Assembly (NCBI GenBank): GCA_947471505.1
Contig: CANIWM010000027.1
Location: forward strand, 1-63,035
Origin: Chthoniobacteraceae bacterium
GTDB lineage: Bacteria > Verrucomicrobiota > Verrucomicrobiia > Chthoniobacterales > Chthoniobacteraceae
DNA length: 63,035 bases
Reading direction: 5' to 3'
A model generated the notes under the pieces. The model was not told the origin of the DNA. It did not search any database and saw nothing but the letters and a program-made list of their open reading frames with translations. Positions 1-63,035 of the stretch are shown here, one piece after another (within the stretch, counting starts at the first letter, position 1; every line of letters begins with the position of its first letter). Position numbers and translations under genes: made by a program.

Positions 1-140
1 AAAAACGGCAGTTGACCCCGTTTTTGAGGCCGAAAAATAGGGTATTTTACTCTGGAAATTGCCAACTGCGGAGCAGTTGAAAATCACTCACCCGTCCAAG
101 GCTCATTTTTCTCTGAAAATCCGTTCAACTGCCGTTTTTA
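1..140. repeat. Terminal direct repeat, left copy; core of an inverted-repeat element
   Basis: Bases 1-140 are identical to 62896-63035. The block starts with AAAAACGGCAGTTGA and ends with TCAACTGCCGTTTTTA, so its ends are inverted repeats of each other. The symmetry continues outside the block: GGTTAAA at 141-147 mirrors TTTAACC at 62888-62894. Inside it a perfect hairpin has a 7-bp stem (CAACTGC at 63-69, GCAGTTG at 73-79) and a GGA loop, so the CAGTTG word occurs four times in alternating orientation. The stop codon of the giant gene to the right (143-145) lies within the mirrored flank. It could be a small non-coding mobile element or REP-like hairpin, or an overlap left by circular assembly. 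Confidence 0.85.
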
Positions 141-142
141 GG

Positions 143-3100
143 TTAAATCACTTCCACGATACGGAAGTTGCCCTTGGTGCCGATAAGGACATTGTCATTC
201 AATGTCTTGCTGAGGGTAATCGACTTCCCGTTGATCCTCGCTTTCACGATGGACTGGGCGACGATTCCGAAGTGACGGTCCGAATCATCGCCTTCGGCCA
301 CTTTCCCAATAACGATTTCCCCGATTGTTGAAATGATGCCGGGGGTCGGGTCGAGCCCGGTGCCGTCGATCCCTGCGAAAATTGGATGGTCGTTTCTGCC
401 GAATCCATCGCCAGTAACATCCGCGACGCCTACTGAAAAGCTGGATGCCTTCCATGAACCGGTAACCATAACCTTACCTACCCGCGCGTCAGAGTTTGTT
501 GCGACGAAGTTGCTGTCGTACCCGATGAGAATCTCGGTATTAAGCACGTCGCCTTTAATCGTGAAGGTGCCCATCCCGACCGATGCCAAGCGACTGCCGT
601 TCAGGACCGATGCTAGGGCGGTGATGACGCTCGGCTTGCCCGGTGTGTCGCTGGTGATGTTGCCGGCCACTTGGACGGTTTTGACTATTCCAGCCGCTAT
701 GATCACCGAATTCGTAACGTTCGCACCAATTTTGACGGTCGAGATGCTGCTCGTAGATTTGACGGCCGCGTTCACAATGGATTGCTTGAGGTTGACCGTG
801 CCGAGCTTCGTCGCAGAAAGGCCCGAACTGGCGAGCGTAGTTCCGCCAGAGACTGGCGCGATGGCTCCGCGCCCCAGAGCAGCAAGGCCCTGAAGCTGCG
901 TGTTGGTGAGAGAACCGCTGCCGACAAAGTCCCCTTCAATGCTGAGCATGTTGAGGGTTCCGGTAACGTTGATGTTCGCGTAGTTCACATCCCCCATCAC
1001 GCTCAAGCTCCCGATATTGCCCGTAATATTGCTCGTGTATATTTCTTCGTTTTCTGGGTCTGGAATCTCTCCATCCGGGGTGCCGAGGCTACCGACGGTA
1101 AGGACTCTGACTGCGGGCTTCTTCGAAATGCCGGCGCCGATATCGATTTTCTGGAGGTTTCCGGTGACTACAACCATTCCTAGGTTGATGCCGGTTGCTT
1201 TGATTTCCCCCACATCCAGGGCACCATTGCCGCCGCCCACTTTCGTAACTCCGAAAATGACATTGCTTCCGGTGATGCGGGTTCCCCCGGCAGTGAGGTC
1301 CGCCGTTTCCAACTCGCCGTCTTCGTTAAAGACGAATATATCGGCGGTGAGTTCTCCGACATTGACGGTGACACTGATGGTGTCGCCGTCCACATCTTCG
1401 TAGGTAGCGCTTCCGCCGTTCGGAGTGATCACAGGGATGGCGTGGAATGCACCGGTGCCGTAGATGACATATGCAGCGCCGGGGTTAGTGAGCGCCGGTC
1501 CGCCGTTGAATGCGCCGATGATGAGGTCCATCTTACCGTCCCCGTTCACATCGCCCGCTCCGCTAAGGCTGCTGCTGGATGCGTCGAAATCCCGGACCCC
1601 AACGTATTTAAAGCCGGTGGTGCCGCGCAGCGAGGCGAGTGAAAGTGTCGGAGCGAAGGCATTCGGGCGCCCAAAAATGAGGTAGCTCGTGCCCGCGCCT
1701 ACACCCTGCTGGCCGACGAGGATGTCGTCGTAACCATCGCCGTTGAAATCACCGACGCCGCTGACGCTCTCGCCTGCGAGGTCGTCGAAGAACTCCCCGA
1801 TGATCTCGAACCCGTTATCACCGTTGAGTGAGGCGAGGCTGATGATGGATGAGAAAGCGGTGCCTTTGCCAAAGATCACGTAGGCCGCGCCCTTCTCCCC
1901 CTCTGATTGGGATGAGGAACCGATGACGATGTCGCCGAAGGTATCGCCATTGATGTCGCCTGCGCCGCTGACGCTGTAGCCGAGTCGGCTCTCGTCGAAT
2001 CCATAAACTCGGAAACCGGTGGGGCCATTCAACGTGGATGCGTTGATGCTGGCTGCAAATGGTGCCGCCTTGCCAAAGAAGACGTAGGCTGCACCGCCGC
2101 TCACCCCGAGACGGACGTTGCCATACGCGCCGATGATGAGGTCGCCTTTGCCATCCCCATTGACGTCGCCAGCGCTACTCACGCTACCGCCAAAGAATCC
2201 GCCTGCCGTTTCGCCGTTGAGCTTGAAGCCGTTGGTGCCGTTGAGCCCGCTGAGGTCCACGCTGGCCGTGAATGGGATGCCTGTGAGGTGGCCGAAGACC
2301 ACGTAGGCCGCGCCGGTCGGCGAGCCAAGGTCATTCGCCGCAGTGCTGATACCGATGATGATGTCGCCCGCGCCGTCGCCGTTCACGTCTCCCGCGCCGC
2401 TGGCGACGTGGGTGCCTTGGTCATTCGTCGTGGAGCCAAAGAGCTTGAAGCCGTTGGTGCCGTCGAGCGTTCGGACGTCGAGTGTAGCGGCGAATGGGGT
2501 CGCTTTTCCAAAGACCACAAACGTTGCTCCCAACCCGTCTGCCTGCGCCTCGCTCACGAGGAGGTCCGCGCGTCCGTCGCCATTCACATCCCCCGCCTTG
2601 CTCACGGTGAGGCCGAGCGAAGCTGAATTGGTTGTGTCGTCGATTCGGAAGCCGTTGGTCCCGTCGAGGCTGGCGAGCGAGAAGTTGCTCGGGAAGCCGC
2701 TGAAATTCCCAAAGACGACGTACGCCCTGCCTGCGCCGCCGTTCGCTCCGATGATGAAGTCATCAATCGTGTCGCCATTGATGTCGCCCGCGCCGCTGAC
2801 ACTTTGCCCGGTGCGATCGCCGTCCGCTTCCCCGTAAATGGTGAAGCCCTTTGTCCCGTCGAGATCGGCCAATTTGACCGTCCCGCGCGGAGGAGCCGCG
2901 ATGGCGAGGAGCTGCACATCATTCCCGTCTCCACCGACGTAGGTGATGTTGAAATGGATCTTTCCCATCACGATGAGCGCGCCTTCCGCGAGGCCTGCAA
3001 AGGTGCCCGTGACCGGGGCGACACCCGGCACATCGAGGATCGTGAGTGGTGCTTTAGGCACACCGCTCAGCGAGTTCGTGAGCGCGAGCGTCCCATTCGT

Positions 3101-6100
3101 CAGATCCACAGTTGCCTGACTTCCGAAGACACCGACGGCCCCAAACACCGGCGTGCTCGCCGAGCCATCGAGGAGGTAAGAAAGGCCGCCGCCCGGCGAG
3201 AACGTCAATTCCGTGGTGAACAGCGAGAGATCTTTCGCAGAGGAAATCGGGGCGGTAATGGTGATCGCTCCCGTGTTGGCATCGCCAATCTGTGTCGTCG
3301 CGGCGATGATTTGGTCCAGTTCCGCATCGGTGAGCCCGAGGGTCCCCGCGCTGTCTGCACCGCCGAGATTTACCGATGTGCTGTTTAACACCTGCCGAAG
3401 GCCCACGATGTTCGTGGTGCGGATGATGGCATCGGCGATACTCATCGAATCGGCATAGATGACGATATTTCCCGAGTAGGTGTTCGTGCCATTAAAGCCG
3501 ACGCGGTTCGTGCCCACGGTGGTGGCAAACGCAGTCGAGTTACTCGCATTCGTAGAGGCTAAAATGGTGATGTCGCTGGAGCCGGGGCTCGTCACGTTCC
3601 CGCCGTTGTAGAGAATGACACCGTAATTATCCGTCGCTGCGCCCGAGGACCCGCCCGCGCCAGTGACGTTGATCCCGCCACCGCCGGAGGTGATGGTGGC
3701 ATTTTGCCCTACATATACGCCCACGGCGTTTGTCCCCGCACCGCCGGCTCCATTCACAAATACCCCGCCCGTCCCGCCGGATGTGACCTGACCGTTGATC
3801 GCCACATACACGCCGATGGAGTTCGAGCCGATACCCGTTCCCGTCACTGACACCATTCCCGCTCCGCCCGATGTGATTGTCCCATCGCTGATCACCATGA
3901 CTCCGTATTCGCCGAGCCCGGTGATATTTACATCCGCACCGGCAGACGTGATCGAGGAGCCTACCTCATCGACCACGACTCCCACGCTGGTGTCCTCACC
4001 ACCGAGTATGCCGCCCGTTCCCTGCACCGTCACCGTGCTTTCATTACCGCCGACGACCATGCCGCCGAACGAGATTTGCACACCGTTCTGAGCCCCGCCC
4101 GTATCATCGCCACCCTTGGCAAGAATCGAGATGTCGCCCGTGCCCGTTACCTGAATCAGGCCGCCATTTGAAAAGAAACCTGTGAAGTTGCCCCCTGTCG
4201 GCGTGAGTTGCTGGTTGGCGCTCAAGGAGATGTTGCCATCCACCGTCGTGATGCTCGCCCCGCTGAGCATCGTGATGTTCCGCGCCGTCATGAGTGAAAT
4301 CGCACCCACACCTGTGGTGGCTAGATCGGACGCGCTGTTGGCGAGTTTGATCTCCTTCACTGCGCTGATCGTCAGGTTTTTGTCCGCACCCATCGTCAGG
4401 GCCGCGTCCAAGGTCACTTTGTCGCTCGTAGTGATCGAAAGGTGGCTCGCAAACGAGAGCGCTTGGCTAACGGTGATCCCGCCAGTAAACGCGTTCCCGA
4501 TTTGCAGCGTGCCGGCAGTGATTCGTCCGAGTTCGGCGCCGGTGAGGCCGAGCGACTCAGCATGGCTGGTCGCCAAATTTCCTCCGGAGAGTCCGAATTG
4601 CGTTCCTTGGCTCAACACATCTTCGCTGCCTAGCTCGATCTCAAAGCCTGAGGTCGTCGTATAGAATGCCGTCGTTCCCGTGCCGCTGGAAATCGTGGCC
4701 GAACCGCCGATAGACGCGCTGTCGGCGTTGATCGTAATCGCGTTATTGTTCCCGGTGGTGATTCGCCCTGCACCATCGGTGCCAACGACGAGCGCAAAGC
4801 CTTGCGAAAAGAAGCCCTTATACGCAGTGATCGTGGTTGCGCCATTGGCCGCACCGATCCGTGCGAGGTTCGAGTTAAAGCCTTGGCCGGAGATGAACAC
4901 CCCTTGGGCCGACGGGCCGGTACCATCTCCACCATCACCGGTCACCGTCACGGTTCCGCTTCCCCCTGCCGTGATCAGACCATCGCCGAAAACCCGGACG
5001 CCGCTCCCTTCACCGAACACCACACTCGAAGCATTACCCGCAGTTCCCGTGACCTGCACGTTCCCGCCAGATGAGGAGATCGATGACGTGAACCGGACGT
5101 CAACGCCAAGGTTCACGTAGGCAACACTCGGGGCCCCCGTATCCTCATCATCCATTTCCCCCGTGCCAACAACCGTGACCGTTCCCGTTCCTCCGGCACT
5201 TACGCTACCATCTGCAAGATAAACTCCGACCGTAGCCCCTCCTACAAACGTCCGTCCGCTAAACCCGGTAACGCTGACGTTTCCGCCGTCGGAGGTGATG
5301 CTCGCCGTTTGGACGTTCACGCCGAAGTTATCCGAGCCGTAGTTCCCAGCGCCGCGCCCCACCACGCTGACCGAACCATTTCCGCCTGCCGTCAAAACAC
5401 CATCGTCGGCAACGATGACGCCGTGGCCCTGTACGGCGGCACCTGCGCCACCGCCCGTGCCAGACACGCTCACATTTCCGCCAGAAGAGGTAATCATGGA
5501 ACCCGCCACTGAAACCGCGCTGATGGCGACGCCGACGTTGCCGTTCCCAGTCGTCATCCCGCCTGTGCCCTCCACGATGACTGTGCCATTACTGCCCGCA
5601 GTGATGACGCCGCCATTAATCACGAAAACCCCGATATTCGACGCCGAAGAGCCTGCCCCGCCGCCTAAACCAGCGACAAAGACATCTGCTCCATTGCTTG
5701 TGATCGATGAGCCCGCGTCTGAAACAGATACACCGAAATTGCCCGCGCCGGCACTCGCTCCGCCAATGCCGCCCACACTGACTCCACTAGGACTTCCTCC
5801 TACACCAATCGTACCATTTCCAGCCAACTCCCCAAAGCCGCCAAGGATGTCGCCACCGTTGCTCACACGCACGCCGATCTGATTGCCCCCCGCACCATCG
5901 CCACCCCGCCCCATTAGCGTGATGGCACCGGCGCCGGTGGCCCGGACGACGGAAGCATTGATGTCGATGCCGATGAAATTGCCGGTGGTCGCCGTGGTCT
6001 GTTGGTTCGCGGAGAGCGCGATCGCGCCATTGGCAATCACGATGCTCGCTCCGCTTGAAATAACGATGTCGCGCGCAGTCGTGAGCGTGACGGACCCCGT

Positions 6101-9100
6101 CCCACTCGTCGCGATGTCTGCACTGGAGTTTGCGAAGGAGATCGTGCCGATCACGTCCGCGCTCAGGCTACGATGCGCCGCAAGCGTGATTGCTCCTGCG
6201 AAAGTGACCGCGCCAAACGGATTCGCGCCGGAGCCGATGGTGAGGCCCGCGTCGAAGTCCGGCAATGCGTTCACCGTCAGCGTATCCGTCTCGTCGCCGC
6301 GATTGATGGTGAGCGAGCCGCTTGGGTTTGCGAAGTTCGTCAGCTCAAACGTCGCACCACTCAGGCGCGAGAGGCCGTTGCCGACGGTGCCGTCGTCGCT
6401 AAACGTGACGGTGTTTGGCCCAGCAGGGAGATTGAAGACCACATCCGTCGCCGTGCCCGTATTCGTGATTGGCTCCAGCCCGGTGTAGCCCACCGTGCCG
6501 AAGTTGCTCATCACCACGCTGCCGTCGTTCGCGTTCGTGTAATTGTAAGTCACCACGCCTTGCGCACCGCCGGTGATGGCGAGCGAGTCGGAGGTTCCCG
6601 CCCCGCCGTTGAAAAAGATGCCGCCACTCGGAATCGCGTCGCCGCCCGAGAGGTCAATCGTGAGCGTGTCGCTCAGTTCGCCGGAGTTAAACGTGATGCG
6701 CCCCGTGACCAATGACATCGGGAGCGTCAGCGTCTTGTTTCCATTGCTCAACGTGCCGCCCGCCGGGGCCGAGATAAATGCCTCGTTCGCGTCGGTGATG
6801 ACCACGTCCGTGCCACTCAGGCTCACGGTGATGTTGTTCAGCTTCCCAGTCGCATCGGTGTCCGAGATCGTCAGGTTTCCACCCGTCAGCGAAGCACCAA
6901 AACCGCCGATGGTCGTCAACGTCACGTCGTTGCCCGTGCCTCCCGTGTAGGAAATCATGAAGAGACTTCCCCCGCTGACGAACGTGCCGCCTTGCGCGAT
7001 GTTCGCGCCTTGCGGGTCTTTGAATGTGCCCGAGATTGCGTCCGTGCTGTCGTTCACGAGGATCGTGAACGTAGTGCCCGCCGTTGGCGTAAATCCGGTG
7101 GCGACGTCGAGCGTGGCGTTGCTGAGCGAAACGGTGCCGGTCACATTCAAACTTGAGGACTGCAGCGCGGGCACCACCGAGGTCGCCCACGTCGGCGAGC
7201 TGACGAGAGTTCCGGTTTTGCCGCCACCCGTCGCGTCAGCCGTTGTGCTGCCCGTTCCCTCGTTGAAATGATAGAGGGCGACCAGCCCAGACTCGTTGCC
7301 CACCAATCCGCTCGCCTTTTCCGCTTGGAGCTGCGCCGGTGTTCGAAGGGTGTTCCAGAAGGAAACTTCATCGATCGAACCGGGGAATTCCCAAGCGACT
7401 GGCGATTTCCCGATGCCCGTCCCCGAGGCGCCCGACGATGCATCTTCCCCAGACGTGGTGAAGACCTGCACGCCGTTCTGATAGACTGTGACTGCGGTGG
7501 AAGACCACGAGACGGACATGAAGTCCAACTGCCCCTGCACCGACGGAATGCCCGTGTCAATGTCGCGCCCCGCGAAGATGTGGTAATTGTGGTCTGATCC
7601 TACCATTAGCGCGCGGTCGTATCCGCCATCATCATTAGAGACCACTGCCGCGAAAGCGCTCACGGTGCCCAGCCGTTTCACCCAGGCCGAAGACGTCAAC
7701 GTCGGAATCGCTGCGGGGCTAATGTCTAGCGTGCTAATCTGCACATATTGCGATGACCCGTCGAAAGTGAGCATATTGCCCGCGTTCCCCAAGTTCGCCG
7801 CCACGCTAAACGTGGATCCCGCCACCATCGAGACGTTGCCGGTATTCAGCGTCGCGCTCGGCGCCACCGTTCCCCCGCTAACAGTCGTCACCGTCCCGTT
7901 CACGGTGCCCGTGCCGCCGAGCGTGCCGCTGGCGCCGACGGAGACAGGCGTGGCGACCGTGTTGCCGTTCACATCGAACACACCGCGCGTGACGGTGACT
8001 GCGCCGAACGTCGCATTCGAGCCGAGGCGTGCGATGTCCGCAGTGCCCGTTTTATCAATGATGAGCGAGCCCTGTGAACCGCTGCCGGGGCCGGTGAAAG
8101 TCGTCGTCGCCGAGCCTACGAGCGCGACTGCGCCATTGCTCACGGTGAAGCCGTCCGTGTCTGTCGAAGTCACATCGCCGGAGACGCGGAGCTGCCGGAG
8201 CCCGCCGCTGCCCGTCAGCGCTCCGAGCGAGGTCAGGAGCAGCGTGTTGCTCACCGCGAGGTTCTGCGAAAGCGTGAGCTGGCCGGTGACGAGGAACACT
8301 TTGAGGTCGTCAATCGTCCCGGCGAAGTTTGACGTGTAGTTCGCGTTGCTATTGCCGAAGACGAGCTTGCCGCCCGTGTTCTGGAAGCGTCCCGCCGTAC
8401 CGGTCAGCGTGCCATCCGTGAGCGTGAAGTCGGCTGGCAGCAGGATGTTTCCGCCCGTCTTGGCCACGTTCACATTCACCAAGATGCCGCTGCCCGTCAG
8501 CGCTTGGTCCGGCGAACCCACAAAGCTCACTTCCGCGTTCGGGCTCGTGTAGCTCGAATCGTTCGCGGTCACATCGCCCCCGACCCGGAGCTGCCGCACG
8601 CCGCCGCCGCCACTCAGCGAGCCGAGCGAGGTCATGAGCAGCGTGTTGCTCACCGCGAGATTCTGCGAAAGCGTGAGCGTCCCAGTGCCGAGGAGCAGTT
8701 TGACGTCGTCCACTGTCCCGCCGAAGTTCGACACGTAGTTCGAGTTGCCCGTGCCGAAGACCAGCTTGCCGCCAAAATTATGGAACCGCCCAGCCGTGCC
8801 CGTCAGCGTCCCGTCCGTGAGCGCGAAGTCTTGGAACAGCGTGATTTCTCCGCCCGTCTTGGCCACGTTCACATTCACCAAGATGCCGCTGCCCGTCAGC
8901 ATTTGGTCCGTCGCGCCCACAAAGCTCACTTCCGCGTTCGGGCTCGTGAAGCTCGCGTCGTTCGCGGTCACATCGCCCCCCACCAAGAGCTGCCGGTTGC
9001 CGCCAGAGCCCGACATCGCGCCGAGCGACGTCAGGAGCAGATCGTCACTCACCGCGAGGTTTTGCGAAAGCGTGAGCTGGCCCACGCCGAGGAACAATTC

Positions 9101-12100
9101 GAGGTCGTCAATCGTGCCGGAGAAGTTCGCGACGAAGTTCGTCGCTCCGCTTCCAAATATCACCCACCCACCACTATTGGTGATCGATCCAGTGCCCGTC
9201 AGTGTCGCGGCATTTGAGAACGTCGCATTCGCCGCCCCATGGTTAAACGCCGCGCTCACGTTGATCGCCGTCGCGTTCGTCGTGAAGCCTGCGGAGGAAA
9301 CTGCCGCTGTGAAGTTCACCGTTTCCGCCGTGGCGGTGAGCAACCCGGTGAGCGTCGTCGCGTTCGTCTGGAAGTTGATCGTATCCGTCCCCGCCTCGCC
9401 ATTGAGCGTCAGCGCCGCGCCGAAGCTCGACCCGAGGCCCTGCACGTTGATCGTGTCGTTGCTGCCGTTGCCCGCATTGAGCGTGAGCGAGCTGCTCGGA
9501 TTCGCAAAGGTCGTCGGTGCGCCAAGCGTGGAGGAGACGATAGTCTTCCCAGTAGGCCCGGCATCGCCGAACGTGATGGTCTTCGCCGTCGCGCCGTAGT
9601 TCAGCGTCGCCGCCGTCACCGTCAGCGCCGAGTCAATGCCCTCGCCGCCTGTGTAGCTGATGGTCGAGTTCCCCGCGATGGCGATGCTGCCGTCCGTCGC
9701 ATTGGTGAAAGTGAACGCTGCGGTCGCAAACGTGCCGCCGCCCGTGAGCACGAGCTTGTCGCCCGCCGCCGTATTCGTGCCGCCGGTGAACGCGATGGCT
9801 TTGCTGAAATTACCGCCGCTGAAATTCACCGTCACCGTATCGTCGCCCGCCAGCGTGTTGAACTGAATGTTCCCGCTAATCGAGGCAAGGGGCACGTCCA
9901 CCGTATAAGCATCCACCTGCGTCGCACCCGCACCCGCGCCGAGCAAGTTGTTCGGGTCGTTCACGCGCACGTTTGTCCCGTTGATCGAAATCGTGAGCGT
10001 GTCGTTCGTCGTGCCGCCGTTGATGTCCGTGACGACGAGATTGCCGCCGGAGAGCGCCACATCGGTTTCGGGTCCCGACAGGAGCACCACGTCATTGCCC
10101 GTGCCGCCCGTGTAAGAGATCGTGTAGTTCTGCCCGTTGATCGCGACCGTCGCGCCTTGCGAGAGGCCGTTGAACGTGCCGCTCACCGCATCGGCTCCGT
10201 CGTTATTGATCAAAATAATCGGCCCACCGCCAGCGGTGGTGCCCGACGTATTCAGCGTCGCATTTCCCAGCGTGACCGTGCCCGTCACATTGAGCTGATC
10301 ATACAGCGAGCCCGCCGTCGCGCCGTTCACCTCGGCGGTAAAAGTCGAGCCGCTCGTGAACGTCACACTGCCCGAGTTCAAGATGCTGGTGCTGCTGCCG
10401 GGCGAAACCGTGCCGCCACTGCTCACCGCCACCGAGCCATTCACCGAGCCCGTGCCGCCCAGCGTGCCCCCGCTGGCCACCGTGACCGCGCTGCCGCTGG
10501 CCAGCGACCCGTTCACGAGCAGCGTGCCCGCGTTGATCGTCGTCGCGCCGACATAATTGCTCGCGCCGGAAAGCGTGAGCGTGCCAGTGCCGACTTTGGT
10601 GAAATTGCCGACGCCTTCATCGACGCTGATCGGGCCGCTGAAGGTCGAGCTGCCGCCATTCACGCCCGCGGTGAACGAGACGTAACCCGCGCCGTTATAG
10701 CCGGTGGTCAGCGTGCCGCTGCCCGTGAGTTTGTCGATGCGGACGTTTGCCTCGGTGCCTATGAACGTGGCCCCGGAGGCGATGTTCAGGTCGGAGAGGT
10801 TGCTCGTCCAAACATCCTGACTGAAGTAGCCGCCGCGCAGTTCGCCGCCCTGCACGTCGATGAGCGCCCCGGCGCCGAGCTCCCAGTTGACGGTCCCGGC
10901 GCTGCCGAAATTGATCCGGCTGCTCCCAGTCTTGAGCAGCGTGCCGGTGCCGGTGAACGTGATGCCGGCCTGCGTGATCATGCCGCTGCTGATCGCGTAC
11001 TCGAGCGTGGCGCCGCTGGCGATCGAGGCGGCCGTCGAGGAGATGGTGCGGTTGGAAAAAGTAAGGACGCCCGCGCTGACGGTCGTCGCGCCCGTGTAGG
11101 TGTTCGCGCCGGAGAGGGTCAGCGTGCCCGTGCCGAGTTTCGTCAGCGCGCCGTTCGTGCCGCTGATGACGGTCGTGATGCTCGTATTCGCCGCGCCCGC
11201 ATTGTGCGTCAGCGTGTTCGCATTGAGATTGATGTTGCCCGCCACGCTGATCGCCGCACCCGCCGGGACGCCGCCCGCGTTCGTCGTATCGAGCGACACG
11301 CTCGCTCCGAGGACCACCGCATTCGAGAACGTCAATGGTCCGCCCGCCGTCGTGAAGTTCGCGTTCAGATTGATGTTCAACCCAGTCCCCGCCGTCAGCG
11401 TGATCGCGTTCGTATTCGTGTGCGAAATCGCCGCGCTCACGGTGATCGCCCCGCTGCTCGCGTTGCCGATTTGCACCGTGCCTGCAGTCACGAAATCCAG
11501 TTCAGCATCCGTCAGCCCGAGCGTGCCTGCGGAGTCCGCTGCACCGAGGTTGATGAGTTGCCCGTTTGTGAGCTGGCGCAGCGTCACCGTGCTGCTGCTG
11601 TTCGCACTCACGGGACCCGAGAAATTCATGCTGTCGGCTATCAGGGTGAGATTGCCGCCGTTGGTGGCTGTGGTGAACGAACCGTCGACTGCTTGGTCGT
11701 TGATTCCGAAGTTACCACTTCCCCCCGTCCCCGCTGTGCCTGTGATTTGCACTGCGCCACCACCCGATGTGAACTTCGACGCACCCCCACCACCTCCGAC
11801 AACAACCCCGTAATGGCTGCCTCCTGTTCCCGTTCCGCCTGTCCCGGTCACCGTCAGCGTGCTGGTTGCGCCGCCGGCAGAAATCGTCCCACCTGCATAC
11901 GCACCAACTCCCATATTGAACAAGGTTGAGCCGCCGCCCCCGCCGAATCCCGTGACCTGCACCGCTCCATTGTTGGAGGTGATCAAACTCCCGGTCCCTT
12001 CGGTAAAAACCCCATGGCTGCCGTTGTTGGGTGCGCTTCCCCCGGTCCCGAGCACCGTGACAGTTCCAGTGCCACCGGCAGTGATGACACCCCCATTGAG

Positions 12101-15100
12101 TGCAGTGACGCCGATGTTGTTTTTAAAAGCGCCTACACTGGTGCCACCAGTGCCGGTGACCTGCACGTTGGCACCGCCCGAAGTAATCGTTGCTCCAGCA
12201 CCCTCCACCGTCACGCCATCAATCCGGCTCACGGAGCCCGTGCCGCCAGTGCCGGTCACGCTTACGGTCCCGGATGTGCCACCGATGATGTCGCCGCCGC
12301 CCCGCACATGGACGCCCTTTTGCGTCGTGCCCGCTGTGCCGCCCCGTCCAGTGAGTGTGACGCCGCCCGTCCCCGTGCTTTGCACGAGGCCGCCATTCAC
12401 ATCAATTCCGGTGAAATCCCCCGTGCCTGTCGCTCCCGCATTCGCGGAAAGCGTGAGCGCGCCATTCACCGTCGTGATGCTCGCCCCGCTCGCCAGCGAA
12501 ATATTCCGCGCCGTCGTCAGCGAGATCGTCCCCGTGCCCGTGGCGGAAAGATCGGCGCTCGCATTCGCGAGGCTGATCGTTCCCGTGCTCGTGCCCGTCG
12601 CCGTCGCGGTGAGGCTCTTATTTACCGCCATCGTCACCGTGTTGTTGAAAGTGATCCCTCCCGTGCTGTTGAGCGTCGCATCGCCGCCGAGGCTCAATGC
12701 CCCGCCCACTGTGATTCCCGCCGCCGTAACGCCCAGCGTCCCGCTTACCGTGGATGCATTCACCGTCAGCGCGTTGACATCCGCCAGCGCCACATTGTTC
12801 CCGGTCGTAATCGCCACGCTGCTAAAGTCGTTCGATGCGTTATTCAGCGTGATGCTGTTTGCCGCCCCGGCAGCAAACGTCGCCGCGCCCGTCACCGTCA
12901 GCACTCCGCTTTGCGTAATGGCTCCGCTCGTCGTCACGCCAAATGTCCCGCTCACCGTCGATGCTCCGAGAATCAGCGCATTGCTATCAGTGATCGAAAC
13001 ATTGTTGCCTGAAGTCACCACCAGCGTTGCGAAATCATTCGCCAAGCCAAGCGTGATGCTGTTCCCCGAGCCCGCTGCCAGCGTCGCCGCGCCGGTCACC
13101 GTCAAAGCTCCGCTTTGCGTGATCGCCCCGCTCGTCGTCACTCCCAACGTCCCGCTCACCGTCGAGGCCCCGAGAATCAGCGCGTTGCTGTCCGTCACCG
13201 ACACGTTATTCCCCGTCGTCACCGCGAACGTTGAAAAGTCATTCGACGCATTGTTCAGCGTGATGTTGTTTCCACTGCCAATCGCCAGCGTCGTCGTACC
13301 GACCACCGTCAGCACGCCCGTCTGAGAAATACCGCCGCTCGTCGTCGTGATTCCCAGCGTCCCGTCCAGCGACAATGCTGGCAGGCTGTTCACCGAGAGT
13401 CCGGTGATTGCGAGGTTATCCGGCCGCGCCGTGCCACCCACTGCGCCGCCCAACGTCACGGCTCCTGCCGTGCCCGCGGTGATGGTCAGGTTCCGCGTAT
13501 TTACCGCCGCATCCGCATTGACGGTGCCGGAGAAATTCACCGCCGCTCCCGCTGCCGTGCCGCCCGCATTCGTCGTGTCCACCGACGCGTTCGCGCCAAG
13601 CACCACTGCATTCGAGAATGTCAATGGTCCGCCCGCCGTCGTGAAATTCGCGTTTAGATTGATGTTCTGCCCGGTCCCCGCCGTTAGCGTGATTGCATTC
13701 GTATTCGTGTGCGAAATCGCCGCGCTCACCGTCACTGCGCCGCTGCTTGCGTTGCCGATTTGCTGCGTGCCTGCGGTGATGAGGTCGAGTTCCGCATCCG
13801 TGAGCCCGAGGGTGAGCGGGCTGCCGGTCAGCACGTCTGCGCCGCCGAGGTTGATCAAAGTTCCCGCTGTCCGCGTGTTGATCGTCGTCGTTGAAGTGCC
13901 GCTGTTGATGGTGCCAGACGCTCCTACTGCGATGCTGTCCGCGTTGATGATGATCGCGTTGTTTCCGCCGGGCAAAATCCGCCCAGTGTTGTTCGCGCCC
14001 ACTTCGAGTGCATGGCTCAGCGTATTGCCGGATATGGCCGTGACGGTCGTCGTCCCGTTCCCTGCGCCGATTCTCGCGAGGTTCGCTTCAAGGCTGTATC
14101 CATTCACAACGACACCCTGATGCTGATCATTCGCGCCCGCGCCGCCGGTTCCTGTCACCGTCAAATTTCCGGTGCCTCCAGCCGAGATCAGCCCGTTTGC
14201 GATTACTCGCACGCCAGAGCCCGCGCCGAATGTTCCGATGGAACTGATGCCACCAGTCGCAGTCACGCTCACATCGCCGCCCGCTGAAGTGATCGTCGCA
14301 GAAAAGCGAACATCCACGCCAACGTTCACATTCACCGTTGCCGCGCTCGCCGTGCCCACGACCGTGACGCTCCCCGATCCACCCGCTGTGATCGTCGCGG
14401 TATCGAGATAAATGCCGCCCGTCTGCGCCGTGGCATTCCCGCTTCCAGCGATGCCGGTGACGCTCACGTTCCCGCCGCCAGACGTAATCGTGCCCCCGGT
14501 TCGAGGAACCAAGCCATAGTTGCCACTGGCCGCAGTGCCACCACCCGTGCCATGCACCGTCACCGCGCCCGTGCCGCCGGCAGAGACGAGCGCCGATTCA
14601 TCAATACCGATTCCCCAATTTATCGCCGAAGCACCCGAACCGCCGCCAACGCCCGTCAACGAAACTGCCGAGCCATTGCTGGTGATCGACGATCCCGCGC
14701 CATTGACCCGAATACCCACATTGCCATCGCCGCTGGCCGCGCCGCCTGTGCCGCTAATCAGCGTGGTCCCAGTCGTCCCGCCGATAATGTCGCCCCCGAG
14801 ATACACGCCGACGCCCCAGTTACCCGCGCCAGTATTTCCACCGCGCCCCGTCACCGACACCACGCCAGTCCCCGTCGCCTGCACAAGCCCGCCCGCAATA
14901 TTCACTCCGACGAAGTTCCCGGAAGTCGTCCCAGCCGCGTTCGCGGAAAGCGTGAGGTTCCCGTCCACCGTGGAAAGACTCGATCCACTCCCCATTTGAA
15001 TATCCCGCGTCGTCGTGAGCGAGATTGCGCCTGTGCCGCTTGCCGTCAAATCACTCGTCGCATTCGGCAGGCTAATCGTCCCGTTGCTCGTGCCGAGTGC

Positions 15101-17461
15101 GCTGACCGTGAATTTCTTGTTCACCGCCATCGTCACCGCGTTGTCGAAAGTCACACCCGCCCCGGTGGTGAGCGAGAGGTTGTTCGCGTGCGAAATCGCC
15201 GCGCTCACCGTGATTGCCCCGCTGTTGCTGTTGCCGATTTGCAGCGTGCCTGCGGTGATGAGGTCGAGTTCCGCGTCGGTCAAGCCAAGCGTGCCTGCGC
15301 TATCAGCGGCACCGAGATTGATCAGCGTGCCATTCGTAAGCTGCCGGAGAGTGACAGTGTTCGCGCCGCCGTTCACCGTCGCGTTCGTCGTATCAATCGT
15401 AATGCTGTCACCAACGAGGTTCACCGCTCCGCTGCCGGACGACGTCACGGCCACTGCGCCAAACGTACCGAGCTGGACTCCCGACGCGATCGTCGCCGCC
15501 GAAGCGGTGCCTTGAAGAGTTATCGTGCCGGTCCCGGACGACGTCACCGATGAGGCGGCGCCTCCCATGGAGATGCCATAATGTTCGGTGGTTCCCGTTC
15601 CCGCCGTTCCCACGATCTGGATATTGCCCGACCCCGTGGATGAGATTACCGAATCATAATTCCGCACGCCCGAATCGTACAGTCCAGTCGCGGTTCCACC
15701 GGTGCCGGTGATTTGGAGATTGCCGTCCACAACGCTGATCACCGAGCCGCTCAGTGCGACCCCTTCGATGAAATTAGCCCCGGACCCGCCTCTGCCGGTC
15801 ACCACGATGCCACCGGTGCCACTGCTCGTAATCGCCGCACCAGTGAGGTTGATGCCAGAGCCAAAACCCACGCCGCTTCCCGCCACATTCGCGGAGAGCG
15901 TAATATTTCCATCCGCCGTCGAAATGCTCGATCCGCTCCCCGTCAGAATATCCCGCGTCGTCGTCAGCGAGATCGCACCTGTGCCGCTCGTCGCCAAATC
16001 ACTTGCCGCACTCGGGAGGCTGATCGTGCTTCCTGCGTTTGCGGTGATACTGCCGCCACCGGTAACTGTCACTGCGCCGCCAAAGGTGATGCCGCTCGTG
16101 GTTGTCGTGAGGTTCAGACCTCCGGCCCCGATCGTCATCGCGGGGAGCGTGGCGAGGGTTTCGGTGTTCGTCGTCAGTGCGCTGAGCGACGAGAGCGAGG
16201 TGAGCGTGAGGCTGTCGTTTGCGGCGTCGCCGAAGATCGAGAGTGCGCCGGTGAAGCCCGAATCCATCGAGGTGATGGTGATGGTGTCGTCGCCACTTCC
16301 GGCGTTGATGGTGATGGAGTTCGTCGGGTTTGCAAACGTCACGCTTTCCGCCAGCGACGAATCAATCGTCATCGTCGCTCCCGTTGCATCGACGAGCGAG
16401 ATGCTCTCGGTGCCGCCGGTGAAGTCGAACACCCGGTCCGTCGCCGCGAGGTTGTCGGTAATGGGTTCGAGGCCGGTGTAGGTGATGGTGCCTGCGAGTG
16501 CACCGGCGAGCGTCACGCTGCCGTCGTTCGCGTTTGTAAAGCTGTGCGTTACCGTGCCAGTCGTGCCGCCGGTGATGACCATGGAGTCGTTACCTGCCGC
16601 GCCGCCATTGTAGACGATGCCGCTAGCTGGGATCGGATTCCCGCCGGTAAAGTCCACGGTCAACACATCGTTTCCACCGAGGCCGTTAAACGTCAGCCCG
16701 GCCGTGATGGTTTCAAATAGCACGTCCACTGTGTTCGCATTCACCTGCGTCGCGCCAAAACCTGCAGTCAGGGTATGGCCTGGGTCATTGATACGAATGT
16801 TGCCGCCGACGCGGGAGAACGTGATTGTGTCGTTGCTCGTTCCACCGTTTGCGTCGGTGATTAGGAGATTTCCTCCGGATAGAGCCACTTCTGTTTCAGA
16901 CATGACAGCCGAGCCAGTATCACCACTAATGCTCCACGAAATGAGTGGGGTGGAGTCGTTTTGGACAACTGTGTCGTGTGTTATCAGAGACCAGAGCCCA
17001 TCGAGAGGAAGTCCATCGAACGCGCTGAGTAGGCCTGGATTCGACTTAAATGTCCCCGAAACCGTTCCGTTAGTAGGAGGAAGCGATGCCGCCTCGTCGT
17101 CAAAAGTCGCGTCGATAAATGAACTACCGGTGTCTCCTACTCCATCGTAAATCTGCACCGTAACACCACCGTGGGATAAAAATATATCAATGTCGTCGGC
17201 ATAGGGTGTGCCGATATTTACGGTTAGATTTAGGTCGGCGATCGTTTCAGCCGAGACAACAGTAAATGATGTCGTAGTGGAGGGATCGGTGTCCACATTA
17301 CTCGCACCCGGACCCGAAAAGCTAAACGCGGCTGGCGCGATACGGCCTTCCAGCGCCTCGGGCTGCATCGTGAATCTTTTCCCCAACGGTAGTGCGGCGA
17401 CCTCGCGTTTTTTGAGCGATTGGAGGAATTTCCGCCAGCGGGTCGAAGAGTTGATATTCAT
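143..17461 (-). CDS. Giant beta-strand-repeat surface protein (5772 aa) with P-domain-like, LamG-like and FG-GAP modules
   Basis: This is probably a cell-surface or secreted adhesin. The N-terminus is basic, has no clear hydrophobic signal helix, and carries LEGRIAPA at about residues 38-45. Residues ~46-180 resemble a proprotein-convertase P domain. Then come thousands of residues of Gly/Thr/Ser-rich beta-strand repeats, including five copies of a GLTDAELD...QIGN...ITVS block and autotransporter-associated strand repeats (GTLTLSGANTYTGATTV near residue 2110, a second near 2290). Three tandem ~133-aa repeats lie at ~2760-3130. A LamG/concanavalin-like domain is at ~3230-3440, and seven FG-GAP repeats with GDxNGDxxxD calcium loops are at ~4860-5336. 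The last ~430 residues are homologous to the end of the giant at 24876-38027 and finish FRIVEVI. No beta-barrel or LPXTG anchor is seen. The start is the first ATG; no Shine-Dalgarno is visible. The FnIII-like gene 55 bp upstream may share its transcript. Confidence 0.9.
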   Translation of the reverse strand: MNINSSTRWRKFLQSLKKREVAALPLGKRFTMQPEALEGRIAPAAFSFSGPGASNVDTDPSTTTSFTVVSAETIADLNLTVNIGTPYADDIDIFLSHGGVTVQIYDGVGDTGSSFIDATFDDEAASLPPTNGTVSGTFKSNPGLLSAFDGLPLDGLWSLITHDTVVQNDSTPLISWSISGDTGSAVMSETEVALSGGNLLITDANGGTSNDTITFSRVGGNIRINDPGHTLTAGFGATQVNANTVDVLFETITAGLTFNGLGGNDVLTVDFTGGNPIPASGIVYNGGAAGNDSMVITGGTTGTVTHSFTNANDGSVTLAGALAGTITYTGLEPITDNLAATDRVFDFTGGTESISLVDATGATMTIDSSLAESVTFANPTNSITINAGSGDDTITITSMDSGFTGALSIFGDAANDSLTLTSLSSLSALTTNTETLATLPAMTIGAGGLNLTTTTSGITFGGAVTVTGGGSITANAGSTISLPSAASDLATSGTGAISLTTTRDILTGSGSSISTADGNITLSANVAGSGVGFGSGINLTGAAITSSGTGGIVVTGRGGSGANFIEGVALSGSVISVVDGNLQITGTGGTATGLYDSGVRNYDSVISSTGSGNIQIVGTAGTGTTEHYGISMGGAASSVTSSGTGTITLQGTASAATIASGVQLGTFGAVAVTSSGSGAVNLVGDSITIDTTNATVNGGANTVTLRQLTNGTLINLGAADSAGTLGLTDAELDLITAGTLQIGNSNSGAITVSAAISHANNLSLTTGAGVTFDNAVTMAVNKKFTVSALGTSNGTISLPNATSDLTASGTGAISLTTTRDIQMGSGSSLSTVDGNLTLSANAAGTTSGNFVGVNIAGGLVQATGTGVVSVTGRGGNTGAGNWGVGVYLGGDIIGGTTGTTLISGTGGAASGDGNVGIRVNGAGSSITSNGSAVSLTGVGGGSGASAINWGIGIDESALVSAGGTGAVTVHGTGGGTAASGNYGLVPRTGGTITSGGGNVSVTGIAGSGNATAQTGGIYLDTATITAGGSGSVTVVGTASAATVNVNVGVDVRFSATITSAGGDVSVTATGGISSIGTFGAGSGVRVIANGLISAGGTGNLTVTGTGGAGANDQHQGVVVNGYSLEANLARIGAGNGTTTVTAISGNTLSHALEVGANNTGRILPGGNNAIIINADSIAVGASGTINSGTSTTTINTRTAGTLINLGGADVLTGSPLTLGLTDAELDLITAGTQQIGNASSGAVTVSAAISHTNTNAITLTAGTGQNINLNANFTTAGGPLTFSNAVVLGANASVDTTNAGGTAAGAAVNFSGTVNADAAVNTRNLTITAGTAGAVTLGGAVGGTARPDNLAITGLSVNSLPALSLDGTLGITTTSGGISQTGVLTVVGTTTLAIGSGNNITLNNASNDFSTFAVTTGNNVSVTDSNALILGASTVSGTLGVTTSGAITQSGALTVTGAATLAAGSGNSITLGLANDFATLVVTSGNNVSITDSNALILGASTVSGTFGVTTSGAITQSGVLTVTGAATFAAGAANSITLNNASNDFSSVAITTGNNVALADVNALTVNASTVSGTLGVTAAGITVGGALSLGGDATLNSTGGITFNNTVTMAVNKSLTATATGTSTGTISLANASADLSATGTGTISLTTARNISLASGASITTVNGALTLSANAGATGTGDFTGIDVNGGLVQSTGTGGVTLTGRGGTAGTTQKGVHVRGGGDIIGGTSGTVSVTGTGGTGSVSRIDGVTVEGAGATITSGGANVQVTGTGGTSVGAFKNNIGVTALNGGVITAGGTGTVTVLGTGGSAPNNGSHGVFTEGTGSLITSNNGAVQVTGFGGGGGSTLFNMGVGAYAGGTISAGGATSTLTVTGTGGTGTGGSHYGVVVGGGGGASKFTSGGGAVQITGTAGTGGSGNFGINDQAVDGSFTTATNGGNLTLIADSMNFSGPVSANSSSTVTLRQLTNGQLINLGAADSAGTLGLTDAELDFVTAGTVQIGNASSGAITVSAAISHTNTNAITLTAGTGLNINLNANFTTAGGPLTFSNAVVLGASVSLDTTNAGGVPAGAAISVAGNINLNANTLTHNAGAANTSITTVISGTNGALTKLGTGTLTLSGANTYTGATTVSAGVLTFSNRTISSTAASIASGATLEYAISSGMITQAGITFTGTGTLLKTGSSRINFGSAGTVNWELGAGALIDVQGGELRGGYFSQDVWTSNLSDLNIASGATFIGTEANVRIDKLTGSGTLTTGYNGAGYVSFTAGVNGGSSTFSGPISVDEGVGNFTKVGTGTLTLSGASNYVGATTINAGTLLVNGSLASGSAVTVASGGTLGGTGSVNGSVAVSSGGTVSPGSSTSILNSGSVTFTSGSTFTAEVNGATAGSLYDQLNVTGTVTLGNATLNTSGTTAGGGPIILINNDGADAVSGTFNGLSQGATVAINGQNYTISYTGGTGNDVVLLSGPETDVALSGGNLVVTDINGGTTNDTLTISINGTNVRVNDPNNLLGAGAGATQVDAYTVDVPLASISGNIQFNTLAGDDTVTVNFSGGNFSKAIAFTGGTNTAAGDKLVLTGGGTFATAAFTFTNATDGSIAIAGNSTISYTGGEGIDSALTVTAATLNYGATAKTITFGDAGPTGKTIVSSTLGAPTTFANPSSSLTLNAGNGSNDTINVQGLGSSFGAALTLNGEAGTDTINFQTNATTLTGLLTATAETVNFTAAVSSAGFTTNATAINVSAAFNHGAANATFSNAATLTGTGSITNSGGWVIFGSGATNFVANFSGTIDDLELFLGVGQLTLSQNLAVSDDLLLTSLGAMSGSGGNRQLLVGGDVTANDASFTSPNAEVSFVGATDQMLTGSGILVNVNVAKTGGEITLFQDFALTDGTLTGTAGRFHNFGGKLVFGTGNSNYVSNFGGTVDDVKLLLGTGTLTLSQNLAVSNTLLMTSLGSLSGGGGVRQLRVGGDVTANDSSYTSPNAEVSFVGSPDQALTGSGILVNVNVAKTGGNILLPADFTLTDGTLTGTAGRFQNTGGKLVFGNSNANYTSNFAGTIDDLKVFLVTGQLTLSQNLAVSNTLLLTSLGALTGSGGLRQLRVSGDVTSTDTDGFTVSNGAVALVGSATTTFTGPGSGSQGSLIIDKTGTADIARLGSNATFGAVTVTRGVFDVNGNTVATPVSVGASGTLGGTGTVNGTVTTVSGGTVAPSATLNTGNVSMVAGSTFSVAANLGNAGNMLTFDGSSQYVQISTLDISPAAIPTLTSSAWVKRLGTVSAFAAVVSNDDGGYDRALMVGSDHNYHIFAGRDIDTGIPSVQGQLDFMSVSWSSTAVTVYQNGVQVFTTSGEDASSGASGTGIGKSPVAWEFPGSIDEVSFWNTLRTPAQLQAEKASGLVGNESGLVALYHFNEGTGSTTADATGGGKTGTLVSSPTWATSVVPALQSSSLNVTGTVSLSNATLDVATGFTPTAGTTFTILVNDSTDAISGTFKDPQGANIAQGGTFVSGGSLFMISYTGGTGNDVTLTTIGGFGASLTGGNLTISDTDATGKLNNITVSLSGTDVVITDANEAFISAPAGGTLSNGNKTLTLPMSLVTGRITFNSGELSDTLTIDLSGGDAIPSGGIFFNGGAGTSDSLAITGGAQGVVTYNYTNANDGSVVMSNFGTVGYTGLEPITNTGTATDVVFNLPAGPNTVTFSDDGTVGNGLSRLSGATFELTNFANPSGSLTINRGDETDTLTVNALPDFDAGLTIGSGANPFGAVTFAGAITLAAHRSLSADVIGTISFANSSADIATSGTGSVTLTTARDIVISSGASIVIANGAIALSANQQTTATTGNFIGIDINASVVRATGAGAITLMGRGGDGAGGNQIGVRVSNGGDILGGFGELAGNGTIGVGGSPSGVSVGGIGGASAGAGNFGVSVSDAGSSITSNGADVFVAGLGGGAGSSASNIGVFVINGGVITAGSNGTVIVEGTGGMTTGNGNVGVAISAVSVAGSMITSSGGNVSVSGTGGGAGAAVQGHGVIVADDGVLTAGGNGSVSVVGRGAGNYGSDNFGVNVQTASITSDGGNVSVTGFSGRTFVGGATVGVYLADGSVSAGGTGTVTVVGTGEMDDEDTGAPSVAYVNLGVDVRFTSSISSSGGNVQVTGTAGNASSVVFGEGSGVRVFGDGLITAGGSGTVTVTGDGGDGTGPSAQGVFISGQGFNSNLARIGAANGATTITAYKGFFSQGFALVVGTDGAGRITTGNNNAITINADSASIGGSATISSGTGTTAFYTTTSGFEIELGSEDVLSQGTQFGLSGGNLATSHAESLGLTGAELGRITAGTLQIGNAFTGGITVSQALSFASHLSITTSDKVTLDAALTMGADKNLTISAVKEIKLANSASDLATTGVGAISLMTARNITMLSGASITTVDGNISLSANQQLTPTGGNFTGFFSNGGLIQVTGTGDISILAKGGDDTGGAQNGVQISFGGMVVGGNESTVTVQGTGGILGGEDTSVGVVVDEVGSSITSAGADVNITGLGEYGVMVISDGTITSGGAGMVSVTGTGIGSNSIGVYVAINGQVTSGGTGGVFVNGAGGAGTNAVGVYVGQNATITSGGGGINVTGAGGSSGAATDNYGVILYNGGNVTSPGSSDITILASTNASNSTAFATTVGTNRVGFNGTNTYSGNIVIYADSMSIADAIIRTTNIVGLRQVLNSTSVNLGGADSAGTLGLTDAELDQIIAATTQIGDANTGAITITAPISSAKDLSLFTTELTFSPGGGLSYLLDGSASTPVFGAVGVFGSQATVDLTNGTLALTNSLSGVPKAPLTILDVPGVAPVTGTFAGLAEGALIVMGKIHFNITYVGGDGNDVQLLAIAAPPRGTVKLADLDGTKGFTIYGEADGDRTGQSVSGAGDINGDTIDDFIIGANGGAGRAYVVFGNFSGFPSNFSLASLDGTNGFRIDDTTNSASLGLTVSKAGDVNGDGRADLLVSEAQADGLGATFVVFGKATPFAATLDVRTLDGTNGFKLFGSTTNDQGTHVASGAGDVNGDGAGDIIIGISTAANDLGSPTGAAYVVFGHLTGIPFTASVDLSGLNGTNGFKLNGETAGGFFGGSVSSAGDVNGDGKGDLIIGAYGNVRLGVSGGAAYVFFGKAAPFAASINASTLNGPTGFRVYGFDESRLGYSVSGAGDINGDTFGDIVIGSSSQSEGEKGAAYVIFGKGTAFSSIISLASLNGDNGFEIIGEFFDDLAGESVSGVGDFNGDGYDDILVGQQGVGAGTSYLIFGRPNAFAPTLSLASLRGTTGFKYVGVRDFDASSSSLSGAGDVNGDGKMDLIIGAFNGGPALTNPGAAYVIYGTGAFHAIPVITPNGGSATYEDVDGDTISVTVNVGELTADIFVFNEDGELETADLTAGGTRITGSNVIFGVTKVGGGNGALDVGEIKATGINLGMVVVTGNLQKIDIGAGISKKPAVRVLTVGSLGTPDGEIPDPENEEIYTSNITGNIGSLSVMGDVNYANINVTGTLNMLSIEGDFVGSGSLTNTQLQGLAALGRGAIAPVSGGTTLASSGLSATKLGTVNLKQSIVNAAVKSTSSISTVKIGANVTNSVIIAAGIVKTVQVAGNITSDTPGKPSVITALASVLNGSRLASVGMGTFTIKGDVLNTEILIGYDSNFVATNSDARVGKVMVTGSWKASSFSVGVADVTGDGFGRNDHPIFAGIDGTGLDPTPGIISTIGEIVIGKVAEGDDSDRHFGIVAQSIVKARINGKSITLSKTLNDNVLIGTKGNFRIVEVI

Positions 17462-17516
17462 AAAAGGTCGTTACTAAAGTTTGGCGAAAAGGTGGTCGGG
17501 TTGGATTGAAAAAAAT

Positions 17517-18449
17517 TTACAGGGCGAGATTGATGCTGGATGTAGCGCTTTCCACGCCCGGTCCGGCTTCATTTGCGGCTTCGCAGAATACTTCCAAAAT
17601 GCCCGCCGTCGGTTGGTCGGGGAATTCTTTGAGCGGGTCGTTCGTGCGGCCTCCGAAGCGGAACTCCGTGTCCACGCCGATGAGCTTGGAGAACCAACGG
17701 TAGTAGGTCGCCAGCGACACCGCGCTGCACTGCGCGAGCACGGCGGCTTGGCCCGCGAGCTTGGCCAACGTGAGGCCCTCGGGCTTGCCGGGCTTCACGG
17801 TTGCGCCGGGGCGGTTAAAGCCGAAGAGGTCCCAACGCGGGTCCATCGGGCCGATGAGGTCGGGGAGGATGTCTCCGAGGCCGCGCATGGATTTGCGCAG
17901 GTCGGCTTCTTCGACTTTGCGGCCGTCGCGGGCGTTGCCGAGCAAGACTTTGCCCGCACGGAACGCGGAGTCCGCCGCGTTGTAGTCGTTTTTGAGGACG
18001 ACGTAGAGCGAGGCGTTAAAATTAATCTTCGACGAGGCGACTTGGTACTCGGGTTTCGCTATGAGGAATTTGGCGACGGCACCGCAGAGGGTTTCGAGTT
18101 CACCGGCGTTTTGCGGCACCTCGGTCGTATGATCCGTCCACCCAGCGGCCACCCATTGCTCGCTCCAGTCCTTGCCAAATGTAATGGCGAGGAGCGTGCG
18201 TGCGAGCAGGCAGCCCTTGCGCATATCCGCGATGCGTAGGATGCGCGTGGCGGAGAGCTCGGCGACCGAGGCACGCTGGCCGTTAAACACGTCTTGCTTG
18301 GCCTGCAAATCGGCAACTTTCGGGGTGTAGTTTGCGACGGTGTATTGCAAGAGCCCGATGGCCGAGCCGCACGCGGCGATGCCGGAGATGTTCAAATTGC
18401 CGAGGTCGAGCAGTTCGGCGATGGAGTGCGGCAGGATATTAGTGGCCAT
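17517..18449 (-). CDS. FnIII-like protein (310 aa), companion of giant surface gene
   Basis: Function unknown. The N-terminal ~200 residues are predicted mostly helical. They contain WVAAGW followed by EVP, and then DPRWDLFGFNRPG at about residue 205. The C-terminal ~90 residues read like a fibronectin type III fold (YYRWFSKLIGVD, then EVFCEAANEAGPG). The same landmarks in the same order (W-x-A-A-G-[WF], DPxWxxFGxNxP, YYRxFxKxxGxD, GPGxxS) occur in the protein at 42162-43067, so the two are paralogues. No signal peptide is evident. The gene ends 55 bp before the start of the 5772-aa giant on the same strand, suggesting co-transcription. I recall this protein type as common in Verrucomicrobiota genomes, but I cannot name a tested function. 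Confidence 0.75.
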   Translation of the reverse strand: MATNILPHSIAELLDLGNLNISGIAACGSAIGLLQYTVANYTPKVADLQAKQDVFNGQRASVAELSATRILRIADMRKGCLLARTLLAITFGKDWSEQWVAAGWTDHTTEVPQNAGELETLCGAVAKFLIAKPEYQVASSKINFNASLYVVLKNDYNAADSAFRAGKVLLGNARDGRKVEEADLRKSMRGLGDILPDLIGPMDPRWDLFGFNRPGATVKPGKPEGLTLAKLAGQAAVLAQCSAVSLATYYRWFSKLIGVDTEFRFGGRTNDPLKEFPDQPTAGILEVFCEAANEAGPGVESATSSINLAL

Positions 18450-18552
18450 AAACGGGTGTGGTTACGGGTTCGGGTGTCAGTTTTTGTGAAAGTGGGCAAA
18501 AATCGCCAAAAAGAGCCTCTTGTTGAGAATACCAGAGGCTCCGAGTCTCAAA

Positions 18553-18757
18553 GTAGTCGCTCGGCGTAGGCCCGGAGCGCAAAACTTCCCGCCCGAGCCG
18601 TTCGGCGGAGGCCCGGAGTGCAAAACTCGCTCGCCGAGCCGTTCGCGAGAGGCCCGGAGGACAAAACCTGACCGCCGAGCCGTTCGGCAGAGGCCCGGAG
18701 TGCAAAACCCGCCCGCCGAGCCGTCCGCGAAAGCCCCGGAGTGCGAAACCCGCGAGC
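18553..18757. repeat. Five-copy 41-bp tandem repeat (minisatellite)
   Basis: Five consecutive units start at 18553, 18594, 18635, 18676 and 18717, exactly 41 bp apart. The shared cores are CGAGCCGTTCG and GGCCCGGAGTGCAAAAC; the first unit is the most diverged. There are no spacers between units, so it is not CRISPR. It is intergenic and GC-rich. Because 41 is not a multiple of three, each unit shifts frame, which argues against coding. Confidence 0.9.
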
Positions 18758-18793
18758 AATGTGTCTGCTGAGAGCCATATTGCCCGCGAACCC

Positions 18794-18873
18794 CGTTTGG
18801 AGTTCCGCCTTTAGGCGGCCCCCCCGCCCGCGTAAAACGCAGACGCAGCCGCCTAAAGGCGGAACTCCAAACG
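18794..18873. repeat. Perfect 25-bp inverted repeat, REP-like hairpin
   Basis: The left arm (18794-18818) and right arm (18849-18873) are exact reverse complements, containing GGAGTTCCGCCTTTAGGCGG and its mirror, separated by 30 bases. Each arm also holds the internal palindrome CCGCCTTTAGGCGG. This looks like a dispersed palindromic element rather than a terminator, because no T-run follows and the nearest gene end is several hundred bases away. Confidence 0.8.
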
Positions 18874-19136
18874 CCGCACCGCGAGACATCCCGGCAAGGG
18901 GACGCGCAGGGGCAGCGATATCGCGTGTGGTATTCATTTAGTGAGCGGTGAGCGGTGAGTTTCGGGCGTGGTTGCGGATGTCGGCCTTTATGAAGGCGTC
19001 CGACTCTGGAAAGTCAACGGGATTTTCCCGGCTGACGCCCACAATCGGAGCCAATTATTAAAAAACTGAAATGTAGGGTGTGGAGTTTTCTCGGGAATGC
19101 AAATGGTATTTCGGTGACTATTTGGGAAGATTTCGG

Positions 19137-19211
19137 TGGTCAGTGGTCGGTGGTCAGTCGTCAGTAATCAGTGATCAGTAATCAGTGACGCCTTCTGATC
19201 ACTGATCACTG
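19137..19211. repeat. Short-period CAGT/ATCA repeat with hairpin
   Basis: This is a degenerate run of GTCAGT, AATCAGT and GATCAGT words. Within it CAGTGATCAG (19169-19178) pairs with CTGATCACTG (19195-19204). It lies just downstream of the convergent-facing end of the gene at 19253 and may be a dispersed intergenic repeat; no function can be read from it. Confidence 0.6.
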
Positions 19212-19252
19212 CTTACTGAATACTTTCAATCACACCCGCCGGGGATGGCGCG

Positions 19253-20293
19253 CTACTCCTCCAGGGTGATCGTCCTGCGAATCTCGTCGGTTTTCAGGCC
19301 GAGGGCGCTGGGCATCGTCACGCCGGGGAGGATGGCGACATCGTAGATTTCGCGGACGATTCCTTCGATGGTGATGGAGTGGACGACGTCCCCGGTGCGT
19401 AGGTCCACGACGAGGACGCCGCAGCGGGGGGTGACGTTCTTTTTCTCCAGCGCGGCGTCGAGCGGGAGGCCGCTGAAGGTGCGGTTTTCGCGGCAGGTGG
19501 AGAGGCCGATGACGGCAAAATTTCCCACGAGCGATAGGCCGCGGGCGTAGCCGGGGCAGAAGGCGATGGGCTCGAATTTGCCGGTGGCGAGATCGACGCG
19601 CCCAAACTCGCCAGCGCCGCTATTGAGGACGTAGAGCTGGCCATTATGCCAGCGGGGGGAGTGGGGCATGGAGAGGCCGCGGGCGACGATTTCATTGCTC
19701 TGCACATCGCAGACGACGCCGCCGGATTGCCGGTGTTCGCGCCAGCCTTCATGCACGTCGGTGGTGCTGACGGCGGTGATGAATGCGGGCTTTCCGTCGC
19801 GCATGGCGAGGCCGTTCATGTGGCAGCGGTCCTCGGCGGCGAGGCGGGAAATCCACGGCGGCCGCCAGAGCGGGCGGAAGCTGTGAGTGTCGCTCGGCGC
19901 GGCGAGGCAGGAGAAAAGTGTGGCGACGAAAACAGGGCGGCCATCGGCATCGAGGGCGACATCATGGGCATCGACATCGCCCGTGGTGGTGGCGAGCTGG
20001 GGGACGTAAAACGCATCGAACCCACCGGGCGCGGATTCGCCGGGCGGCAGTGCATTTTCAAAGCGCCAGAGCTGGTAGAGGGAGGACATCCAGAGCGTCC
20101 GCGCGCCGGAGACGGCGAGGCCCATGCAGCGCTCGAAGGTGCGCTCAAAAACGCTGAGCTTGCTGTCGGGCCGGATGCCGAGGAGGAAGAGTTTGCCGGT
20201 CTGGTACGTGGTAAAGGCGAGCGAGAGGCGCTGCTCGCGCATCCATGAGACGAATTGGCGGGAGGCGTTAAGCTCGAGTTGAGGTGTGGACAT
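19253..20293 (-). CDS. TIGR03032/DUF4915-type protein (346 aa), function unknown
   Basis: The protein starts MSTPQLELNASRQF and has the landmarks I associate with the TIGR03032 (DUF4915) family: LSLAFTTYQTGKLFLLG near the N-terminus, then a beta-propeller-like series (DAHDVALDADGRPVFVATLF, CHMNGLAMRDGKP, MPHSPRWHNGQLYVLNSGAG, CPGYARGLSLVGNFAVIGLS). The family's function is not established; a propeller binding or lyase-like role is a guess. The frame stays open far upstream to 21886, but that part is antisense to recQ, so I use the ATG at 20293. The gene is divergent from recQ with 105 bp between starts. Confidence 0.85.
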   Translation of the reverse strand: MSTPQLELNASRQFVSWMREQRLSLAFTTYQTGKLFLLGIRPDSKLSVFERTFERCMGLAVSGARTLWMSSLYQLWRFENALPPGESAPGGFDAFYVPQLATTTGDVDAHDVALDADGRPVFVATLFSCLAAPSDTHSFRPLWRPPWISRLAAEDRCHMNGLAMRDGKPAFITAVSTTDVHEGWREHRQSGGVVCDVQSNEIVARGLSMPHSPRWHNGQLYVLNSGAGEFGRVDLATGKFEPIAFCPGYARGLSLVGNFAVIGLSTCRENRTFSGLPLDAALEKKNVTPRCGVLVVDLRTGDVVHSITIEGIVREIYDVAILPGVTMPSALGLKTDEIRRTITLEE

Positions 20294-20398
20294 TCGGCGG
20301 GAAGCTACGGGGCGAACGGCGGGGATGGCGAGGCGTTTTGCCAAAAGCGATTTGCGTTTTCCTTGCTCGGTGCCAAGCGAGCGACTACCTGCCAGCGC

Positions 20399-22342
20399 AT
20401 GGATTTGTTGAACGCGCTCCGCACTCACTTTGGTCACGATTCTTTCCGGCCCGGCCAGGAGGCTGTGGTGCGTGCGCTGCTTGCGGGCGAGTCGGCGCTG
20501 GCGCTGTTCCCGACGGGGGCGGGGAAGTCTATTTGCTACCAGCTCCCGGCGGTGATGATGGAGGGGACGGCGCTGATTATTTCGCCGCTGATTGCGCTGA
20601 TGAAGGACCAAGTGGATGCGCTGCGGAAGCGCGGGGTGGCGGCGGCGCGGCTGGACTCCAGCCTCACGGCGCAGGAGACGATGCAGGTGTATTCGGACCT
20701 CCGCGAGGGGAAGCTGAAGCTGCTCTACGTGGCCCCGGAGCGGCTCTCGGGCGAGACGTTTCTTGAGCGGCTGCGGCGGGTGAAAATCTCGCTGCTGGCC
20801 ATTGATGAAGCGCACTGCATTTCGGAGTGGGGGCACAATTTCCGCCCGGAATATCTGCGCCTTGCACGGGTGGCGGAGGAGTTGCAATTGCGGCCTGTGC
20901 TCACGCTCACGGCTACGGCGACGCCGGACGTGGCGCGGGATATTTGCAAGGCGTTCCACATCGCAGACGAGCGGCATGTGCAGACTTCGTTTCGGCGAAA
21001 GAACCTGCACCTCCGCATCACTCCGACTTCCGCCGAGGCGCGGTTCGACGTGCTGGCGAAGCGTCTCGCCAGCGCGAAAGTGCGCCCGGCAGTGGTGTAT
21101 GTCACTTTCCAGAAAACTGCGGAGGACGTCGCGGCGTATCTCGCCCGCACAGGGCTCTCGGCGCGGGCTTACCATGCGGGGATGGACTCGGCGGATCGCG
21201 ATGCGGTGCAGGATGCGTTCATGCGCGGGGCGTGCGAAATCATCGTGGCGACTATCGCGTTTGGCATGGGCATTGATAAGGCGGACATCCGCAGTGTCAT
21301 CCACTTCAACCTGCCGAAAACGCTGGAGAATTATCAGCAAGAAATCGGGCGCGCGGGGCGCGATGGGCAACCTGCGCTGTGTGAATTGCTGGCGTGTGCG
21401 GACGATGCGGTGCCGCTGGAAAACTTCACGCTCGGCGATACGCCGACGCCCGAGGCTGTGGAGTCGCTCGTTCGCAAGATGCTGCGCTCGGGTGAGTCGT
21501 TCGACGTGAGCCGCTATGACTTGAGCCAGGAGACGGACATCCGTCCGCTCGTGGTGGAGACGGTGATCACGTATCTGGAACTCGATGGTCTTTTGCGCCC
21601 GACGCACACTTTCTACGAGAGCACGCAGGTGGAGTTTCAGCGCCCAGAATCCGCGATTCTCAGCGGGCACACGGAGGACCGGCGGCGCTTTCTCGCGGGG
21701 CTTTTTTCCGCCGGACGGCGAGGGCCGAAGTATCTCACCATCACGCTGGAAGCCGCTGCCCAACAGCTCGGCGAGCCACGCGAGCGAATCGTGAAGGCGC
21801 TCACTTGGCTGGAGGAAACGGGGGCCATCACACAGAAGCCCGCTGGGCTGCGGCACGGCTTCCGGCTGTGTGGCGATGCGGCCCACCGCGACCCGGCGAC
21901 GGTGGCTGCGCAGCTCGCCGACCTATTTGCCCAGCGCGAAGCTCGTGAGACGCAACGGCTGAACCAAATCCTCGATTTTGCCATCCAGCCGGGCTGCATC
22001 ACGCGGCGGCTGCTCGGCTATTTCGGCGAGGCACTGGCGGATGAAAATTGCGGACACTGCCACTTCTGCCGCACCGGCACGCCGACGATGGCGGTGGGGC
22101 TCCCAGCGACGCCGATCCCGCCTTTCACGGATGCGGACGGGGAGGAAGTGCAGGCGCTCATTTTCGAGGAGCTGGCGCAGCTCAGCACTCCGCGCCAGCT
22201 CACGCGATTTCTGTGCGGACTCACGAGCCCGGCGACGAGTCGCGCAAAGCTGACAAAACGCCCCGAGTTCGGGCGCTACACGGCGACGCCGTTCCGGCTG
22301 GTGCTTGGGTTTGTGGAGCGGTGCTGGAGCGAGGTGGAGTAA
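20399..22342 (+). CDS. recQ: RecQ-family ATP-dependent DNA helicase (647 aa)
   Basis: This is a 3'-5' DNA helicase of recombination and fork repair. The Q-motif region FGHDSFRPGQ lies near residue 11, the Walker A core TGAGKS at 39-44, and DEAH at 136-139 followed by CISEWGHNFRPEY. Motif V/VI residues read ATIAFGMGIDKADIR and QEIGRAGRDG. A RecQ zinc-binding module sits at about 534-557 (C-x-T-R-R-x-L...CGHCHFC), followed by a winged-helix-like region. No clear HRDC domain is present; at 647 aa with this ending it resembles short bacterial RecQ forms. The start is the ATG giving MDLLNALRTHFG; the upstream open frame (from 20255) overlaps the divergent gene and lacks family similarity. Its 3' end faces the sulfatase gene, 29 bp away. 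Confidence 0.93.
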   Translation: MDLLNALRTHFGHDSFRPGQEAVVRALLAGESALALFPTGAGKSICYQLPAVMMEGTALIISPLIALMKDQVDALRKRGVAAARLDSSLTAQETMQVYSDLREGKLKLLYVAPERLSGETFLERLRRVKISLLAIDEAHCISEWGHNFRPEYLRLARVAEELQLRPVLTLTATATPDVARDICKAFHIADERHVQTSFRRKNLHLRITPTSAEARFDVLAKRLASAKVRPAVVYVTFQKTAEDVAAYLARTGLSARAYHAGMDSADRDAVQDAFMRGACEIIVATIAFGMGIDKADIRSVIHFNLPKTLENYQQEIGRAGRDGQPALCELLACADDAVPLENFTLGDTPTPEAVESLVRKMLRSGESFDVSRYDLSQETDIRPLVVETVITYLELDGLLRPTHTFYESTQVEFQRPESAILSGHTEDRRRFLAGLFSAGRRGPKYLTITLEAAAQQLGEPRERIVKALTWLEETGAITQKPAGLRHGFRLCGDAAHRDPATVAAQLADLFAQREARETQRLNQILDFAIQPGCITRRLLGYFGEALADENCGHCHFCRTGTPTMAVGLPATPIPPFTDADGEEVQALIFEELAQLSTPRQLTRFLCGLTSPATSRAKLTKRPEFGRYTATPFRLVLGFVERCWSEVE

Positions 22343-22371
22343 GAAACGAGGGGCACCTGTGGGGTTGGACG

Positions 22372-23877
22372 CTACTCCTGCGACTTCTTTTTCTTCTTTT
22401 TCGGCGCTTCCTCGACGGCGGGTCGCTCCTTCGCAGCAGCACGCAGAAACTCGGCCTCGGCGGCTTCCTTCGTCCCGGGTTGCGGACGCCAGTCGCGTGC
22501 GGGGACGAAACGCGGCTCAGCGGCTTGCAGCTCGGCAAGCGTCTCGAAACGGCGCCCCTGGTCATTCGTGTCTTCGATCCATTGATCCAAAACACCACGC
22601 AGGCGGACGAGCGCTTCCTTCGCGTCGGGCCTGTCGGACTTGGCGAGGTTGTTGATCTGCCACGGGTCGCTGCCCATGTCGTAGAGTTCTTCCTCCGGCA
22701 TCGTGGGCTGGCAGAGGATCTCCTGCGCGGGCGTGAGCTTTCCCTCGGCGTGCAGTTTCGGCAGAAGCGTCCACACGGGATACTGCTTCGTCTTGTATTC
22801 ATTGAACGCGAGGAACGGGACCCACGGCGTGAAATTGTGGATGTAACGATAGCGCTCGTCGCGCACGGTGCGCAGGCGCATCACCGTCATGTCGCAGCGG
22901 TCGCGATGGCCGAAAACGTAGCGCTGGTCGGGTTCGCAACGCTCGCCCAGGAATACGTGTCCTTGCATTTTCTGCGGCTTCGCGATGCCCGCGATGGCGA
23001 GCGTGGTCGCGCTGAGATCAATGCCTTGCAGCATCCGCTCGTCCACGCTGCCGGGCTTGAAATGCGCGGGCGCGACAATGGCTTTCGGATACTGAATGAT
23101 GAGCGGCACGAGGAGCCCTTCCTCGTAGCAGAACTGCTTTCCACGCACATGCGCTTGTCCATTATCGCCGAAGAAAACGACGATCGTGTTGTCGGCGAGA
23201 CCATCCGTTTTCAGCGCCTCGATGATTGTGCCGATTTTACGGTCCAGCTCCGTTGCAGCGTCGAGATACTCAGCCCAGTCCTGACGCGTGATTTCGTGGT
23301 CGGGATAGTAGGGCGGAATCTCCACCTTCGCCGGGTCGGCGTGTTTCGGTGCTTTATTCACGCGATGCGTTTCGTGGAAATTCACCTGCGCATAAAACGG
23401 CTGATGCGATTTCAGGTCGCCCCACTTGGATGAGTCGAAAGGCTTTTCCGCCGTGAGGAAGTTCCAGTCGGTTTTGCCGGTGCCCTTGAATCCGCACCCC
23501 GCCGGCATCTCGACGAGATTGGCGGTGAAGTATCCCGCATCGCGCAACCAGCCGGTGAGCGGACGCACGCCGTCGGGCAGTGCCTGTTTGTTCGCAGTGC
23601 GATGATTCTGTGCGCCGATGGTTGTCGCGTACATGCCGGTCATTAAAGCCGAGCGGCTCACCGAGCAGACCATGCCGTTGTAGAAATGCGTGTATCGCAC
23701 GCCCCCGGCGGCGAGACCGTCGAGATTCGGCGTGCTCACTTCCTTCGTCCCGTAGCAGCCGAGGTGTTGCCCGAAATCTTCGGCGATGAGCCACAGGATG
23801 TTCGGCTTATCAGCGGCATGGAGTGCGGCCAGCGGAGCAAGCATTAAAGCGGTAAGGATGGAGATGAGCAGTTTCAT
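22372..23877 (-). CDS. Secreted sulfatase, N-sulfoglucosamine sulfohydrolase-like (501 aa)
   Basis: This is a formylglycine-dependent sulfatase, probably cleaving sulfate from a polysaccharide in the periplasm or outside the cell. Residues 1-22 form a signal peptide (MKLLISILTALMLAPLAALHA). The metal-site start reads LIAEDFGQHLGCYG, as in heparan N-sulfatase-like members, rather than the commoner DD pair. The active-site segment is CSVSRSALMTG with Cys71: the third position of the C-x-[PAST]-x-R motif is Val, which is unusual. FFGDNGQAHVRG supplies later metal ligands. The C-terminus is lysine-rich (EEAPKKKKKKSQE). No anaerobic sulfatase-maturase gene lies nearby. Substrate is inferred only from overall resemblance. 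Confidence 0.9.
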   Translation of the reverse strand: MKLLISILTALMLAPLAALHAADKPNILWLIAEDFGQHLGCYGTKEVSTPNLDGLAAGGVRYTHFYNGMVCSVSRSALMTGMYATTIGAQNHRTANKQALPDGVRPLTGWLRDAGYFTANLVEMPAGCGFKGTGKTDWNFLTAEKPFDSSKWGDLKSHQPFYAQVNFHETHRVNKAPKHADPAKVEIPPYYPDHEITRQDWAEYLDAATELDRKIGTIIEALKTDGLADNTIVVFFGDNGQAHVRGKQFCYEEGLLVPLIIQYPKAIVAPAHFKPGSVDERMLQGIDLSATTLAIAGIAKPQKMQGHVFLGERCEPDQRYVFGHRDRCDMTVMRLRTVRDERYRYIHNFTPWVPFLAFNEYKTKQYPVWTLLPKLHAEGKLTPAQEILCQPTMPEEELYDMGSDPWQINNLAKSDRPDAKEALVRLRGVLDQWIEDTNDQGRRFETLAELQAAEPRFVPARDWRPQPGTKEAAEAEFLRAAAKERPAVEEAPKKKKKKSQE

Positions 23878-24051
23878 GCGAGTGTCTTTCGAGTCAGGGA
23901 CAGGTGGGTCATGCTGAGCGTTCCAACTTTTGTTTCAAGTCGCGAAGCCGAAGTGCCGTAGCCCGCGCGCTTCACAAACGTCGCATCCACATTCGTCCCG
24001 GTCAGCACTACAGCGCTTGGTTAGCAACCCAACCGCCGTCGCGGGGAGCCG

Positions 24052-24396
24052 TCATGGTGTCATCTCCTGACAAACGTCCGCTGCAAAGACAAACAACTGT
24101 CCGGGCTGGATGGAAATTGGGACGCTCTCTCGCCACCACTTCGCGGCGTCCGGTGCATGTGCAGCGAGTATCTCAACCGCTCGATGCGCCTCCACCACAA
24201 AACCGTTCTCTCGCTTCGTCCTGCCAAAGAGTCGGGCGAAAAACAAACCAAGCCGTGTCTTCGGATGTGAAAGGACACCAACGGTCTCAATCGTGTGAGC
24301 GCCAGAGACGGCGAGCGGCAGGACGAGCCCAATCCAAGCTGCGCGGACGTGCTCTGGCGCTTCGCCTGGTGGAGTGCTGGTGATGCGAATGTCCAT
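24052..24396 (-). CDS. Conserved hypothetical protein (114 aa), possibly transferred
   Basis: The protein reads as coding: MDIRITSTPPGEAPEHVRAA, then WIGLVLPLA, a GVLSHPKTRL segment and WWRESVPISIQPGQLFVF near the end. I vaguely recognise the STPPGEAPExVRxxW...GLxLPL opening as a recurring small family of unknown function; no catalytic motif is visible. The start is the ATG at 24396; an in-frame extension to 24453 lacks family-like sequence. The gene seems less GC-rich than its neighbours. It is bracketed by short inverted TTAGC/GCTAA words (24020-24025 and 24412-24417), reminiscent of gene-cassette borders. It lies between the sulfatase and the second giant's companion gene, on the same strand as both. 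Confidence 0.6.
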   Translation of the reverse strand: MDIRITSTPPGEAPEHVRAAWIGLVLPLAVSGAHTIETVGVLSHPKTRLGLFFARLFGRTKRENGFVVEAHRAVEILAAHAPDAAKWWRESVPISIQPGQLFVFAADVCQEMTP

Positions 24397-24629
24397 GACG
24401 TGCGAATGACGGCTAACTATTGGATCGCGAACAAGCCCGCAGGTTTTCGACAATCACCTTTTTAGGCGACCGATTTGCTGGACGATTGCAGGGCTGGGCG
24501 TTCATGCGGGTTGCTTTAGGCGCAATTGACGGAACCTCGCAATACAATTGCGGCTCCTTTGGCGGCGGGCGGGATATTTTCGCTGAAAATGATCCCGGCC
24601 CGCGCGCCTCGTCGCTTGGTGCGTTCGCT

Positions 24630-24869
24630 CTATCCGGCGTACACGACCTCTTTGATCTCGCTCATCTGGCCGATTTCCTCGTCGTTCACCACGCCGATGG
24701 CCATGTACTCGCGGACTTCGGGCTGGCCGGCAACGGCGAGGTCCGACTCGTCGAAGTAGGGGAAGCGGCGCTTGCGCACGGCGACGAGCTGCCATTGCAC
24801 CTGGCCTTTGATGCGGCGGTAGATGTTCACCGCGTCGAAGCCGGGCTTGGTGCCGCTGACTGTTTTCAC
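24630..24869 (-). CDS. Small FnIII-like protein (79 aa), coupled to the upstream giant
   Basis: It begins at a GTG (codon at 24867-24869) only six bases after the stop of the 4383-aa giant. The junction reads TAAGAGGCTGTG, so the stop codon overlaps an AAGAGG ribosome-binding site: a clear translational coupling. The protein (VNIYRRIKGQ, then VRKRRFPYFDES, REYMAIGVVNDEEIG) resembles the closing strands of a fibronectin III domain and the C-terminal parts of the FnIII-like proteins at 17517-18449 and 42162-43067, without their helical N-terminus. It could be a stand-alone domain or a surviving fragment. Function is unknown; the context suggests it works with the giant surface protein. Confidence 0.65.
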   Translation of the reverse strand: MKTVSGTKPGFDAVNIYRRIKGQVQWQLVAVRKRRFPYFDESDLAVAGQPEVREYMAIGVVNDEEIGQMSEIKEVVYAG

Positions 24870-24875
24870 AGCCTC

Positions 24876-27800
24876 TTAGAAAACCTCCACGAGACGGAAG
24901 TCATCGGTGGGGGCGATGAGGAGGTTGTCAGGCAGGAGCTTGTCGAGGACGATGGTGGTGGTGCCGATCTTCACTTTGCCGATCTGTTGGGCGGTGATGG
25001 CGTAGGTGTCGGTGGCGGATGGGCTGCTGGTGACTGTGCCTTTGATGATGAGGCTGGCGATGCGGGAGAAGACGGTCGGCGTGGCGTCGAAACCGGGGAT
25101 GGGTACGTCGTCGAGGCCGAAGCCGTTGTCGGTGTCGTCTTTGATGCCGGCGACGAGACTGGAGGCGGTCCAGTTGCCATTGATGGTGACGGTGCCGATG
25201 CTGGCGTCGCCGTTGGTGGGGACGAATGTTTTGTCGTAGCCGATGAGGATTTCGGCGTTGGCGACGTCTTTTTTAATAGTGAGGGAGCTGATGGCGACTG
25301 ACTTGGCTTGGGAGGTAGGGTTAAGGGGCCCACGGGCGGAGATGACGCTGGGCGTGGTGGCGTCGCCGATGAGTTTTCCGAGGACTTTCACCGCGCCGGT
25401 CGTGGTGGCGGCGACGAGTGCGCTCTTGGTGAAGTCGCCGTTGATGGTTGCGCTGCTGATGCTGCTGGAGGAGCTGATGGCGGAGTTGGTAAGCCCGCCT
25501 TTGACCGTGAGTTTTCCGATGCTGCCAGCAGTAAGGCCGGAACTCGCGAGAGTGGTGCCGCCGGAGACGTGGCCGATTTGGCCGTGGCCGAGTGCGGCGA
25601 GCCCGGCGAGCTGGGAGCTGGAGAATGCGCCGGTGCCGGTGAAGGAGCCGCCGACGGTGAATGAGCCGAGTTTGCCGAGGACGTTGAGGGTGGCGTTGGT
25701 GACGTTGCCCTTCACCATGACTTTCGGGAGCGCGCCCCGGATGGTGCTGATGAGTGGGTCGTCGGTGCCGGGGATTTGTGTGGTGCCACCCATCGCGCCG
25801 AGGCTGCCGACGTTGAGGAATTTGATGGCGTTCTTGAGCGGGTCTCCATTGCCGACATCGATCTGGCCGAGGTCGCCGGTGACGGAGACTTTGCCGAGCT
25901 TGATGCCGGTGGCGTCGATGGCTCCGACGTTGAAGATGCCGTCGCCTACCTTCTTCTTCACGGAGAAGGTGATGCTTGCGCCGTCTTTGTATCCGCCGTC
26001 GGTGAGGTCCACCATTTGCAACCCGCCATCGGCACCGAAAGTGAGCATGTCGGCGGTGATTTTTCCGCCGGTGACTGTGATGGTGATTTTGTCGTGGTCG
26101 CCGTCTTCGAAAACCGCGGTGGTGTTCGTATTTGGGACGACGGGAATGGCGCGAGTGGCGTGTCCGTAGAGCACGATGGCACCGCCGTTGCCTGCGGACT
26201 GCGATTCACTGCCGGGCTGTGGTGAGCCGATGAAAATATCGTCAAACCCATCGCCATTGATGTCGCCGCCGCTGACGCTGGTGCCGGATAGTGCATCTGC
26301 GGTTCCGCCGACAAAGCGGAAGCCGGTGGTGCCGGTGAGTGCCTCCAGATCGAGCGCGGATGCGAAGCCGGTCTTGCGGCCAAGGAGGACGTAGGTGATG
26401 CCTGCGTCGCCTAGCGCGCTGGGTGCGCCGACGACGACGTCGTCGAAGCCGTCATTGTTAAAATCGCCCGCGCTGCTGACGCTAATGCCGTTGTTGCTCC
26501 GGACGAATGCGGTGGTGAGACGGAAGCCGTTACTGCCGTCGAGCAAGTGTAGGTCAAACGTAGGCTTGTAGGCTTTGGCTTTGCCGAAAACCACGTAGGC
26601 GACTCCTGTAACCGACACGCCGATTTGCCCCGTTCCGTGGTTGGCAGCACCGATGATGATGTCGCTGACGCCGTCGCCGTTCACATCGCCCGCAGTGGCT
26701 ACGCTGCTGCCGAAAGCCTCGCCCGCCGCGAGCCCTTCGAGCTTGAAGCCGTTCTTCCCATCGAACGTGGAGACGTCGGTGGAGGCGGTGAAGCCGGTCG
26801 CTTTCCCCAGGAAGACGTAGGCTGCTCCGTTGCCGGTGATGCCGCTGACGCTGTCGGCATCGGGCGCGCCAATGAGGATGTCGTCGAAGCCGTCGCTGTT
26901 GATGTCGCCGGCCGTGGAGACGGAGGTGCCGAAGTGGTCGTTCGCTTGCTCGCCGACGAGTCGGAAACCGGCAGTGCCGTCGAGCCCGGAGAGGGAAATA
27001 GATGAGGGGAGCGTGCCCGCGCCGATCTTCGCGCCGAAGACGACGTAGGCTGCACCAGAGTCTGCGCCGTTTAGGTCGGAGAAGGGGACGCCGATGATGA
27101 TGTCGCTCGCGCCGTCGTTGTTGATGTCGCCCGCGTTGCTCACGCTGAAGCCTGCAAGGTCATCTGCGTTGACGCCGATAATTTGGAGGACGGAACTGCC
27201 CGTGGCCGTGCCGAGATCGACGGTGGCGGTGAAGCTGGTCTCTTTACCAAATAGGATGTAGGCCGCACCGGCATTGCTCGCCGCGACGGCGGAATCGGGT
27301 GCGCCGATGAAGATGTCCGCAATGCCGTCGCCATTCACATCGCCGAGGCCGCTGAGGGAGAAGCCGCTGCGGCCTCCGTTGACGCTGTCGATGATGGTGA
27401 AGCCGTTGGTTCCATCGAGTGTGGTGAGATCGAGCGTCGCGCCAAAGCCGTTCGCTTTGCCAAATACGACATACGTCGCGCCGCCGTTCTCGTTGGGTGC
27501 GCCGATGGCGAAGTCGCCGATAGAGTCGCCGTTGATGTCGCCAATGGCGGCGACCGAATTGCCGGTGGCACTGCCATTCGTGAGGCCGGGGATCAGGAAG
27601 CCGTTCGTGCCGTCTAGCTCGCCGAGGCTGATGACTCCGGGCGGGAGGAAGGGCAGGCTCAGGTCCACGGAGATGGCGGTGTAGTCGGCCTCGAAAAGGG
27701 GCGGGAGTTGGAGCGTGGAAAAGGTGCCGCTGACAGAGCCCGCGCTGATGATGCGGAAGTTGTCGCCGCGCGCCGGGGTGAAGCCCGCGAGGAATACGGA

Positions 27801-30800
27801 TACGGAACCATCGAGGCTGGCGTTGCCGCCGACTTGGAGCTGGTCGTAACCACTGGCCGCAGTGGTGCCAGTAATTTCAAGCTGGAGCGTGGCGACGGAG
27901 CTTTGGATGTAGTCGCCCGTGAGGATGAGTTGCCCCGGTCCGTTGCCGGGATTGAGGATGCCGCCGGTGTTGTTGAGGCTGCCCGTAATGGTGCCATTGC
28001 CGGTGAGGGTGCCGCCGCGTAGCTCGCCGGGCGTGACAAAGCCGATGCCGCCGCCGCTGAGGGTGGACGTGCCTCCCATTTGCGTGAACGTGCCTTGGAA
28101 GTTCACCGTGCCGTTGCTGAAGTTGAGCGTGCCTGCGCTGGAAAATGGGACACCGATGGTGGACGTGCCGTTGTCCAGTTTACTGAAGGCAGCGCCAAAG
28201 AAGATGTCTATGGAAGAGGGAGCGCCGCCTGCGTCGTTGATGGTCATCCCGGCGTTGAGGGCGAGTGCGCCATTCACCGAGATTTGGGAGCCGTTCATCA
28301 TGTCGAGCTGCCCATCGCCATCGATGACGAGTCCGGTAGCGAAGGTGACGTTGAGCGTGCGCAGGTCGAGAGTTTTTGCACCGCTGCCGGTGATGTAGGC
28401 GGTCGTATTCGTCGAGGCTAAGGTCGTCGTGCCGGGGCCGACTTGCACGCCGCCGTTCCAAATGAATGCTCCATTGACGACGAAGTCGCCGGTGCCGCTG
28501 AGCGTGCCGCTGAGTTGCTGGAAAGTGTGCGCCGCATCCACGAGTGCTCCGTTGCCGTTGACCTCCAGCGTCCCGCCGTCCAGCCGGGTAGTGCCTGCGC
28601 CGAGAAACTGATTATCCCCCGCGAGAATGTGCGTGCCACCGGTGAAGCTCAGGAATCCAGTGGCACCGACAGTCGCCGAGATACCGGAGAGCCAAGAGCC
28701 GCCGCCTGCGAGCGCGAAGAAGCCGTCGCTCACCGTCAGCGCCGAGCCGTTCAGGAATGTGGCTTCGATGGTCACTTGAACATCGACGGTTTTCGTCACT
28801 CCCGTGCTTCCCGCGATGTTGTGGAAAGTGCCCGTCCCCGTGATACCCGCGCTGCCCGTGAAGGCGAACGCGCCGCTGTTGCGTAGCTCCGCAGTGCCGT
28901 TGCCTGCGAGGTTGACGCCTTCGGAGCCGCTCAGCGTGGTCGTGCCGCCGAGGTCGAGTAGCGAGTTATCGAGCGTGGTCGCTGTGCCTCCGCCGAGTGT
29001 GTTCACGCTCGCTGCTCCGGTAGTAACATCCACGCGGATGATGCCGCCGCTCCACGTCAGCGCGTCGGTGATGGTGAGTTGGCCGGGGCCATTGATGGTG
29101 CCAAGGCTTTGCACGTAGGCGGAGACGGTGACGCCAGTGGAGAGAAAGATGGTCGTCGGGATGTTAACGACGGCGGTATCCGCCACACCGGGCGTGCCGC
29201 TGTCGAGGTCCCAGTTCAGCGGGTTAAACCAATCGCCGTCAGTAGAACTATTGTCCCAAACGTAGGTGAGCGTCGTGGAAGAGAGCAGCACACCCGCGCC
29301 GTCCACGGACCGCGAGAGGCGCGTCACGTCACCGGTGAAGCTCGCAAAGTTCCCGCTCGGAGTCGCGGCGGTGGTGACGACGCGGAACGTGTTGCCGGTG
29401 GCCGGGAGGAAAGGAACGACGGTATCAATGCTCAGCCCGCCGCCAAGCGTGGTCGCGCCAGTGAGGTCGAGCACATCGAAGTCGCTCACCGATGCGATCT
29501 CGATTTCCAATGTGCCGCTGCTCTGCTGCTCATAGCCGTTGACGTGGAGCGTGCCCCGCGCGCCGAGCCCGCCGGGCCGCACGGTTGCACCTGCATTTGT
29601 CACCGAGCCCGTGCTGTGTGTGCCCACTCCGGAGAACGCTCCGCCGTTGAGCAGCAAGTTGCCGCTGGTGACGCCGTTATTGAGCACCAGTGCAGCTCCG
29701 CTCGTTGTCTGCGTGAACGTGGTGAACGTCATCTGGCCGGAGATAGACACCATGCCGGAATTGGCAAATGGCACTTGGATCGCCGTGTTATTTCCACTCG
29801 GGAGCTTGATGAACATCGCGCCGCTGGCGTTCACGATGGAACCGCCGCCGGAGCTGTTGATGAAGTCCGCGATGGCTCCGTTGGGAATCGTCAGCGCGCC
29901 GCTATTCGTCAGCACCGAGCCATCGGCAAACGTGAAGCCCCCGTTGAAGGACGACGTGCCCGCCGTGTTCAGCGCCGAGCCGCCGGAGAGTCCACCGTTC
30001 ACATTCGTCAGCGTGGAGGTCGCGGTAAATGTCGCGGTGACTCCACCGCCGAGCGCCACTCCCGTGAAGCTGGCAGTGCCCGCAAACTGCACGGAGCCGG
30101 GGCCGACGAGCTGGCCGTTTGTCTGCGTGAAACTCACGCCCGATGTGAACGTCGTCGGAGAGCCGATGGGGAAAGAAAGGGATGAGCTGCCCTGCACTAC
30201 CACAGCGCCCGAGCCGCTGAAAGTGGCACCGCTCAGCGTCGTCGCGAGGCCGCTGTGGTCGAAAATAAACGTGCTGCCCGAAACGAGATTCCACATTCCG
30301 CTAGAAGTGCCATTCGTCGTTTTGAATGAAGTATTAGCCGACAAATTGACCGTGCCGTTATTCTCAAACGTGCCGCCGAGCATTTCCTCTCCAGGCGCAT
30401 TGATCACGAGCGTACCGCTCGCCAAATTGCGGAACGTGCCACCGCCCGCATTGCGCGCTTCGATGGTGAAGTTGCTGCCGCCAAACACGACACCGCCGCT
30501 ATTTTCGAAAAGGAGCCCGCCGACGAAGGTCAAATCCGTGCTGTCGTAAACGGTGAACGTCCCTCCTTGTACGACAGAGCGCCGCAAGTCCCACGGCCCC
30601 GTGGAGAGCCCGCTGACCGAGCCGTTGGGCAGGATGAGCTTGCCGCCACCGCCATCGAGCTGCCCGCCATTCCAGTTGAAAAATCCAGTCACCGTAAGGT
30701 CGCCTAAGCCGCCGAGGGAGCCGGTCGTTTGCGAGTAAGAGGCGACGCTGGCGTTCGACGGGAGATTGATCACCGCGTTGATGGTGAGGGCTGCATTGTC

Positions 30801-33800
30801 GTTCGCCGTGGGGACGAAATCGGGGTTCCAGTTCATCGGGTTGAACCAGTTCGTATCCCCGGCGCCGCCATCCCACGAGAAGCTCACAGCGCTGCGCACG
30901 AGTTGCGCCTGCGTGGCGGTGTAGCCGACGGTGAGGAGGCTCGTGCCTTGGGTATTATTGAAAGTGCCACTGCGAGCGCCCGCCGTGATGACGTTCAGCG
31001 TATCGCCAAACGCCGGCGCATAGCCATTGATAAAGCTGACCTCCAGCAAGCCGCCGAGCGTCGCCGAGCCGCCGACGCTGAGGACATCGGACTGCCCGCC
31101 GCCCGCGCCGCCGAGTTCCGCGCTCAACGTGCCGGTGGTGCCTTGGGTGAAGTTGCCGGTGATCGTGATGGTGCCCGCCACGCCTGTGCCACCGGGCCGC
31201 ACCGTCGCACCGCTATTGTTCACATTTCCCTCGATGGTGCCCGCGCCGCGCAGTTCGCCGCCCTGGAAGTTCATCGTGTTCGGGCTGCTCAACGTGCCAC
31301 TTGCGAGCATCGTCGTTCCGCTCGTCGGCGTGTAGCTATCGAAAGCGAGCGTGCCGCTTTCTGGGCGCACGACGCCTGTAGTGATGAAGTTGACCGAGAT
31401 CGAAGCAGTGCCGGTGCCGACCGTGCGGATGAAAGTGCCCGAGTTGACGAAGTTCGAGACGCCACCCCCGAGCTGGATCATCGCAGCATTCGCGCGCGCC
31501 TCGAAGGTCGCGCCCGCCTCGTTGCTCACAAAGCCGCCGTTCTCGATCTGGAAGTTGCGCGAGCCACTCCAGATCATCGTGCCTTGGTTGATGAAGCCGT
31601 TGAAGCCGCCCGAGCCGGAGATAAATTTCAAGCCCGAGCCGCTCAAGTTCAGCGTGCCGCCCACTGCAATCGTGGGCAGGCCGACGAGGTTGCCAGCGGT
31701 CCAAGTCAGCGTATCGGTGATGGTGCTCGTCCCCGTCCAATTGCCGGAGGCGATCTCCAGCCCGCCCGCCACGATGTTGCCGGAAAGCCCGATGTTCCCG
31801 CCCGTGAAGCGCTTCGTGCCCGTGCCGGAGAAAATCGTATTCACGAAGTTCGCATCGCCGGTGAAAGTGACCGTCGCACCAGTCCCCACGTTGAAGCTGC
31901 CATTCGGCCCACCCGCCGCGCCTGTCGCGATGACGCCGGTGATTTCCATACTGCCGCTCTGCACGTTCATCGTGCCGGTGTTGGAGAAGTTCGTCGTGCC
32001 AAACGTGCTCGCCCCAGTGCCGCCCGCTTTATTGAAAGTGCCCGCGACTCCGAAAAATGAGCCGCCGCCGCCCGTGTGCGTCATCGTGGCATCGCTCGTC
32101 AGATTAAAAGTCGAGCCGACCTCATTGCTGAGGAAGCCCCCATTTTGGAAATCCAACGTGCCGGTGCTGCTGTAATTGATCGTGCCTTGGTTCACGATCC
32201 CATTGGAGCCGCCCGAACCAGAAATCAGTTTCGCCGCCGTGCCGCTGATGCTGGAACTACTGCCACCGGCGAGCGTCAGCGGGACGAGCACTGTGCCGCC
32301 AGACCAATCGTACGCGTTCAGCACCATCACCGATGAGCCGCCCGCGATGCTGCCAGTCGCTTGCTGGAAAGTGCCCACCGTCACCGACCCAGAGGGCGTG
32401 ATGGTTGCATTGATATTCAGGATCGCCGTATCCGCCGGGCCGGGCACGCCGCTGTTGAGATTCCAGTTGATCGGATTGAACCAATCGTTGCTCGCCTCGC
32501 CATCCCAAATGTAGGTGGCCGATGCCGTGGATGCGAGCACGAGCCCGCCCGCATCCGCCGCCTGCGCGAGGCCAGCAGTCGCGCCCGTGAGCGTGGCAAA
32601 TGTGCCCGGATTGTTGCCCGACTGCACCACTCGGAAGCTATTGCCTGCGCCGACCGAGAAGCCGTTGATCAGCGCGATATTCAGCGTGCCGCCGAGCGTC
32701 ACGCTATTCCCCGCTGCCGACAGCACATCGAATTGTCCGCCCCCCGTGCCGCCGAGTTCCACCTCCAGCGTACCGCCCGCGCCTTGCGTGTAGCTGCCGC
32801 TAGAAATCTGGATCGAGCCCGCCGCTCCAGTGCCACCGGGCCGGAAGATCGCGCCGGTGTTATTGATGGTGCCCTTGAAGCCGCCGGAGCCCGTCACCAC
32901 GCCACCCGCAAACGTCATCCCGCCCGCGCTCGCGATACCGCCGCCGGAGAAAATCGTTATCCCCGCGCTCTGCGTGAAAGTGTCGCTAAATTGCAGCGTG
33001 CCGCTCTGCACTTCCACGGTGCCCGCATTGGTGAAAGCCACATCGCCGTTCACTTGCGAGCCAATCTCCGTGACAGCCGTGCCGCTCACCTTTCGGAAGA
33101 CGGAGCCCACGAGATTATTAAAGGTGCTGGCTCCTCCATTGGAGCCGAGCTTGTTGTCGTTCGCAAAAAGGAACGTGCCCGCGTTGTTGATTGTCGCGCC
33201 GTTATTCAGCAACGCGCTGGCGCTGCCCGTGAAGTTCGCCGTGCCGTCGAGGTTCACCGTGCGTCCGTCGAGGACCATATTGGGGGCGTTGCTCGTGAGA
33301 TTCCACATCGCGCCCACCGGGATTTTCGTCGTGCCCGTCCCGCTCTGCGTGCCGCCGGACCAGCCGAAATCGTTGCTCGCCGTTAAGGTTCCCGCGCCAG
33401 TGAGCGTGCCCGCGCTCTGCGTGAACGTGAAGACGCTCGCATTGCCAGAAAGCGTAATCGTCACATTCGTGTTCAGGATCGCCGTGTCGCCTGCGCCGGG
33501 CACTACGTCGCCGGACCAGTTGGCCGCTGTGAACCAATCGGTGTTCCCGCCGCCGCCTGCATCCCAAGTCCGCGTCGTGGAGGTGGAGACGATGCCGGAG
33601 AACTCCGACGTATTGAAGTTACTGTTTTGCGTCGCAGTAGCCGAGATCACGCCGCCCGCTGGGATGAAGCCGTTCAGCGGAGCGGTAAAGGATGCCGTGC
33701 CCGAGCCGTTCGTAGTCACCATGAATGCGCCGAGGTAATAGCGCCCCTCGCCATTCCCGCTCGAGTCGGCGGTATTGCTGGCGTAGAAATCGAGCAGGAA

Positions 33801-36800
33801 CGTCTGGTTGGCCAGCCCGCTGTAGCTGCCGGAGATCGTCGGTGTCGTCCCGGCAGTGTAGGTCGTGAGCGTGGGGAAATTGAGCAGTCCATTTGCGCCA
33901 GAGTCCACATCGAGCGCGTCGTTTGCGGTCACGCCCGAAGTGCCGAGATCGATGCCGAGCCCGGTGTTGGAATAGATGGAGTTGAAGCGGATGGTATTGC
34001 CGCTCGCGCTGGCATCGATGACCTGAACGCCCGGACCTGCATTGAAAGCGATGATGTTCCCCGTCTCTGGCGTTCCGCCGATGATGCAGTTGTTTGAGAC
34101 GATAATTGCGATGCCCGCGCCGCCATTGCCCAAGGCTCCGACGCCGAACCCATCCGTGCCGATCCGGTTTCCTTCGATGATAGCACCATCGGAGTTTCCT
34201 GAAATGATGATGCCGCCGTTGAGGTTGCCGGAGATGACGTTGCCCTCGTTGCCGCCCGAGTTTGCCGAACCGCCCACATGGTTGCCGGTGGAGGCATTGG
34301 CCAACTCGATGCCGTAGCTTTGCAGCCCGATGGATGCTGTGCCTGCCTTGTTTGTGCCGATGAAGTTTCCTTGGATGAAGTTGTTATTGCTCGCATCCAC
34401 GAGGATGCCTTCGCCTTGAAAGGCACCCGCTAGATTCCCAGAAATGACGTTGCCTGCGCCGCCAAACGAGCCGCCGATGGTGGTCGCTGAGGAGGACACC
34501 AGCTTGATGCCGCGATCGTTGTTCGAGACCGCCGCCGTCCCGCTGGCATTCGTGCCGATGAGGTTGCCTTGAATCGTATTGCCGGTTGCCGATGCGCCGA
34601 TGATCACGATTCCCGCTTTCGCGTTGCCGGAGATCACATTGCCGGGCCCATCCCCGGAGCCGCCGATGAAGTTGCCGCCGCTCTCGACTCTCACACCATC
34701 CAGCCCATTCCCCAGCGCGGCATCGCCCGCTGCTTTGGTGCCGATGTAGTTGCCCTGAATGAAGGTCGGAGTGGACGAAGACCCCGACACATGGACGCCG
34801 TAGCCATTATTGCCGGAGATCAGATTCCTGCCTCTCGAAAGCGCCGAGCCGACGCTGATAAACGGCGCGTTTTCGATGAAGACGCCCGTCTGCGTATTCG
34901 TGGGCGCGGAGTTGCCGGTCGAGTCAGTGCCGATCCAGTTGCCGGTGATGGTGGAGCCATTGGTCGGCGTCGTCACCATGATGCCGTAATCTGCCCAGCG
35001 ATTGATGATGAAGCCGCTGATGGTGACGTTGCCCGAAGCCGCGACGAGGCCGCTTTCAAAGCCCCCGGTGCCGGGGACGTTCACGCCGCTCAGCTCGATG
35101 AGCAGCGCCGCATTGGTCCCGACTCCGAGCGTATTCACCACCGCGCCGGGCTGCGAATAAGCGTCGATCACCGTATCGCCGCCGATGCTCGGCAGCACCG
35201 TGAGTGGCGCGATGGTTTTAAGCCCGCCGCCGGGGATGTTGAATGAAATGTAGTCCAGCCCCGATTGCGCGTTCGCGTCGAGGATCGCCTGCCGCAGCGA
35301 GCCCGCGCCGGAGTCGTTCGTATTGGTGACATTGAAGCCCACCGCCGCGAGACTCACCAGCCCACCGGCATAGACGGTAGGGATCGGCGGCGAGCCGATG
35401 GTCGAGGTAAATGTGCCGCCGAGCGTGCCGCTACTCAGCACATTAAACGTGTCGCCCACTCGGACGACGAAGGTGCCCAGCAACTCGTGCTCAAGCGAGC
35501 CGTCCAAGGCCGTGTTGCCCGAGACGTTCAGCCGGTCGTGCTGCGTGCCGGGCGTCGTGCCGCCGAGGTCCACCGACAAAGACCCTGTCGAGCCCTGCGA
35601 GTAATTGCCGGTGATATTCAGCGTCCCTGCCGCACCCTTTGGCCCCACGAACACCGTCCCGCCGGAGTTCGACACATTGCCGGTGATTGTGCCGTCGCCC
35701 ACGAGTTCGCCGCCGTTCAGCGAGATCGGCCCTGTCGAAAAGATACCCCCGCCCGCCAGTTCGAGCACCCCGGAGGATTGCGTGATCCCGCCCACCACCA
35801 GCGTCCCCGCCACCGCGCGGATCGTCTCCGAGTTGCTCACATTGATCCCGCCAAAGCCGAACGACCCGCTGCCCATTTTTACGATAGTCCCCGCGTTGCT
35901 CACCGTCGCCACAGTGCCCGCGCCATCACTATCCGTCAGCCTCGCGTTCAGCGTCACCACGGCGGTCTGCGCCCCATTCACAAAGTCGCCTTGGTTAAAA
36001 TCCACACCGAGTCCGCCGACCGTCAGCGCCCCGTAGTTCTCCAGCACCCCGCCGCTCCAAATCAGCGCTGCGCCACCTACGCCAATCGTCCCCGTCCCGC
36101 CCGTGTTCAGCCGCAGCTTTCCGCCTGTGTGCGTGCCGCCGCTCCACGTCAGCGCGGCTAGCGCAGTCAGCTCGCCAGCCCCCGCGAGCGTCCCGCCCGT
36201 TTGGGTGAAGTTCGCCACCGCCGCCGGCCCCGTCAGCGAGATGAATCCGCTGGCAAACGTCACATTATCCAGCGGACTCGGAACCACCGCAGGCGACCAG
36301 TTCCCCGGCGTGAACCAATCGCTATTCGTCGCCCCCGTCCACGTATAGCTGGCCGTCGGGCCCTTCGTCGGCCCGAACTCCGAAGTCGAGCCCCCCGCCG
36401 CTGGCGTCGCCGTCGCGGTAAAAAACGAATCGGCTGGAGCGGAAAGCCCAATGTTAAAATTGAAAGTCCCCGCGCCAGATCCATTCGTCGTGACATCTTG
36501 GAAGCCTATAAAGCTGACACCTCCACCGTGGCCCGAGACATCGACCTGAGCGCGCTGGGCCAAGAAAAACTCCACGCGATACGTCGCATTCGACAGCGCA
36601 TTGAGCGCGCCCGTCAGTGTCACCGCCGAGCCCGTATTATTGAACGTCTGGATCACTGGCCAATTCGTCACTCCGTCCGAGTCCGGCGAATCATTGGGCG
36701 TGACGCCGAAAAAGTCTTCGGCTGAACCCAGGAGGTCGATCTCCAGCCCACCGTTCGAGTTGATGTTGTTGCGGTAAAATCGGTTATTTTTCCCACCACC

Positions 36801-38027
36801 GAAGTCTTGGATTCCAGCGCCCTTGTTAAACGCGATGATGTTGTCTTGGCCCGTCCCCGTTTTGCCGATGGTGTGTCCCGACGCACCTTGGAAAAACGCA
36901 ACTCCAGGCCCATCATTCGGTAATGCACTGCCCCCGGAACCTATCCCGATGAAGTTCCCCCGGACGTCAAAACTGGACGCCCCGCCGTCGCCCACCGGGC
37001 TGCCGAGCTGGATGCCGCCGGCGACGTTGCCCGAGATATAATTCCCCTCGATCAGCCCGCCCGACGCATCGTTCGTGATTCGGATTCCCGCGCCCGTATT
37101 CCCCAGTCCCGCTGTGCCCGCCGCGTTCGTGCCGATGTAGTTCCCGCGAATCTGGATGCCCGGCCCGACCGCCTGCGCGATACCCGGCCCCCCGCTCCCC
37201 GAGATGATATTGCGCCCGTTCGCTGTGTTATCGCCGATGACCGTACTAGCCGCCCCGAAGTCCGAAATGCCCGCCAGTAGATTCCCGTAAGCCGCATTCC
37301 CGGCCTTATCCAATCCGATCAAGTTTCCATAAATCTGCGTCCCCGCCGACTGCTCGTCTAGCTGCACACCATAGGCATTTCCCGTCAGCAAATTTCGCGA
37401 AGCCGCAGTCGTCCCCCCGATAATATTCCCGGCGTAAAACGGCGTCGTTCCGCTAAACGCCCCCACTCTCACCGCCGCATTTTTATTCTCGGTGGCGGCA
37501 CTCGCCACGCCCAGCGCGTTCGTCCCGATGAAGTTCCCCTCGATGTGATTGTTGTTCGACTTCAGGATGATCCCGTATCCCGACTCGTTGACGCCCGTGC
37601 CGAAGCTATTAATCGCCAGCCCCTTCACCGTGCTCCCGCCCACGCCGCCCGCTAAAACCAGCCCATTCCCCGAAGCAAGCAGCGCCCCACTCAGCTCGAC
37701 AACGACGTTCGCATTCGAGCCCACAGGCAGCGTATTCGCCGTCGCCCCCGACTGCGAATAGCCGTCAATAATCACCGCCTCCGTGACGTCCGGGAGCTGT
37801 GTGAGCGGCTGAATCTTAAACGGCCCAGTTCCGAGGTTGAAATTGATCACATCCGGCACCGCCACATTCGTGGACCCATTCGCATTGATGATCGCCTGCC
37901 GCAGCGTTCCGGGACCGGCATCCGCAACGCTCGTAACGAGGAAAGTCGCCGGAGCGATCCGAGCTTCAAGCGGTTCGATTCTGTAGTGAAAGCGGTGTCC
38001 CGTATTTGGTGTGCCTCGGATGGTCAT
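24876..38027 (-). CDS. Giant right-handed beta-helix surface protein (4383 aa) with FG-GAP propeller and shared C-terminal domain
   Basis: This is a second probable surface adhesin. The N-terminus has no hydrophobic signal helix but carries EPLEARIAPATF at about residues 18-29, matching LEGRIAPA of the other giant. A CSLREA-like opening (VADAGPGTLRQAI) leads into parallel beta-helix repeats (GNFIGTNALG, GNYIGTNAAG), and a second such block begins near residue 900. Five modules opening W-x-[GN]...[DN]WFxxxNW start near residues 559, 1486, 1837, 2379 and 2921. Each is followed by autotransporter-like strand repeats with GGTLxVELGGTxxGQxDxL endings. Seven FG-GAP repeats occupy ~3460-3955. The final ~425 residues are homologous to the other giant's end and finish FRLVEVF. 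It is divergent from the gene at 38172 and translationally coupled to the 79-aa gene downstream. Confidence 0.9.
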   Translation of the reverse strand: MTIRGTPNTGHRFHYRIEPLEARIAPATFLVTSVADAGPGTLRQAIINANGSTNVAVPDVINFNLGTGPFKIQPLTQLPDVTEAVIIDGYSQSGATANTLPVGSNANVVVELSGALLASGNGLVLAGGVGGSTVKGLAINSFGTGVNESGYGIILKSNNNHIEGNFIGTNALGVASAATENKNAAVRVGAFSGTTPFYAGNIIGGTTAASRNLLTGNAYGVQLDEQSAGTQIYGNLIGLDKAGNAAYGNLLAGISDFGAASTVIGDNTANGRNIISGSGGPGIAQAVGPGIQIRGNYIGTNAAGTAGLGNTGAGIRITNDASGGLIEGNYISGNVAGGIQLGSPVGDGGASSFDVRGNFIGIGSGGSALPNDGPGVAFFQGASGHTIGKTGTGQDNIIAFNKGAGIQDFGGGKNNRFYRNNINSNGGLEIDLLGSAEDFFGVTPNDSPDSDGVTNWPVIQTFNNTGSAVTLTGALNALSNATYRVEFFLAQRAQVDVSGHGGGVSFIGFQDVTTNGSGAGTFNFNIGLSAPADSFFTATATPAAGGSTSEFGPTKGPTASYTWTGATNSDWFTPGNWSPAVVPSPLDNVTFASGFISLTGPAAVANFTQTGGTLAGAGELTALAALTWSGGTHTGGKLRLNTGGTGTIGVGGAALIWSGGVLENYGALTVGGLGVDFNQGDFVNGAQTAVVTLNARLTDSDGAGTVATVSNAGTIVKMGSGSFGFGGINVSNSETIRAVAGTLVVGGITQSSGVLELAGGGIFSTGPISLNGGELVGDGTITGNVSNSGGTVFVGPKGAAGTLNITGNYSQGSTGSLSVDLGGTTPGTQHDRLNVSGNTALDGSLEHELLGTFVVRVGDTFNVLSSGTLGGTFTSTIGSPPIPTVYAGGLVSLAAVGFNVTNTNDSGAGSLRQAILDANAQSGLDYISFNIPGGGLKTIAPLTVLPSIGGDTVIDAYSQPGAVVNTLGVGTNAALLIELSGVNVPGTGGFESGLVAASGNVTISGFIINRWADYGIMVTTPTNGSTITGNWIGTDSTGNSAPTNTQTGVFIENAPFISVGSALSRGRNLISGNNGYGVHVSGSSSTPTFIQGNYIGTKAAGDAALGNGLDGVRVESGGNFIGGSGDGPGNVISGNAKAGIVIIGASATGNTIQGNLIGTNASGTAAVSNNDRGIKLVSSSATTIGGSFGGAGNVISGNLAGAFQGEGILVDASNNNFIQGNFIGTNKAGTASIGLQSYGIELANASTGNHVGGSANSGGNEGNVISGNLNGGIIISGNSDGAIIEGNRIGTDGFGVGALGNGGAGIAIIVSNNCIIGGTPETGNIIAFNAGPGVQVIDASASGNTIRFNSIYSNTGLGIDLGTSGVTANDALDVDSGANGLLNFPTLTTYTAGTTPTISGSYSGLANQTFLLDFYASNTADSSGNGEGRYYLGAFMVTTNGSGTASFTAPLNGFIPAGGVISATATQNSNFNTSEFSGIVSTSTTRTWDAGGGGNTDWFTAANWSGDVVPGAGDTAILNTNVTITLSGNASVFTFTQSAGTLTGAGTLTASNDFGWSGGTQSGTGTTKIPVGAMWNLTSNAPNMVLDGRTVNLDGTANFTGSASALLNNGATINNAGTFLFANDNKLGSNGGASTFNNLVGSVFRKVSGTAVTEIGSQVNGDVAFTNAGTVEVQSGTLQFSDTFTQSAGITIFSGGGIASAGGMTFAGGVVTGSGGFKGTINNTGAIFRPGGTGAAGSIQISSGSYTQGAGGTLEVELGGTGGGQFDVLSAAGNSVTLGGTLNIALINGFSVGAGNSFRVVQSGNNPGTFATLTGATAGLAQAADAGGLVLASTASATYIWDGEASNDWFNPINWNLNSGVPGPADTAILNINATITPSGSVTVGTFQQATGSIAGGSSVMVLNAYDWSGGTVLVPLTLAGGSSSSISGTAAKLISGSGGSNGIVNQGTINYSSTGTLDFQNGGFLSNEVGSTFNLTSDATMTHTGGGGSFFGVAGTFNKAGGTGASTFGTTNFSNTGTMNVQSGSMEITGVIATGAAGGPNGSFNVGTGATVTFTGDANFVNTIFSGTGTKRFTGGNIGLSGNIVAGGLEIASGNWTGTSTITDTLTWTAGNLVGLPTIAVGGTLNLSGSGLKFISGSGGFNGFINQGTMIWSGSRNFQIENGGFVSNEAGATFEARANAAMIQLGGGVSNFVNSGTFIRTVGTGTASISVNFITTGVVRPESGTLAFDSYTPTSGTTMLASGTLSSPNTMNFQGGELRGAGTIEGNVNNSGATVRPGGTGVAGTITITGNFTQGTTGTLSAELGGAGGGQSDVLSVGGSATLGGLLEVSFINGYAPAFGDTLNVITAGARSGTFNNTQGTSLLTVGYTATQAQLVRSAVSFSWDGGAGDTNWFNPMNWNPDFVPTANDNAALTINAVINLPSNASVASYSQTTGSLGGLGDLTVTGFFNWNGGQLDGGGGKLILPNGSVSGLSTGPWDLRRSVVQGGTFTVYDSTDLTFVGGLLFENSGGVVFGGSNFTIEARNAGGGTFRNLASGTLVINAPGEEMLGGTFENNGTVNLSANTSFKTTNGTSSGMWNLVSGSTFIFDHSGLATTLSGATFSGSGAVVVQGSSSLSFPIGSPTTFTSGVSFTQTNGQLVGPGSVQFAGTASFTGVALGGGVTATFTATSTLTNVNGGLSGGSALNTAGTSSFNGGFTFADGSVLTNSGALTIPNGAIADFINSSGGGSIVNASGAMFIKLPSGNNTAIQVPFANSGMVSISGQMTFTTFTQTTSGAALVLNNGVTSGNLLLNGGAFSGVGTHSTGSVTNAGATVRPGGLGARGTLHVNGYEQQSSGTLEIEIASVSDFDVLDLTGATTLGGGLSIDTVVPFLPATGNTFRVVTTAATPSGNFASFTGDVTRLSRSVDGAGVLLSSTTLTYVWDNSSTDGDWFNPLNWDLDSGTPGVADTAVVNIPTTIFLSTGVTVSAYVQSLGTINGPGQLTITDALTWSGGIIRVDVTTGAASVNTLGGGTATTLDNSLLDLGGTTTLSGSEGVNLAGNGTAELRNSGAFAFTGSAGITGTGTFHNIAGSTGVTKTVDVQVTIEATFLNGSALTVSDGFFALAGGGSWLSGISATVGATGFLSFTGGTHILAGDNQFLGAGTTRLDGGTLEVNGNGALVDAAHTFQQLSGTLSGTGDFVVNGAFIWNGGVQVGPGTTTLASTNTTAYITGSGAKTLDLRTLNVTFATGLVIDGDGQLDMMNGSQISVNGALALNAGMTINDAGGAPSSIDIFFGAAFSKLDNGTSTIGVPFSSAGTLNFSNGTVNFQGTFTQMGGTSTLSGGGIGFVTPGELRGGTLTGNGTITGSLNNTGGILNPGNGPGQLILTGDYIQSSVATLQLEITGTTAASGYDQLQVGGNASLDGSVSVFLAGFTPARGDNFRIISAGSVSGTFSTLQLPPLFEADYTAISVDLSLPFLPPGVISLGELDGTNGFLIPGLTNGSATGNSVAAIGDINGDSIGDFAIGAPNENGGATYVVFGKANGFGATLDLTTLDGTNGFTIIDSVNGGRSGFSLSGLGDVNGDGIADIFIGAPDSAVAASNAGAAYILFGKETSFTATVDLGTATGSSVLQIIGVNADDLAGFSVSNAGDINNDGASDIIIGVPFSDLNGADSGAAYVVFGAKIGAGTLPSSISLSGLDGTAGFRLVGEQANDHFGTSVSTAGDINSDGFDDILIGAPDADSVSGITGNGAAYVFLGKATGFTASTDVSTFDGKNGFKLEGLAAGEAFGSSVATAGDVNGDGVSDIIIGAANHGTGQIGVSVTGVAYVVFGKAKAYKPTFDLHLLDGSNGFRLTTAFVRSNNGISVSSAGDFNNDGFDDVVVGAPSALGDAGITYVLLGRKTGFASALDLEALTGTTGFRFVGGTADALSGTSVSGGDINGDGFDDIFIGSPQPGSESQSAGNGGAIVLYGHATRAIPVVPNTNTTAVFEDGDHDKITITVTGGKITADMLTFGADGGLQMVDLTDGGYKDGASITFSVKKKVGDGIFNVGAIDATGIKLGKVSVTGDLGQIDVGNGDPLKNAIKFLNVGSLGAMGGTTQIPGTDDPLISTIRGALPKVMVKGNVTNATLNVLGKLGSFTVGGSFTGTGAFSSSQLAGLAALGHGQIGHVSGGTTLASSGLTAGSIGKLTVKGGLTNSAISSSSSISSATINGDFTKSALVAATTTGAVKVLGKLIGDATTPSVISARGPLNPTSQAKSVAISSLTIKKDVANAEILIGYDKTFVPTNGDASIGTVTINGNWTASSLVAGIKDDTDNGFGLDDVPIPGFDATPTVFSRIASLIIKGTVTSSPSATDTYAITAQQIGKVKIGTTTIVLDKLLPDNLLIAPTDDFRLVEVF

Positions 38028-38101
38028 GGAGTAAAAAGTGCGTTTGGCAGGCTACGTCGCATCAAGTAATCCACGAACTGCGATTAGTAAAGAATCAGCG
38101 C

Positions 38102-38119
38102 GTTCAAACATGTTCAAAC
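38102..38119. promoter_or_regulatory. Candidate operator: 10-bp-spaced direct repeat
   Basis: GTTCAAAC occurs at 38102-38109 and again at 38112-38119, one helical turn apart, with the palindrome AACATGTT across the junction. It sits in the 144-bp divergent gap between the 4383-aa giant (-) and the TPR gene (+), where a shared regulator could act. No regulator can be assigned. Confidence 0.3.
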
Positions 38120-38171
38120 CGAACACAACTTGCGCGGCGCTCTACGCGAGATTAGAAATCGCGTCACTCAC

Positions 38172-38993
38172 ATGACGTCATGCCCGCCGATCGCCCTTCT
38201 GTTCGCATTGCTCTGCGGATGTACGCATCCCGCTAGGGCGCACGGCCCTTTGGATGAAGCGATTGCGGCAACGACGGCCGAAATAGCGAAGCAACCGACC
38301 AACGCGGAATTGCTCACTTCGCGTGCGTGGCTGCACGCGCAGCATAAAGATTGGCCCGCTTCCCACGCCGACTTGGATCGCGCTGCCGTCCTTGCACCGG
38401 GCTCAAATTCCGTCGCCCTTTTGCGCGGCGAGATCTTCGCCATGGCCGGTGATTGGATAAAGGCGAGGAAGGAACTGGAGGCGCTTATTTCCCGGGAGCC
38501 GCAAAATTCCGCCGCACACGGGAGTCTAGGTCGGGTGCTCTTTTCGGTCGGCGAATTCAAAGCGTCCGCCGCGTCATTTGGCAGGGCTGCCGAGTTGTCC
38601 GCACAACCGGACGTCTCGACTTTTGTCAGTCAATCGCAGGCATTTGAAAGGGCCGACGATCCGGCTGGCGCGCTGAAAGCCTTGGACAACGGGATTGCGC
38701 GACTCGGGAAGCTGGTTTCGCTCGTAGTGCCAGCGGTGGAACTGGAAGTCGCCGCAGGCCGGTTCGACGCTGCGATTGCCCGCATCGATGCCCTTCTGGA
38801 AATCCTTCCGAGGAAGGAAACATGGCTCGTGCGCCGCGCAGAACTTTTGGAAAAAGCCGGCCGTTTCGATGACGCTCGGATTTCGTGGGAGAAGGCGCGC
38901 AAAGAATTTTCCGCTCTCCCTCCGACCCGGCAATCCACCCCTCAAATGACGACGCTGGGCGCCCGCATCGACGCCGCTCTTTCTCCGCGATGA
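38172..38993 (+). CDS. TPR-repeat exported (lipo)protein (273 aa)
   Basis: Residues 1-25 look like an export signal, MTSCPPIALLFALLCGC, with a possible lipobox LCGC. About 200 residues of tetratricopeptide-type helix pairs follow (ELLTSRAWLHAQHKDWPASH, NSAAHGSLGRVLFSVGEFKA, ETWLVRRAELLEKAGRFDDA). The start is the ATG just before the hydrophobic segment rather than the in-frame ATG at 38130. Its stop overlaps the ATG of the metallophosphoesterase gene (ATGA at 38990-38993), so the two are translationally coupled. TPR proteins mediate protein-protein contacts; here it probably assists or scaffolds the secreted phosphoesterase. No enzymatic motif is visible. Confidence 0.82.
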   Translation: MTSCPPIALLFALLCGCTHPARAHGPLDEAIAATTAEIAKQPTNAELLTSRAWLHAQHKDWPASHADLDRAAVLAPGSNSVALLRGEIFAMAGDWIKARKELEALISREPQNSAAHGSLGRVLFSVGEFKASAASFGRAAELSAQPDVSTFVSQSQAFERADDPAGALKALDNGIARLGKLVSLVVPAVELEVAAGRFDAAIARIDALLEILPRKETWLVRRAELLEKAGRFDDARISWEKARKEFSALPPTRQSTPQMTTLGARIDAALSPR

Positions 38994-41473
38994 AACTGCT
39001 CATCATTCTCTCGTGCCTCGCGGCGACCGCGCTAGCGCAATATCTGCCGCTCGTTTCGGAGAATGACTCGTGGAGGTATTCCGCCGACGGCAGCGACCAA
39101 GGATCGGCATGGAAGGAATCTGAGTTCGACGATTCTGAGTGGGCTGTCGGGATTGGCGAGTTTGGCTATGGCGACGGGGACGAAGAGACACTCCTCGATC
39201 CCCCGCCGGGGACGATCACTACCTATTTTCGCCGCTCGTTTTCGATTCCGAATCCATCCACTTACCATGGTCTTCGCGTTCGGTTGAAACGGGACGACGG
39301 CGCGGTGATTTGGATCAATGGGGTGCCTCAAGTGCTCTCAAATTTTTCGGACGGATTGCCTTCATTCAATACGCCAGCGAGCACGATGATTTCGGGCGCT
39401 GCCGAGAGTCAATATGCCACGTTCATACTTGATGCGACCGTTCTGAGGGCTGGGAAAAATGTGATCGCTGTCGAGTTACACCAAGCGGCAAACGACGAGG
39501 GCGATGCGAGTTTTGCGTTTACCCTGGAAGGACTCATCCACTCGAACGTCACCCGAGGCCCTTACCTGAACTCTGGGACGCCGACGGGCGTCGTGATCCG
39601 GTGGCGCACGAATATCCCCGCCGCGAGCGTGGTGAACTTTGGAAGCGCGCCAAACCTGCTCACGAATACGGTGAGCGACCCATTCGAGACCACGGAGCAC
39701 ACCGTGACGCTCACCGGCCTAACGCCGGACACGCGTTACTTTTATGCGATCGCCGATGCTGCGCATGTCCTCAGCGGTGCCGATGCCAATACCTTTTTCG
39801 ACACCGCCCCTCTCGCAGGCACCGCGAAGCCGACGCGGATATGGGTGCTTGGGGACAGTGGGACGAGCGGTGGCTCGCAGACCTCTCCCGCGCGGCAGGT
39901 CGCAAACGCCTACAAAAACTCGCCGTCTTTCAAGCATCCGGATGTGTGGTTGATGCTCGGTGACAACGCGTACGGCAGCGGTTTTGACTCACAGTATCAG
40001 GCTGCGGTTTTCGATACGTATCCGGATTTTCTGCGCAACTGCATCCTGTGGTCCACGATGGGAAACCACGAGACCTACAATGGTCTCAGCCCGCTCCCTT
40101 ACTACGAGATATTCAATTTCCCCACGAATGCAGAGGCAGGCGGCATACCGAGCGGCTCCGAGCACTACTACTCTTTCGATCGCGCAAACATCCACTTCGT
40201 CTGCCTCGATTCCATGACCAACGAACTTCGCGCTCCCAACAGCCCGATGGCCCAATGGCTCGAGTCCGACCTTTCCGCGACGACGCAGAAGTGGATCATC
40301 GCCTTCTACCATCATCCCCCCTACACGAAGGGAACGCATAATTCCGACACCGAGTTCGAACACGTCGAGATGCGGACCAACATCCAGCTGATACTTGAGG
40401 CCGGAGGCGTGGACTTGGTTCTCGGCGGCCATAGTCACTCCTACGAAAGATCCTGTCTCTTGAACGGGCATTACGGCCATTCTTCGACCCTCGTCCCTTC
40501 GATGAAAATCGACCCCGGCACCGGAAATGGGAACGGCTCGGGAGCTTATGGAAAGGACCCCGGCGCAAACCACGGAGCCGTCTATACCGTCGCCGGGCAC
40601 TCCGGCTCGGCGGGTGGCTCCTACGGACTCCGGCACCCTGCAAACGTCATCGGACTCGCTGTGATGGGATCCTTTTTCATCGATGTTGACGGCGACCGAC
40701 TGGACGCAACCATGATCGACATCAACGGCAACCTTCGGGACTCGTTCACCATCTCGAAGGCTCCGCTGGTGACGGTAAGCGCGTCCGCCTCGGCCACTGC
40801 CGAAAACGGCGGCGCTCCCGTAAACATCACGGTTTCCCGCACTCGCGGGTTGGAGCAGGCGTGGACGGTCCCGATGGATTTGACCGGGAGCGCGCAGGCT
40901 GGGATAGATTTCACGGGCGCTCCTTCCTCCGTCAGTCTCGACGTTGGCGTTACATCCGTGTCGTTCCAGATTTCCCCTCAGCCGGACTCCCTCGCGGAGG
41001 GCACGGAGACCGCCACCGTCGGCGTGCAATCGGGAAGCCGCTGGCGAACCTCCACCGCAAGCCGCGCCGAATTCTCGCTCATCGACCCGCCCATGCAAAA
41101 CTGGCTCTTCGCGAACTTCGGCTCAAACGCAGGAAATCCCGCGATCGCCGGACCCCTAGCCGACCCCGACGGCGACGGCCTGCCGAATTTGATGGAGCGC
41201 GCGCTCGGCCAATCGCCTCTGGCACCTTCCACCAGTCCGCAACTCCGACTCGTGGACGGCTACGTCACGCTGGAATATTTCGAAGCCACCGGAACTGGCG
41301 ACCTCACCTTCACCGTCAAAGCATCCGCGAATCTCATCGAGTGGACTACGGACAACCTAGTCGAAATCGAACGCGTCGCCGAGTCAGGAGGAACGCGAGT
41401 AAAAGTCCGCGACTCCGCTCCGCCAAACGGAAGTTCGCAACGCTTCCTTCGCCTCGATGTGACCGGTCCGTGA
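38990..41473 (+). CDS. Secreted purple-acid-phosphatase-like metallophosphoesterase (827 aa)
   Basis: The signal peptide is MKLLIILSCLAATALAQ. Residues ~20-185 form a galactose-binding-like beta-sandwich (TTYFRRSF, VWINGVPQ-type strand, NVIAVELHQ). An FnIII-like domain follows (TRGPYLNSGTPTGVVIRWRT), then the metallophosphatase core: VLGDSGTSGG, LMLGDNAYG, TMGNHETY, FYHHPPY and LGGHSHSYER supply the expected metal ligands. After it comes a Calx-beta-like repeat (~residues 595-690). The tail is ADPDGDGLPNLMERALG plus a strand-rich ending, a C-terminal module I associate with exported verrucomicrobial proteins. It probably releases phosphate from organic phosphates outside the cytoplasm. The start overlaps the TPR gene's stop. 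The longer open frame from 38885 is just read-through of the TPR gene region. Confidence 0.9.
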   Translation: MKLLIILSCLAATALAQYLPLVSENDSWRYSADGSDQGSAWKESEFDDSEWAVGIGEFGYGDGDEETLLDPPPGTITTYFRRSFSIPNPSTYHGLRVRLKRDDGAVIWINGVPQVLSNFSDGLPSFNTPASTMISGAAESQYATFILDATVLRAGKNVIAVELHQAANDEGDASFAFTLEGLIHSNVTRGPYLNSGTPTGVVIRWRTNIPAASVVNFGSAPNLLTNTVSDPFETTEHTVTLTGLTPDTRYFYAIADAAHVLSGADANTFFDTAPLAGTAKPTRIWVLGDSGTSGGSQTSPARQVANAYKNSPSFKHPDVWLMLGDNAYGSGFDSQYQAAVFDTYPDFLRNCILWSTMGNHETYNGLSPLPYYEIFNFPTNAEAGGIPSGSEHYYSFDRANIHFVCLDSMTNELRAPNSPMAQWLESDLSATTQKWIIAFYHHPPYTKGTHNSDTEFEHVEMRTNIQLILEAGGVDLVLGGHSHSYERSCLLNGHYGHSSTLVPSMKIDPGTGNGNGSGAYGKDPGANHGAVYTVAGHSGSAGGSYGLRHPANVIGLAVMGSFFIDVDGDRLDATMIDINGNLRDSFTISKAPLVTVSASASATAENGGAPVNITVSRTRGLEQAWTVPMDLTGSAQAGIDFTGAPSSVSLDVGVTSVSFQISPQPDSLAEGTETATVGVQSGSRWRTSTASRAEFSLIDPPMQNWLFANFGSNAGNPAIAGPLADPDGDGLPNLMERALGQSPLAPSTSPQLRLVDGYVTLEYFEATGTGDLTFTVKASANLIEWTTDNLVEIERVAESGGTRVKVRDSAPPNGSSQRFLRLDVTGP

Positions 41474-41775
41474 TTCCGGCTGGTAATACCCGATCCACGC
41501 TTCCCTTTCGCATTTTTCCGACGATTTTCGATTGACAGCAGCGCCCTCCTATCCGAGAAAAAGCCCCGGCGCGTATGGATTGCTTCACCTACAATGTCAG
41601 CGAGGAACCGGCTACTCCCAGCCGCGCGACCCAGTCCCCGGTTATCAGCACCATACAATGGAACAGCCCCACCCACCACAATTCTGCGCCTACTAGGATG
41701 CCGCCGCGTTTCGTCGTCCGGGAGGGGCGCACGGATGGGCGGCAGGCGGGCAGAGGAGACGGGACCGCAGCCATT

Positions 41776-41992
41776 ACAACGGAGTGGACAAGGCTTGGTG
41801 TCCCCTCCGTTGTCATTACGAAGGGGCGCGCAAGGCTTGTCTGCCGCTCCGTTGTCACTACGAAGGGGCGCACAAGGCTTGTCCGGCCCTCCGTTGTCAC
41901 TACGAAGGGGTGCGCAAGGCTTGTCCACCGCTCCGTTGTCACTACGAAGTGGTGCGCAAGGCTTGTCCGCCGCTCCGTTGTCACTACGAGGA
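41776..41992. repeat. 42-bp tandem repeat array with inverted leading half
   Basis: Units beginning CTCCGTTGTCA(C/T)TACGA start at 41805, 41847, 41889, 41931 and 41973, exactly 42 bp apart; the last is partial. A reversed ACAACGGAG at 41776-41784 pairs with the first CTCCGTTGT. Because 42 is a multiple of three, frames stay open through the array (Cys/His-rich 14-residue repeats), creating false coding extensions. The rest of the gap 41474-42005 holds no gene that I can support. Confidence 0.9.
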
Positions 41993-42161
41993 GGGTTTTA
42001 CTCTGATGAGACCGATTCGATGGGACGAAGGTACGCGATTTGATGACCCGAACGCATATTGGGGCGAGCCGTCTTACGTCCTCGAATTGGGCGACCCCGG
42101 CTACATCGCCCCGCAGCAGGCTCCCGGCACTATTTCACCACAAAAACATAACACACATACT

Positions 42162-43067
42162 ATGAGCAGCAACGCGACACCTACCAACCGCACCATCCTC
42201 GGATCACTCGCCCGCACTATATTAACCGGGCAGATTTCCCACGGAGCCACCATCGGCCTCCACCACCACCTCGCCCCGGCGATGGATGCGGCGATTAAGA
42301 AACTCGAAGGCGACCCCGCCGCCGCCCTTGGCAGCGCGGCAAACAAAGGCAGCCAACTCGTGTACCGCGACGCCATCGACACCGCTGGCGACGCCCAAGC
42401 CGCCCTCATCGCGCTGAGCGACACCACCGTGAAAACCTGGCTCGAAGGCTACCGCAAAATCATGGAAGGCGTTCACGGCAAGAAGCCCAACGCAGGCTGG
42501 GAAGCCGCCGGTTTTTCCCAAGGCACCACCGCCGTCCCCCGTAGCCACGACAAGCGCCATGTCCTCCTCGGTGCCGCCCGCGCGCTCGTTTTGCAAACGG
42601 ACATGCAGACCGCGAAGACGCTCATCACCACCACCACCACCGCGCAGACCATGGCGAAAACCGCGCGCGATGCCGATGTGGACGCGCTCTACGACGAAGT
42701 GTCCGACACGATCAGCGAGCTTCACGATGTCCTCAGCGACACCGACCCGCTGTGGGAAATCTTCGGCCTCAACATCCCCGCCAACCCGAACCCGCCGCTC
42801 GGCGTCAGCGCCCTCACCATCACCGCCGCCGGCACAGGCCGCGAGCTGCTCTCCTGGCTCTACGCCGTGCGCGCAGAATACTACCGCGTCTTCATCAAGC
42901 GCGTGGGAATCGACGCCGACTTCATCAACGTGGACGACCCCAAAGACCTCGAATACACGATGAAAAACCTCGTGCCCGGCAGCACCATCGAAGCCTACGT
43001 AGTCCCGATGAACGACGGCGGCCCAGGCCCCGCCTCGCCGACGGTGAGCAAGGTCGTGGGAGTGTAG
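42162..43067 (+). CDS. FnIII-like protein (301 aa), paralogue of the gene at 17517-18449
   Basis: It starts MSSNATPTNRTILGS, paralleling MATN... of its paralogue, with a mainly helical N-terminal two-thirds. The landmarks AGWEAAGF...TAVP, DPLWEIFGLNIP, YYRVFIKRVGIDADF and a closing MNDGGPGPASP match the paralogue in order. The frame is open upstream to 41784 through the 42-bp repeat. A plausible older start at 42006 would add MRPIRWDEGTRFDDPNAYWG, which looks peptide-like and may be a separate small gene now fused in frame. I prefer 42162 by comparison with the paralogue. Its last 33 bp are duplicated at 43601-43633. Function unknown. Confidence 0.72.
   Translation: MSSNATPTNRTILGSLARTILTGQISHGATIGLHHHLAPAMDAAIKKLEGDPAAALGSAANKGSQLVYRDAIDTAGDAQAALIALSDTTVKTWLEGYRKIMEGVHGKKPNAGWEAAGFSQGTTAVPRSHDKRHVLLGAARALVLQTDMQTAKTLITTTTTAQTMAKTARDADVDALYDEVSDTISELHDVLSDTDPLWEIFGLNIPANPNPPLGVSALTITAAGTGRELLSWLYAVRAEYYRVFIKRVGIDADFINVDDPKDLEYTMKNLVPGSTIEAYVVPMNDGGPGPASPTVSKVVGV
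43035..43067 (+). repeat. 33-bp direct repeat, copy 1 (3' end of FnIII-like gene)
   Basis: TCGCCGACGGTGAGCAAGGT and the following bases to the TAG stop recur at 43601-43633 with 32 of 33 identical bases and in the same coding phase (SPTVSKVVGV). The intervening 533 bp carry a broken membrane-protein gene. Confidence 0.9.
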
Positions 43068-43136
43068 ATTTCAAGCGGCGCGGGGCGGAAATGCGTCCGC
43101 CCCGCGCCCGACATTCCATCACCTTAACCAACCAGG

Positions 43137-43633
43137 ATGCGTATTTTTATTTTCGCCACGTTTGCATGCCCGCTCTTTATTGGAATGGGCTTCATGATAG
43201 TCGGAGCGATGGAGTGTTTACCGAGTCAACGTGTGATTGATATTAGTGAATACCGAGAGACGCCGGAATGGATTAGTTTCTACCTCCCAGTATGTCTGAT
43301 CGCCTTTCTGACAGCCTTTTCAATGTTCTATCTTCCTCGACCCAAACAAAGCGACGTTGCGTTCGACTGGCTTTTTTCTTTGGATTGTTGTGCCTCGGGT
43401 TGGCGCTGGCAGAGGTGCATACCGAGTGGGGAAACGTCCAACGGCAGAAGCAACCGGACTACTGGGTTGACCCTTATACCCCCACGCGACTTCTCTTTAT
43501 CATGGTTACGATTTTCTTCGGGCTGACGCACATCATCGCAGCACTCTTGCGGGACCACTTCTATCCAGTCATTTGTCCGGCGAGGGGGACACTTTCCAAA
43601 TCGCCGACGGTGAGCAAGGTCGTGGGGGTGTAG
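43137..43633 (+). pseudogene. Frameshifted small membrane protein gene
   Basis: Two open frames read as one protein split by a frameshift. The first, from ATG 43137, has a hydrophobic start MRIFIFATFACPLFIGMGF and a second membrane segment (FYLPVCLIAFLTAFSMFYLP). The second continues with FFGLLCLGLALAEV, a third segment (LLFIMVTIFFGLTHIIAALL), and ends at 43633. Adding one base to the six-T run at 43372-43377 would join them into about 165 residues with four membrane helices. A real one-base loss or a homopolymer sequencing error are both possible. The last ten residues, SPTVSKVVGV, duplicate the end of the FnIII-like gene upstream. No family recognised. Confidence 0.65.
43601..43633 (+). repeat. 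33-bp direct repeat, copy 2
   Basis: Copy of 43035-43067 differing at one base (GGG for GGA near the end), in frame with the second part of the broken membrane gene and supplying its stop codon. It may be a relic of a second FnIII-like gene end or of a recombination event. Confidence 0.9.
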
Positions 43634-43720
43634 GCGTTCGCCGGGGGAAACTTCTCGCCATCACCCATCGCTCCGCTAAAAAGCACCCATGCGCGCATCA
43701 TTCCACCGAAACAACCACTC

Positions 43721-43781
43721 CGACAGGGAGAACGCGCATTTCCCTGTCGTCCGCTATGCGACTGGAGGAAGTTTCCAGTCG
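43721..43781. repeat. Two adjacent hairpins, REP-like
   Basis: CGACAGGGA (43721-43729) pairs with TCCCTGTCG (43741-43749), and CGACTGGA (43759-43766) pairs with TCCAGTCG (43774-43781). Neither is followed by a T-run, so they look like REP-type palindromes between genes rather than classical terminators. They lie 32 bp before the gene at 43813. Confidence 0.6.
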
Positions 43782-43812
43782 GATGGTGGGAAGGTAGGCG
43801 ATTAAACACACT

Positions 43813-44178
43813 ATGAGTATCGAACAACGCAATGTTATCGACTTCATCGCGACTCGAAAGGAAAACGGGCGTTGCACGCTCATTATTTCCGATCACCTGC
43901 CGTGGGATGACCCGGAACATATTGACAAGCTCCATGACAAGATCAGCGACTATCTAGCCTATATTGAGTCGGGAGAGATTTACGAGAGGCGACCAGACGC
44001 TAAGGGGCGCGAATTCGAGATTGAAGTTGTCTGCAAGTATTTTCCACCACAGGGCGATGCTGTTCGCTTCATCGAACTTGCTGGTGAGGCAGTTCGTGCT
44101 AAAGGGATTGATTTTGCGGTCACAAGATTGCAGGAGCCTCCAACTAAAGCGAAGTCGTGGTGGCGATTTTGGAAATGA
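43813..44178 (+). CDS. DUF6572-like protein (121 aa)
   Basis: The protein opens MSIEQRNVIDFIATRKENGR, followed by LIISDHLPWDDPEHIDKLHDKI, YLAYIESGEIYERRPDAKGR and a central EIEVVCKYFPP. This is the pattern I associate with the DUF6572 family (NVID...ISDHL.W...KI..YL.FIESGE), small cytoplasmic proteins of unknown biochemical role, often in accessory regions. It ends in a tryptophan-rich tail (KSWWRFWK). There is no signal peptide. It stands alone between two sets of palindromic repeats, with the broken membrane gene upstream. A role as an immunity or accessory protein is only a guess. Confidence 0.7.
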   Translation: MSIEQRNVIDFIATRKENGRCTLIISDHLPWDDPEHIDKLHDKISDYLAYIESGEIYERRPDAKGREFEIEVVCKYFPPQGDAVRFIELAGEAVRAKGIDFAVTRLQEPPTKAKSWWRFWK

Positions 44179-44288
44179 AACAATCGCCGAACCATGCGCC
44201 GCAGCACCTATGAGGTTTCGTCAAGGGTCGTGTGAGTGCGACAGCGGTTGGGGCCTTGCTGGTCCGGTTTGTTGACACCGAGGGAAAA

Positions 44289-44644
44289 CGAATGGGAGCG
44301 GGGCTTTCCTAAGCCCCGTGCGTGCCGCGATAGCGGCAACGGCGCTTTTGAGGGCCGAAGGCCCGGCAATGTAATAGCCCAGGGTCAGCGACGTAGGAGC
44401 GCAGCCCTGGGTACTGGATGAAATGGGAGCCAAGCCCTGAAAGGGCGCCATAAGAGTGTGAATCACGGTAATGTGCCGCCCTTTCAGGGCTGCATCCCTC
44501 ATCCATCCAAACCCAGGGCTGCGCTCCTACGTCGCTGACCCTGGGCTATTATATTGCCGGGCCTTCGGCCCTCGCCTTTTCACTCCATCGCGCTTTTCGG
44601 CTTGGCCTCGCTGTCGGCGGCAGGAATGCCGCCGCTCCCATTCG
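44289..44644. repeat. 356-bp nested inverted-repeat element (MITE/REPIN-like)
   Basis: CGAATGGGAGCGG (44289-44301) pairs with CCGCTCCCATTCG (44632-44644). A 62-bp arm (44350-44411) pairs with 44512-44573 with one mismatch, and GCCCTGAAAGGGCG (44434-44447) pairs with 44477-44490. All share one centre near 44462-44466, so the element could fold into one long hairpin. Smaller stems sit inside the ends: CGGGGCTT/AAGCCCCG at 44299-44318 and GGCGGCA/TGCCGCC at 44616-44633. It has no coding capacity. It resembles dispersed palindromic repeats of Verrucomicrobiota and Planctomycetota and is probably non-autonomous. It fills the gap between the DUF6572-like gene and the gene ending at 44656. Confidence 0.85.
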
Positions 44645-44655
44645 CCTTTTCGCGC

Positions 44656-45354
44656 TTACTTCACCAAGTCTTCCAGCTCCAGATACGTCGCATTCCGCTT
44701 CTTCCCGTCGGGGCCGACTATTTCCATCTGCTTTAGGAAATAGTCACCGTCGCGCTTCATCGCGCTGCGGGCGGTGAAGGTGCGCATGACTTTCCCCGCC
44801 GCGTCGTAAGCCTCCATCTTCATCATCGCGTTATTGGCTTTGGAAAACCACGCGTTCACCCGGCTGTATTGCGTCGCAGTGCCAGCGGGCGGGCGGATTT
44901 CCACCTCCCACGAATCGAGCGTGAGGATGGCGTCGGAGTCCACGACTTTTGCGTCGGGCCAATAGAGGAAGCGCATCGCCAAATCCTCATACGTGATGCT
45001 CGTATTCCGCACCGCATCGTCGAACTTCGCGGCAGTGATTCGCTCCGTTTTCCCGCCCGTCGTCTGCTCCAGCTTCGACTCCTTCTCGCCGAGGCGGAGG
45101 GTGATGGTGTCCTTCGTATCCTGAAACTCGTAGCACACGACGCCGTTGGAAATCGTCAGGATAAAAGGAATCTTCTTCGACCCCGCGCCCACGCGCAGAT
45201 GCCCCGTGAACTTCAAATTCGCATTCCCCTGAGCCACTCGCGCATCCTTGAGCAGCTCACGCGCATCCGGCTTGTCGGCGGCAAAACTGACGCTGGAAAC
45301 AAAGATCACGGCGAGTGCGGCGAGTCGGCTCTTTACACGAATGGAAGTGCTCAT
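44656..45354 (-). CDS. LolA-like outer-membrane lipoprotein-sorting family protein (232 aa)
   Basis: Residues 1-26 form a signal peptide ending SSVSFA|ADKP. The mature part is a strand-rich single domain (LKFTGHLRVGAGSKKIPFIL, VVCYEFQDTKDTITLRLGE, DLAMRFLYWPDAKVVDSD, SWEVEIRPPAGT) typical of the LolA/LolB-like 'outer membrane lipoprotein-sorting protein' superfamily, whose concave half-barrels bind lipid or lipoprotein acyl chains in the periplasm. It is divergent from the PAP2 gene (28 bp between starts), so the pair could share control. Canonical LolA is shorter and acts with LolCDE; this one is more likely a family relative with an uncharacterised envelope role. Confidence 0.8.
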   Translation of the reverse strand: MSTSIRVKSRLAALAVIFVSSVSFAADKPDARELLKDARVAQGNANLKFTGHLRVGAGSKKIPFILTISNGVVCYEFQDTKDTITLRLGEKESKLEQTTGGKTERITAAKFDDAVRNTSITYEDLAMRFLYWPDAKVVDSDAILTLDSWEVEIRPPAGTATQYSRVNAWFSKANNAMMKMEAYDAAGKVMRTFTARSAMKRDGDYFLKQMEIVGPDGKKRNATYLELEDLVK

Positions 45355-45382
45355 AGGCTGGCGGACAGTCGGCCAAGCACGG

Positions 45383-46021
45383 ATGGATCAAAAGCTCCTT
45401 TTTCTCATAAATCGCGAATGGTCCAGCCCTGCGCTGGACAAGCTCATGGCGCTCGCGTCGTCCGTGGCGTTTTGGGGCGTGCCGCTGGCGCTCATGGTCG
45501 TGTGGCTGGCGTGGCGCGGCGGGTTTCGCGGGCGGGTGTTTGTCGCCGTGGCGTTGCTGGCGTTTGGCATCACGGATGGCGTGGTGGGGCGCAGCATCAA
45601 GCACAGCGTCGCCCGCCTCCGCCCGCACCAGAGCGAGCTGGGCATCCGGCAGCTCGACCTCCAGCGCCCTGCGTGGAAGGGGCTCTTCCTCCCGGTGAAA
45701 ACGAAAGTCTCCCTCGGTAACTCCACCGAGGAGGAAGGCCGCTCGTTTCCCTCGAACCACTCCGCGAACACCGCCGCCGTCGCCCTCATCGCGGCGATGC
45801 TCTTTCGCCTCGGCTGGCTCGTCTTTTTCCCCGCGCTCATCGTGAGCTACTCCCGCATCTACACGGGCGCGCATTGGCCCAGCGATGTCGCGGCGGGCAT
45901 CTGCATCGGCGCGGGCGTCGGCCTCGTGGCGCTGGCGCTCGCCGAGTGGAGCTGGCGACGATTTGGGGAAAGGTTTGCACCACGCGCCGTCGCCCGCCAT
46001 CCGTCTCTCTTGTCCGCATAA
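45383..46021 (+). CDS. PAP2-family membrane phosphatase (212 aa)
   Basis: This is a phosphatidic acid phosphatase type 2 family enzyme, an integral membrane lipid or polyprenyl-phosphate phosphatase. All three signature motifs are present: KHSVARLRP (K-x6-RP), FPSNHSANT (PSNH) and SRIYTGAHWPSD (SR-x5-H-x3-D). Several hydrophobic helices surround them (VFVAVALLAFGI, LIAAMLFRLGWLVFFPALIV). I chose the ATG giving MDQKLLFLINREW because family members begin about there; the upstream in-frame extension from 45248 overlaps the divergent gene. Its TAA overlaps the next ATG by one base (TAATG). With the ArnT-like gene behind it, a role in undecaprenyl-phosphate sugar or lipid A modification is plausible. 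Confidence 0.9.
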   Translation: MDQKLLFLINREWSSPALDKLMALASSVAFWGVPLALMVVWLAWRGGFRGRVFVAVALLAFGITDGVVGRSIKHSVARLRPHQSELGIRQLDLQRPAWKGLFLPVKTKVSLGNSTEEEGRSFPSNHSANTAAVALIAAMLFRLGWLVFFPALIVSYSRIYTGAHWPSDVAAGICIGAGVGLVALALAEWSWRRFGERFAPRAVARHPSLLSA

Positions 46022-47823
46022 TGAACTTCCGTCACCTGATCATCGCACTCCTCATCCTCACCGGCCTGCGGCTCGCCTACATCGGCCAGATCGAGCTTTC
46101 GCCCGACGAGGCTTATTACCACGAATGGAGCCAGCGCCTCGATACGTGCTACTTCAGCAAAGGCCCCGGCATCGCCCTCACCATGCGGGCGAGCACGGCG
46201 ATCTTCGGGCACAGCGAATTTGGCGTGCGCTTCTTCGCCCCCATCTTGGCCCTCGGCACCAGCCTTCTTCTTTACTGGCTGGCCCGCCGCATCTTCGACG
46301 CCCGTGTGGCCTTCTGGACCGTCGTCCTCCTGAATGCGACGCCCATCTTCAACGCCTGCGGGCTCATCATGACGATTGATCCGCTCTCCATTTTCTTTTG
46401 GACGGCGACCCTCTGCACCGCGTGGCTGGCCTTGGAGAAAAGGAACACGTTCTCCGTCTGGTGGCCTGCCACTGGGCTGCTCATCGGCCTCGGGTTCCTC
46501 TGCAAGTTCACCAACGCCATGCAGCTCCTCAGCCTCTTTCTCCTCCTCGCCCTCACCCCCGGCTACCGGCGCGAACTACTCCGGCCCGGCTTCTGGACGG
46601 TGGTCATCATCCCGCTCCTCTTCGCATGGCCGATCTACCGCTGGAACGAACTGCACGGCTCCCCCACCACCCACCACCTCGCCGCGCGCGGCGGACTGGC
46701 GACGGCTTGGTGGCAGCTCGACCTCCCCGACTTCGGGCAATTCGTCGGCCTGCATTTCCTCGTGTATGGGCCGCTCATTTTCGCAGCACTGCTGTGGACG
46801 CTCATCGTCTTTAGCAAAGACAGCATCGCCCGCTGGACGAGCGCCTTCGCGTGGTCCCTCCCCGCACTCCCCGGCAGCCTGCGCAAGCACCCCGTCGCTT
46901 GGATCGCCGCCGCCAGCACGCTCCTCGGGCTCTACTTTTTCGGCAACGCGCTAGAGCGCTCCGAGCTACACACCCTCGCCCTCGCCCTCGGCATCGCCGC
47001 CGCGCTCATCGCCGTCGCCACTCTCAAAGACGAACCCAATATCCACTGGAAGCCGCGCTTTCTCATCGCGTTCGCCTTCCCCCTCGTGGCCCTCTACCTG
47101 TGGATCGCCCTGCACCACGACGCCGAGGTGAACTGGACCGCCCCCGCCTCCCTCTCCCTCGCCATCCTCACGGTGAGCTTCTTCGCCGAGCGCATCGCCA
47201 GCGGCGGAGTGTGGAAAAAGACCGCCGTAGCCGCCATCGCGCTCTCCGCTGGCATCACCCTCATCGCCCTCAGCACTCCCCGCGTCCGCACCCGGCTCAC
47301 CGGCTGGGCCAGTACGGCCAAAGTCGTCCAAGACTTCCGCGACCGCATCGAGGCGCAGACCGGCAAGCGCGTCTTCCTCATCGCCGACGACTACGGCACC
47401 GCCGCCTCGCTGTGCTATTACCTCCCGGAAAAACGCATCGAAGCCCCCGGCCACCCGCCCGTCTATGTCCCCGAGAGCCCCGAAGCCGAAAACCAATTCC
47501 ACTTTTGGCCCCGCTACGACGAATACGAAGCCCTCAACCCCGGCGTCCCCGTGAACGAAGACGAAGACTCCCGCGAGTACGGCATCAACAAATTCGCAGG
47601 CCGCACCGCCCTCTACATCACCGACCGCGAAGAAAGCGAACCCGCCAGCGTCCTGCTCCCCTCCTTCTTCACCCGAACCGAAGGTGAGCCCCGCTGGAGC
47701 AAACAAAAGAGCGCCCCGTGGCGGCAGTTCGCCGAGTTCGAGATCAAACAAGGCGACCGCACCCTGCGCAAAATCCGCATCTTCATCCTCCCGCACTACC
47801 AGCCGGGGAAAGTGCTCGACTAG
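46021..47823 (+). CDS. ArnT/PMT-type membrane glycosyltransferase (600 aa)
   Basis: This is a GT39/GT83-like integral membrane glycosyltransferase using polyprenyl-phosphate sugars. The first periplasmic loop has IELSPDEAYYHEWSQRL, the Asp-Glu expected in the catalytic loop of ArnT/PMT proteins, followed by YFSKGPG. About a dozen hydrophobic helices follow, and a soluble C-terminal part of ~160 residues (RVFLIADDYGTAASLCYYLPE onward). The start ATG overlaps the PAP2 stop by one base. The PAP2 enzyme could recycle the lipid carrier released by this transferase. The acceptor (lipid A, glycan or protein) cannot be read from the sequence. Confidence 0.88.
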   Translation: MNFRHLIIALLILTGLRLAYIGQIELSPDEAYYHEWSQRLDTCYFSKGPGIALTMRASTAIFGHSEFGVRFFAPILALGTSLLLYWLARRIFDARVAFWTVVLLNATPIFNACGLIMTIDPLSIFFWTATLCTAWLALEKRNTFSVWWPATGLLIGLGFLCKFTNAMQLLSLFLLLALTPGYRRELLRPGFWTVVIIPLLFAWPIYRWNELHGSPTTHHLAARGGLATAWWQLDLPDFGQFVGLHFLVYGPLIFAALLWTLIVFSKDSIARWTSAFAWSLPALPGSLRKHPVAWIAAASTLLGLYFFGNALERSELHTLALALGIAAALIAVATLKDEPNIHWKPRFLIAFAFPLVALYLWIALHHDAEVNWTAPASLSLAILTVSFFAERIASGGVWKKTAVAAIALSAGITLIALSTPRVRTRLTGWASTAKVVQDFRDRIEAQTGKRVFLIADDYGTAASLCYYLPEKRIEAPGHPPVYVPESPEAENQFHFWPRYDEYEALNPGVPVNEDEDSREYGINKFAGRTALYITDREESEPASVLLPSFFTRTEGEPRWSKQKSAPWRQFAEFEIKQGDRTLRKIRIFILPHYQPGKVLD

Positions 47824-47863
47824 CCACGAAGAGCGCACTCCCCTTTCGATTTCCAAACCGACC

Positions 47864-48073
47864 ATGAAAGACACCACCAAACGCACGATCCTTCGCAGCA
47901 TCCACATCGTCTTCGGCCTTCCGCTCATCGGCCTCGTCTATGGTCCGCCGGAGGAGACTGTGCAATACCTCCCATTCTTCCGCTTTTTCTACCTTCCCGT
48001 CGTGCTCCTGTCGGGCATTCTGATGTGGAAAGGGCACGTCCTTCGGCGGCTCTTCTCCAAAAAGTCGGACTGA
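47864..48073 (+). CDS. Small two-helix membrane protein (69 aa)
   Basis: MKDTTKRTILRSIHIVFGLP leads into a first hydrophobic segment (IHIVFGLPLIGLVYG), then the short loop PPEETVQYLPFFRF and a second segment (FYLPVVLLSGILMW) with a basic tail (RRLFSKKSD). It begins 40 bp after the glycosyltransferase stop and ends 16 bp before the DUF4256 gene, consistent with one operon. I recognise it only as a typical bacterial small membrane protein of unknown role. Confidence 0.75.
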   Translation: MKDTTKRTILRSIHIVFGLPLIGLVYGPPEETVQYLPFFRFFYLPVVLLSGILMWKGHVLRRLFSKKSD

Positions 48074-48089
48074 TCCCAGCATCAAAACA

Positions 48090-48662
48090 ATGAAAGACGT
48101 CGAAGCAAAAAAAGAACTGTCGCCCAAGCAACGCGAAGAACTACTCGGCACGCTGGAGGCGCGGTTTGAGAAAAACATGGGCCGCCACAAAGGCATCTCG
48201 TGGGCGCAAGTCAAAGCAAGGCTGGAGGCCAATCCCGGCAAACTGTGGTCGCTCAAAGAAATGGAACGATTGCACGGCGAGCCGGATGTAGTCGGGCAGG
48301 ATAAAAAGACGGGCGAAGTCCTCTTTTTCGACTGCTCAGCGGCGACTCCGAAAAGCCGATGCAGCGTGTGCTACGACCGCGAAGGGCTGGAATCGAGGAA
48401 GGAGCACCAGCCCGAAAACACCGCGATGGATATGGCCACGGCGATGGGCATCGAGCTTTTGACCGAGGAGCAATACCGCGAGCTCCAAAGCCTCGGAGAG
48501 TTCGACTTGAAGACATCGAGCTGGGTGAAAACCCCGGCTGATGTCCGGAAACTCGGCGGCGCACTCTACGGCGAGCGCCGCTATGGCCGCATCTTCGTAG
48601 GGCACAATGGCGCGCAGTCTTATTATAGCGCCAGGGGGTTCCGGGGGGCGCTGAGGGTTTGA
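48090..48662 (+). CDS. DUF4256 family protein (190 aa)
   Basis: Landmarks of the DUF4256 family are present throughout: LLGTLEARFEKNMGRHKGIS near the N-terminus, then WSLKEMERLHGEPDVVG, EVLFFDCSAATPKSRCSVCY, a central DMATAMGIELLTEEQYRELQ, and an ending GRIFVGHNGAQSYY...RGFRG. It is soluble and cytoplasmic with no signal peptide; its biochemical role is unknown. The cysteines in the SRCSVCYD segment could bind a metal or be redox-active, which is inference. It sits within the plus-strand run between the small membrane protein and the Nudix gene, whose ATG lies two bases past its TGA. Confidence 0.9.
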   Translation: MKDVEAKKELSPKQREELLGTLEARFEKNMGRHKGISWAQVKARLEANPGKLWSLKEMERLHGEPDVVGQDKKTGEVLFFDCSAATPKSRCSVCYDREGLESRKEHQPENTAMDMATAMGIELLTEEQYRELQSLGEFDLKTSSWVKTPADVRKLGGALYGERRYGRIFVGHNGAQSYYSARGFRGALRV

Positions 48663-48664
48663 TT

Positions 48665-49135
48665 ATGGACTGGACGAACTGGACACCGCGCATCATCGCC
48701 AATCTGTGCTTCATCGTGAAGGACGGGCAAGTGCTGCTCATTCGCAAAAAGCGCGGACTCGGTGCGGGGAAAATCAACGGCCCCGGCGGGAAGCTCGACC
48801 CCGGCGAAAGCGCGCACGACTCCGCTGTGCGCGAGGTGCAGGAGGAACTGGGCGTGACTCCGCTGGCGCTGGAAAATCGGGGCGTGCTGTACTTTCAGTT
48901 CGTGGACGGGCTCAGTCTGCACGTAACGGTTTTCATCGCGAATGGGCTCATCGGCGAGCCGGTGGAGACGGCGGAGGCGATTCCGCTGTGGTTCCCCATC
49001 GGTGCGGTGCCTTACGGGGAAATGTGGGAGGACGACCAGCATTGGCTGCCGCAAGTGCTGGCGGGGAAATCGTTTGATGGGTGGTTCGAATTCGACGGCG
49101 ACAAAATGCTGTCCAAGCGCGTTGAGTTTCGCTGA
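48665..49135 (+). CDS. Nudix hydrolase, MutT/8-oxo-dGTP diphosphatase-like (156 aa)
   Basis: The full Nudix box G-x5-E-x7-REVQEELGV is present, beginning GGKLDPGES. An upstream RKKRGLGAGKINGPGG segment is typical of 8-oxo-dGTP diphosphatases. It hydrolyses nucleoside diphosphate derivatives, probably cleaning oxidised dGTP from the pool. The start is the ATG at 48665 with GAGGG eight bases upstream; a TTG two codons earlier is less likely. The start lies two bases after the DUF4256 stop. Length and ending (GKSFDGWFEFDGDKML) match MTH1/MutT-type proteins with a longer C-terminus. Exact substrate is inferred. Confidence 0.9.
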   Translation: MDWTNWTPRIIANLCFIVKDGQVLLIRKKRGLGAGKINGPGGKLDPGESAHDSAVREVQEELGVTPLALENRGVLYFQFVDGLSLHVTVFIANGLIGEPVETAEAIPLWFPIGAVPYGEMWEDDQHWLPQVLAGKSFDGWFEFDGDKMLSKRVEFR

Positions 49136-49182
49136 GGCGCCTGCTAGAAAGTCGCGCATATGTTCAAGACAGAGGTTTATTT

Positions 49183-50043
49183 ATGAGAGTGATCATCGCT
49201 GGCTGCGGATATCTCGGAGTCGCGCTCGCGCGAATTTTGCACGCAGCGCAGAAGGAAGTCATCGGCCTCACTCACAGCGAGGAATCCGCCGCCGCGCTTG
49301 CAAGAGAGCCGTTCCTCGTCGTTCCGTGTGATATTTCGCAGCGCGAAAGTGTAGAGCGGTTTGCGGAGGATATGGGCTGCGAGCCAGCGGCAATCATTCA
49401 TTGCGCCAGCTCGGGAAAAGGCGGTCCCGTGAAATACGGCGAAGTGTATCTGGATGGCACCGTGAACCTCATCGAGCATCTGCGGCCCAAGCGCTTTGTC
49501 TTTTGCGGGAGCACCAGTGTCTATGCACAGACGGAAGGCGATTGGGTGACCGAGTCGAGCCCGGCAGAGCCCACCCGCAACACAAGTCTCATCCTACGGG
49601 AAACGGAGGAGTTCGCACTCAAGCACGCGGGCATCGTGGCGCGACTGGCGGGCATCTATGGGCCCGGACGCTCAATCCTTTTGCAAAAGTTCTTTTCCGG
49701 CGAAGCCATCATCGAGGGAGATGGGCGGCGATGGGTGAACCAGATTCATCGCGACGACGCTGCCAGCGCGCTGGCGCTGCTGGTAGAGAATGCGGGGTCC
49801 GGCATTTACAACGTGGCGGACGGGCGTCCTTCGCCGCAGTTTGAAATCTACGATTGGCTGGCCAAGAAATTCAAACTCCCCCGCCCGCCTTTCGGGCCAG
49901 TGGATGAAGGGCGCAAACGCGGCGTGACGAACAAATGCGTCTCAAATGCCAAGCTGCGCGGGCTCGGCTGGCGGCCCAAATATGATTCCTTTCTCGACGC
50001 CGTAGAGGAAGACGTAGCGATGGTAAAGCAGGCGCGGGGCTGA
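49183..50043 (+). CDS. NAD(P)-dependent epimerase/dehydratase-like protein (286 aa)
   Basis: This is a Rossmann-fold protein of the extended SDR type. GCGYLGVALA at residues 7-16 gives the G-x-G-x-x-G nucleotide-binding motif. IIHCASSG follows at the usual third strand, then FCGSTSVYAQTEGDWV with the catalytic-region Ser and Tyr, and LAGIYGPGRS. Q-I-H-R-D-D-A is the usual substrate-domain landmark, and GIYNVADGRPSPQ occurs late. The classical Y-x3-K pair is not intact after STSVY, so catalysis may differ from UDP-galactose epimerases. It lies 47 bp after the Nudix gene and 7 bp before glcF. Substrate unknown. Confidence 0.87.
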   Translation: MRVIIAGCGYLGVALARILHAAQKEVIGLTHSEESAAALAREPFLVVPCDISQRESVERFAEDMGCEPAAIIHCASSGKGGPVKYGEVYLDGTVNLIEHLRPKRFVFCGSTSVYAQTEGDWVTESSPAEPTRNTSLILRETEEFALKHAGIVARLAGIYGPGRSILLQKFFSGEAIIEGDGRRWVNQIHRDDAASALALLVENAGSGIYNVADGRPSPQFEIYDWLAKKFKLPRPPFGPVDEGRKRGVTNKCVSNAKLRGLGWRPKYDSFLDAVEEDVAMVKQARG

Positions 50044-50050
50044 CGAAGGG

Positions 50051-51298
50051 ATGCTCCACGCGATCCACCCGGAAGCACACGGCCCCCTCGGAAAGCCGAT
50101 GGCCGCAGCCGTGCAAGCGTGCGTGCATTGCGGGTTCTGCCTCGCCGCTTGCCCGACGTATAAAGAGCTGGGACAGGAGATGGATTCACCGCGCGGTCGC
50201 ATCGTGCTGATGAAGCAAGTGCTCGAAGGCACGCTGCCCGTCGCCGACGCGCTGCCGCATGTGGATGCCTGTCTCGGCTGTCTCGCCTGCGAGCCCGTGT
50301 GCCCGAGCGGCGTGCAGTATCGCGACCTCATCTCGCCCTTCCGCGCGATTACGGAAAAGGACCGCCAACGCCCGCTGCTAGAGCGTCTGCGCCGATGGAT
50401 GATCTCCAGCACGCTGCCGTATCCTGCGCGCTTCCGAGTGGCCGCGTGGCTAGGGAAAGCGGGCAAGGCGTTCGCCCCGCTGATGCCGCGCTCGATGCGA
50501 CCGATGCTCGATTTACTCCCCGCAAACTTGCCGCCCGCCCAGCCGCTCCAGCCGCTCTACCCCGCCATCGGCCAGCGCCGTGGCAGAGTCGCGCTGCTCG
50601 CAGGGTGCGCGCAGCAAGTGCTGGAGCCAGACATTAACGCCGCCACCATCGCCGTCCTCTGCCGCAACGGCATCGAAGTCCTCGTCCCCCCCGAGCAAGG
50701 CTGCTGCGGCGCGCTGGCTTGGCACATCGGCGACCTCGGCAGTGCGCGGAAGTTTGCACGGCAAAACTTGCGCGCTTTCCCTGCGGACGTAGATGCAATC
50801 GTCACAAACGCCGCCGGGTGCGGCAGCGGTCTGCACGAGTATCACCTCATGCTCGCCGGAGAGCCCGAGGCCGAGCGCGCAGAGAGCTTCCGCCATCGAG
50901 TGAAAGACGTGTCCGCTTTCCTCGCCAGCATCGGCCTTGTCGCCGAGTTTCCCGCTGGGGGAAAAAGCCGCGTCGCCTACCAAGACGCCTGCCATCTCGC
51001 CAATGCCCAAGGCGTCCGCGACGCCCCCCGCGAACTCCTCCGCGCCGTGCCAGGGCTAGAACTCCTCGAACTCGCCGACCCTCATCTTTGCTGCGGCAGC
51101 GCCGGGACTTACAACATAGACCAGCCCGACATCGCCGCCCGGCTCGGCGCAGCCAAAGCGCAAGCCGTCCTCGACTCCGGCGCAGAGCTCGTCGCCACGG
51201 GAAACATCGGCTGCATGACGCAACTCCGCGCCCACCTCGCCGGGCGAGTCGCCGTGCGGCACACGATGCAAATTCTACGCGACGCTTACGGCAAATGA
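50051..51298 (+). CDS. glcF: Glycolate oxidase iron-sulfur subunit GlcF (415 aa)
   Basis: This is the electron-transfer subunit of membrane-associated glycolate dehydrogenase (GlcDEF), converting glycolate to glyoxylate. Two 4Fe-4S motifs, C-x2-C-x2-C-x3-CP, are at Cys24/27/30/34 and Cys74/77/80/84. Two cysteine-rich CCG domains follow, with PPEQGCCGALAWHIG near the middle and LADPHLCCGSAGTY plus TGNIGCMTQL near the end. Length fits GlcF (about 400-410 aa). The glcD and glcE partners are not in this window, so this is an orphan copy or separated from its partners; the same fold also serves other (S)-2-hydroxy-acid oxidases. It ends 7 bp from the convergent TolC-like gene. Confidence 0.9.
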   Translation: MLHAIHPEAHGPLGKPMAAAVQACVHCGFCLAACPTYKELGQEMDSPRGRIVLMKQVLEGTLPVADALPHVDACLGCLACEPVCPSGVQYRDLISPFRAITEKDRQRPLLERLRRWMISSTLPYPARFRVAAWLGKAGKAFAPLMPRSMRPMLDLLPANLPPAQPLQPLYPAIGQRRGRVALLAGCAQQVLEPDINAATIAVLCRNGIEVLVPPEQGCCGALAWHIGDLGSARKFARQNLRAFPADVDAIVTNAAGCGSGLHEYHLMLAGEPEAERAESFRHRVKDVSAFLASIGLVAEFPAGGKSRVAYQDACHLANAQGVRDAPRELLRAVPGLELLELADPHLCCGSAGTYNIDQPDIAARLGAAKAQAVLDSGAELVATGNIGCMTQLRAHLAGRVAVRHTMQILRDAYGK

Positions 51299-51305
51299 CG
51301 CGTCC

Positions 51306-53354
51306 TCACTTCCAGAGCTGCTTGCGGGGGCCAAAGAGTGCCCTTTTTTCCGGCTCGAGTTGCTTCGGTGCGGGCTGCGTGAATGATGGCTGTGTGGGGG
51401 CTTCTGCAGGCTTGCCAGCTTTCTCTAGGAAGGGCTTTACGAGCGGTGGAGACTGTGTGACTTTCTCCCAGAGTTTGCGCTCGTCCACAGTGTCTTCGTA
51501 GATGACGCCGAGCTGGTCGAGCACGGTGCCGGTGGCCAGCCAAAGCTCGGTGATGGCTTTGTTCAGCGCGGCTTGGTAGCGGAGTTCCTGCGACCTCGCG
51601 ACGTAGAGGCGGCGTTGCTGGTCAATCAGCTCAAAGCTGGAAAGCTGCCCGGCTTCCATGCGGACGAGGCCGACGTGGACGAGTTCCTTCGCCGCTTCGC
51701 TCGTCGCTTTCCCGGCGGCGAGTGCTTGGTGGGCGTTGCGGATGTTGAAGATGGAGCGTTGCACGGAGAGGCCGATTTCCAGCTCGGATTGCTTGATGCG
51801 CGTGATGGCCTGCACCTTGCGCGCTTTGGCCGCCTCGATCTGTGCGCGGCCTTGGATGCCGCCGAGTGGGACGGAGCCGTTGATCCCGAGCGACCATGCG
51901 GGCGAGTCGCCCTCCAAGAGGCGGTCGGTGGCGTCGCTAAACGTCCTGTCCAAGCCCGAGTAGCCGTAGCTGCCGACGACATCGAGCTGCGGCCACGCTT
52001 GGTTCTTCGCAAACTTCAGCCGCACATCTTCGCTCTCGGCAGAAATGAGCAGGGCTTTGTAGTCGGTCCTTTTCGAGAACGCGAGGCGGAGCAAGTCTGC
52101 TTCATCGAGCTTCGGGACGACGAGCGGCGGGATCATCTCAGGCAGGAAGACGCGAATGTCGCCCGCTTGAAACTCGGGTAAAATCTGCCGCTTCAGCAAA
52201 ATCTGGCGGTCGAGGAGGAAGGATTTCGCACCGTAGAGCGTGGCGCGATCATCTTGGAGCTGCACCTGCGCTTGGCCGACTTCATACGGCGAGAAAAAGC
52301 CGAGTTGCTCGCGCCGTTGGCTGAATGCGAGGAGCCTCAAACCGGCGTTGATCGCGTCGCCTTTGTTCTCCAAATCACCGAACGCCTGCACCATGTCGTA
52401 GTAGTTCGCGACGACGCCTTGCAGGGCGACTTCGATGCGGAATTTCCACGTGAGTTCCTGCGCCGCACGGTTCTTCTGCGAGATGCGGATATCGGCCATA
52501 CTCGCATTCAGCCCGCCGTCTTTCAGCAAGGGCTGGCGGAACTCTAGCGTGGCGCTGGCACCGTAGGTCGGGAGCACATCGCGGGTGTCGCCGACAAACG
52601 AAAGGCGCGTCTTATTTCCACGGACAGTGACACCGAAAATCGTCCCGAGTGGAGTCCGCGCGCGGATGCCCGCTTCGGCATTATCCACGTCCTGTGTGAA
52701 CGTGACGATGTTACTGGAAAACGTCGGCGGGACGATTGGAGCCGCGAACTGCGGCTGGAAGTTCAGCCGAGGCAAATTGAAGTTCAGCACGCCTTGCTGG
52801 GAGATGGCTTGGATGCGCCCGTCTATCTCGGCGAGGAAGTTGGCGACGCCTTGCTGGGTGGAGTTAAACGCCGCGATGCCGCCATTCACGACCTGTGTAG
52901 CAAGCGCGACATCTTGCAAACGGAGGAGCGAATCGGCGTTGCGGATGTTATCCGTAGCGTCGGGCGTCTTGAGCCGCTGGCGCTGTGCGCTGAAACTGAA
53001 CACGGGATCGAATTCGCCGTACGCGTTTTTCACACGGGCGTTCTCAATCGCGATGCCGATCTCTTCGATCTTCGCATCAAGGTTGTTCTTCAGCGCGGAC
53101 TGAATGGCCTGCTGGAGCGTGATGACTTCGATCTTCGTGCCTTTGCCAAAGTAGTCCGACGCGGAGGGTTTCTCCGGCGGCTTTTCGGTCATGGGTATTG
53201 GCGGCGGGACGGGAGCATCCGCAGGCACGGGCGCGTCAATTTGCAGCGCGAGAAGCGGCGGCGTGGCGCGAAGCTCGGGTGCGGGTTCGTCGGCAGCGAA
53301 AAGGGCGGGCGCTGCGATAGAGATGAGTGGAATACACCAACGGCGGAGAAGCAT
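51306..53354 (-). CDS. TolC-family outer-membrane efflux channel (682 aa)
   Basis: This is the outer-membrane exit duct of the four-gene export operon. The signal peptide ends PALFA|ADEP. A proline-rich linker (~residues 40-65) precedes the first TolC repeat (VITLQQAIQSALKNNLDAKI, then IENARVKNAYGEFDPVFSFS). Long coiled-coil helices recur, and the second repeat reads ADLLRLAFSKRTDYKALLIS...VRLKFAKNQAWPQLDVVGSY. At 682 aa it is longer than E. coli TolC; the excess lies in the N-terminal linker and in loops with FNSTQQGV and PRLNFQPQFAAP. It is translationally coupled: its ATG overlaps the TGA of the M50-HlyD gene by one base. It probably pairs with the adaptors encoded upstream. Confidence 0.92.
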   Translation of the reverse strand: MLLRRWCIPLISIAAPALFAADEPAPELRATPPLLALQIDAPVPADAPVPPPIPMTEKPPEKPSASDYFGKGTKIEVITLQQAIQSALKNNLDAKIEEIGIAIENARVKNAYGEFDPVFSFSAQRQRLKTPDATDNIRNADSLLRLQDVALATQVVNGGIAAFNSTQQGVANFLAEIDGRIQAISQQGVLNFNLPRLNFQPQFAAPIVPPTFSSNIVTFTQDVDNAEAGIRARTPLGTIFGVTVRGNKTRLSFVGDTRDVLPTYGASATLEFRQPLLKDGGLNASMADIRISQKNRAAQELTWKFRIEVALQGVVANYYDMVQAFGDLENKGDAINAGLRLLAFSQRREQLGFFSPYEVGQAQVQLQDDRATLYGAKSFLLDRQILLKRQILPEFQAGDIRVFLPEMIPPLVVPKLDEADLLRLAFSKRTDYKALLISAESEDVRLKFAKNQAWPQLDVVGSYGYSGLDRTFSDATDRLLEGDSPAWSLGINGSVPLGGIQGRAQIEAAKARKVQAITRIKQSELEIGLSVQRSIFNIRNAHQALAAGKATSEAAKELVHVGLVRMEAGQLSSFELIDQQRRLYVARSQELRYQAALNKAITELWLATGTVLDQLGVIYEDTVDERKLWEKVTQSPPLVKPFLEKAGKPAEAPTQPSFTQPAPKQLEPEKRALFGPRKQLWK

Positions 53355-55573
53355 CAGAAGCGGTAGTCGAGGCTAATTAAGTCCACCATCCACTGCAAAA
53401 CGATCTTCCCAAAAGGGCGTTTGCCGGTCTCGATTTTTGCGCGCGTGGTCATGCCGTAGCGCAGCAGGTTATCGGGGTTTTGGACTTCGACGGTGACGAC
53501 ATAAGTGTGCTCCAGCAGCTTCTCGCGGCCCGTGCCATCGGGCACAGTCGGCACATCGCCGCCGCGTTGCTTGCTGAAAGCGAGGGGGAAATTGTGCTCA
53601 TCGAGCTGGGTCGGGTCGCTCTTCACGACGCCCTCAAACTTCCGCCCTGGAAACGAATCCGCCAGCAGCGTGACGCGATGACCGGCGCGGACTTCGCGGA
53701 CTTCCTGCTCGTTGAGCGGGATTTTGATCTGCATCGGGTCGAGCTGCGCGAGTTCACAAAAAGTGTCGTTGGGCGGACGAAGAAGCTGGCCCACCCGCGA
53801 CGCGAGGTCGCGGTTGAGGACGACGCCCGCAGTCTTCGCTCGGAGGGTGAGCTGCTCGACATCGCGGCGCGCTTTTTCCAGCCGGGCCTTGGCTCCGTCG
53901 CGCAGGGCCTCGATCTGTTTCATCTCGCCAGGGCGCTCGACGCCGAGTGCGGCGCGGATGCGGAGTTCGTAGTCTTGGAGCGCGATTTCCTGCTGGGCAA
54001 GTTCTTGATGAAGGTCCCGATTTTCCAGCTCGGCGATGATTTGACCGGCCTCTACGCGGTCTCCTTCTTTCACGAAGACGCGCTTGATGAAGCCGATAGT
54101 TTCAGGCCGGATGATCTCGGGATTTGCAACTTCGACAGCGCTGTGGCGCAGCACCTCCGTCGTCACGGGCACGAAGCAATAGGCGCCGAATGCAAGCAGC
54201 GGGATGCCAAATACTTTGGCGATGCGCCACCAGCGCCCGCCGGATTTTGTGTCTTCTTTAGTCAAATGGAGTTGTTGCACGAAATGCCACAGTGGCACGA
54301 CGACCCAGCCCGTCAAAGCAAGGAAAGCGAACCAATCAGAAAGTCCCTCCAATCCAAGCGGCTGGAGATGCGGCTCCATGAAGGCAATGAGCTTGTAAAT
54401 GACGTAGTAGCCGTAAATCCACGAGAGCACCGCGTAGCTGTAAAAGAGCCAGAGCCGTTTTTTTGGCATCGGCATCCGCGAGAGCATGTCGCCCTTGCTC
54501 GATGCGCCGAAGAGCAAGCTCGTGACTTTGTTTTGCACGAGCGCGCGGCTTTTCTGCTGCAAGTTGGGCGTCTCGATGGCGTCAATCATGATGTAGTAGC
54601 CGTCGAATCGCATGAGGGGATTCGCGTTAAAAATGAGCGTGCTGACGCTGGCGATGACGATGATATTGAAGAGGAAATCTTTGAACCACCCCGGCTGAAC
54701 GACAGCCCACAGGAACGTGGCGAAGGCTGCAAACACAAGCTCCACGTAGATGCCCGCAAAGGAAACAAGCATCCGGTGCCGACGGTCCGGCATCGTCCAA
54801 GCATCGGAGACGTTCACGAAAAAGTAGGGCGTGAAGACCATACTCATAAAGCCGATCTCGTGGACCTCGCCGCCGAAGTGCTTACACGTCATCCCGTGGC
54901 CGAGTTCGTGGACACTTTTCAGTACGATGGTGGTCACCCACATCAGCGCGAGGTTGTTCCAGTTGAAGAGATTCGCCAGCGCGTGATCGAGCCCCTCTGC
55001 GCTATAAAGGAAGACGGTAGCGCCCAGCGCGATGATGGCCCACGACACCCAAAAGGTCGTCTTCGTCCAAATCCAGCCGACCGATTTCGCCATACGGCCA
55101 AAGAGCACATCCGGGTCGTACATCGAGCGGCGGAAGAAGAAGATGTTGTTCGCCAGTGCGTAGAGTCCGCCCTTTTTTTTCTTCTGCTTCTTTGCCGCAT
55201 CCATGCGCGCCTTCGTGCGCTGGCCTTGAATGGCTAGGAACTGGAGCAGCGCGAGGTCATTGGCAAATTTCAGCACGCGCTCATTGAGTTCCTCCGGCGT
55301 GTATTCGAGTCGCAGGTGCGGATGCGAACGCACCCAGCCGTCGCGGATCGCGCCAAAGGTGCGCTTGCCGTCGAATAGGATCGCGAGGTCGTAGTCCTCG
55401 GCAGTGAGGCGGAAATACTGGAGCGAGATCGGGTCTTTTACGACGTAGTAGCTGCGGCCCTCAAACAGTTGCTTGCTGATGACCAAGTCGGCACGGAGTT
55501 GCGGCAGGACGACGTTTTCCTGCTGCGGCGCGGGCTTGGTCAGCTCTGTTTCTTTGACGGCGACTGCGGCCAT
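53354..55573 (-). CDS. M50 site-2-protease-like membrane protein fused to an HlyD adaptor (739 aa)
   Basis: Residues ~30-120 form a PqqD-like winged-helix region (YFRLTAEDYDLAILFDGKRT). A transmembrane core follows with the zinc-protease motif HELGH at 223-227 and the second metal motif NPLMRFDG around Asp325. Further membrane helices run to ~465. Then comes an HlyD/biotinyl-lipoyl adaptor (RPETIGFIKRVFVKEGDRVEAGQ), a coiled-coil segment, and a beta-barrel (LDPMQIKIPLNEQEVREVRAG). The known family is 'putative peptide zinc metalloprotease/HlyD' proteins of environmental bacteria. Its predicted role is processing and/or passing a substrate across the inner membrane to TolC. Its start abuts the stop of the HlyD gene upstream (TAA then ATG). 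No ATPase domain is present. Confidence 0.88.
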   Translation of the reverse strand: MAAVAVKETELTKPAPQQENVVLPQLRADLVISKQLFEGRSYYVVKDPISLQYFRLTAEDYDLAILFDGKRTFGAIRDGWVRSHPHLRLEYTPEELNERVLKFANDLALLQFLAIQGQRTKARMDAAKKQKKKKGGLYALANNIFFFRRSMYDPDVLFGRMAKSVGWIWTKTTFWVSWAIIALGATVFLYSAEGLDHALANLFNWNNLALMWVTTIVLKSVHELGHGMTCKHFGGEVHEIGFMSMVFTPYFFVNVSDAWTMPDRRHRMLVSFAGIYVELVFAAFATFLWAVVQPGWFKDFLFNIIVIASVSTLIFNANPLMRFDGYYIMIDAIETPNLQQKSRALVQNKVTSLLFGASSKGDMLSRMPMPKKRLWLFYSYAVLSWIYGYYVIYKLIAFMEPHLQPLGLEGLSDWFAFLALTGWVVVPLWHFVQQLHLTKEDTKSGGRWWRIAKVFGIPLLAFGAYCFVPVTTEVLRHSAVEVANPEIIRPETIGFIKRVFVKEGDRVEAGQIIAELENRDLHQELAQQEIALQDYELRIRAALGVERPGEMKQIEALRDGAKARLEKARRDVEQLTLRAKTAGVVLNRDLASRVGQLLRPPNDTFCELAQLDPMQIKIPLNEQEVREVRAGHRVTLLADSFPGRKFEGVVKSDPTQLDEHNFPLAFSKQRGGDVPTVPDGTGREKLLEHTYVVTVEVQNPDNLLRYGMTTRAKIETGKRPFGKIVLQWMVDLISLDYRF

Positions 55574-56338
55574 TTAGTCCTTTTCCTCCCACGCCTCCGC
55601 TATGCCCTTCATCCCGGCTTTGATTTTGTGGTCCTTGTTTTCGATCTTCACTTTCACTCGGACGGTGCCGCTGCCTGCATCGTTGCGCGGGTCCACAAAG
55701 CTGACCTTCCCCTCAAACTGTGCGTTATCGAGTTCCGTGATCTTGATCTGGATGACTTGCCCTTCCTGCACGGTTTGACGGAACTTCGCACTGAGCGGAA
55801 AAGTCACGTCCACAGTGTCTATATCAATGATCTGGAGCAGCGGCGACTGCTGCGTCGCCATCTCGCCGGTCTGTTTGTATTTCTTCACCACGATGCCGTT
55901 GATCGGGGAGTGAATGGTCTTTTCCTCCAGCGCAAGCTTCTTGGCCTCCATCTGGATCTTGGAAAGCTCAAGGTCCGTCCGCGCCTCGAGCGCTTTCTCC
56001 TCGCTGCCCATCTTTTCATTGAAGAGCCGCTCATGCCCGCGTGCGATAAACTGCTTTAACTCAATGGCTTTCTCCGAGATGCGCACGTCCATCTTCTCGC
56101 GGTCGTTGCGGAGTTGGACGATCACTTGGTCCTTAGTCACCTTCGCGCCCTCATCCACGAGCATGTCCTTGATAATCTCCATCGGCACGGTGGAGCTGAC
56201 TTCTACAGTCGCGTTTGGATTTACGATGCCAGACGGAATCCTGCGTTCTTTTTTAGCGACGCTCGCTGGCTCGGCGAGCAGCAGGGAGGTGGACAGAATT
56301 ACGGCTGTAAAAACGGAGCTGATTTTCATGAAAAGCAT
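55574..56338 (-). CDS. Periplasmic HlyD/RND-type adaptor protein (254 aa)
   Basis: This is a membrane-fusion adaptor. The N-terminal signal is KISSVFTAVILSTSLLLA. VEVSSTVPMEIIKDMLVDEG is the first lipoyl half, a coiled-coil hairpin follows (residues ~95-150, RISEKAIELKQFIARGHERL), and HSPINGIVVKKYKQTGEM is the second lipoyl half. The beta-barrel region reads VTFPLSAKFRQTVQEGQVIQ. At 254 aa it is short for an RND adaptor (350-400 aa) and lacks a long membrane-proximal domain. It lies between GAF-HlyD (9-bp gap) and M50-HlyD (abutting), so the operon encodes three adaptor modules. An internal ATG three codons in (MKISS) is an alternative start. Confidence 0.88.
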   Translation of the reverse strand: MLFMKISSVFTAVILSTSLLLAEPASVAKKERRIPSGIVNPNATVEVSSTVPMEIIKDMLVDEGAKVTKDQVIVQLRNDREKMDVRISEKAIELKQFIARGHERLFNEKMGSEEKALEARTDLELSKIQMEAKKLALEEKTIHSPINGIVVKKYKQTGEMATQQSPLLQIIDIDTVDVTFPLSAKFRQTVQEGQVIQIKITELDNAQFEGKVSFVDPRNDAGSGTVRVKVKIENKDHKIKAGMKGIAEAWEEKD

Positions 56339-56347
56339 AGTGGCGAC

Positions 56348-58504
56348 TTACCAAATCCACTTCAGCCGAACCCACTGCGTAATGTTTCGCGCCCAGATGA
56401 GTGCGAGCGGCTTGCGGCCTAGATGGATGCTCGCACGGCCTGTGAGTTCGGGTCGCATCGCGCCACGGATTTGCTCGGGCAATTCCACCTCGGGCAGCGT
56501 GAGGATGAAGGCGTTTTCCTTCATCGCGCTCTCGCGCTCGTGCGGGTAGGCGAGTTGGCTGAGCTGGCTCCTGTCCTTAAACGGCGCGGAAATCTGGTAT
56601 GTGTTGAAGCTGTATAAAATGAAGTTCACCGGCACCGTCGCTTTTTCCGTGTGGATGGCTTCGACCTTCCCGATTTGTTTTTCGTTCAAATGGACGAGCA
56701 TGTCCCACGAGTCCATCGTCCCAACCGTCGCAAACTCCGTTCCCGCTTCCATGAACACGCCTTTCCTTAACTCGATGTCCTTGGTCAAAATCACCCCGTC
56801 CATCGGGCTGAGCAACGTCGCCGCCGCGATGTCGGCGAGCAGTTTCGCCTCTTGAATCCCGTATGCTTCCGCACGTTTCTCGGCGATTTGCCCCTCGGCT
56901 TCGTGGCCGTTGGCGCGCTGGTTTTGCGCTTCGAGTGATGCGCTCAGTTTCTGTTTGCGCACGCCTTCCAGCTCGGACTCGGCGATGTGCGTATCAATTT
57001 TCCCGAGCTTCTGCCCTGCCTTCACACGGTCGCCTTCTTTGACGAAAATCTGCTCCACGCGCCCACGCACTTCGGGCACGACTTGGACGCGCTTATGCGG
57101 CACCAGCGTGCAATCGCTCTCCACTTCCTCCATCCACGGGAAGAGGAGGATGCCGCCGATAATGACCAGCCAAGCGCCGAGCTTGAAGGTATTCCACCGC
57201 CGTTCGCTTCCCGTCAGCGCGCGCTTCGCCTCGCGCAGACGCTTCGCTGCGAAGAGCCCGGGCAAATCCTGATAGTCCATCGCTCCACGCATCGCACGAC
57301 CTGTATTCGTCCCCAGCCATTCGCCAAGACGGTGGCTTGGCGGGAGCTGCTTCGCTCCCGGCTGCATGTCATACGCCGCGTCCACCGTGCTCTCCGCCAG
57401 CAGCGCGCCGATCACGTTTTTGTCCGCATCCAAAATCTGCACGATCAGCGCCGCCGCAACCTGGCTGTTTTCAAAATACGCGGTGTCCGCAATCTCCGTC
57501 GGCCCACGCGGATGAACCACCAGCGCGCGCTCCGGCGCAGGCACCGTCCCCGGTTCGGCCAGCTCCAACAGCTCCTTGCGACTCAGCGCGATCACCCACG
57601 GGCCGAGCTGTGCAGGCTGTCCCTCGGGCACGACGACGGGCATCGGCTCGCGCGGCGTGTGGGCATCTACGAAGGCCGTCATCGTCTTCACCATCGTGCT
57701 CCTTCGCTCCACGACTTCCTGCCCGGAAATCGCCATCATCTCCCAGCCCGTCCCGCGCAACCGCAGCACCGCGCAGCGCTCGCTGCCGAGCAAGTCGCGC
57801 GCATAATTCACCGCCAACCGCGAAATTTCCAGCGGGTCCAGCGAGCCCGCAAGATCTGTGGAAAACTTCAGCAGATGCTGCAAACGCTGCGTCTCCACGA
57901 CGAGATTGCCCACCTGCCGCGACTGGAGATGCGTCTCCACATGCGCCGCAAGCTGGGTGAGGAAAGTCGCGAACTCGGCGTAATTCTCCCGAGCCACATA
58001 CGGCTGGAGCCACACTTGCAGGACCCCGAGAATCTGCTCCTTCAAAAAGAGCGGGACATGGACAAAAGGATACGGCGTCTTGTTCGGCGAAGGCTGCTGC
58101 GACTGCTGCGACTGCCCGCCCATCTGCGAGAGTTGCGACTGGAGCGAGCCCGGCTTTTGCGCATCCTCCGCTCGCGATTCTGCGGAAAGGACGAGCGGCT
58201 TTTTTGTCTGCACGACCTCTCCGACCGCCCGAAGGAGCACTCCGCGCTGCTGCTCGTCGGACTGGAAAAGCGACGAAGCAATCTCCACCTCGGCGGCCAA
58301 TTGAAGCTCATTCTTCCCATCTGCCGTCTTCTGACCCACCAGCCAGATCGCGCCCCCTTTTCCATCGCACGCGGCCACGGCACGCTGAAGAAATTGCGCG
58401 TAAAACTCTTCTGACCGCATCTCCGACTTAGCGAGAGCGGAAATCTCATCTACCAAGCGCTGAATCCGCGCCCTTGCTGCTTCAATACTTTGCTGTTGGG
58501 ACAT
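56348..58504 (-). CDS. GAF-GAF-HlyD membrane fusion protein (718 aa)
   Basis: First gene of the export operon. Residues ~10-190 and ~210-390 look like two cytoplasmic GAF sensor domains (FLQRAVAACDGKGGAIWLVG and LAVNYARDLLGSERCAVLRL openings), separated by a Gln/Ser-rich linker. A single transmembrane helix (AWLVIIGGILLFPWM, ~residue 450) precedes an HlyD adaptor: HKRVQVVPEVRGRVEQIFVK, a coiled coil (ESELEGVRKQKLSASLEAQN), and SPMDGVILTKDIELRKGVFM. The fusion would let a cytoplasmic signal gate a periplasmic adaptor. I use the ATG of MSQQQSIEAARARI; an in-frame ATG 15 codons earlier (58549) exists but adds a non-family leader. It is divergent from the amidohydrolase, 133 bp away. Confidence 0.86.
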   Translation of the reverse strand: MSQQQSIEAARARIQRLVDEISALAKSEMRSEEFYAQFLQRAVAACDGKGGAIWLVGQKTADGKNELQLAAEVEIASSLFQSDEQQRGVLLRAVGEVVQTKKPLVLSAESRAEDAQKPGSLQSQLSQMGGQSQQSQQPSPNKTPYPFVHVPLFLKEQILGVLQVWLQPYVARENYAEFATFLTQLAAHVETHLQSRQVGNLVVETQRLQHLLKFSTDLAGSLDPLEISRLAVNYARDLLGSERCAVLRLRGTGWEMMAISGQEVVERRSTMVKTMTAFVDAHTPREPMPVVVPEGQPAQLGPWVIALSRKELLELAEPGTVPAPERALVVHPRGPTEIADTAYFENSQVAAALIVQILDADKNVIGALLAESTVDAAYDMQPGAKQLPPSHRLGEWLGTNTGRAMRGAMDYQDLPGLFAAKRLREAKRALTGSERRWNTFKLGAWLVIIGGILLFPWMEEVESDCTLVPHKRVQVVPEVRGRVEQIFVKEGDRVKAGQKLGKIDTHIAESELEGVRKQKLSASLEAQNQRANGHEAEGQIAEKRAEAYGIQEAKLLADIAAATLLSPMDGVILTKDIELRKGVFMEAGTEFATVGTMDSWDMLVHLNEKQIGKVEAIHTEKATVPVNFILYSFNTYQISAPFKDRSQLSQLAYPHERESAMKENAFILTLPEVELPEQIRGAMRPELTGRASIHLGRKPLALIWARNITQWVRLKWIW

Positions 58505-58637
58505 TGCCGGATGCAAAGTAGTCAGCCGCGCCCCTAGTGCAAGGAACAAGGCTGCATTTCACAAAGTTCACCATCTTTTGAAGTCGCTGAATGAGCGTCT
58601 TAATGCGACACCTTTGCGGGACCAAATCACGCACACT

Positions 58638-59615
58638 ATGAAACCGATAGACATGCACGTCCACCTTGTGGGCAACGGAAAGGGTGACTCTGGCTGCTGG
58701 GTGAAGCTGGGCGCTACTTGGTGGCAAAAGCCGATGGCTGCCTTCATGCTCCGGCAGATCGGCCTCGGCGGGGTCTCGCTCCAGTCGCCGGAGTTTGACG
58801 ATCTCTATGTCGCGCACTTGCTGAAACTCGTGCGCGAGTCATCCCTCGGCAGCATCGTCCTACTCGCTCAAGACGAGGTCTATTCGTCTGATGGCAGAAA
58901 GCTCGACGCAGGATCGTTTTACGTCCCCAACGATTACCTTCTCCGCCTTTGCAAAGAGCATCCCGAGTTTGTTCCCGCCGTAAGCATCCACCCCGCACGG
59001 CCCGATGCTATGGATGAGCTGGAACGCTGTCTGGCTGAGGGCGCTGCCGTGCTGAAGCTCCTGCCAAATTGCCACAATGTGGACTGCAACGACCGACGCT
59101 ACCGGCGTTTCTGGGAGCGCATGGCGGAGGCCAGACTGCCGCTGCTCGCACACACCGGCGGCGAGCATACGGTGCAAGTCATCGAGCCAAAATACTCCGA
59201 CCCAGCGGTGCTCGTTCAGCCGCTAGAAATTGGCGTCACCTGCATCGCCGCACACGCCGCGACCAAGAGCGGGCCGATGGACCCCGAATACTTCCACGAC
59301 TTCGTCAAAATGCTCGACCGCTTCCCAAATCTCTACGGCGACACCAGCGCATGGAACGTCCCACTGCGAGGCCGCCACGCCGCGCGCTGCGTTGTGCCCG
59401 GCCTGCTGCGCGACCGCTTGCTGCACGGAAGCGATTACCCCGTCCCATGCTCCGGTCTGTGGGCAGCGCTGCGCGGGTTCGTCTCGTGGGCCGACTATCG
59501 CAAATGGCAGTCGCACCCGAACATCCTGGAGCGCGACTACCAACTGAAGCGCGCGACGGGCTTCGACGACGCGCATTTCACCCGGATGCAGGGGCTGCTG
59601 CGGAAGGTTACGTAG
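58638..59615 (+). CDS. Amidohydrolase-family metal-dependent hydrolase (325 aa)
   Basis: This is an amidohydrolase-2 (PF04909-like) TIM-barrel enzyme. IDMHVHLVG near residue 4 supplies the HxH metal ligands. LLAHTGGEHT (~residue 174) and CIAAHAATKSG (~210) supply later histidines, and LLHGSDYPVP (~270) the conserved Asp. The family includes decarboxylases and hydrolases of small cyclic acids; the substrate is not readable here. The start is the ATG giving MKPIDMHVH; the frame is open to an ATG 20 codons upstream with no family similarity. The 3' end overlaps the convergent LacI-type gene by 8 bp, so antisense interference is possible. Confidence 0.87.
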   Translation: MKPIDMHVHLVGNGKGDSGCWVKLGATWWQKPMAAFMLRQIGLGGVSLQSPEFDDLYVAHLLKLVRESSLGSIVLLAQDEVYSSDGRKLDAGSFYVPNDYLLRLCKEHPEFVPAVSIHPARPDAMDELERCLAEGAAVLKLLPNCHNVDCNDRRYRRFWERMAEARLPLLAHTGGEHTVQVIEPKYSDPAVLVQPLEIGVTCIAAHAATKSGPMDPEYFHDFVKMLDRFPNLYGDTSAWNVPLRGRHAARCVVPGLLRDRLLHGSDYPVPCSGLWAALRGFVSWADYRKWQSHPNILERDYQLKRATGFDDAHFTRMQGLLRKVT

Positions 59616-60633
59616 GCCCCACGCTTTCTCGGGCGATGTAGCGCGTGGGGAAAATTTTCGTGACTGGGGTCGGCTCGAACTCTTTCGCTTCGATCCGAGA
59701 AATGAGCTGCTCGACAGTAAATCGCGCCATCTCCCCGATCGGCTGCGCGATCGTGCTCAGCGACACAGGCAAAAAGACGCCCAGCGGAATGTCGTCCGCC
59801 CCGACCACGCTCACGTCACGCGGTATCTGCAACCCCGCATCTGTCGCCGCTCGCATCACGCCGATGGCGGCAATATCGTTCATCGCGATGATGGCCGTGG
59901 GGCGCTCTGGGCTCCGCAAAAGCGCAGCCGCAGAATCATGCGCGCCGGCTACAGTAGGCGCGCAGTCGATGACAGAAAAAGCCGAATCAACGAGCCCACG
60001 AGCAGCAAGCAAGCGCAGGAAAAGCTCCCGCCTTTTCCCCGCGAACTGCCCCTCCGCCAGCGCAGAGACAAACGCAAACCGCCGGTGCCCGAGCTGCGCC
60101 AGCGAGTCCACTGCCACAGCAAGCCCGCTCTCGAAATCCGCCAGCACAGCATCCACCGGCAATGCCGCAGTGCCCGTGCTGCTCAGCACGATGAATGGCG
60201 TTTCTTGCCGTGCCAGCGCACCGAGGTATGTGCGGTGCGATTCGGGGTCGCTCAGAAAGGCCGCGATGCCATCCACCTGCCGGTTCTCCAACTCATCGAG
60301 GATTCGGCGTTCGCGCGAGAGATCGTTCCGCCATGTCTCAATGATCACGTCGTATCCCCGTTCACCCGCCGCCTCTTCCAGCGCATCCGCGAACGCCGTG
60401 TAAAATGGGTTATTTAAATCTGCGATGACGAAGGCAATGGCATTGAAGCGCCCCCGACGCAGCGACTGTGCTGCACGGTTCGGCTTATAGCCCAACTCTG
60501 CCGCGGCAAGAAACACGCGCTCCTCCGTCGCTGCCGATGCCCATGAATTGGGCCGCCGATTGAGGATGGTAGAGGCTGTATTGACGGCGACACCCGCACG
60601 GGCTGCGACATCCTTGAGACGGATTTTTTGCAC
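59608..60633 (-). CDS. LacI-family transcriptional regulator (341 aa)
   Basis: The N-terminal helix-turn-helix and hinge read KIRLKDVAARAGVAVNTAST and ILNRRP. AAELGYKPNRAAQSLRRGR leads into a periplasmic-binding-protein-like sensor domain (IAFVIADLNNPFYTAFADAL, AIIAMNDIAAIGVMRA, VSVVGADDIPLGVFLPVSLS). I choose the GTG at 60633 because LacI proteins start four or five residues before the KDVA motif. The alternative ATG at 60699 adds a 22-residue leader and would place the palindrome at 60667-60685 inside the gene. Its likely targets are itself and/or the divergent ATPase gene, or the convergent amidohydrolase; the ligand (usually a sugar or nucleoside) is unknown. Confidence 0.88.
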   Translation of the reverse strand: MQKIRLKDVAARAGVAVNTASTILNRRPNSWASAATEERVFLAAAELGYKPNRAAQSLRRGRFNAIAFVIADLNNPFYTAFADALEEAAGERGYDVIIETWRNDLSRERRILDELENRQVDGIAAFLSDPESHRTYLGALARQETPFIVLSSTGTAALPVDAVLADFESGLAVAVDSLAQLGHRRFAFVSALAEGQFAGKRRELFLRLLAARGLVDSAFSVIDCAPTVAGAHDSAAALLRSPERPTAIIAMNDIAAIGVMRAATDAGLQIPRDVSVVGADDIPLGVFLPVSLSTIAQPIGEMARFTVEQLISRIEAKEFEPTPVTKIFPTRYIARESVGPT

Positions 60634-60666
60634 GGGCCTTACGTATCCGACGAGAAATCTGGCGAC

Positions 60667-60685
60667 AAGCGCGGACGTCGCGCTT
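60667..60685. promoter_or_regulatory. Candidate LacI-type operator palindrome
   Basis: AAGCGCG-GACGT-CGCGCTT is a 19-bp near-perfect palindrome with 7-bp arms and a CG-containing centre, the general shape of LacI-family operators. It lies 34 bp upstream of the LacI-type GTG start and 35 bp upstream of the ATPase ATG, in the divergent gap. Confidence 0.45.
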
Positions 60686-60720
60686 TTCTCGATCCTCATG
60701 TTTGCGCAGCCTCTCGCTTG

Positions 60721-62439
60721 ATGTATCGTCCGCCAACACCGATGGACGAAATTTTTACGCCGCCGTTTGAAGAGGAACCGCAGGAGCCCATGGGCCTAGT
60801 CGGAAGGATTGAAAAACTGGTCGCCCAGCTCGACCCCGGCCACCCAGTCCGCGCCGAGCTTCTCGGCCTCTCGGCGGAACTCCAAGAGCGCGAGGACATC
60901 ATGGATGAAGCCCGCGAAACCATCGAGAAACTCGAAGCCGTCGTGGCAAAAGTCACCGCCCCGGCCAATCGCATCGGCATCTTCATCACGGCGTATCCGC
61001 GATTTGAAAACGGACGCCCCACGATGCTCGCGAACATCGTCGTCGGCGGGCAGGAATACTACTGCAACGTGGATCCGCGCGTGGACATGCGCACGCTCCG
61101 GCGCGGCACTCGTGTGCTGGTCAACGAGGCGTTCGTCATCATCGGCGAGCTCGGCTACGACCGCGCCGGACCCGTGGTGAAAGTGAGCGAGTTGCTCGCA
61201 GGCGACCGCCTCCGCGTGGGCTCTGGCGTCGGCGACCAAGCCACCATCGTCTATCGCAGCGACCTCATCGCGAAAGAGAAGCTCAAAGCGGGCGACGAAG
61301 TGCGCGTGGATGCAGGCTTCCGCGTCGCGCTGGAGGCCATCGCTCGCACGAAGCAAAACGACTACTTTCTCGACACCGTGCCCGAGCTCCCGTGGGAGAA
61401 AGTGGGCGGCCAGCGCGAAGCAATCGGCGCCATCCGCGAAGCCGTAGAAGGCCCGCTTCTGCACCCAGACCTCTACGAGAAGTTCCACCACGCCACACCC
61501 AAAGGCTTCCTCCTCTACGGCCCGCCCGGATGCGGCAAAACCCTCATCGGCAAAGCCACCGCGTGGAACCTCACTCAGCAACTTCGTGCGAAGACCGGCG
61601 AGGAGATGAAGGAGTTCTTCATGCACATCAAAGGCCCGGAAATCCTGAACATGTGGGTCGGCGAGAGCGAGAGGATGGTGCGCGAGATTTTCGCCACCGC
61701 CCGCGAAAAACGCCGCGAAGGCTTCCTGCCGTTCATCTTCATTGATGAGGCCGAGAGCATCCTCGGCACCCGGCGCGGAGGGCGATTCAGCAGCATCCTC
61801 AGCACGCTCGTCCCGATGTTTTGCACGGAGATGGACGGGCTGGAATCGCTGCACGACGCCGTCATCATCATCGCCAGCAACCGCGCCGACCTCATTGATC
61901 CCGCTATTTTACGGCCCGGACGCATTGATCGGAAAATCAAAGTCGCTCGGCCATCGAAAGACGGCGCACGGGAAATCTACAGCCTCTACCTCACGCCCGA
62001 CCTCCCCTACGACCCTGCTTTGCTGGCAGAAAAAGGCGGCGCGCAAGCCGTCGTCGAGCATCTCGTCGGCAAAGTCATCGAGACGCAATTTGCCCACCGC
62101 GACGAAAACCGCTTCCTCAACATCACGCTCCGCAGCGGGCGCAAAGAAGTGCTCTATCGTGGTGACCTCGTCAGCGGCGCAATCATCGCCAGCATCGTCG
62201 AGCGCGCCAAAAGCCACGCCATCCGCCGCGCATTGGCGACCGGAGGCGACGAAGGAATCAGCGAGAACGATCTGCTCATTTCCCTTGAAGCCGAGTACCA
62301 AGAAAACGACATCTTCCCGCCGACGGACATCACCGAAGACTGGCTCCACCTCATAGACCACGACTCCGAAAACGTCGTGAAAGTCTCACCCTTCCGCGCC
62401 AGCGACAACGCGCCAAAAGCCGCACCAGCAGTGATTTAG
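60721..62439 (+). CDS. arc: Proteasome-associated AAA ATPase, Mpa/ARC family (572 aa)
   Basis: This is a ring-forming unfoldase that in Pup- or UBact-tagging bacteria feeds substrates to the 20S proteasome. An N-terminal coiled coil (~residues 25-80, with AELQEREDIMDEARETIEKL) is followed by two OB-like domains (~85-210). The AAA domain has Walker A GPPGCGKT (267-274), Walker B FIFIDEAES (338-346), sensor ASNRAD (385-390) and arginine finger RPGR (398-401). IKGPEILNMWVGESER and the late ENRFLNITLRSGRKEVLYRG are characteristic of the Pup-linked subfamily. The C-terminus (KAAPAVI) lacks the QYL-like proteasome-docking motif of actinobacterial Mpa. No prcAB, pafA, dop or ubact gene is in the window. 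The start at MYRPPTPMDEIF is chosen over an upstream read-through. Confidence 0.9.
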   Translation: MYRPPTPMDEIFTPPFEEEPQEPMGLVGRIEKLVAQLDPGHPVRAELLGLSAELQEREDIMDEARETIEKLEAVVAKVTAPANRIGIFITAYPRFENGRPTMLANIVVGGQEYYCNVDPRVDMRTLRRGTRVLVNEAFVIIGELGYDRAGPVVKVSELLAGDRLRVGSGVGDQATIVYRSDLIAKEKLKAGDEVRVDAGFRVALEAIARTKQNDYFLDTVPELPWEKVGGQREAIGAIREAVEGPLLHPDLYEKFHHATPKGFLLYGPPGCGKTLIGKATAWNLTQQLRAKTGEEMKEFFMHIKGPEILNMWVGESERMVREIFATAREKRREGFLPFIFIDEAESILGTRRGGRFSSILSTLVPMFCTEMDGLESLHDAVIIIASNRADLIDPAILRPGRIDRKIKVARPSKDGAREIYSLYLTPDLPYDPALLAEKGGAQAVVEHLVGKVIETQFAHRDENRFLNITLRSGRKEVLYRGDLVSGAIIASIVERAKSHAIRRALATGGDEGISENDLLISLEAEYQENDIFPPTDITEDWLHLIDHDSENVVKVSPFRASDNAPKAAPAVI

Positions 62440-62497
62440 CCTCGAACCGACTCGATGCATGAGCACCCGACCGAGCGTTCGCAGAACGACCCCGACG

Positions 62498-62893
62498 CTA
62501 GATCAGGAAGGCCATGACGCCAATCACGCTCCCGACCACACCGAGAACGACGCTCAAAATCCAGAATGCGCGCGACGACGCAAGGATGGAGACCGAGGCG
62601 ATGACGATTGCGATTTGCAGAGCGAGCGAGGCCTGGTCGCAACGGTCGTTAATTTTCGATCCGAGTTCTGCGTCCTCTTGCGCCGCTTCGGCGTGCGCTT
62701 TGATCGCCGCCTGCTCGGATTTGTATTCCTCCATCTTGGAACGAAGCAATTCGGCCTTCTTCGCAATTTCGGCGGGCGCGCCCTGCGACGGCGCAAGCAA
62801 GGTCAGAATGTCCTCCTCCGCAGACGCAATGCTCCCTTTGATGCCCTTCGCTTGAAAGAATGCCCACTGGTTGGTCGCCTCGTTCGTTTTAAC
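62498..62893 (-). pseudogene. 5'-truncated DUF4337-like membrane protein gene
   Basis: The frame encodes TNEATNQWAFFQAKGIKG, then a helical segment (LRSKMEEYKSEQAAIKAHAE), the AELGSKINDRCDQASLALQI segment, and two membrane helices (ALQIAIVIASVSILAS, FWILSVVLGVVGSVIGVMAF). This is the back part of a DUF4337-type protein. Upstream, the frame meets TAG at 62894-62896, where the terminal repeat begins, with no ATG or GTG before the domain; a TTG at 62800 would delete the first conserved part. The gene therefore seems cut by the repeat element or by the assembly edge. It is convergent with the ATPase gene. Confidence 0.65.
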
Positions 62894-62895
62894 CT

Positions 62896-63035
62896 AAAAA
62901 CGGCAGTTGACCCCGTTTTTGAGGCCGAAAAATAGGGTATTTTACTCTGGAAATTGCCAACTGCGGAGCAGTTGAAAATCACTCACCCGTCCAAGGCTCA
63001 TTTTTCTCTGAAAATCCGTTCAACTGCCGTTTTTA
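62896..63035. repeat. Terminal direct repeat, right copy
   Basis: Identical to bases 1-140. The left flank TTTAACC (62888-62894) mirrors GGTTAAA at 141-147, so joining the ends would give an inverted-repeat element of about 155 bp with CCTAAAAACGGCAGTTGA-type arms bordered by TTAA on each side. It abuts the truncated DUF4337 frame. Confidence 0.85.

Follow-up and report, generated by a model that had tools for sequence, protein, structure and literature searches.

The window, the whole stretch of 63,035 nucleotides analyzed here from a member of the Chthoniobacteraceae, carries on its minus strand, running from 58504 to 51306, an operon of four open reading frames (ORFs). These encode, in order, a GAF-GAF protein with one transmembrane (TM) helix and an HlyD domain (GAF-HlyD), an HlyD protein with a signal peptide, a fusion of an M50 protease to an HlyD domain (M50-HlyD), and a TolC-family protein (Table 1). 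The gene junctions measure 9, 0, and -1 bp, and the Pfam domains of all four genes score above their cut-offs, including Peptidase_M50 at 29.1 bits (cut-off 27.2). Three HlyD-family adaptors and a TolC-family channel constitute the adaptor and channel set of a type I secretion system (T1SS) or a tripartite efflux system, and no ABC, RND, or MFS pump gene is found in the operon by Pfam and NCBIfam annotation. The ORFs and Pfam matches thereby confirm the sequence-only reading made earlier of this DNA, which had described four genes on one strand with these junctions and no pump.

From its domain order, the gene 1 protein would appear to join a cytoplasmic sensor or regulator to an adaptor. The neighbors of the operon are metabolic or regulatory, comprising the glycolate oxidase GlcF, an amidohydrolase, and a LacI-type regulator, and a promoter scan gave a result at chance level. 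Also near the operon, on the plus strand at 60742-62439, lies a gene for a 565-residue protein with a Walker A-like motif, which is present as well in the closest relative, G146 (locus L044).

Table 1. Coordinates of the operon genes, of the parts of the gene 3 protein, and of the two leader-bearing giants in the window
Feature	Position	Strand	Evidence
Gene 1: GAF-GAF, one TM helix, periplasmic HlyD/biotin-lipoyl adaptor, 718 aa	56348..58504	-	Pfam GAF, GAF_2, HlyD_D23, HlyD_3; ATG at 58504; kept in family loci
Gene 2: short HlyD adaptor, hydrophobic signal peptide, 254 aa	55574..56338	-	HlyD_D23 9e-21, RND_mfp 6e-36; N-terminal hydropathy 2.16
Gene 3: RRE (PqqD-like) + M50/site-2 protease + HlyD fusion, 739 aa	53354..55573	-	Pfam M50 and HlyD_D23; AlphaFold pLDDT 85.8; folds TbiB1, RseP, MacA/MexA
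Gene 3, residues 22-115: predicted RRE/PqqD-like leader-binding fold	55229..55510	-	Model pLDDT ~95 (residues 21-110); structure and profile matches
Gene 3, residues 222-226: HELGH (HExxH) zinc-protease motif	54896..54910	-	H222, E223, H226 invariant in both alignments
Gene 3, residues 318-325: NPLMRFDG, second M50 motif (NPxxxxDG)	54599..54622	-	P319, D324, G325 invariant in both alignments
Gene 3, residues 457-726: HlyD/MacA-like adaptor domain	53396..54205	-	MacA Z 17.6, MexA Z 16.1
Gene 4: TolC-family outer-membrane channel, 682 aa	51306..53354	-	OEP 8.9e-33; type_I_sec_TolC 7e-15
Probable substrate 1: 4383-aa FG-GAP/beta-helix protein, leader RIEPLEARIAPA	24876..38027	-	Motif 37948-37970; Pfam FG-GAP x7
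Probable substrate 2: 5741-aa protein, leader PEALEGRIAPA	143..17368	-	Motif 17331-17353; alternative starts at least 6 residues upstream

Predicted folds and conservation of the M50-HlyD protein

The whole M50 protein and its N-terminus alone were modeled with AlphaFold, and each model was compared with the PDB. The top matches of the N-terminal domain are two RRE proteins in complex with their leaders, TbiB1 and TfuB1 (Z 10.7-10.3, rmsd 2.4-2.9, 84-87 residues aligned), with values of Z 10.7, rmsd 2.9, and 87 aligned residues for 5v1v and of Z 10.3 for 6jx3; PqqD (5sxy) follows at Z 8.0. The Foldseek E-values of these RRE matches are moderate (0.01), and in a profile search the best sequence relatives of the domain are TfuB1 (E 0.009) and PqqD (E 0.056). 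In its predicted structure the domain adopts a three-stranded fold of the winged-helix type, like the leader-bound RREs. The PqqD-like domain of the sequence-only reading is thus borne out by structure, as an RRE fold, in a part of the protein that is without a match in Pfam or NCBIfam. Because this domain is modeled as an RRE, the likely role of the gene 3 protein is recognition of a leader peptide, beyond cleavage alone.

The RRE domain is followed by a membrane domain whose residues 203-336 match an orthologue of RseP (7w6y, Z 10.2) and which carries HExxH and NPxxxxDG within its membrane helices, as an M50/site-2 protease does; proteolysis itself is a prediction. Both motifs are conserved without exception in 27 of 27 homologues and in a second alignment, of 45 sequences, and the invariance of H222, E223, H226, P319, D324, and G325 indicates that the zinc-protease motifs are under selection. 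Residues R27 and K46 of the RRE domain are likewise invariant. Absence of HELGH conservation, which the sequence-only reading had named as evidence that would count against it, is therefore not what the homologues display. Together, the matches to TbiB1/TfuB1, RseP, and MacA/MexA give the order RRE, site-2 protease, adaptor for the gene 3 protein. The model contains about seven membrane helices, an odd number, which would leave the RRE on the cytoplasmic side of the membrane and the adaptor in the periplasm.

M50-HlyD homologues are present in 25 of the 147 genomes of the order (E 1e-20). The clade that includes the protein of the window comprises 10 genomes, all within the family, with identities of 51-100% and a single origin with full support. 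The gene order GAF-HlyD, HlyD, M50-HlyD, TolC, whose conservation the sequence-only reading had proposed to check in other genomes, is intact in nine of these 10, a degree of conservation beyond coincidence; in the tenth, G104, GAF-HlyD is on another contig. Across the phylum, 81 of 387 genomes contain a relative of M50-HlyD, and a wider scan of contigs yielded at least 563 confirmed relatives, the best 80 of which are mostly from planctomycetes. A search of viral contigs gave no relative.

No conserved pump lies beside these relatives: ABC-type motifs are found in three of 55 loci and an RND-like gene in none, so that the second finding that would have told against the sequence-only reading, an ABC or RND pump always adjacent in related genomes, does not occur. 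An ABC ATPase beside the operon of G060 was considered as a pump and rejected, since it is on the opposite strand and absent from the loci of other relatives. These results bear on the simplest account of the operon, an ordinary tripartite drug or metal efflux system, or a type I system, with its pump elsewhere and the M50 domain as a degenerate membrane anchor. The HlyD and TolC parts are indeed typical, and TolC and pumps are often unlinked. The invariant protease motifs and the rarity of pump genes in related loci nevertheless argue against this account, which also leaves three adaptors, one of them with an RRE, unexplained, and we regard it as highly improbable.

The LExRIAPA leader and its co-occurrence with the operon

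Large proteins encoded beside distant M50-HlyD relatives begin with ...VLEPRIAPA, ...EVLESRIAPA, and similar sequences. Searched as a DNA pattern, LExRIAPA has 22 sites in the genome of the window, two of these within the 63-kb window itself, compared with none in shuffles of the window. All 22 lie 5-45 residues from the start codon of an open frame, with start codons inferred from the ORF calls of the present analysis. A glutamate at position -2 is found in 22 of 22 leaders though it was outside the search pattern, in which L, E, and R were specified. The leader consensus, [I/P]-E-x-L-E-x-R-I-A-P-A, is a new type of N-terminal sequence without a hydrophobic segment; the maximum 12-residue mean hydropathy is 0.88, whereas the signal peptides of HlyD and TolC in the operon reach 2.16. 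The leader proteins measure 413-5741 residues, three being truncated by the ends of contigs or of the stretch, and repeats of the FG-GAP, Calx-beta, beta-helix, and autotransporter types occur in those tested. These large proteins, including both giants of the window, are the probable substrates of the operon.

The size of the leader proteins also argues against maturation and export of a small peptide, in which the RRE and M50 domains would process a short leader peptide, as in the daptide and YydH/LiaK pathways, and HlyD and TolC would export the product. The RRE fold fits such a ribosomally synthesized peptide (RiPP) pathway, and the M50 domain matches models that, by their names, describe M50 cores in leader-peptide pathways. 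Those matches, however, are far under the family cut-offs, both for the daptide protease NF041824 (168.7 bits, cut-off 300) and for YydH/LiaK (cut-off 225), and the M50 domain of the window differs in being fused to HlyD. No RiPP-type gene was found by Pfam or NCBIfam among the neighbors tested, in a search of annotated families and not of short precursor ORFs. Similar to the RREs of the RiPP enzymes TbiB1, TfuB1, and PqqD, the N-terminal domain of the gene 3 protein has a fold for which leader recognition is proposed, but it is fused to a protease-adaptor and its proposed partners are giant proteins rather than small peptides. We therefore consider a RiPP system very unlikely.

Leader and candidate exporter co-occur across genomes. 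At least two LExRIAPA sites, and up to 25, are found in 14 of the 147 genomes of the order. M50-HlyD is present in 13 of these 14 and in 12 of the other 133 (Fisher p 5e-11), and within the family the window-type operon is present in nine of 10 leader genomes and one of 19 non-leader genomes (p 1e-5), values that overstate independence because the genomes are related. The partner gene families tried against the leader were M50-HlyD and SecA only. Of the three kinds of co-occurring gene to which the sequence-only reading had pointed, LExRIAPA genes thus proved the key hint; RiPP-type genes are missing from the annotated neighbors, and ABC genes are not conserved. The leader genomes outside the family (G024, G068, G080, and G118) each have an M50-HlyD, and two genomes with a SecA-type exporter only, G120 of the same genus and G032 of the same family, have no LExRIAPA site. 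In the rest of the phylum sample (387 genomes), LExRIAPA never exceeds two sites per genome and most matches are not N-terminal; G328 combines a single N-terminal LEPRIAPA protein with the closest M50-HlyD outside the order.

The correspondence is not complete. G005, of the same genus and 96% complete, encodes 20 leader proteins, yet M50-HlyD (by profile search) and GAF-HlyD are absent from its assembly, which makes this genome either a case of an assembly gap or a counter-example. Conversely, G139 has the operon and one LExRIAPA site, and M50-HlyD of some kind is present in 12 genomes of the order in which at most one site is found. Individual loci display the association directly: in G072 (L052) an FG-GAP protein with LESRIAPA is encoded 94 bp upstream of the operon, and in L057 two giants are encoded 75 bp downstream of M50-HlyD.

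Leaders and SecA genes beside related candidate exporters

Large proteins around the exporters of planctomycetes and other Verrucomicrobiota begin with related sequences, such as ERLEDRRLLA, ETLEPRDLLA, and EYLETRTLLA. The pattern ExLExRx[LMVA][LPM][ASTD] occurs within the first 80 residues of 12 of 436 flanking genes (at least 200 aa), where shuffles predict 0.005, and nowhere in the remaining 169,760 residues; the motif is therefore real and N-terminal. An N-terminal export signal of planctomycetes, RRLxxExLExRxLLA, has been described (Studholme 2004; Pfam PF07595; PMC8567305). In the planctomycete T. immobilis, 52 genes carry a form of it, 20 of the products were detected, eight of these 20 in the SDS-soluble fraction only, and the signal is on eight of the 10 longest proteins, with no mention of HlyD, SecA, or M50 (PMC8567305). 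Because the signal is this common in planctomycete genomes, adjacency on its own argues less strongly for a functional link there. Operon linkage is the stronger evidence: the leader-protein gene shares 4 bp with the HlyD gene in L133 and follows it by about 24 bp in L342, 68 bp in L134, and 139 bp in L337. In these four loci, which belong to one exporter clade, the leader protein directly after the HlyD gene has 427-509 residues and may be a core component or the primary substrate.

Like the planctomycete signal, the leader of the window has ExLExR as its core and stands at the N-terminal end of very large proteins of surface type; this core is common to 22 of 22 leader proteins of the genome. 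The two differ in their ends, IAPA here and xLLA in planctomycetes; PF07595 (Planc_extracel) has no match above the Pfam cut-off in the genome of the window, and the planctomycete signal had no exporter assigned to it. Over the 387 genomes of the phylum, PF07595 has one match, in G476, where M50-HlyD lies about 10 kb away, and LE[DE]RRLL[AT] is found in nine of 16 genomes examined, all exporter-holding.

These linkages weigh on a further alternative, that the leader is served by another, undetected machine inherited in the same genomes while the operon exports something else. The relatedness of the genomes, the two partner families tried, and the leaders of G005 without an operon would all fit it. 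Against it, several separate clades of M50-HlyD have leader genes next to genes of the exporter or overlapping them, the predicted RRE is a ready leader receptor, and G120, though of the same genus, has neither the window-type operon nor leaders. We judge this alternative unlikely, and the proposed link between leader and exporter well supported by the predicted domain folds, the protease motifs, the gene order, the leader itself, co-occurrence, and adjacency.

A locus of this type has been described by Kamneva, Poudel and Ward (2015; PMC4452313), who found, in Planctomycetes, Verrucomicrobia, and others, genes for M50-HlyD, HlyD, and GAF-HlyD adjoining that of a secondary SecA_DEAD ATPase. 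The M50 protein was proposed as a stand-in for the membrane part of an ABC transporter and SecA_DEAD as the candidate motor; the substrate was not named. As in that locus, in which OEP is sometimes also present, the genes lie side by side here without an ABC transporter. The clade of the window differs in that SecA is not adjacent and mostly has no secondary copy genome-wide, in that TolC is within the operon, and in that neither an RRE domain nor LExRIAPA or ExLExRxLLA substrates were described for the earlier locus.

The operon could accordingly be a SecA-dependent system of the same kind, energized by a secondary SecA-like ATPase encoded elsewhere. The genome of the window does encode one secondary SecA_DEAD of 623 residues, beside an HlyD gene on contig C55 (L334:7263-9846) and not at the operon, and in the relatives G032, G120, and G146 a SecA gene is directly beside an M50-HlyD gene. 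However, a second SecA was not found in seven of the 10 operon genomes (G060, G083, G088, G139, G124, G015, and G072), which have canonical SecA only, and the occurrence of secondary SecA is not tied to that of the leader, the protein being present in three of 10 leader genomes and two of 19 others in the family. The clade of the window is, moreover, a single one without SecA-adjacent members in the tree, in which SecA adjacency is scattered, requiring at least seven changes for 10 rows. We find a dependence on secondary SecA quite improbable for the operon of the window. SecA is nearby in seven of 55 well-covered loci from other genomes, and the motor in related loci may be a SecA-like ATPase that pushes the chain. 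The genome of the window also contains a second, distant GAF-HlyD/M50-HlyD pair (C44:3240-7168, L043), which together with the SecA_DEAD of C55 is probably a split or separate SecA-type exporter.

Giants beside SecA-type exporters begin with EDRILCSA (L062, L069) or LEPRVLLSA (L336). In L336 (9716-16000), a protein of more than 2000 residues that begins LEALEPRVLLSA is encoded directly downstream of the secondary SecA gene, and this LEPR-XLL type of start may be a further dialect of the leader. EDRILxSA was rejected as a genome-wide dialect in the order, having only scattered single matches beyond G120 and G032. In L137 (16793-20968) and L156 (13663-17853), SecA-type exporters have leader proteins nearby that are subtilases carrying cadherin, Big_9, and dockerin domains.

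Proposed export route and relation to described systems

We consider it likely that the products of the four genes form an exporter that spans the envelope and specifically serves large surface proteins bearing the short, non-hydrophobic leader. The leader of a substrate in the cytoplasm would be captured by the RRE on the cytoplasmic N-terminus of M50-HlyD, probably binding as an added β-strand, as in RiPP RRE-leader complexes. The site-2 protease membrane domain, in the place of an ABC or RND pump, would act as the entry gate, as the protease that releases the leader, or as both. The three adaptors, namely the M50-fused HlyD, the free HlyD, and GAF-HlyD, would build a conduit through the periplasm that leads to TolC, the GAF domains would gate the complex from its cytoplasmic side, and the substrate would exit to the cell surface. 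Cleavage of the leader and energization of export are putative steps; in the clade of the window, the motor would have to be canonical SecA, an unlinked motor, or folding of the substrate outside the cell.

Similar to type I secretion by HlyBD-TolC, this route comprises HlyD-family adaptors, a TolC-family channel, and large substrates. The differences are that there is no ABC transporter, that the leader is N-terminal, and that an RRE-site-2 protease fusion occupies the place of the pump. That the M50 protein replaces the pump, as the sequence-only reading had supposed, fits the missing pump and the anatomy of the operon, and had already been proposed by Kamneva et al.; of the substrates it offered (a peptide, a lipopeptide, or a large adhesin), the large adhesin-like one agrees with the giant leader proteins. 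Its description of the system as under-described holds for the RRE and the leader substrates and not for the type of locus, which is that of PMC4452313. The individual components were known before. New here are the RRE as a candidate receptor, LExRIAPA as a leader dialect, a clade that is SecA-free, and the evidence, both statistical and from operon structure, that connects the leader with the exporter. A signal of 2004 without a machine and a T1SS-like locus of 2015 without a substrate are hereby joined; no paper that joins them was found in the open-access literature, which the search covered.

More tentatively, and with slightly less than even confidence, the system is proposed as a distinct class of secretion, guided by an RRE and gated by a site-2 protease without an ABC, RND, or dedicated SecA motor, that reads ExLExR leaders and, in Verrucomicrobiota and Planctomycetota, carries giants across both membranes, with a dialect (IAPA, xLLA, or ILCSA) for each exporter clade. 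The link between leader and exporter, if correct, would by itself explain how PVC proteins of up to thousands of residues are delivered to the surface, would give the RRE, a domain of natural-product enzymes, a role in protein secretion, and would make surface proteomes predictable from a short motif.

Several of the leader proteins also resemble one another at the C-terminus, ending in a strand such as FRIVEVI, FRLVEVF, or LRIKEIAI among those at 143-17368 and 24876-38027 and in L226 and L231, a possible second, C-terminal element.
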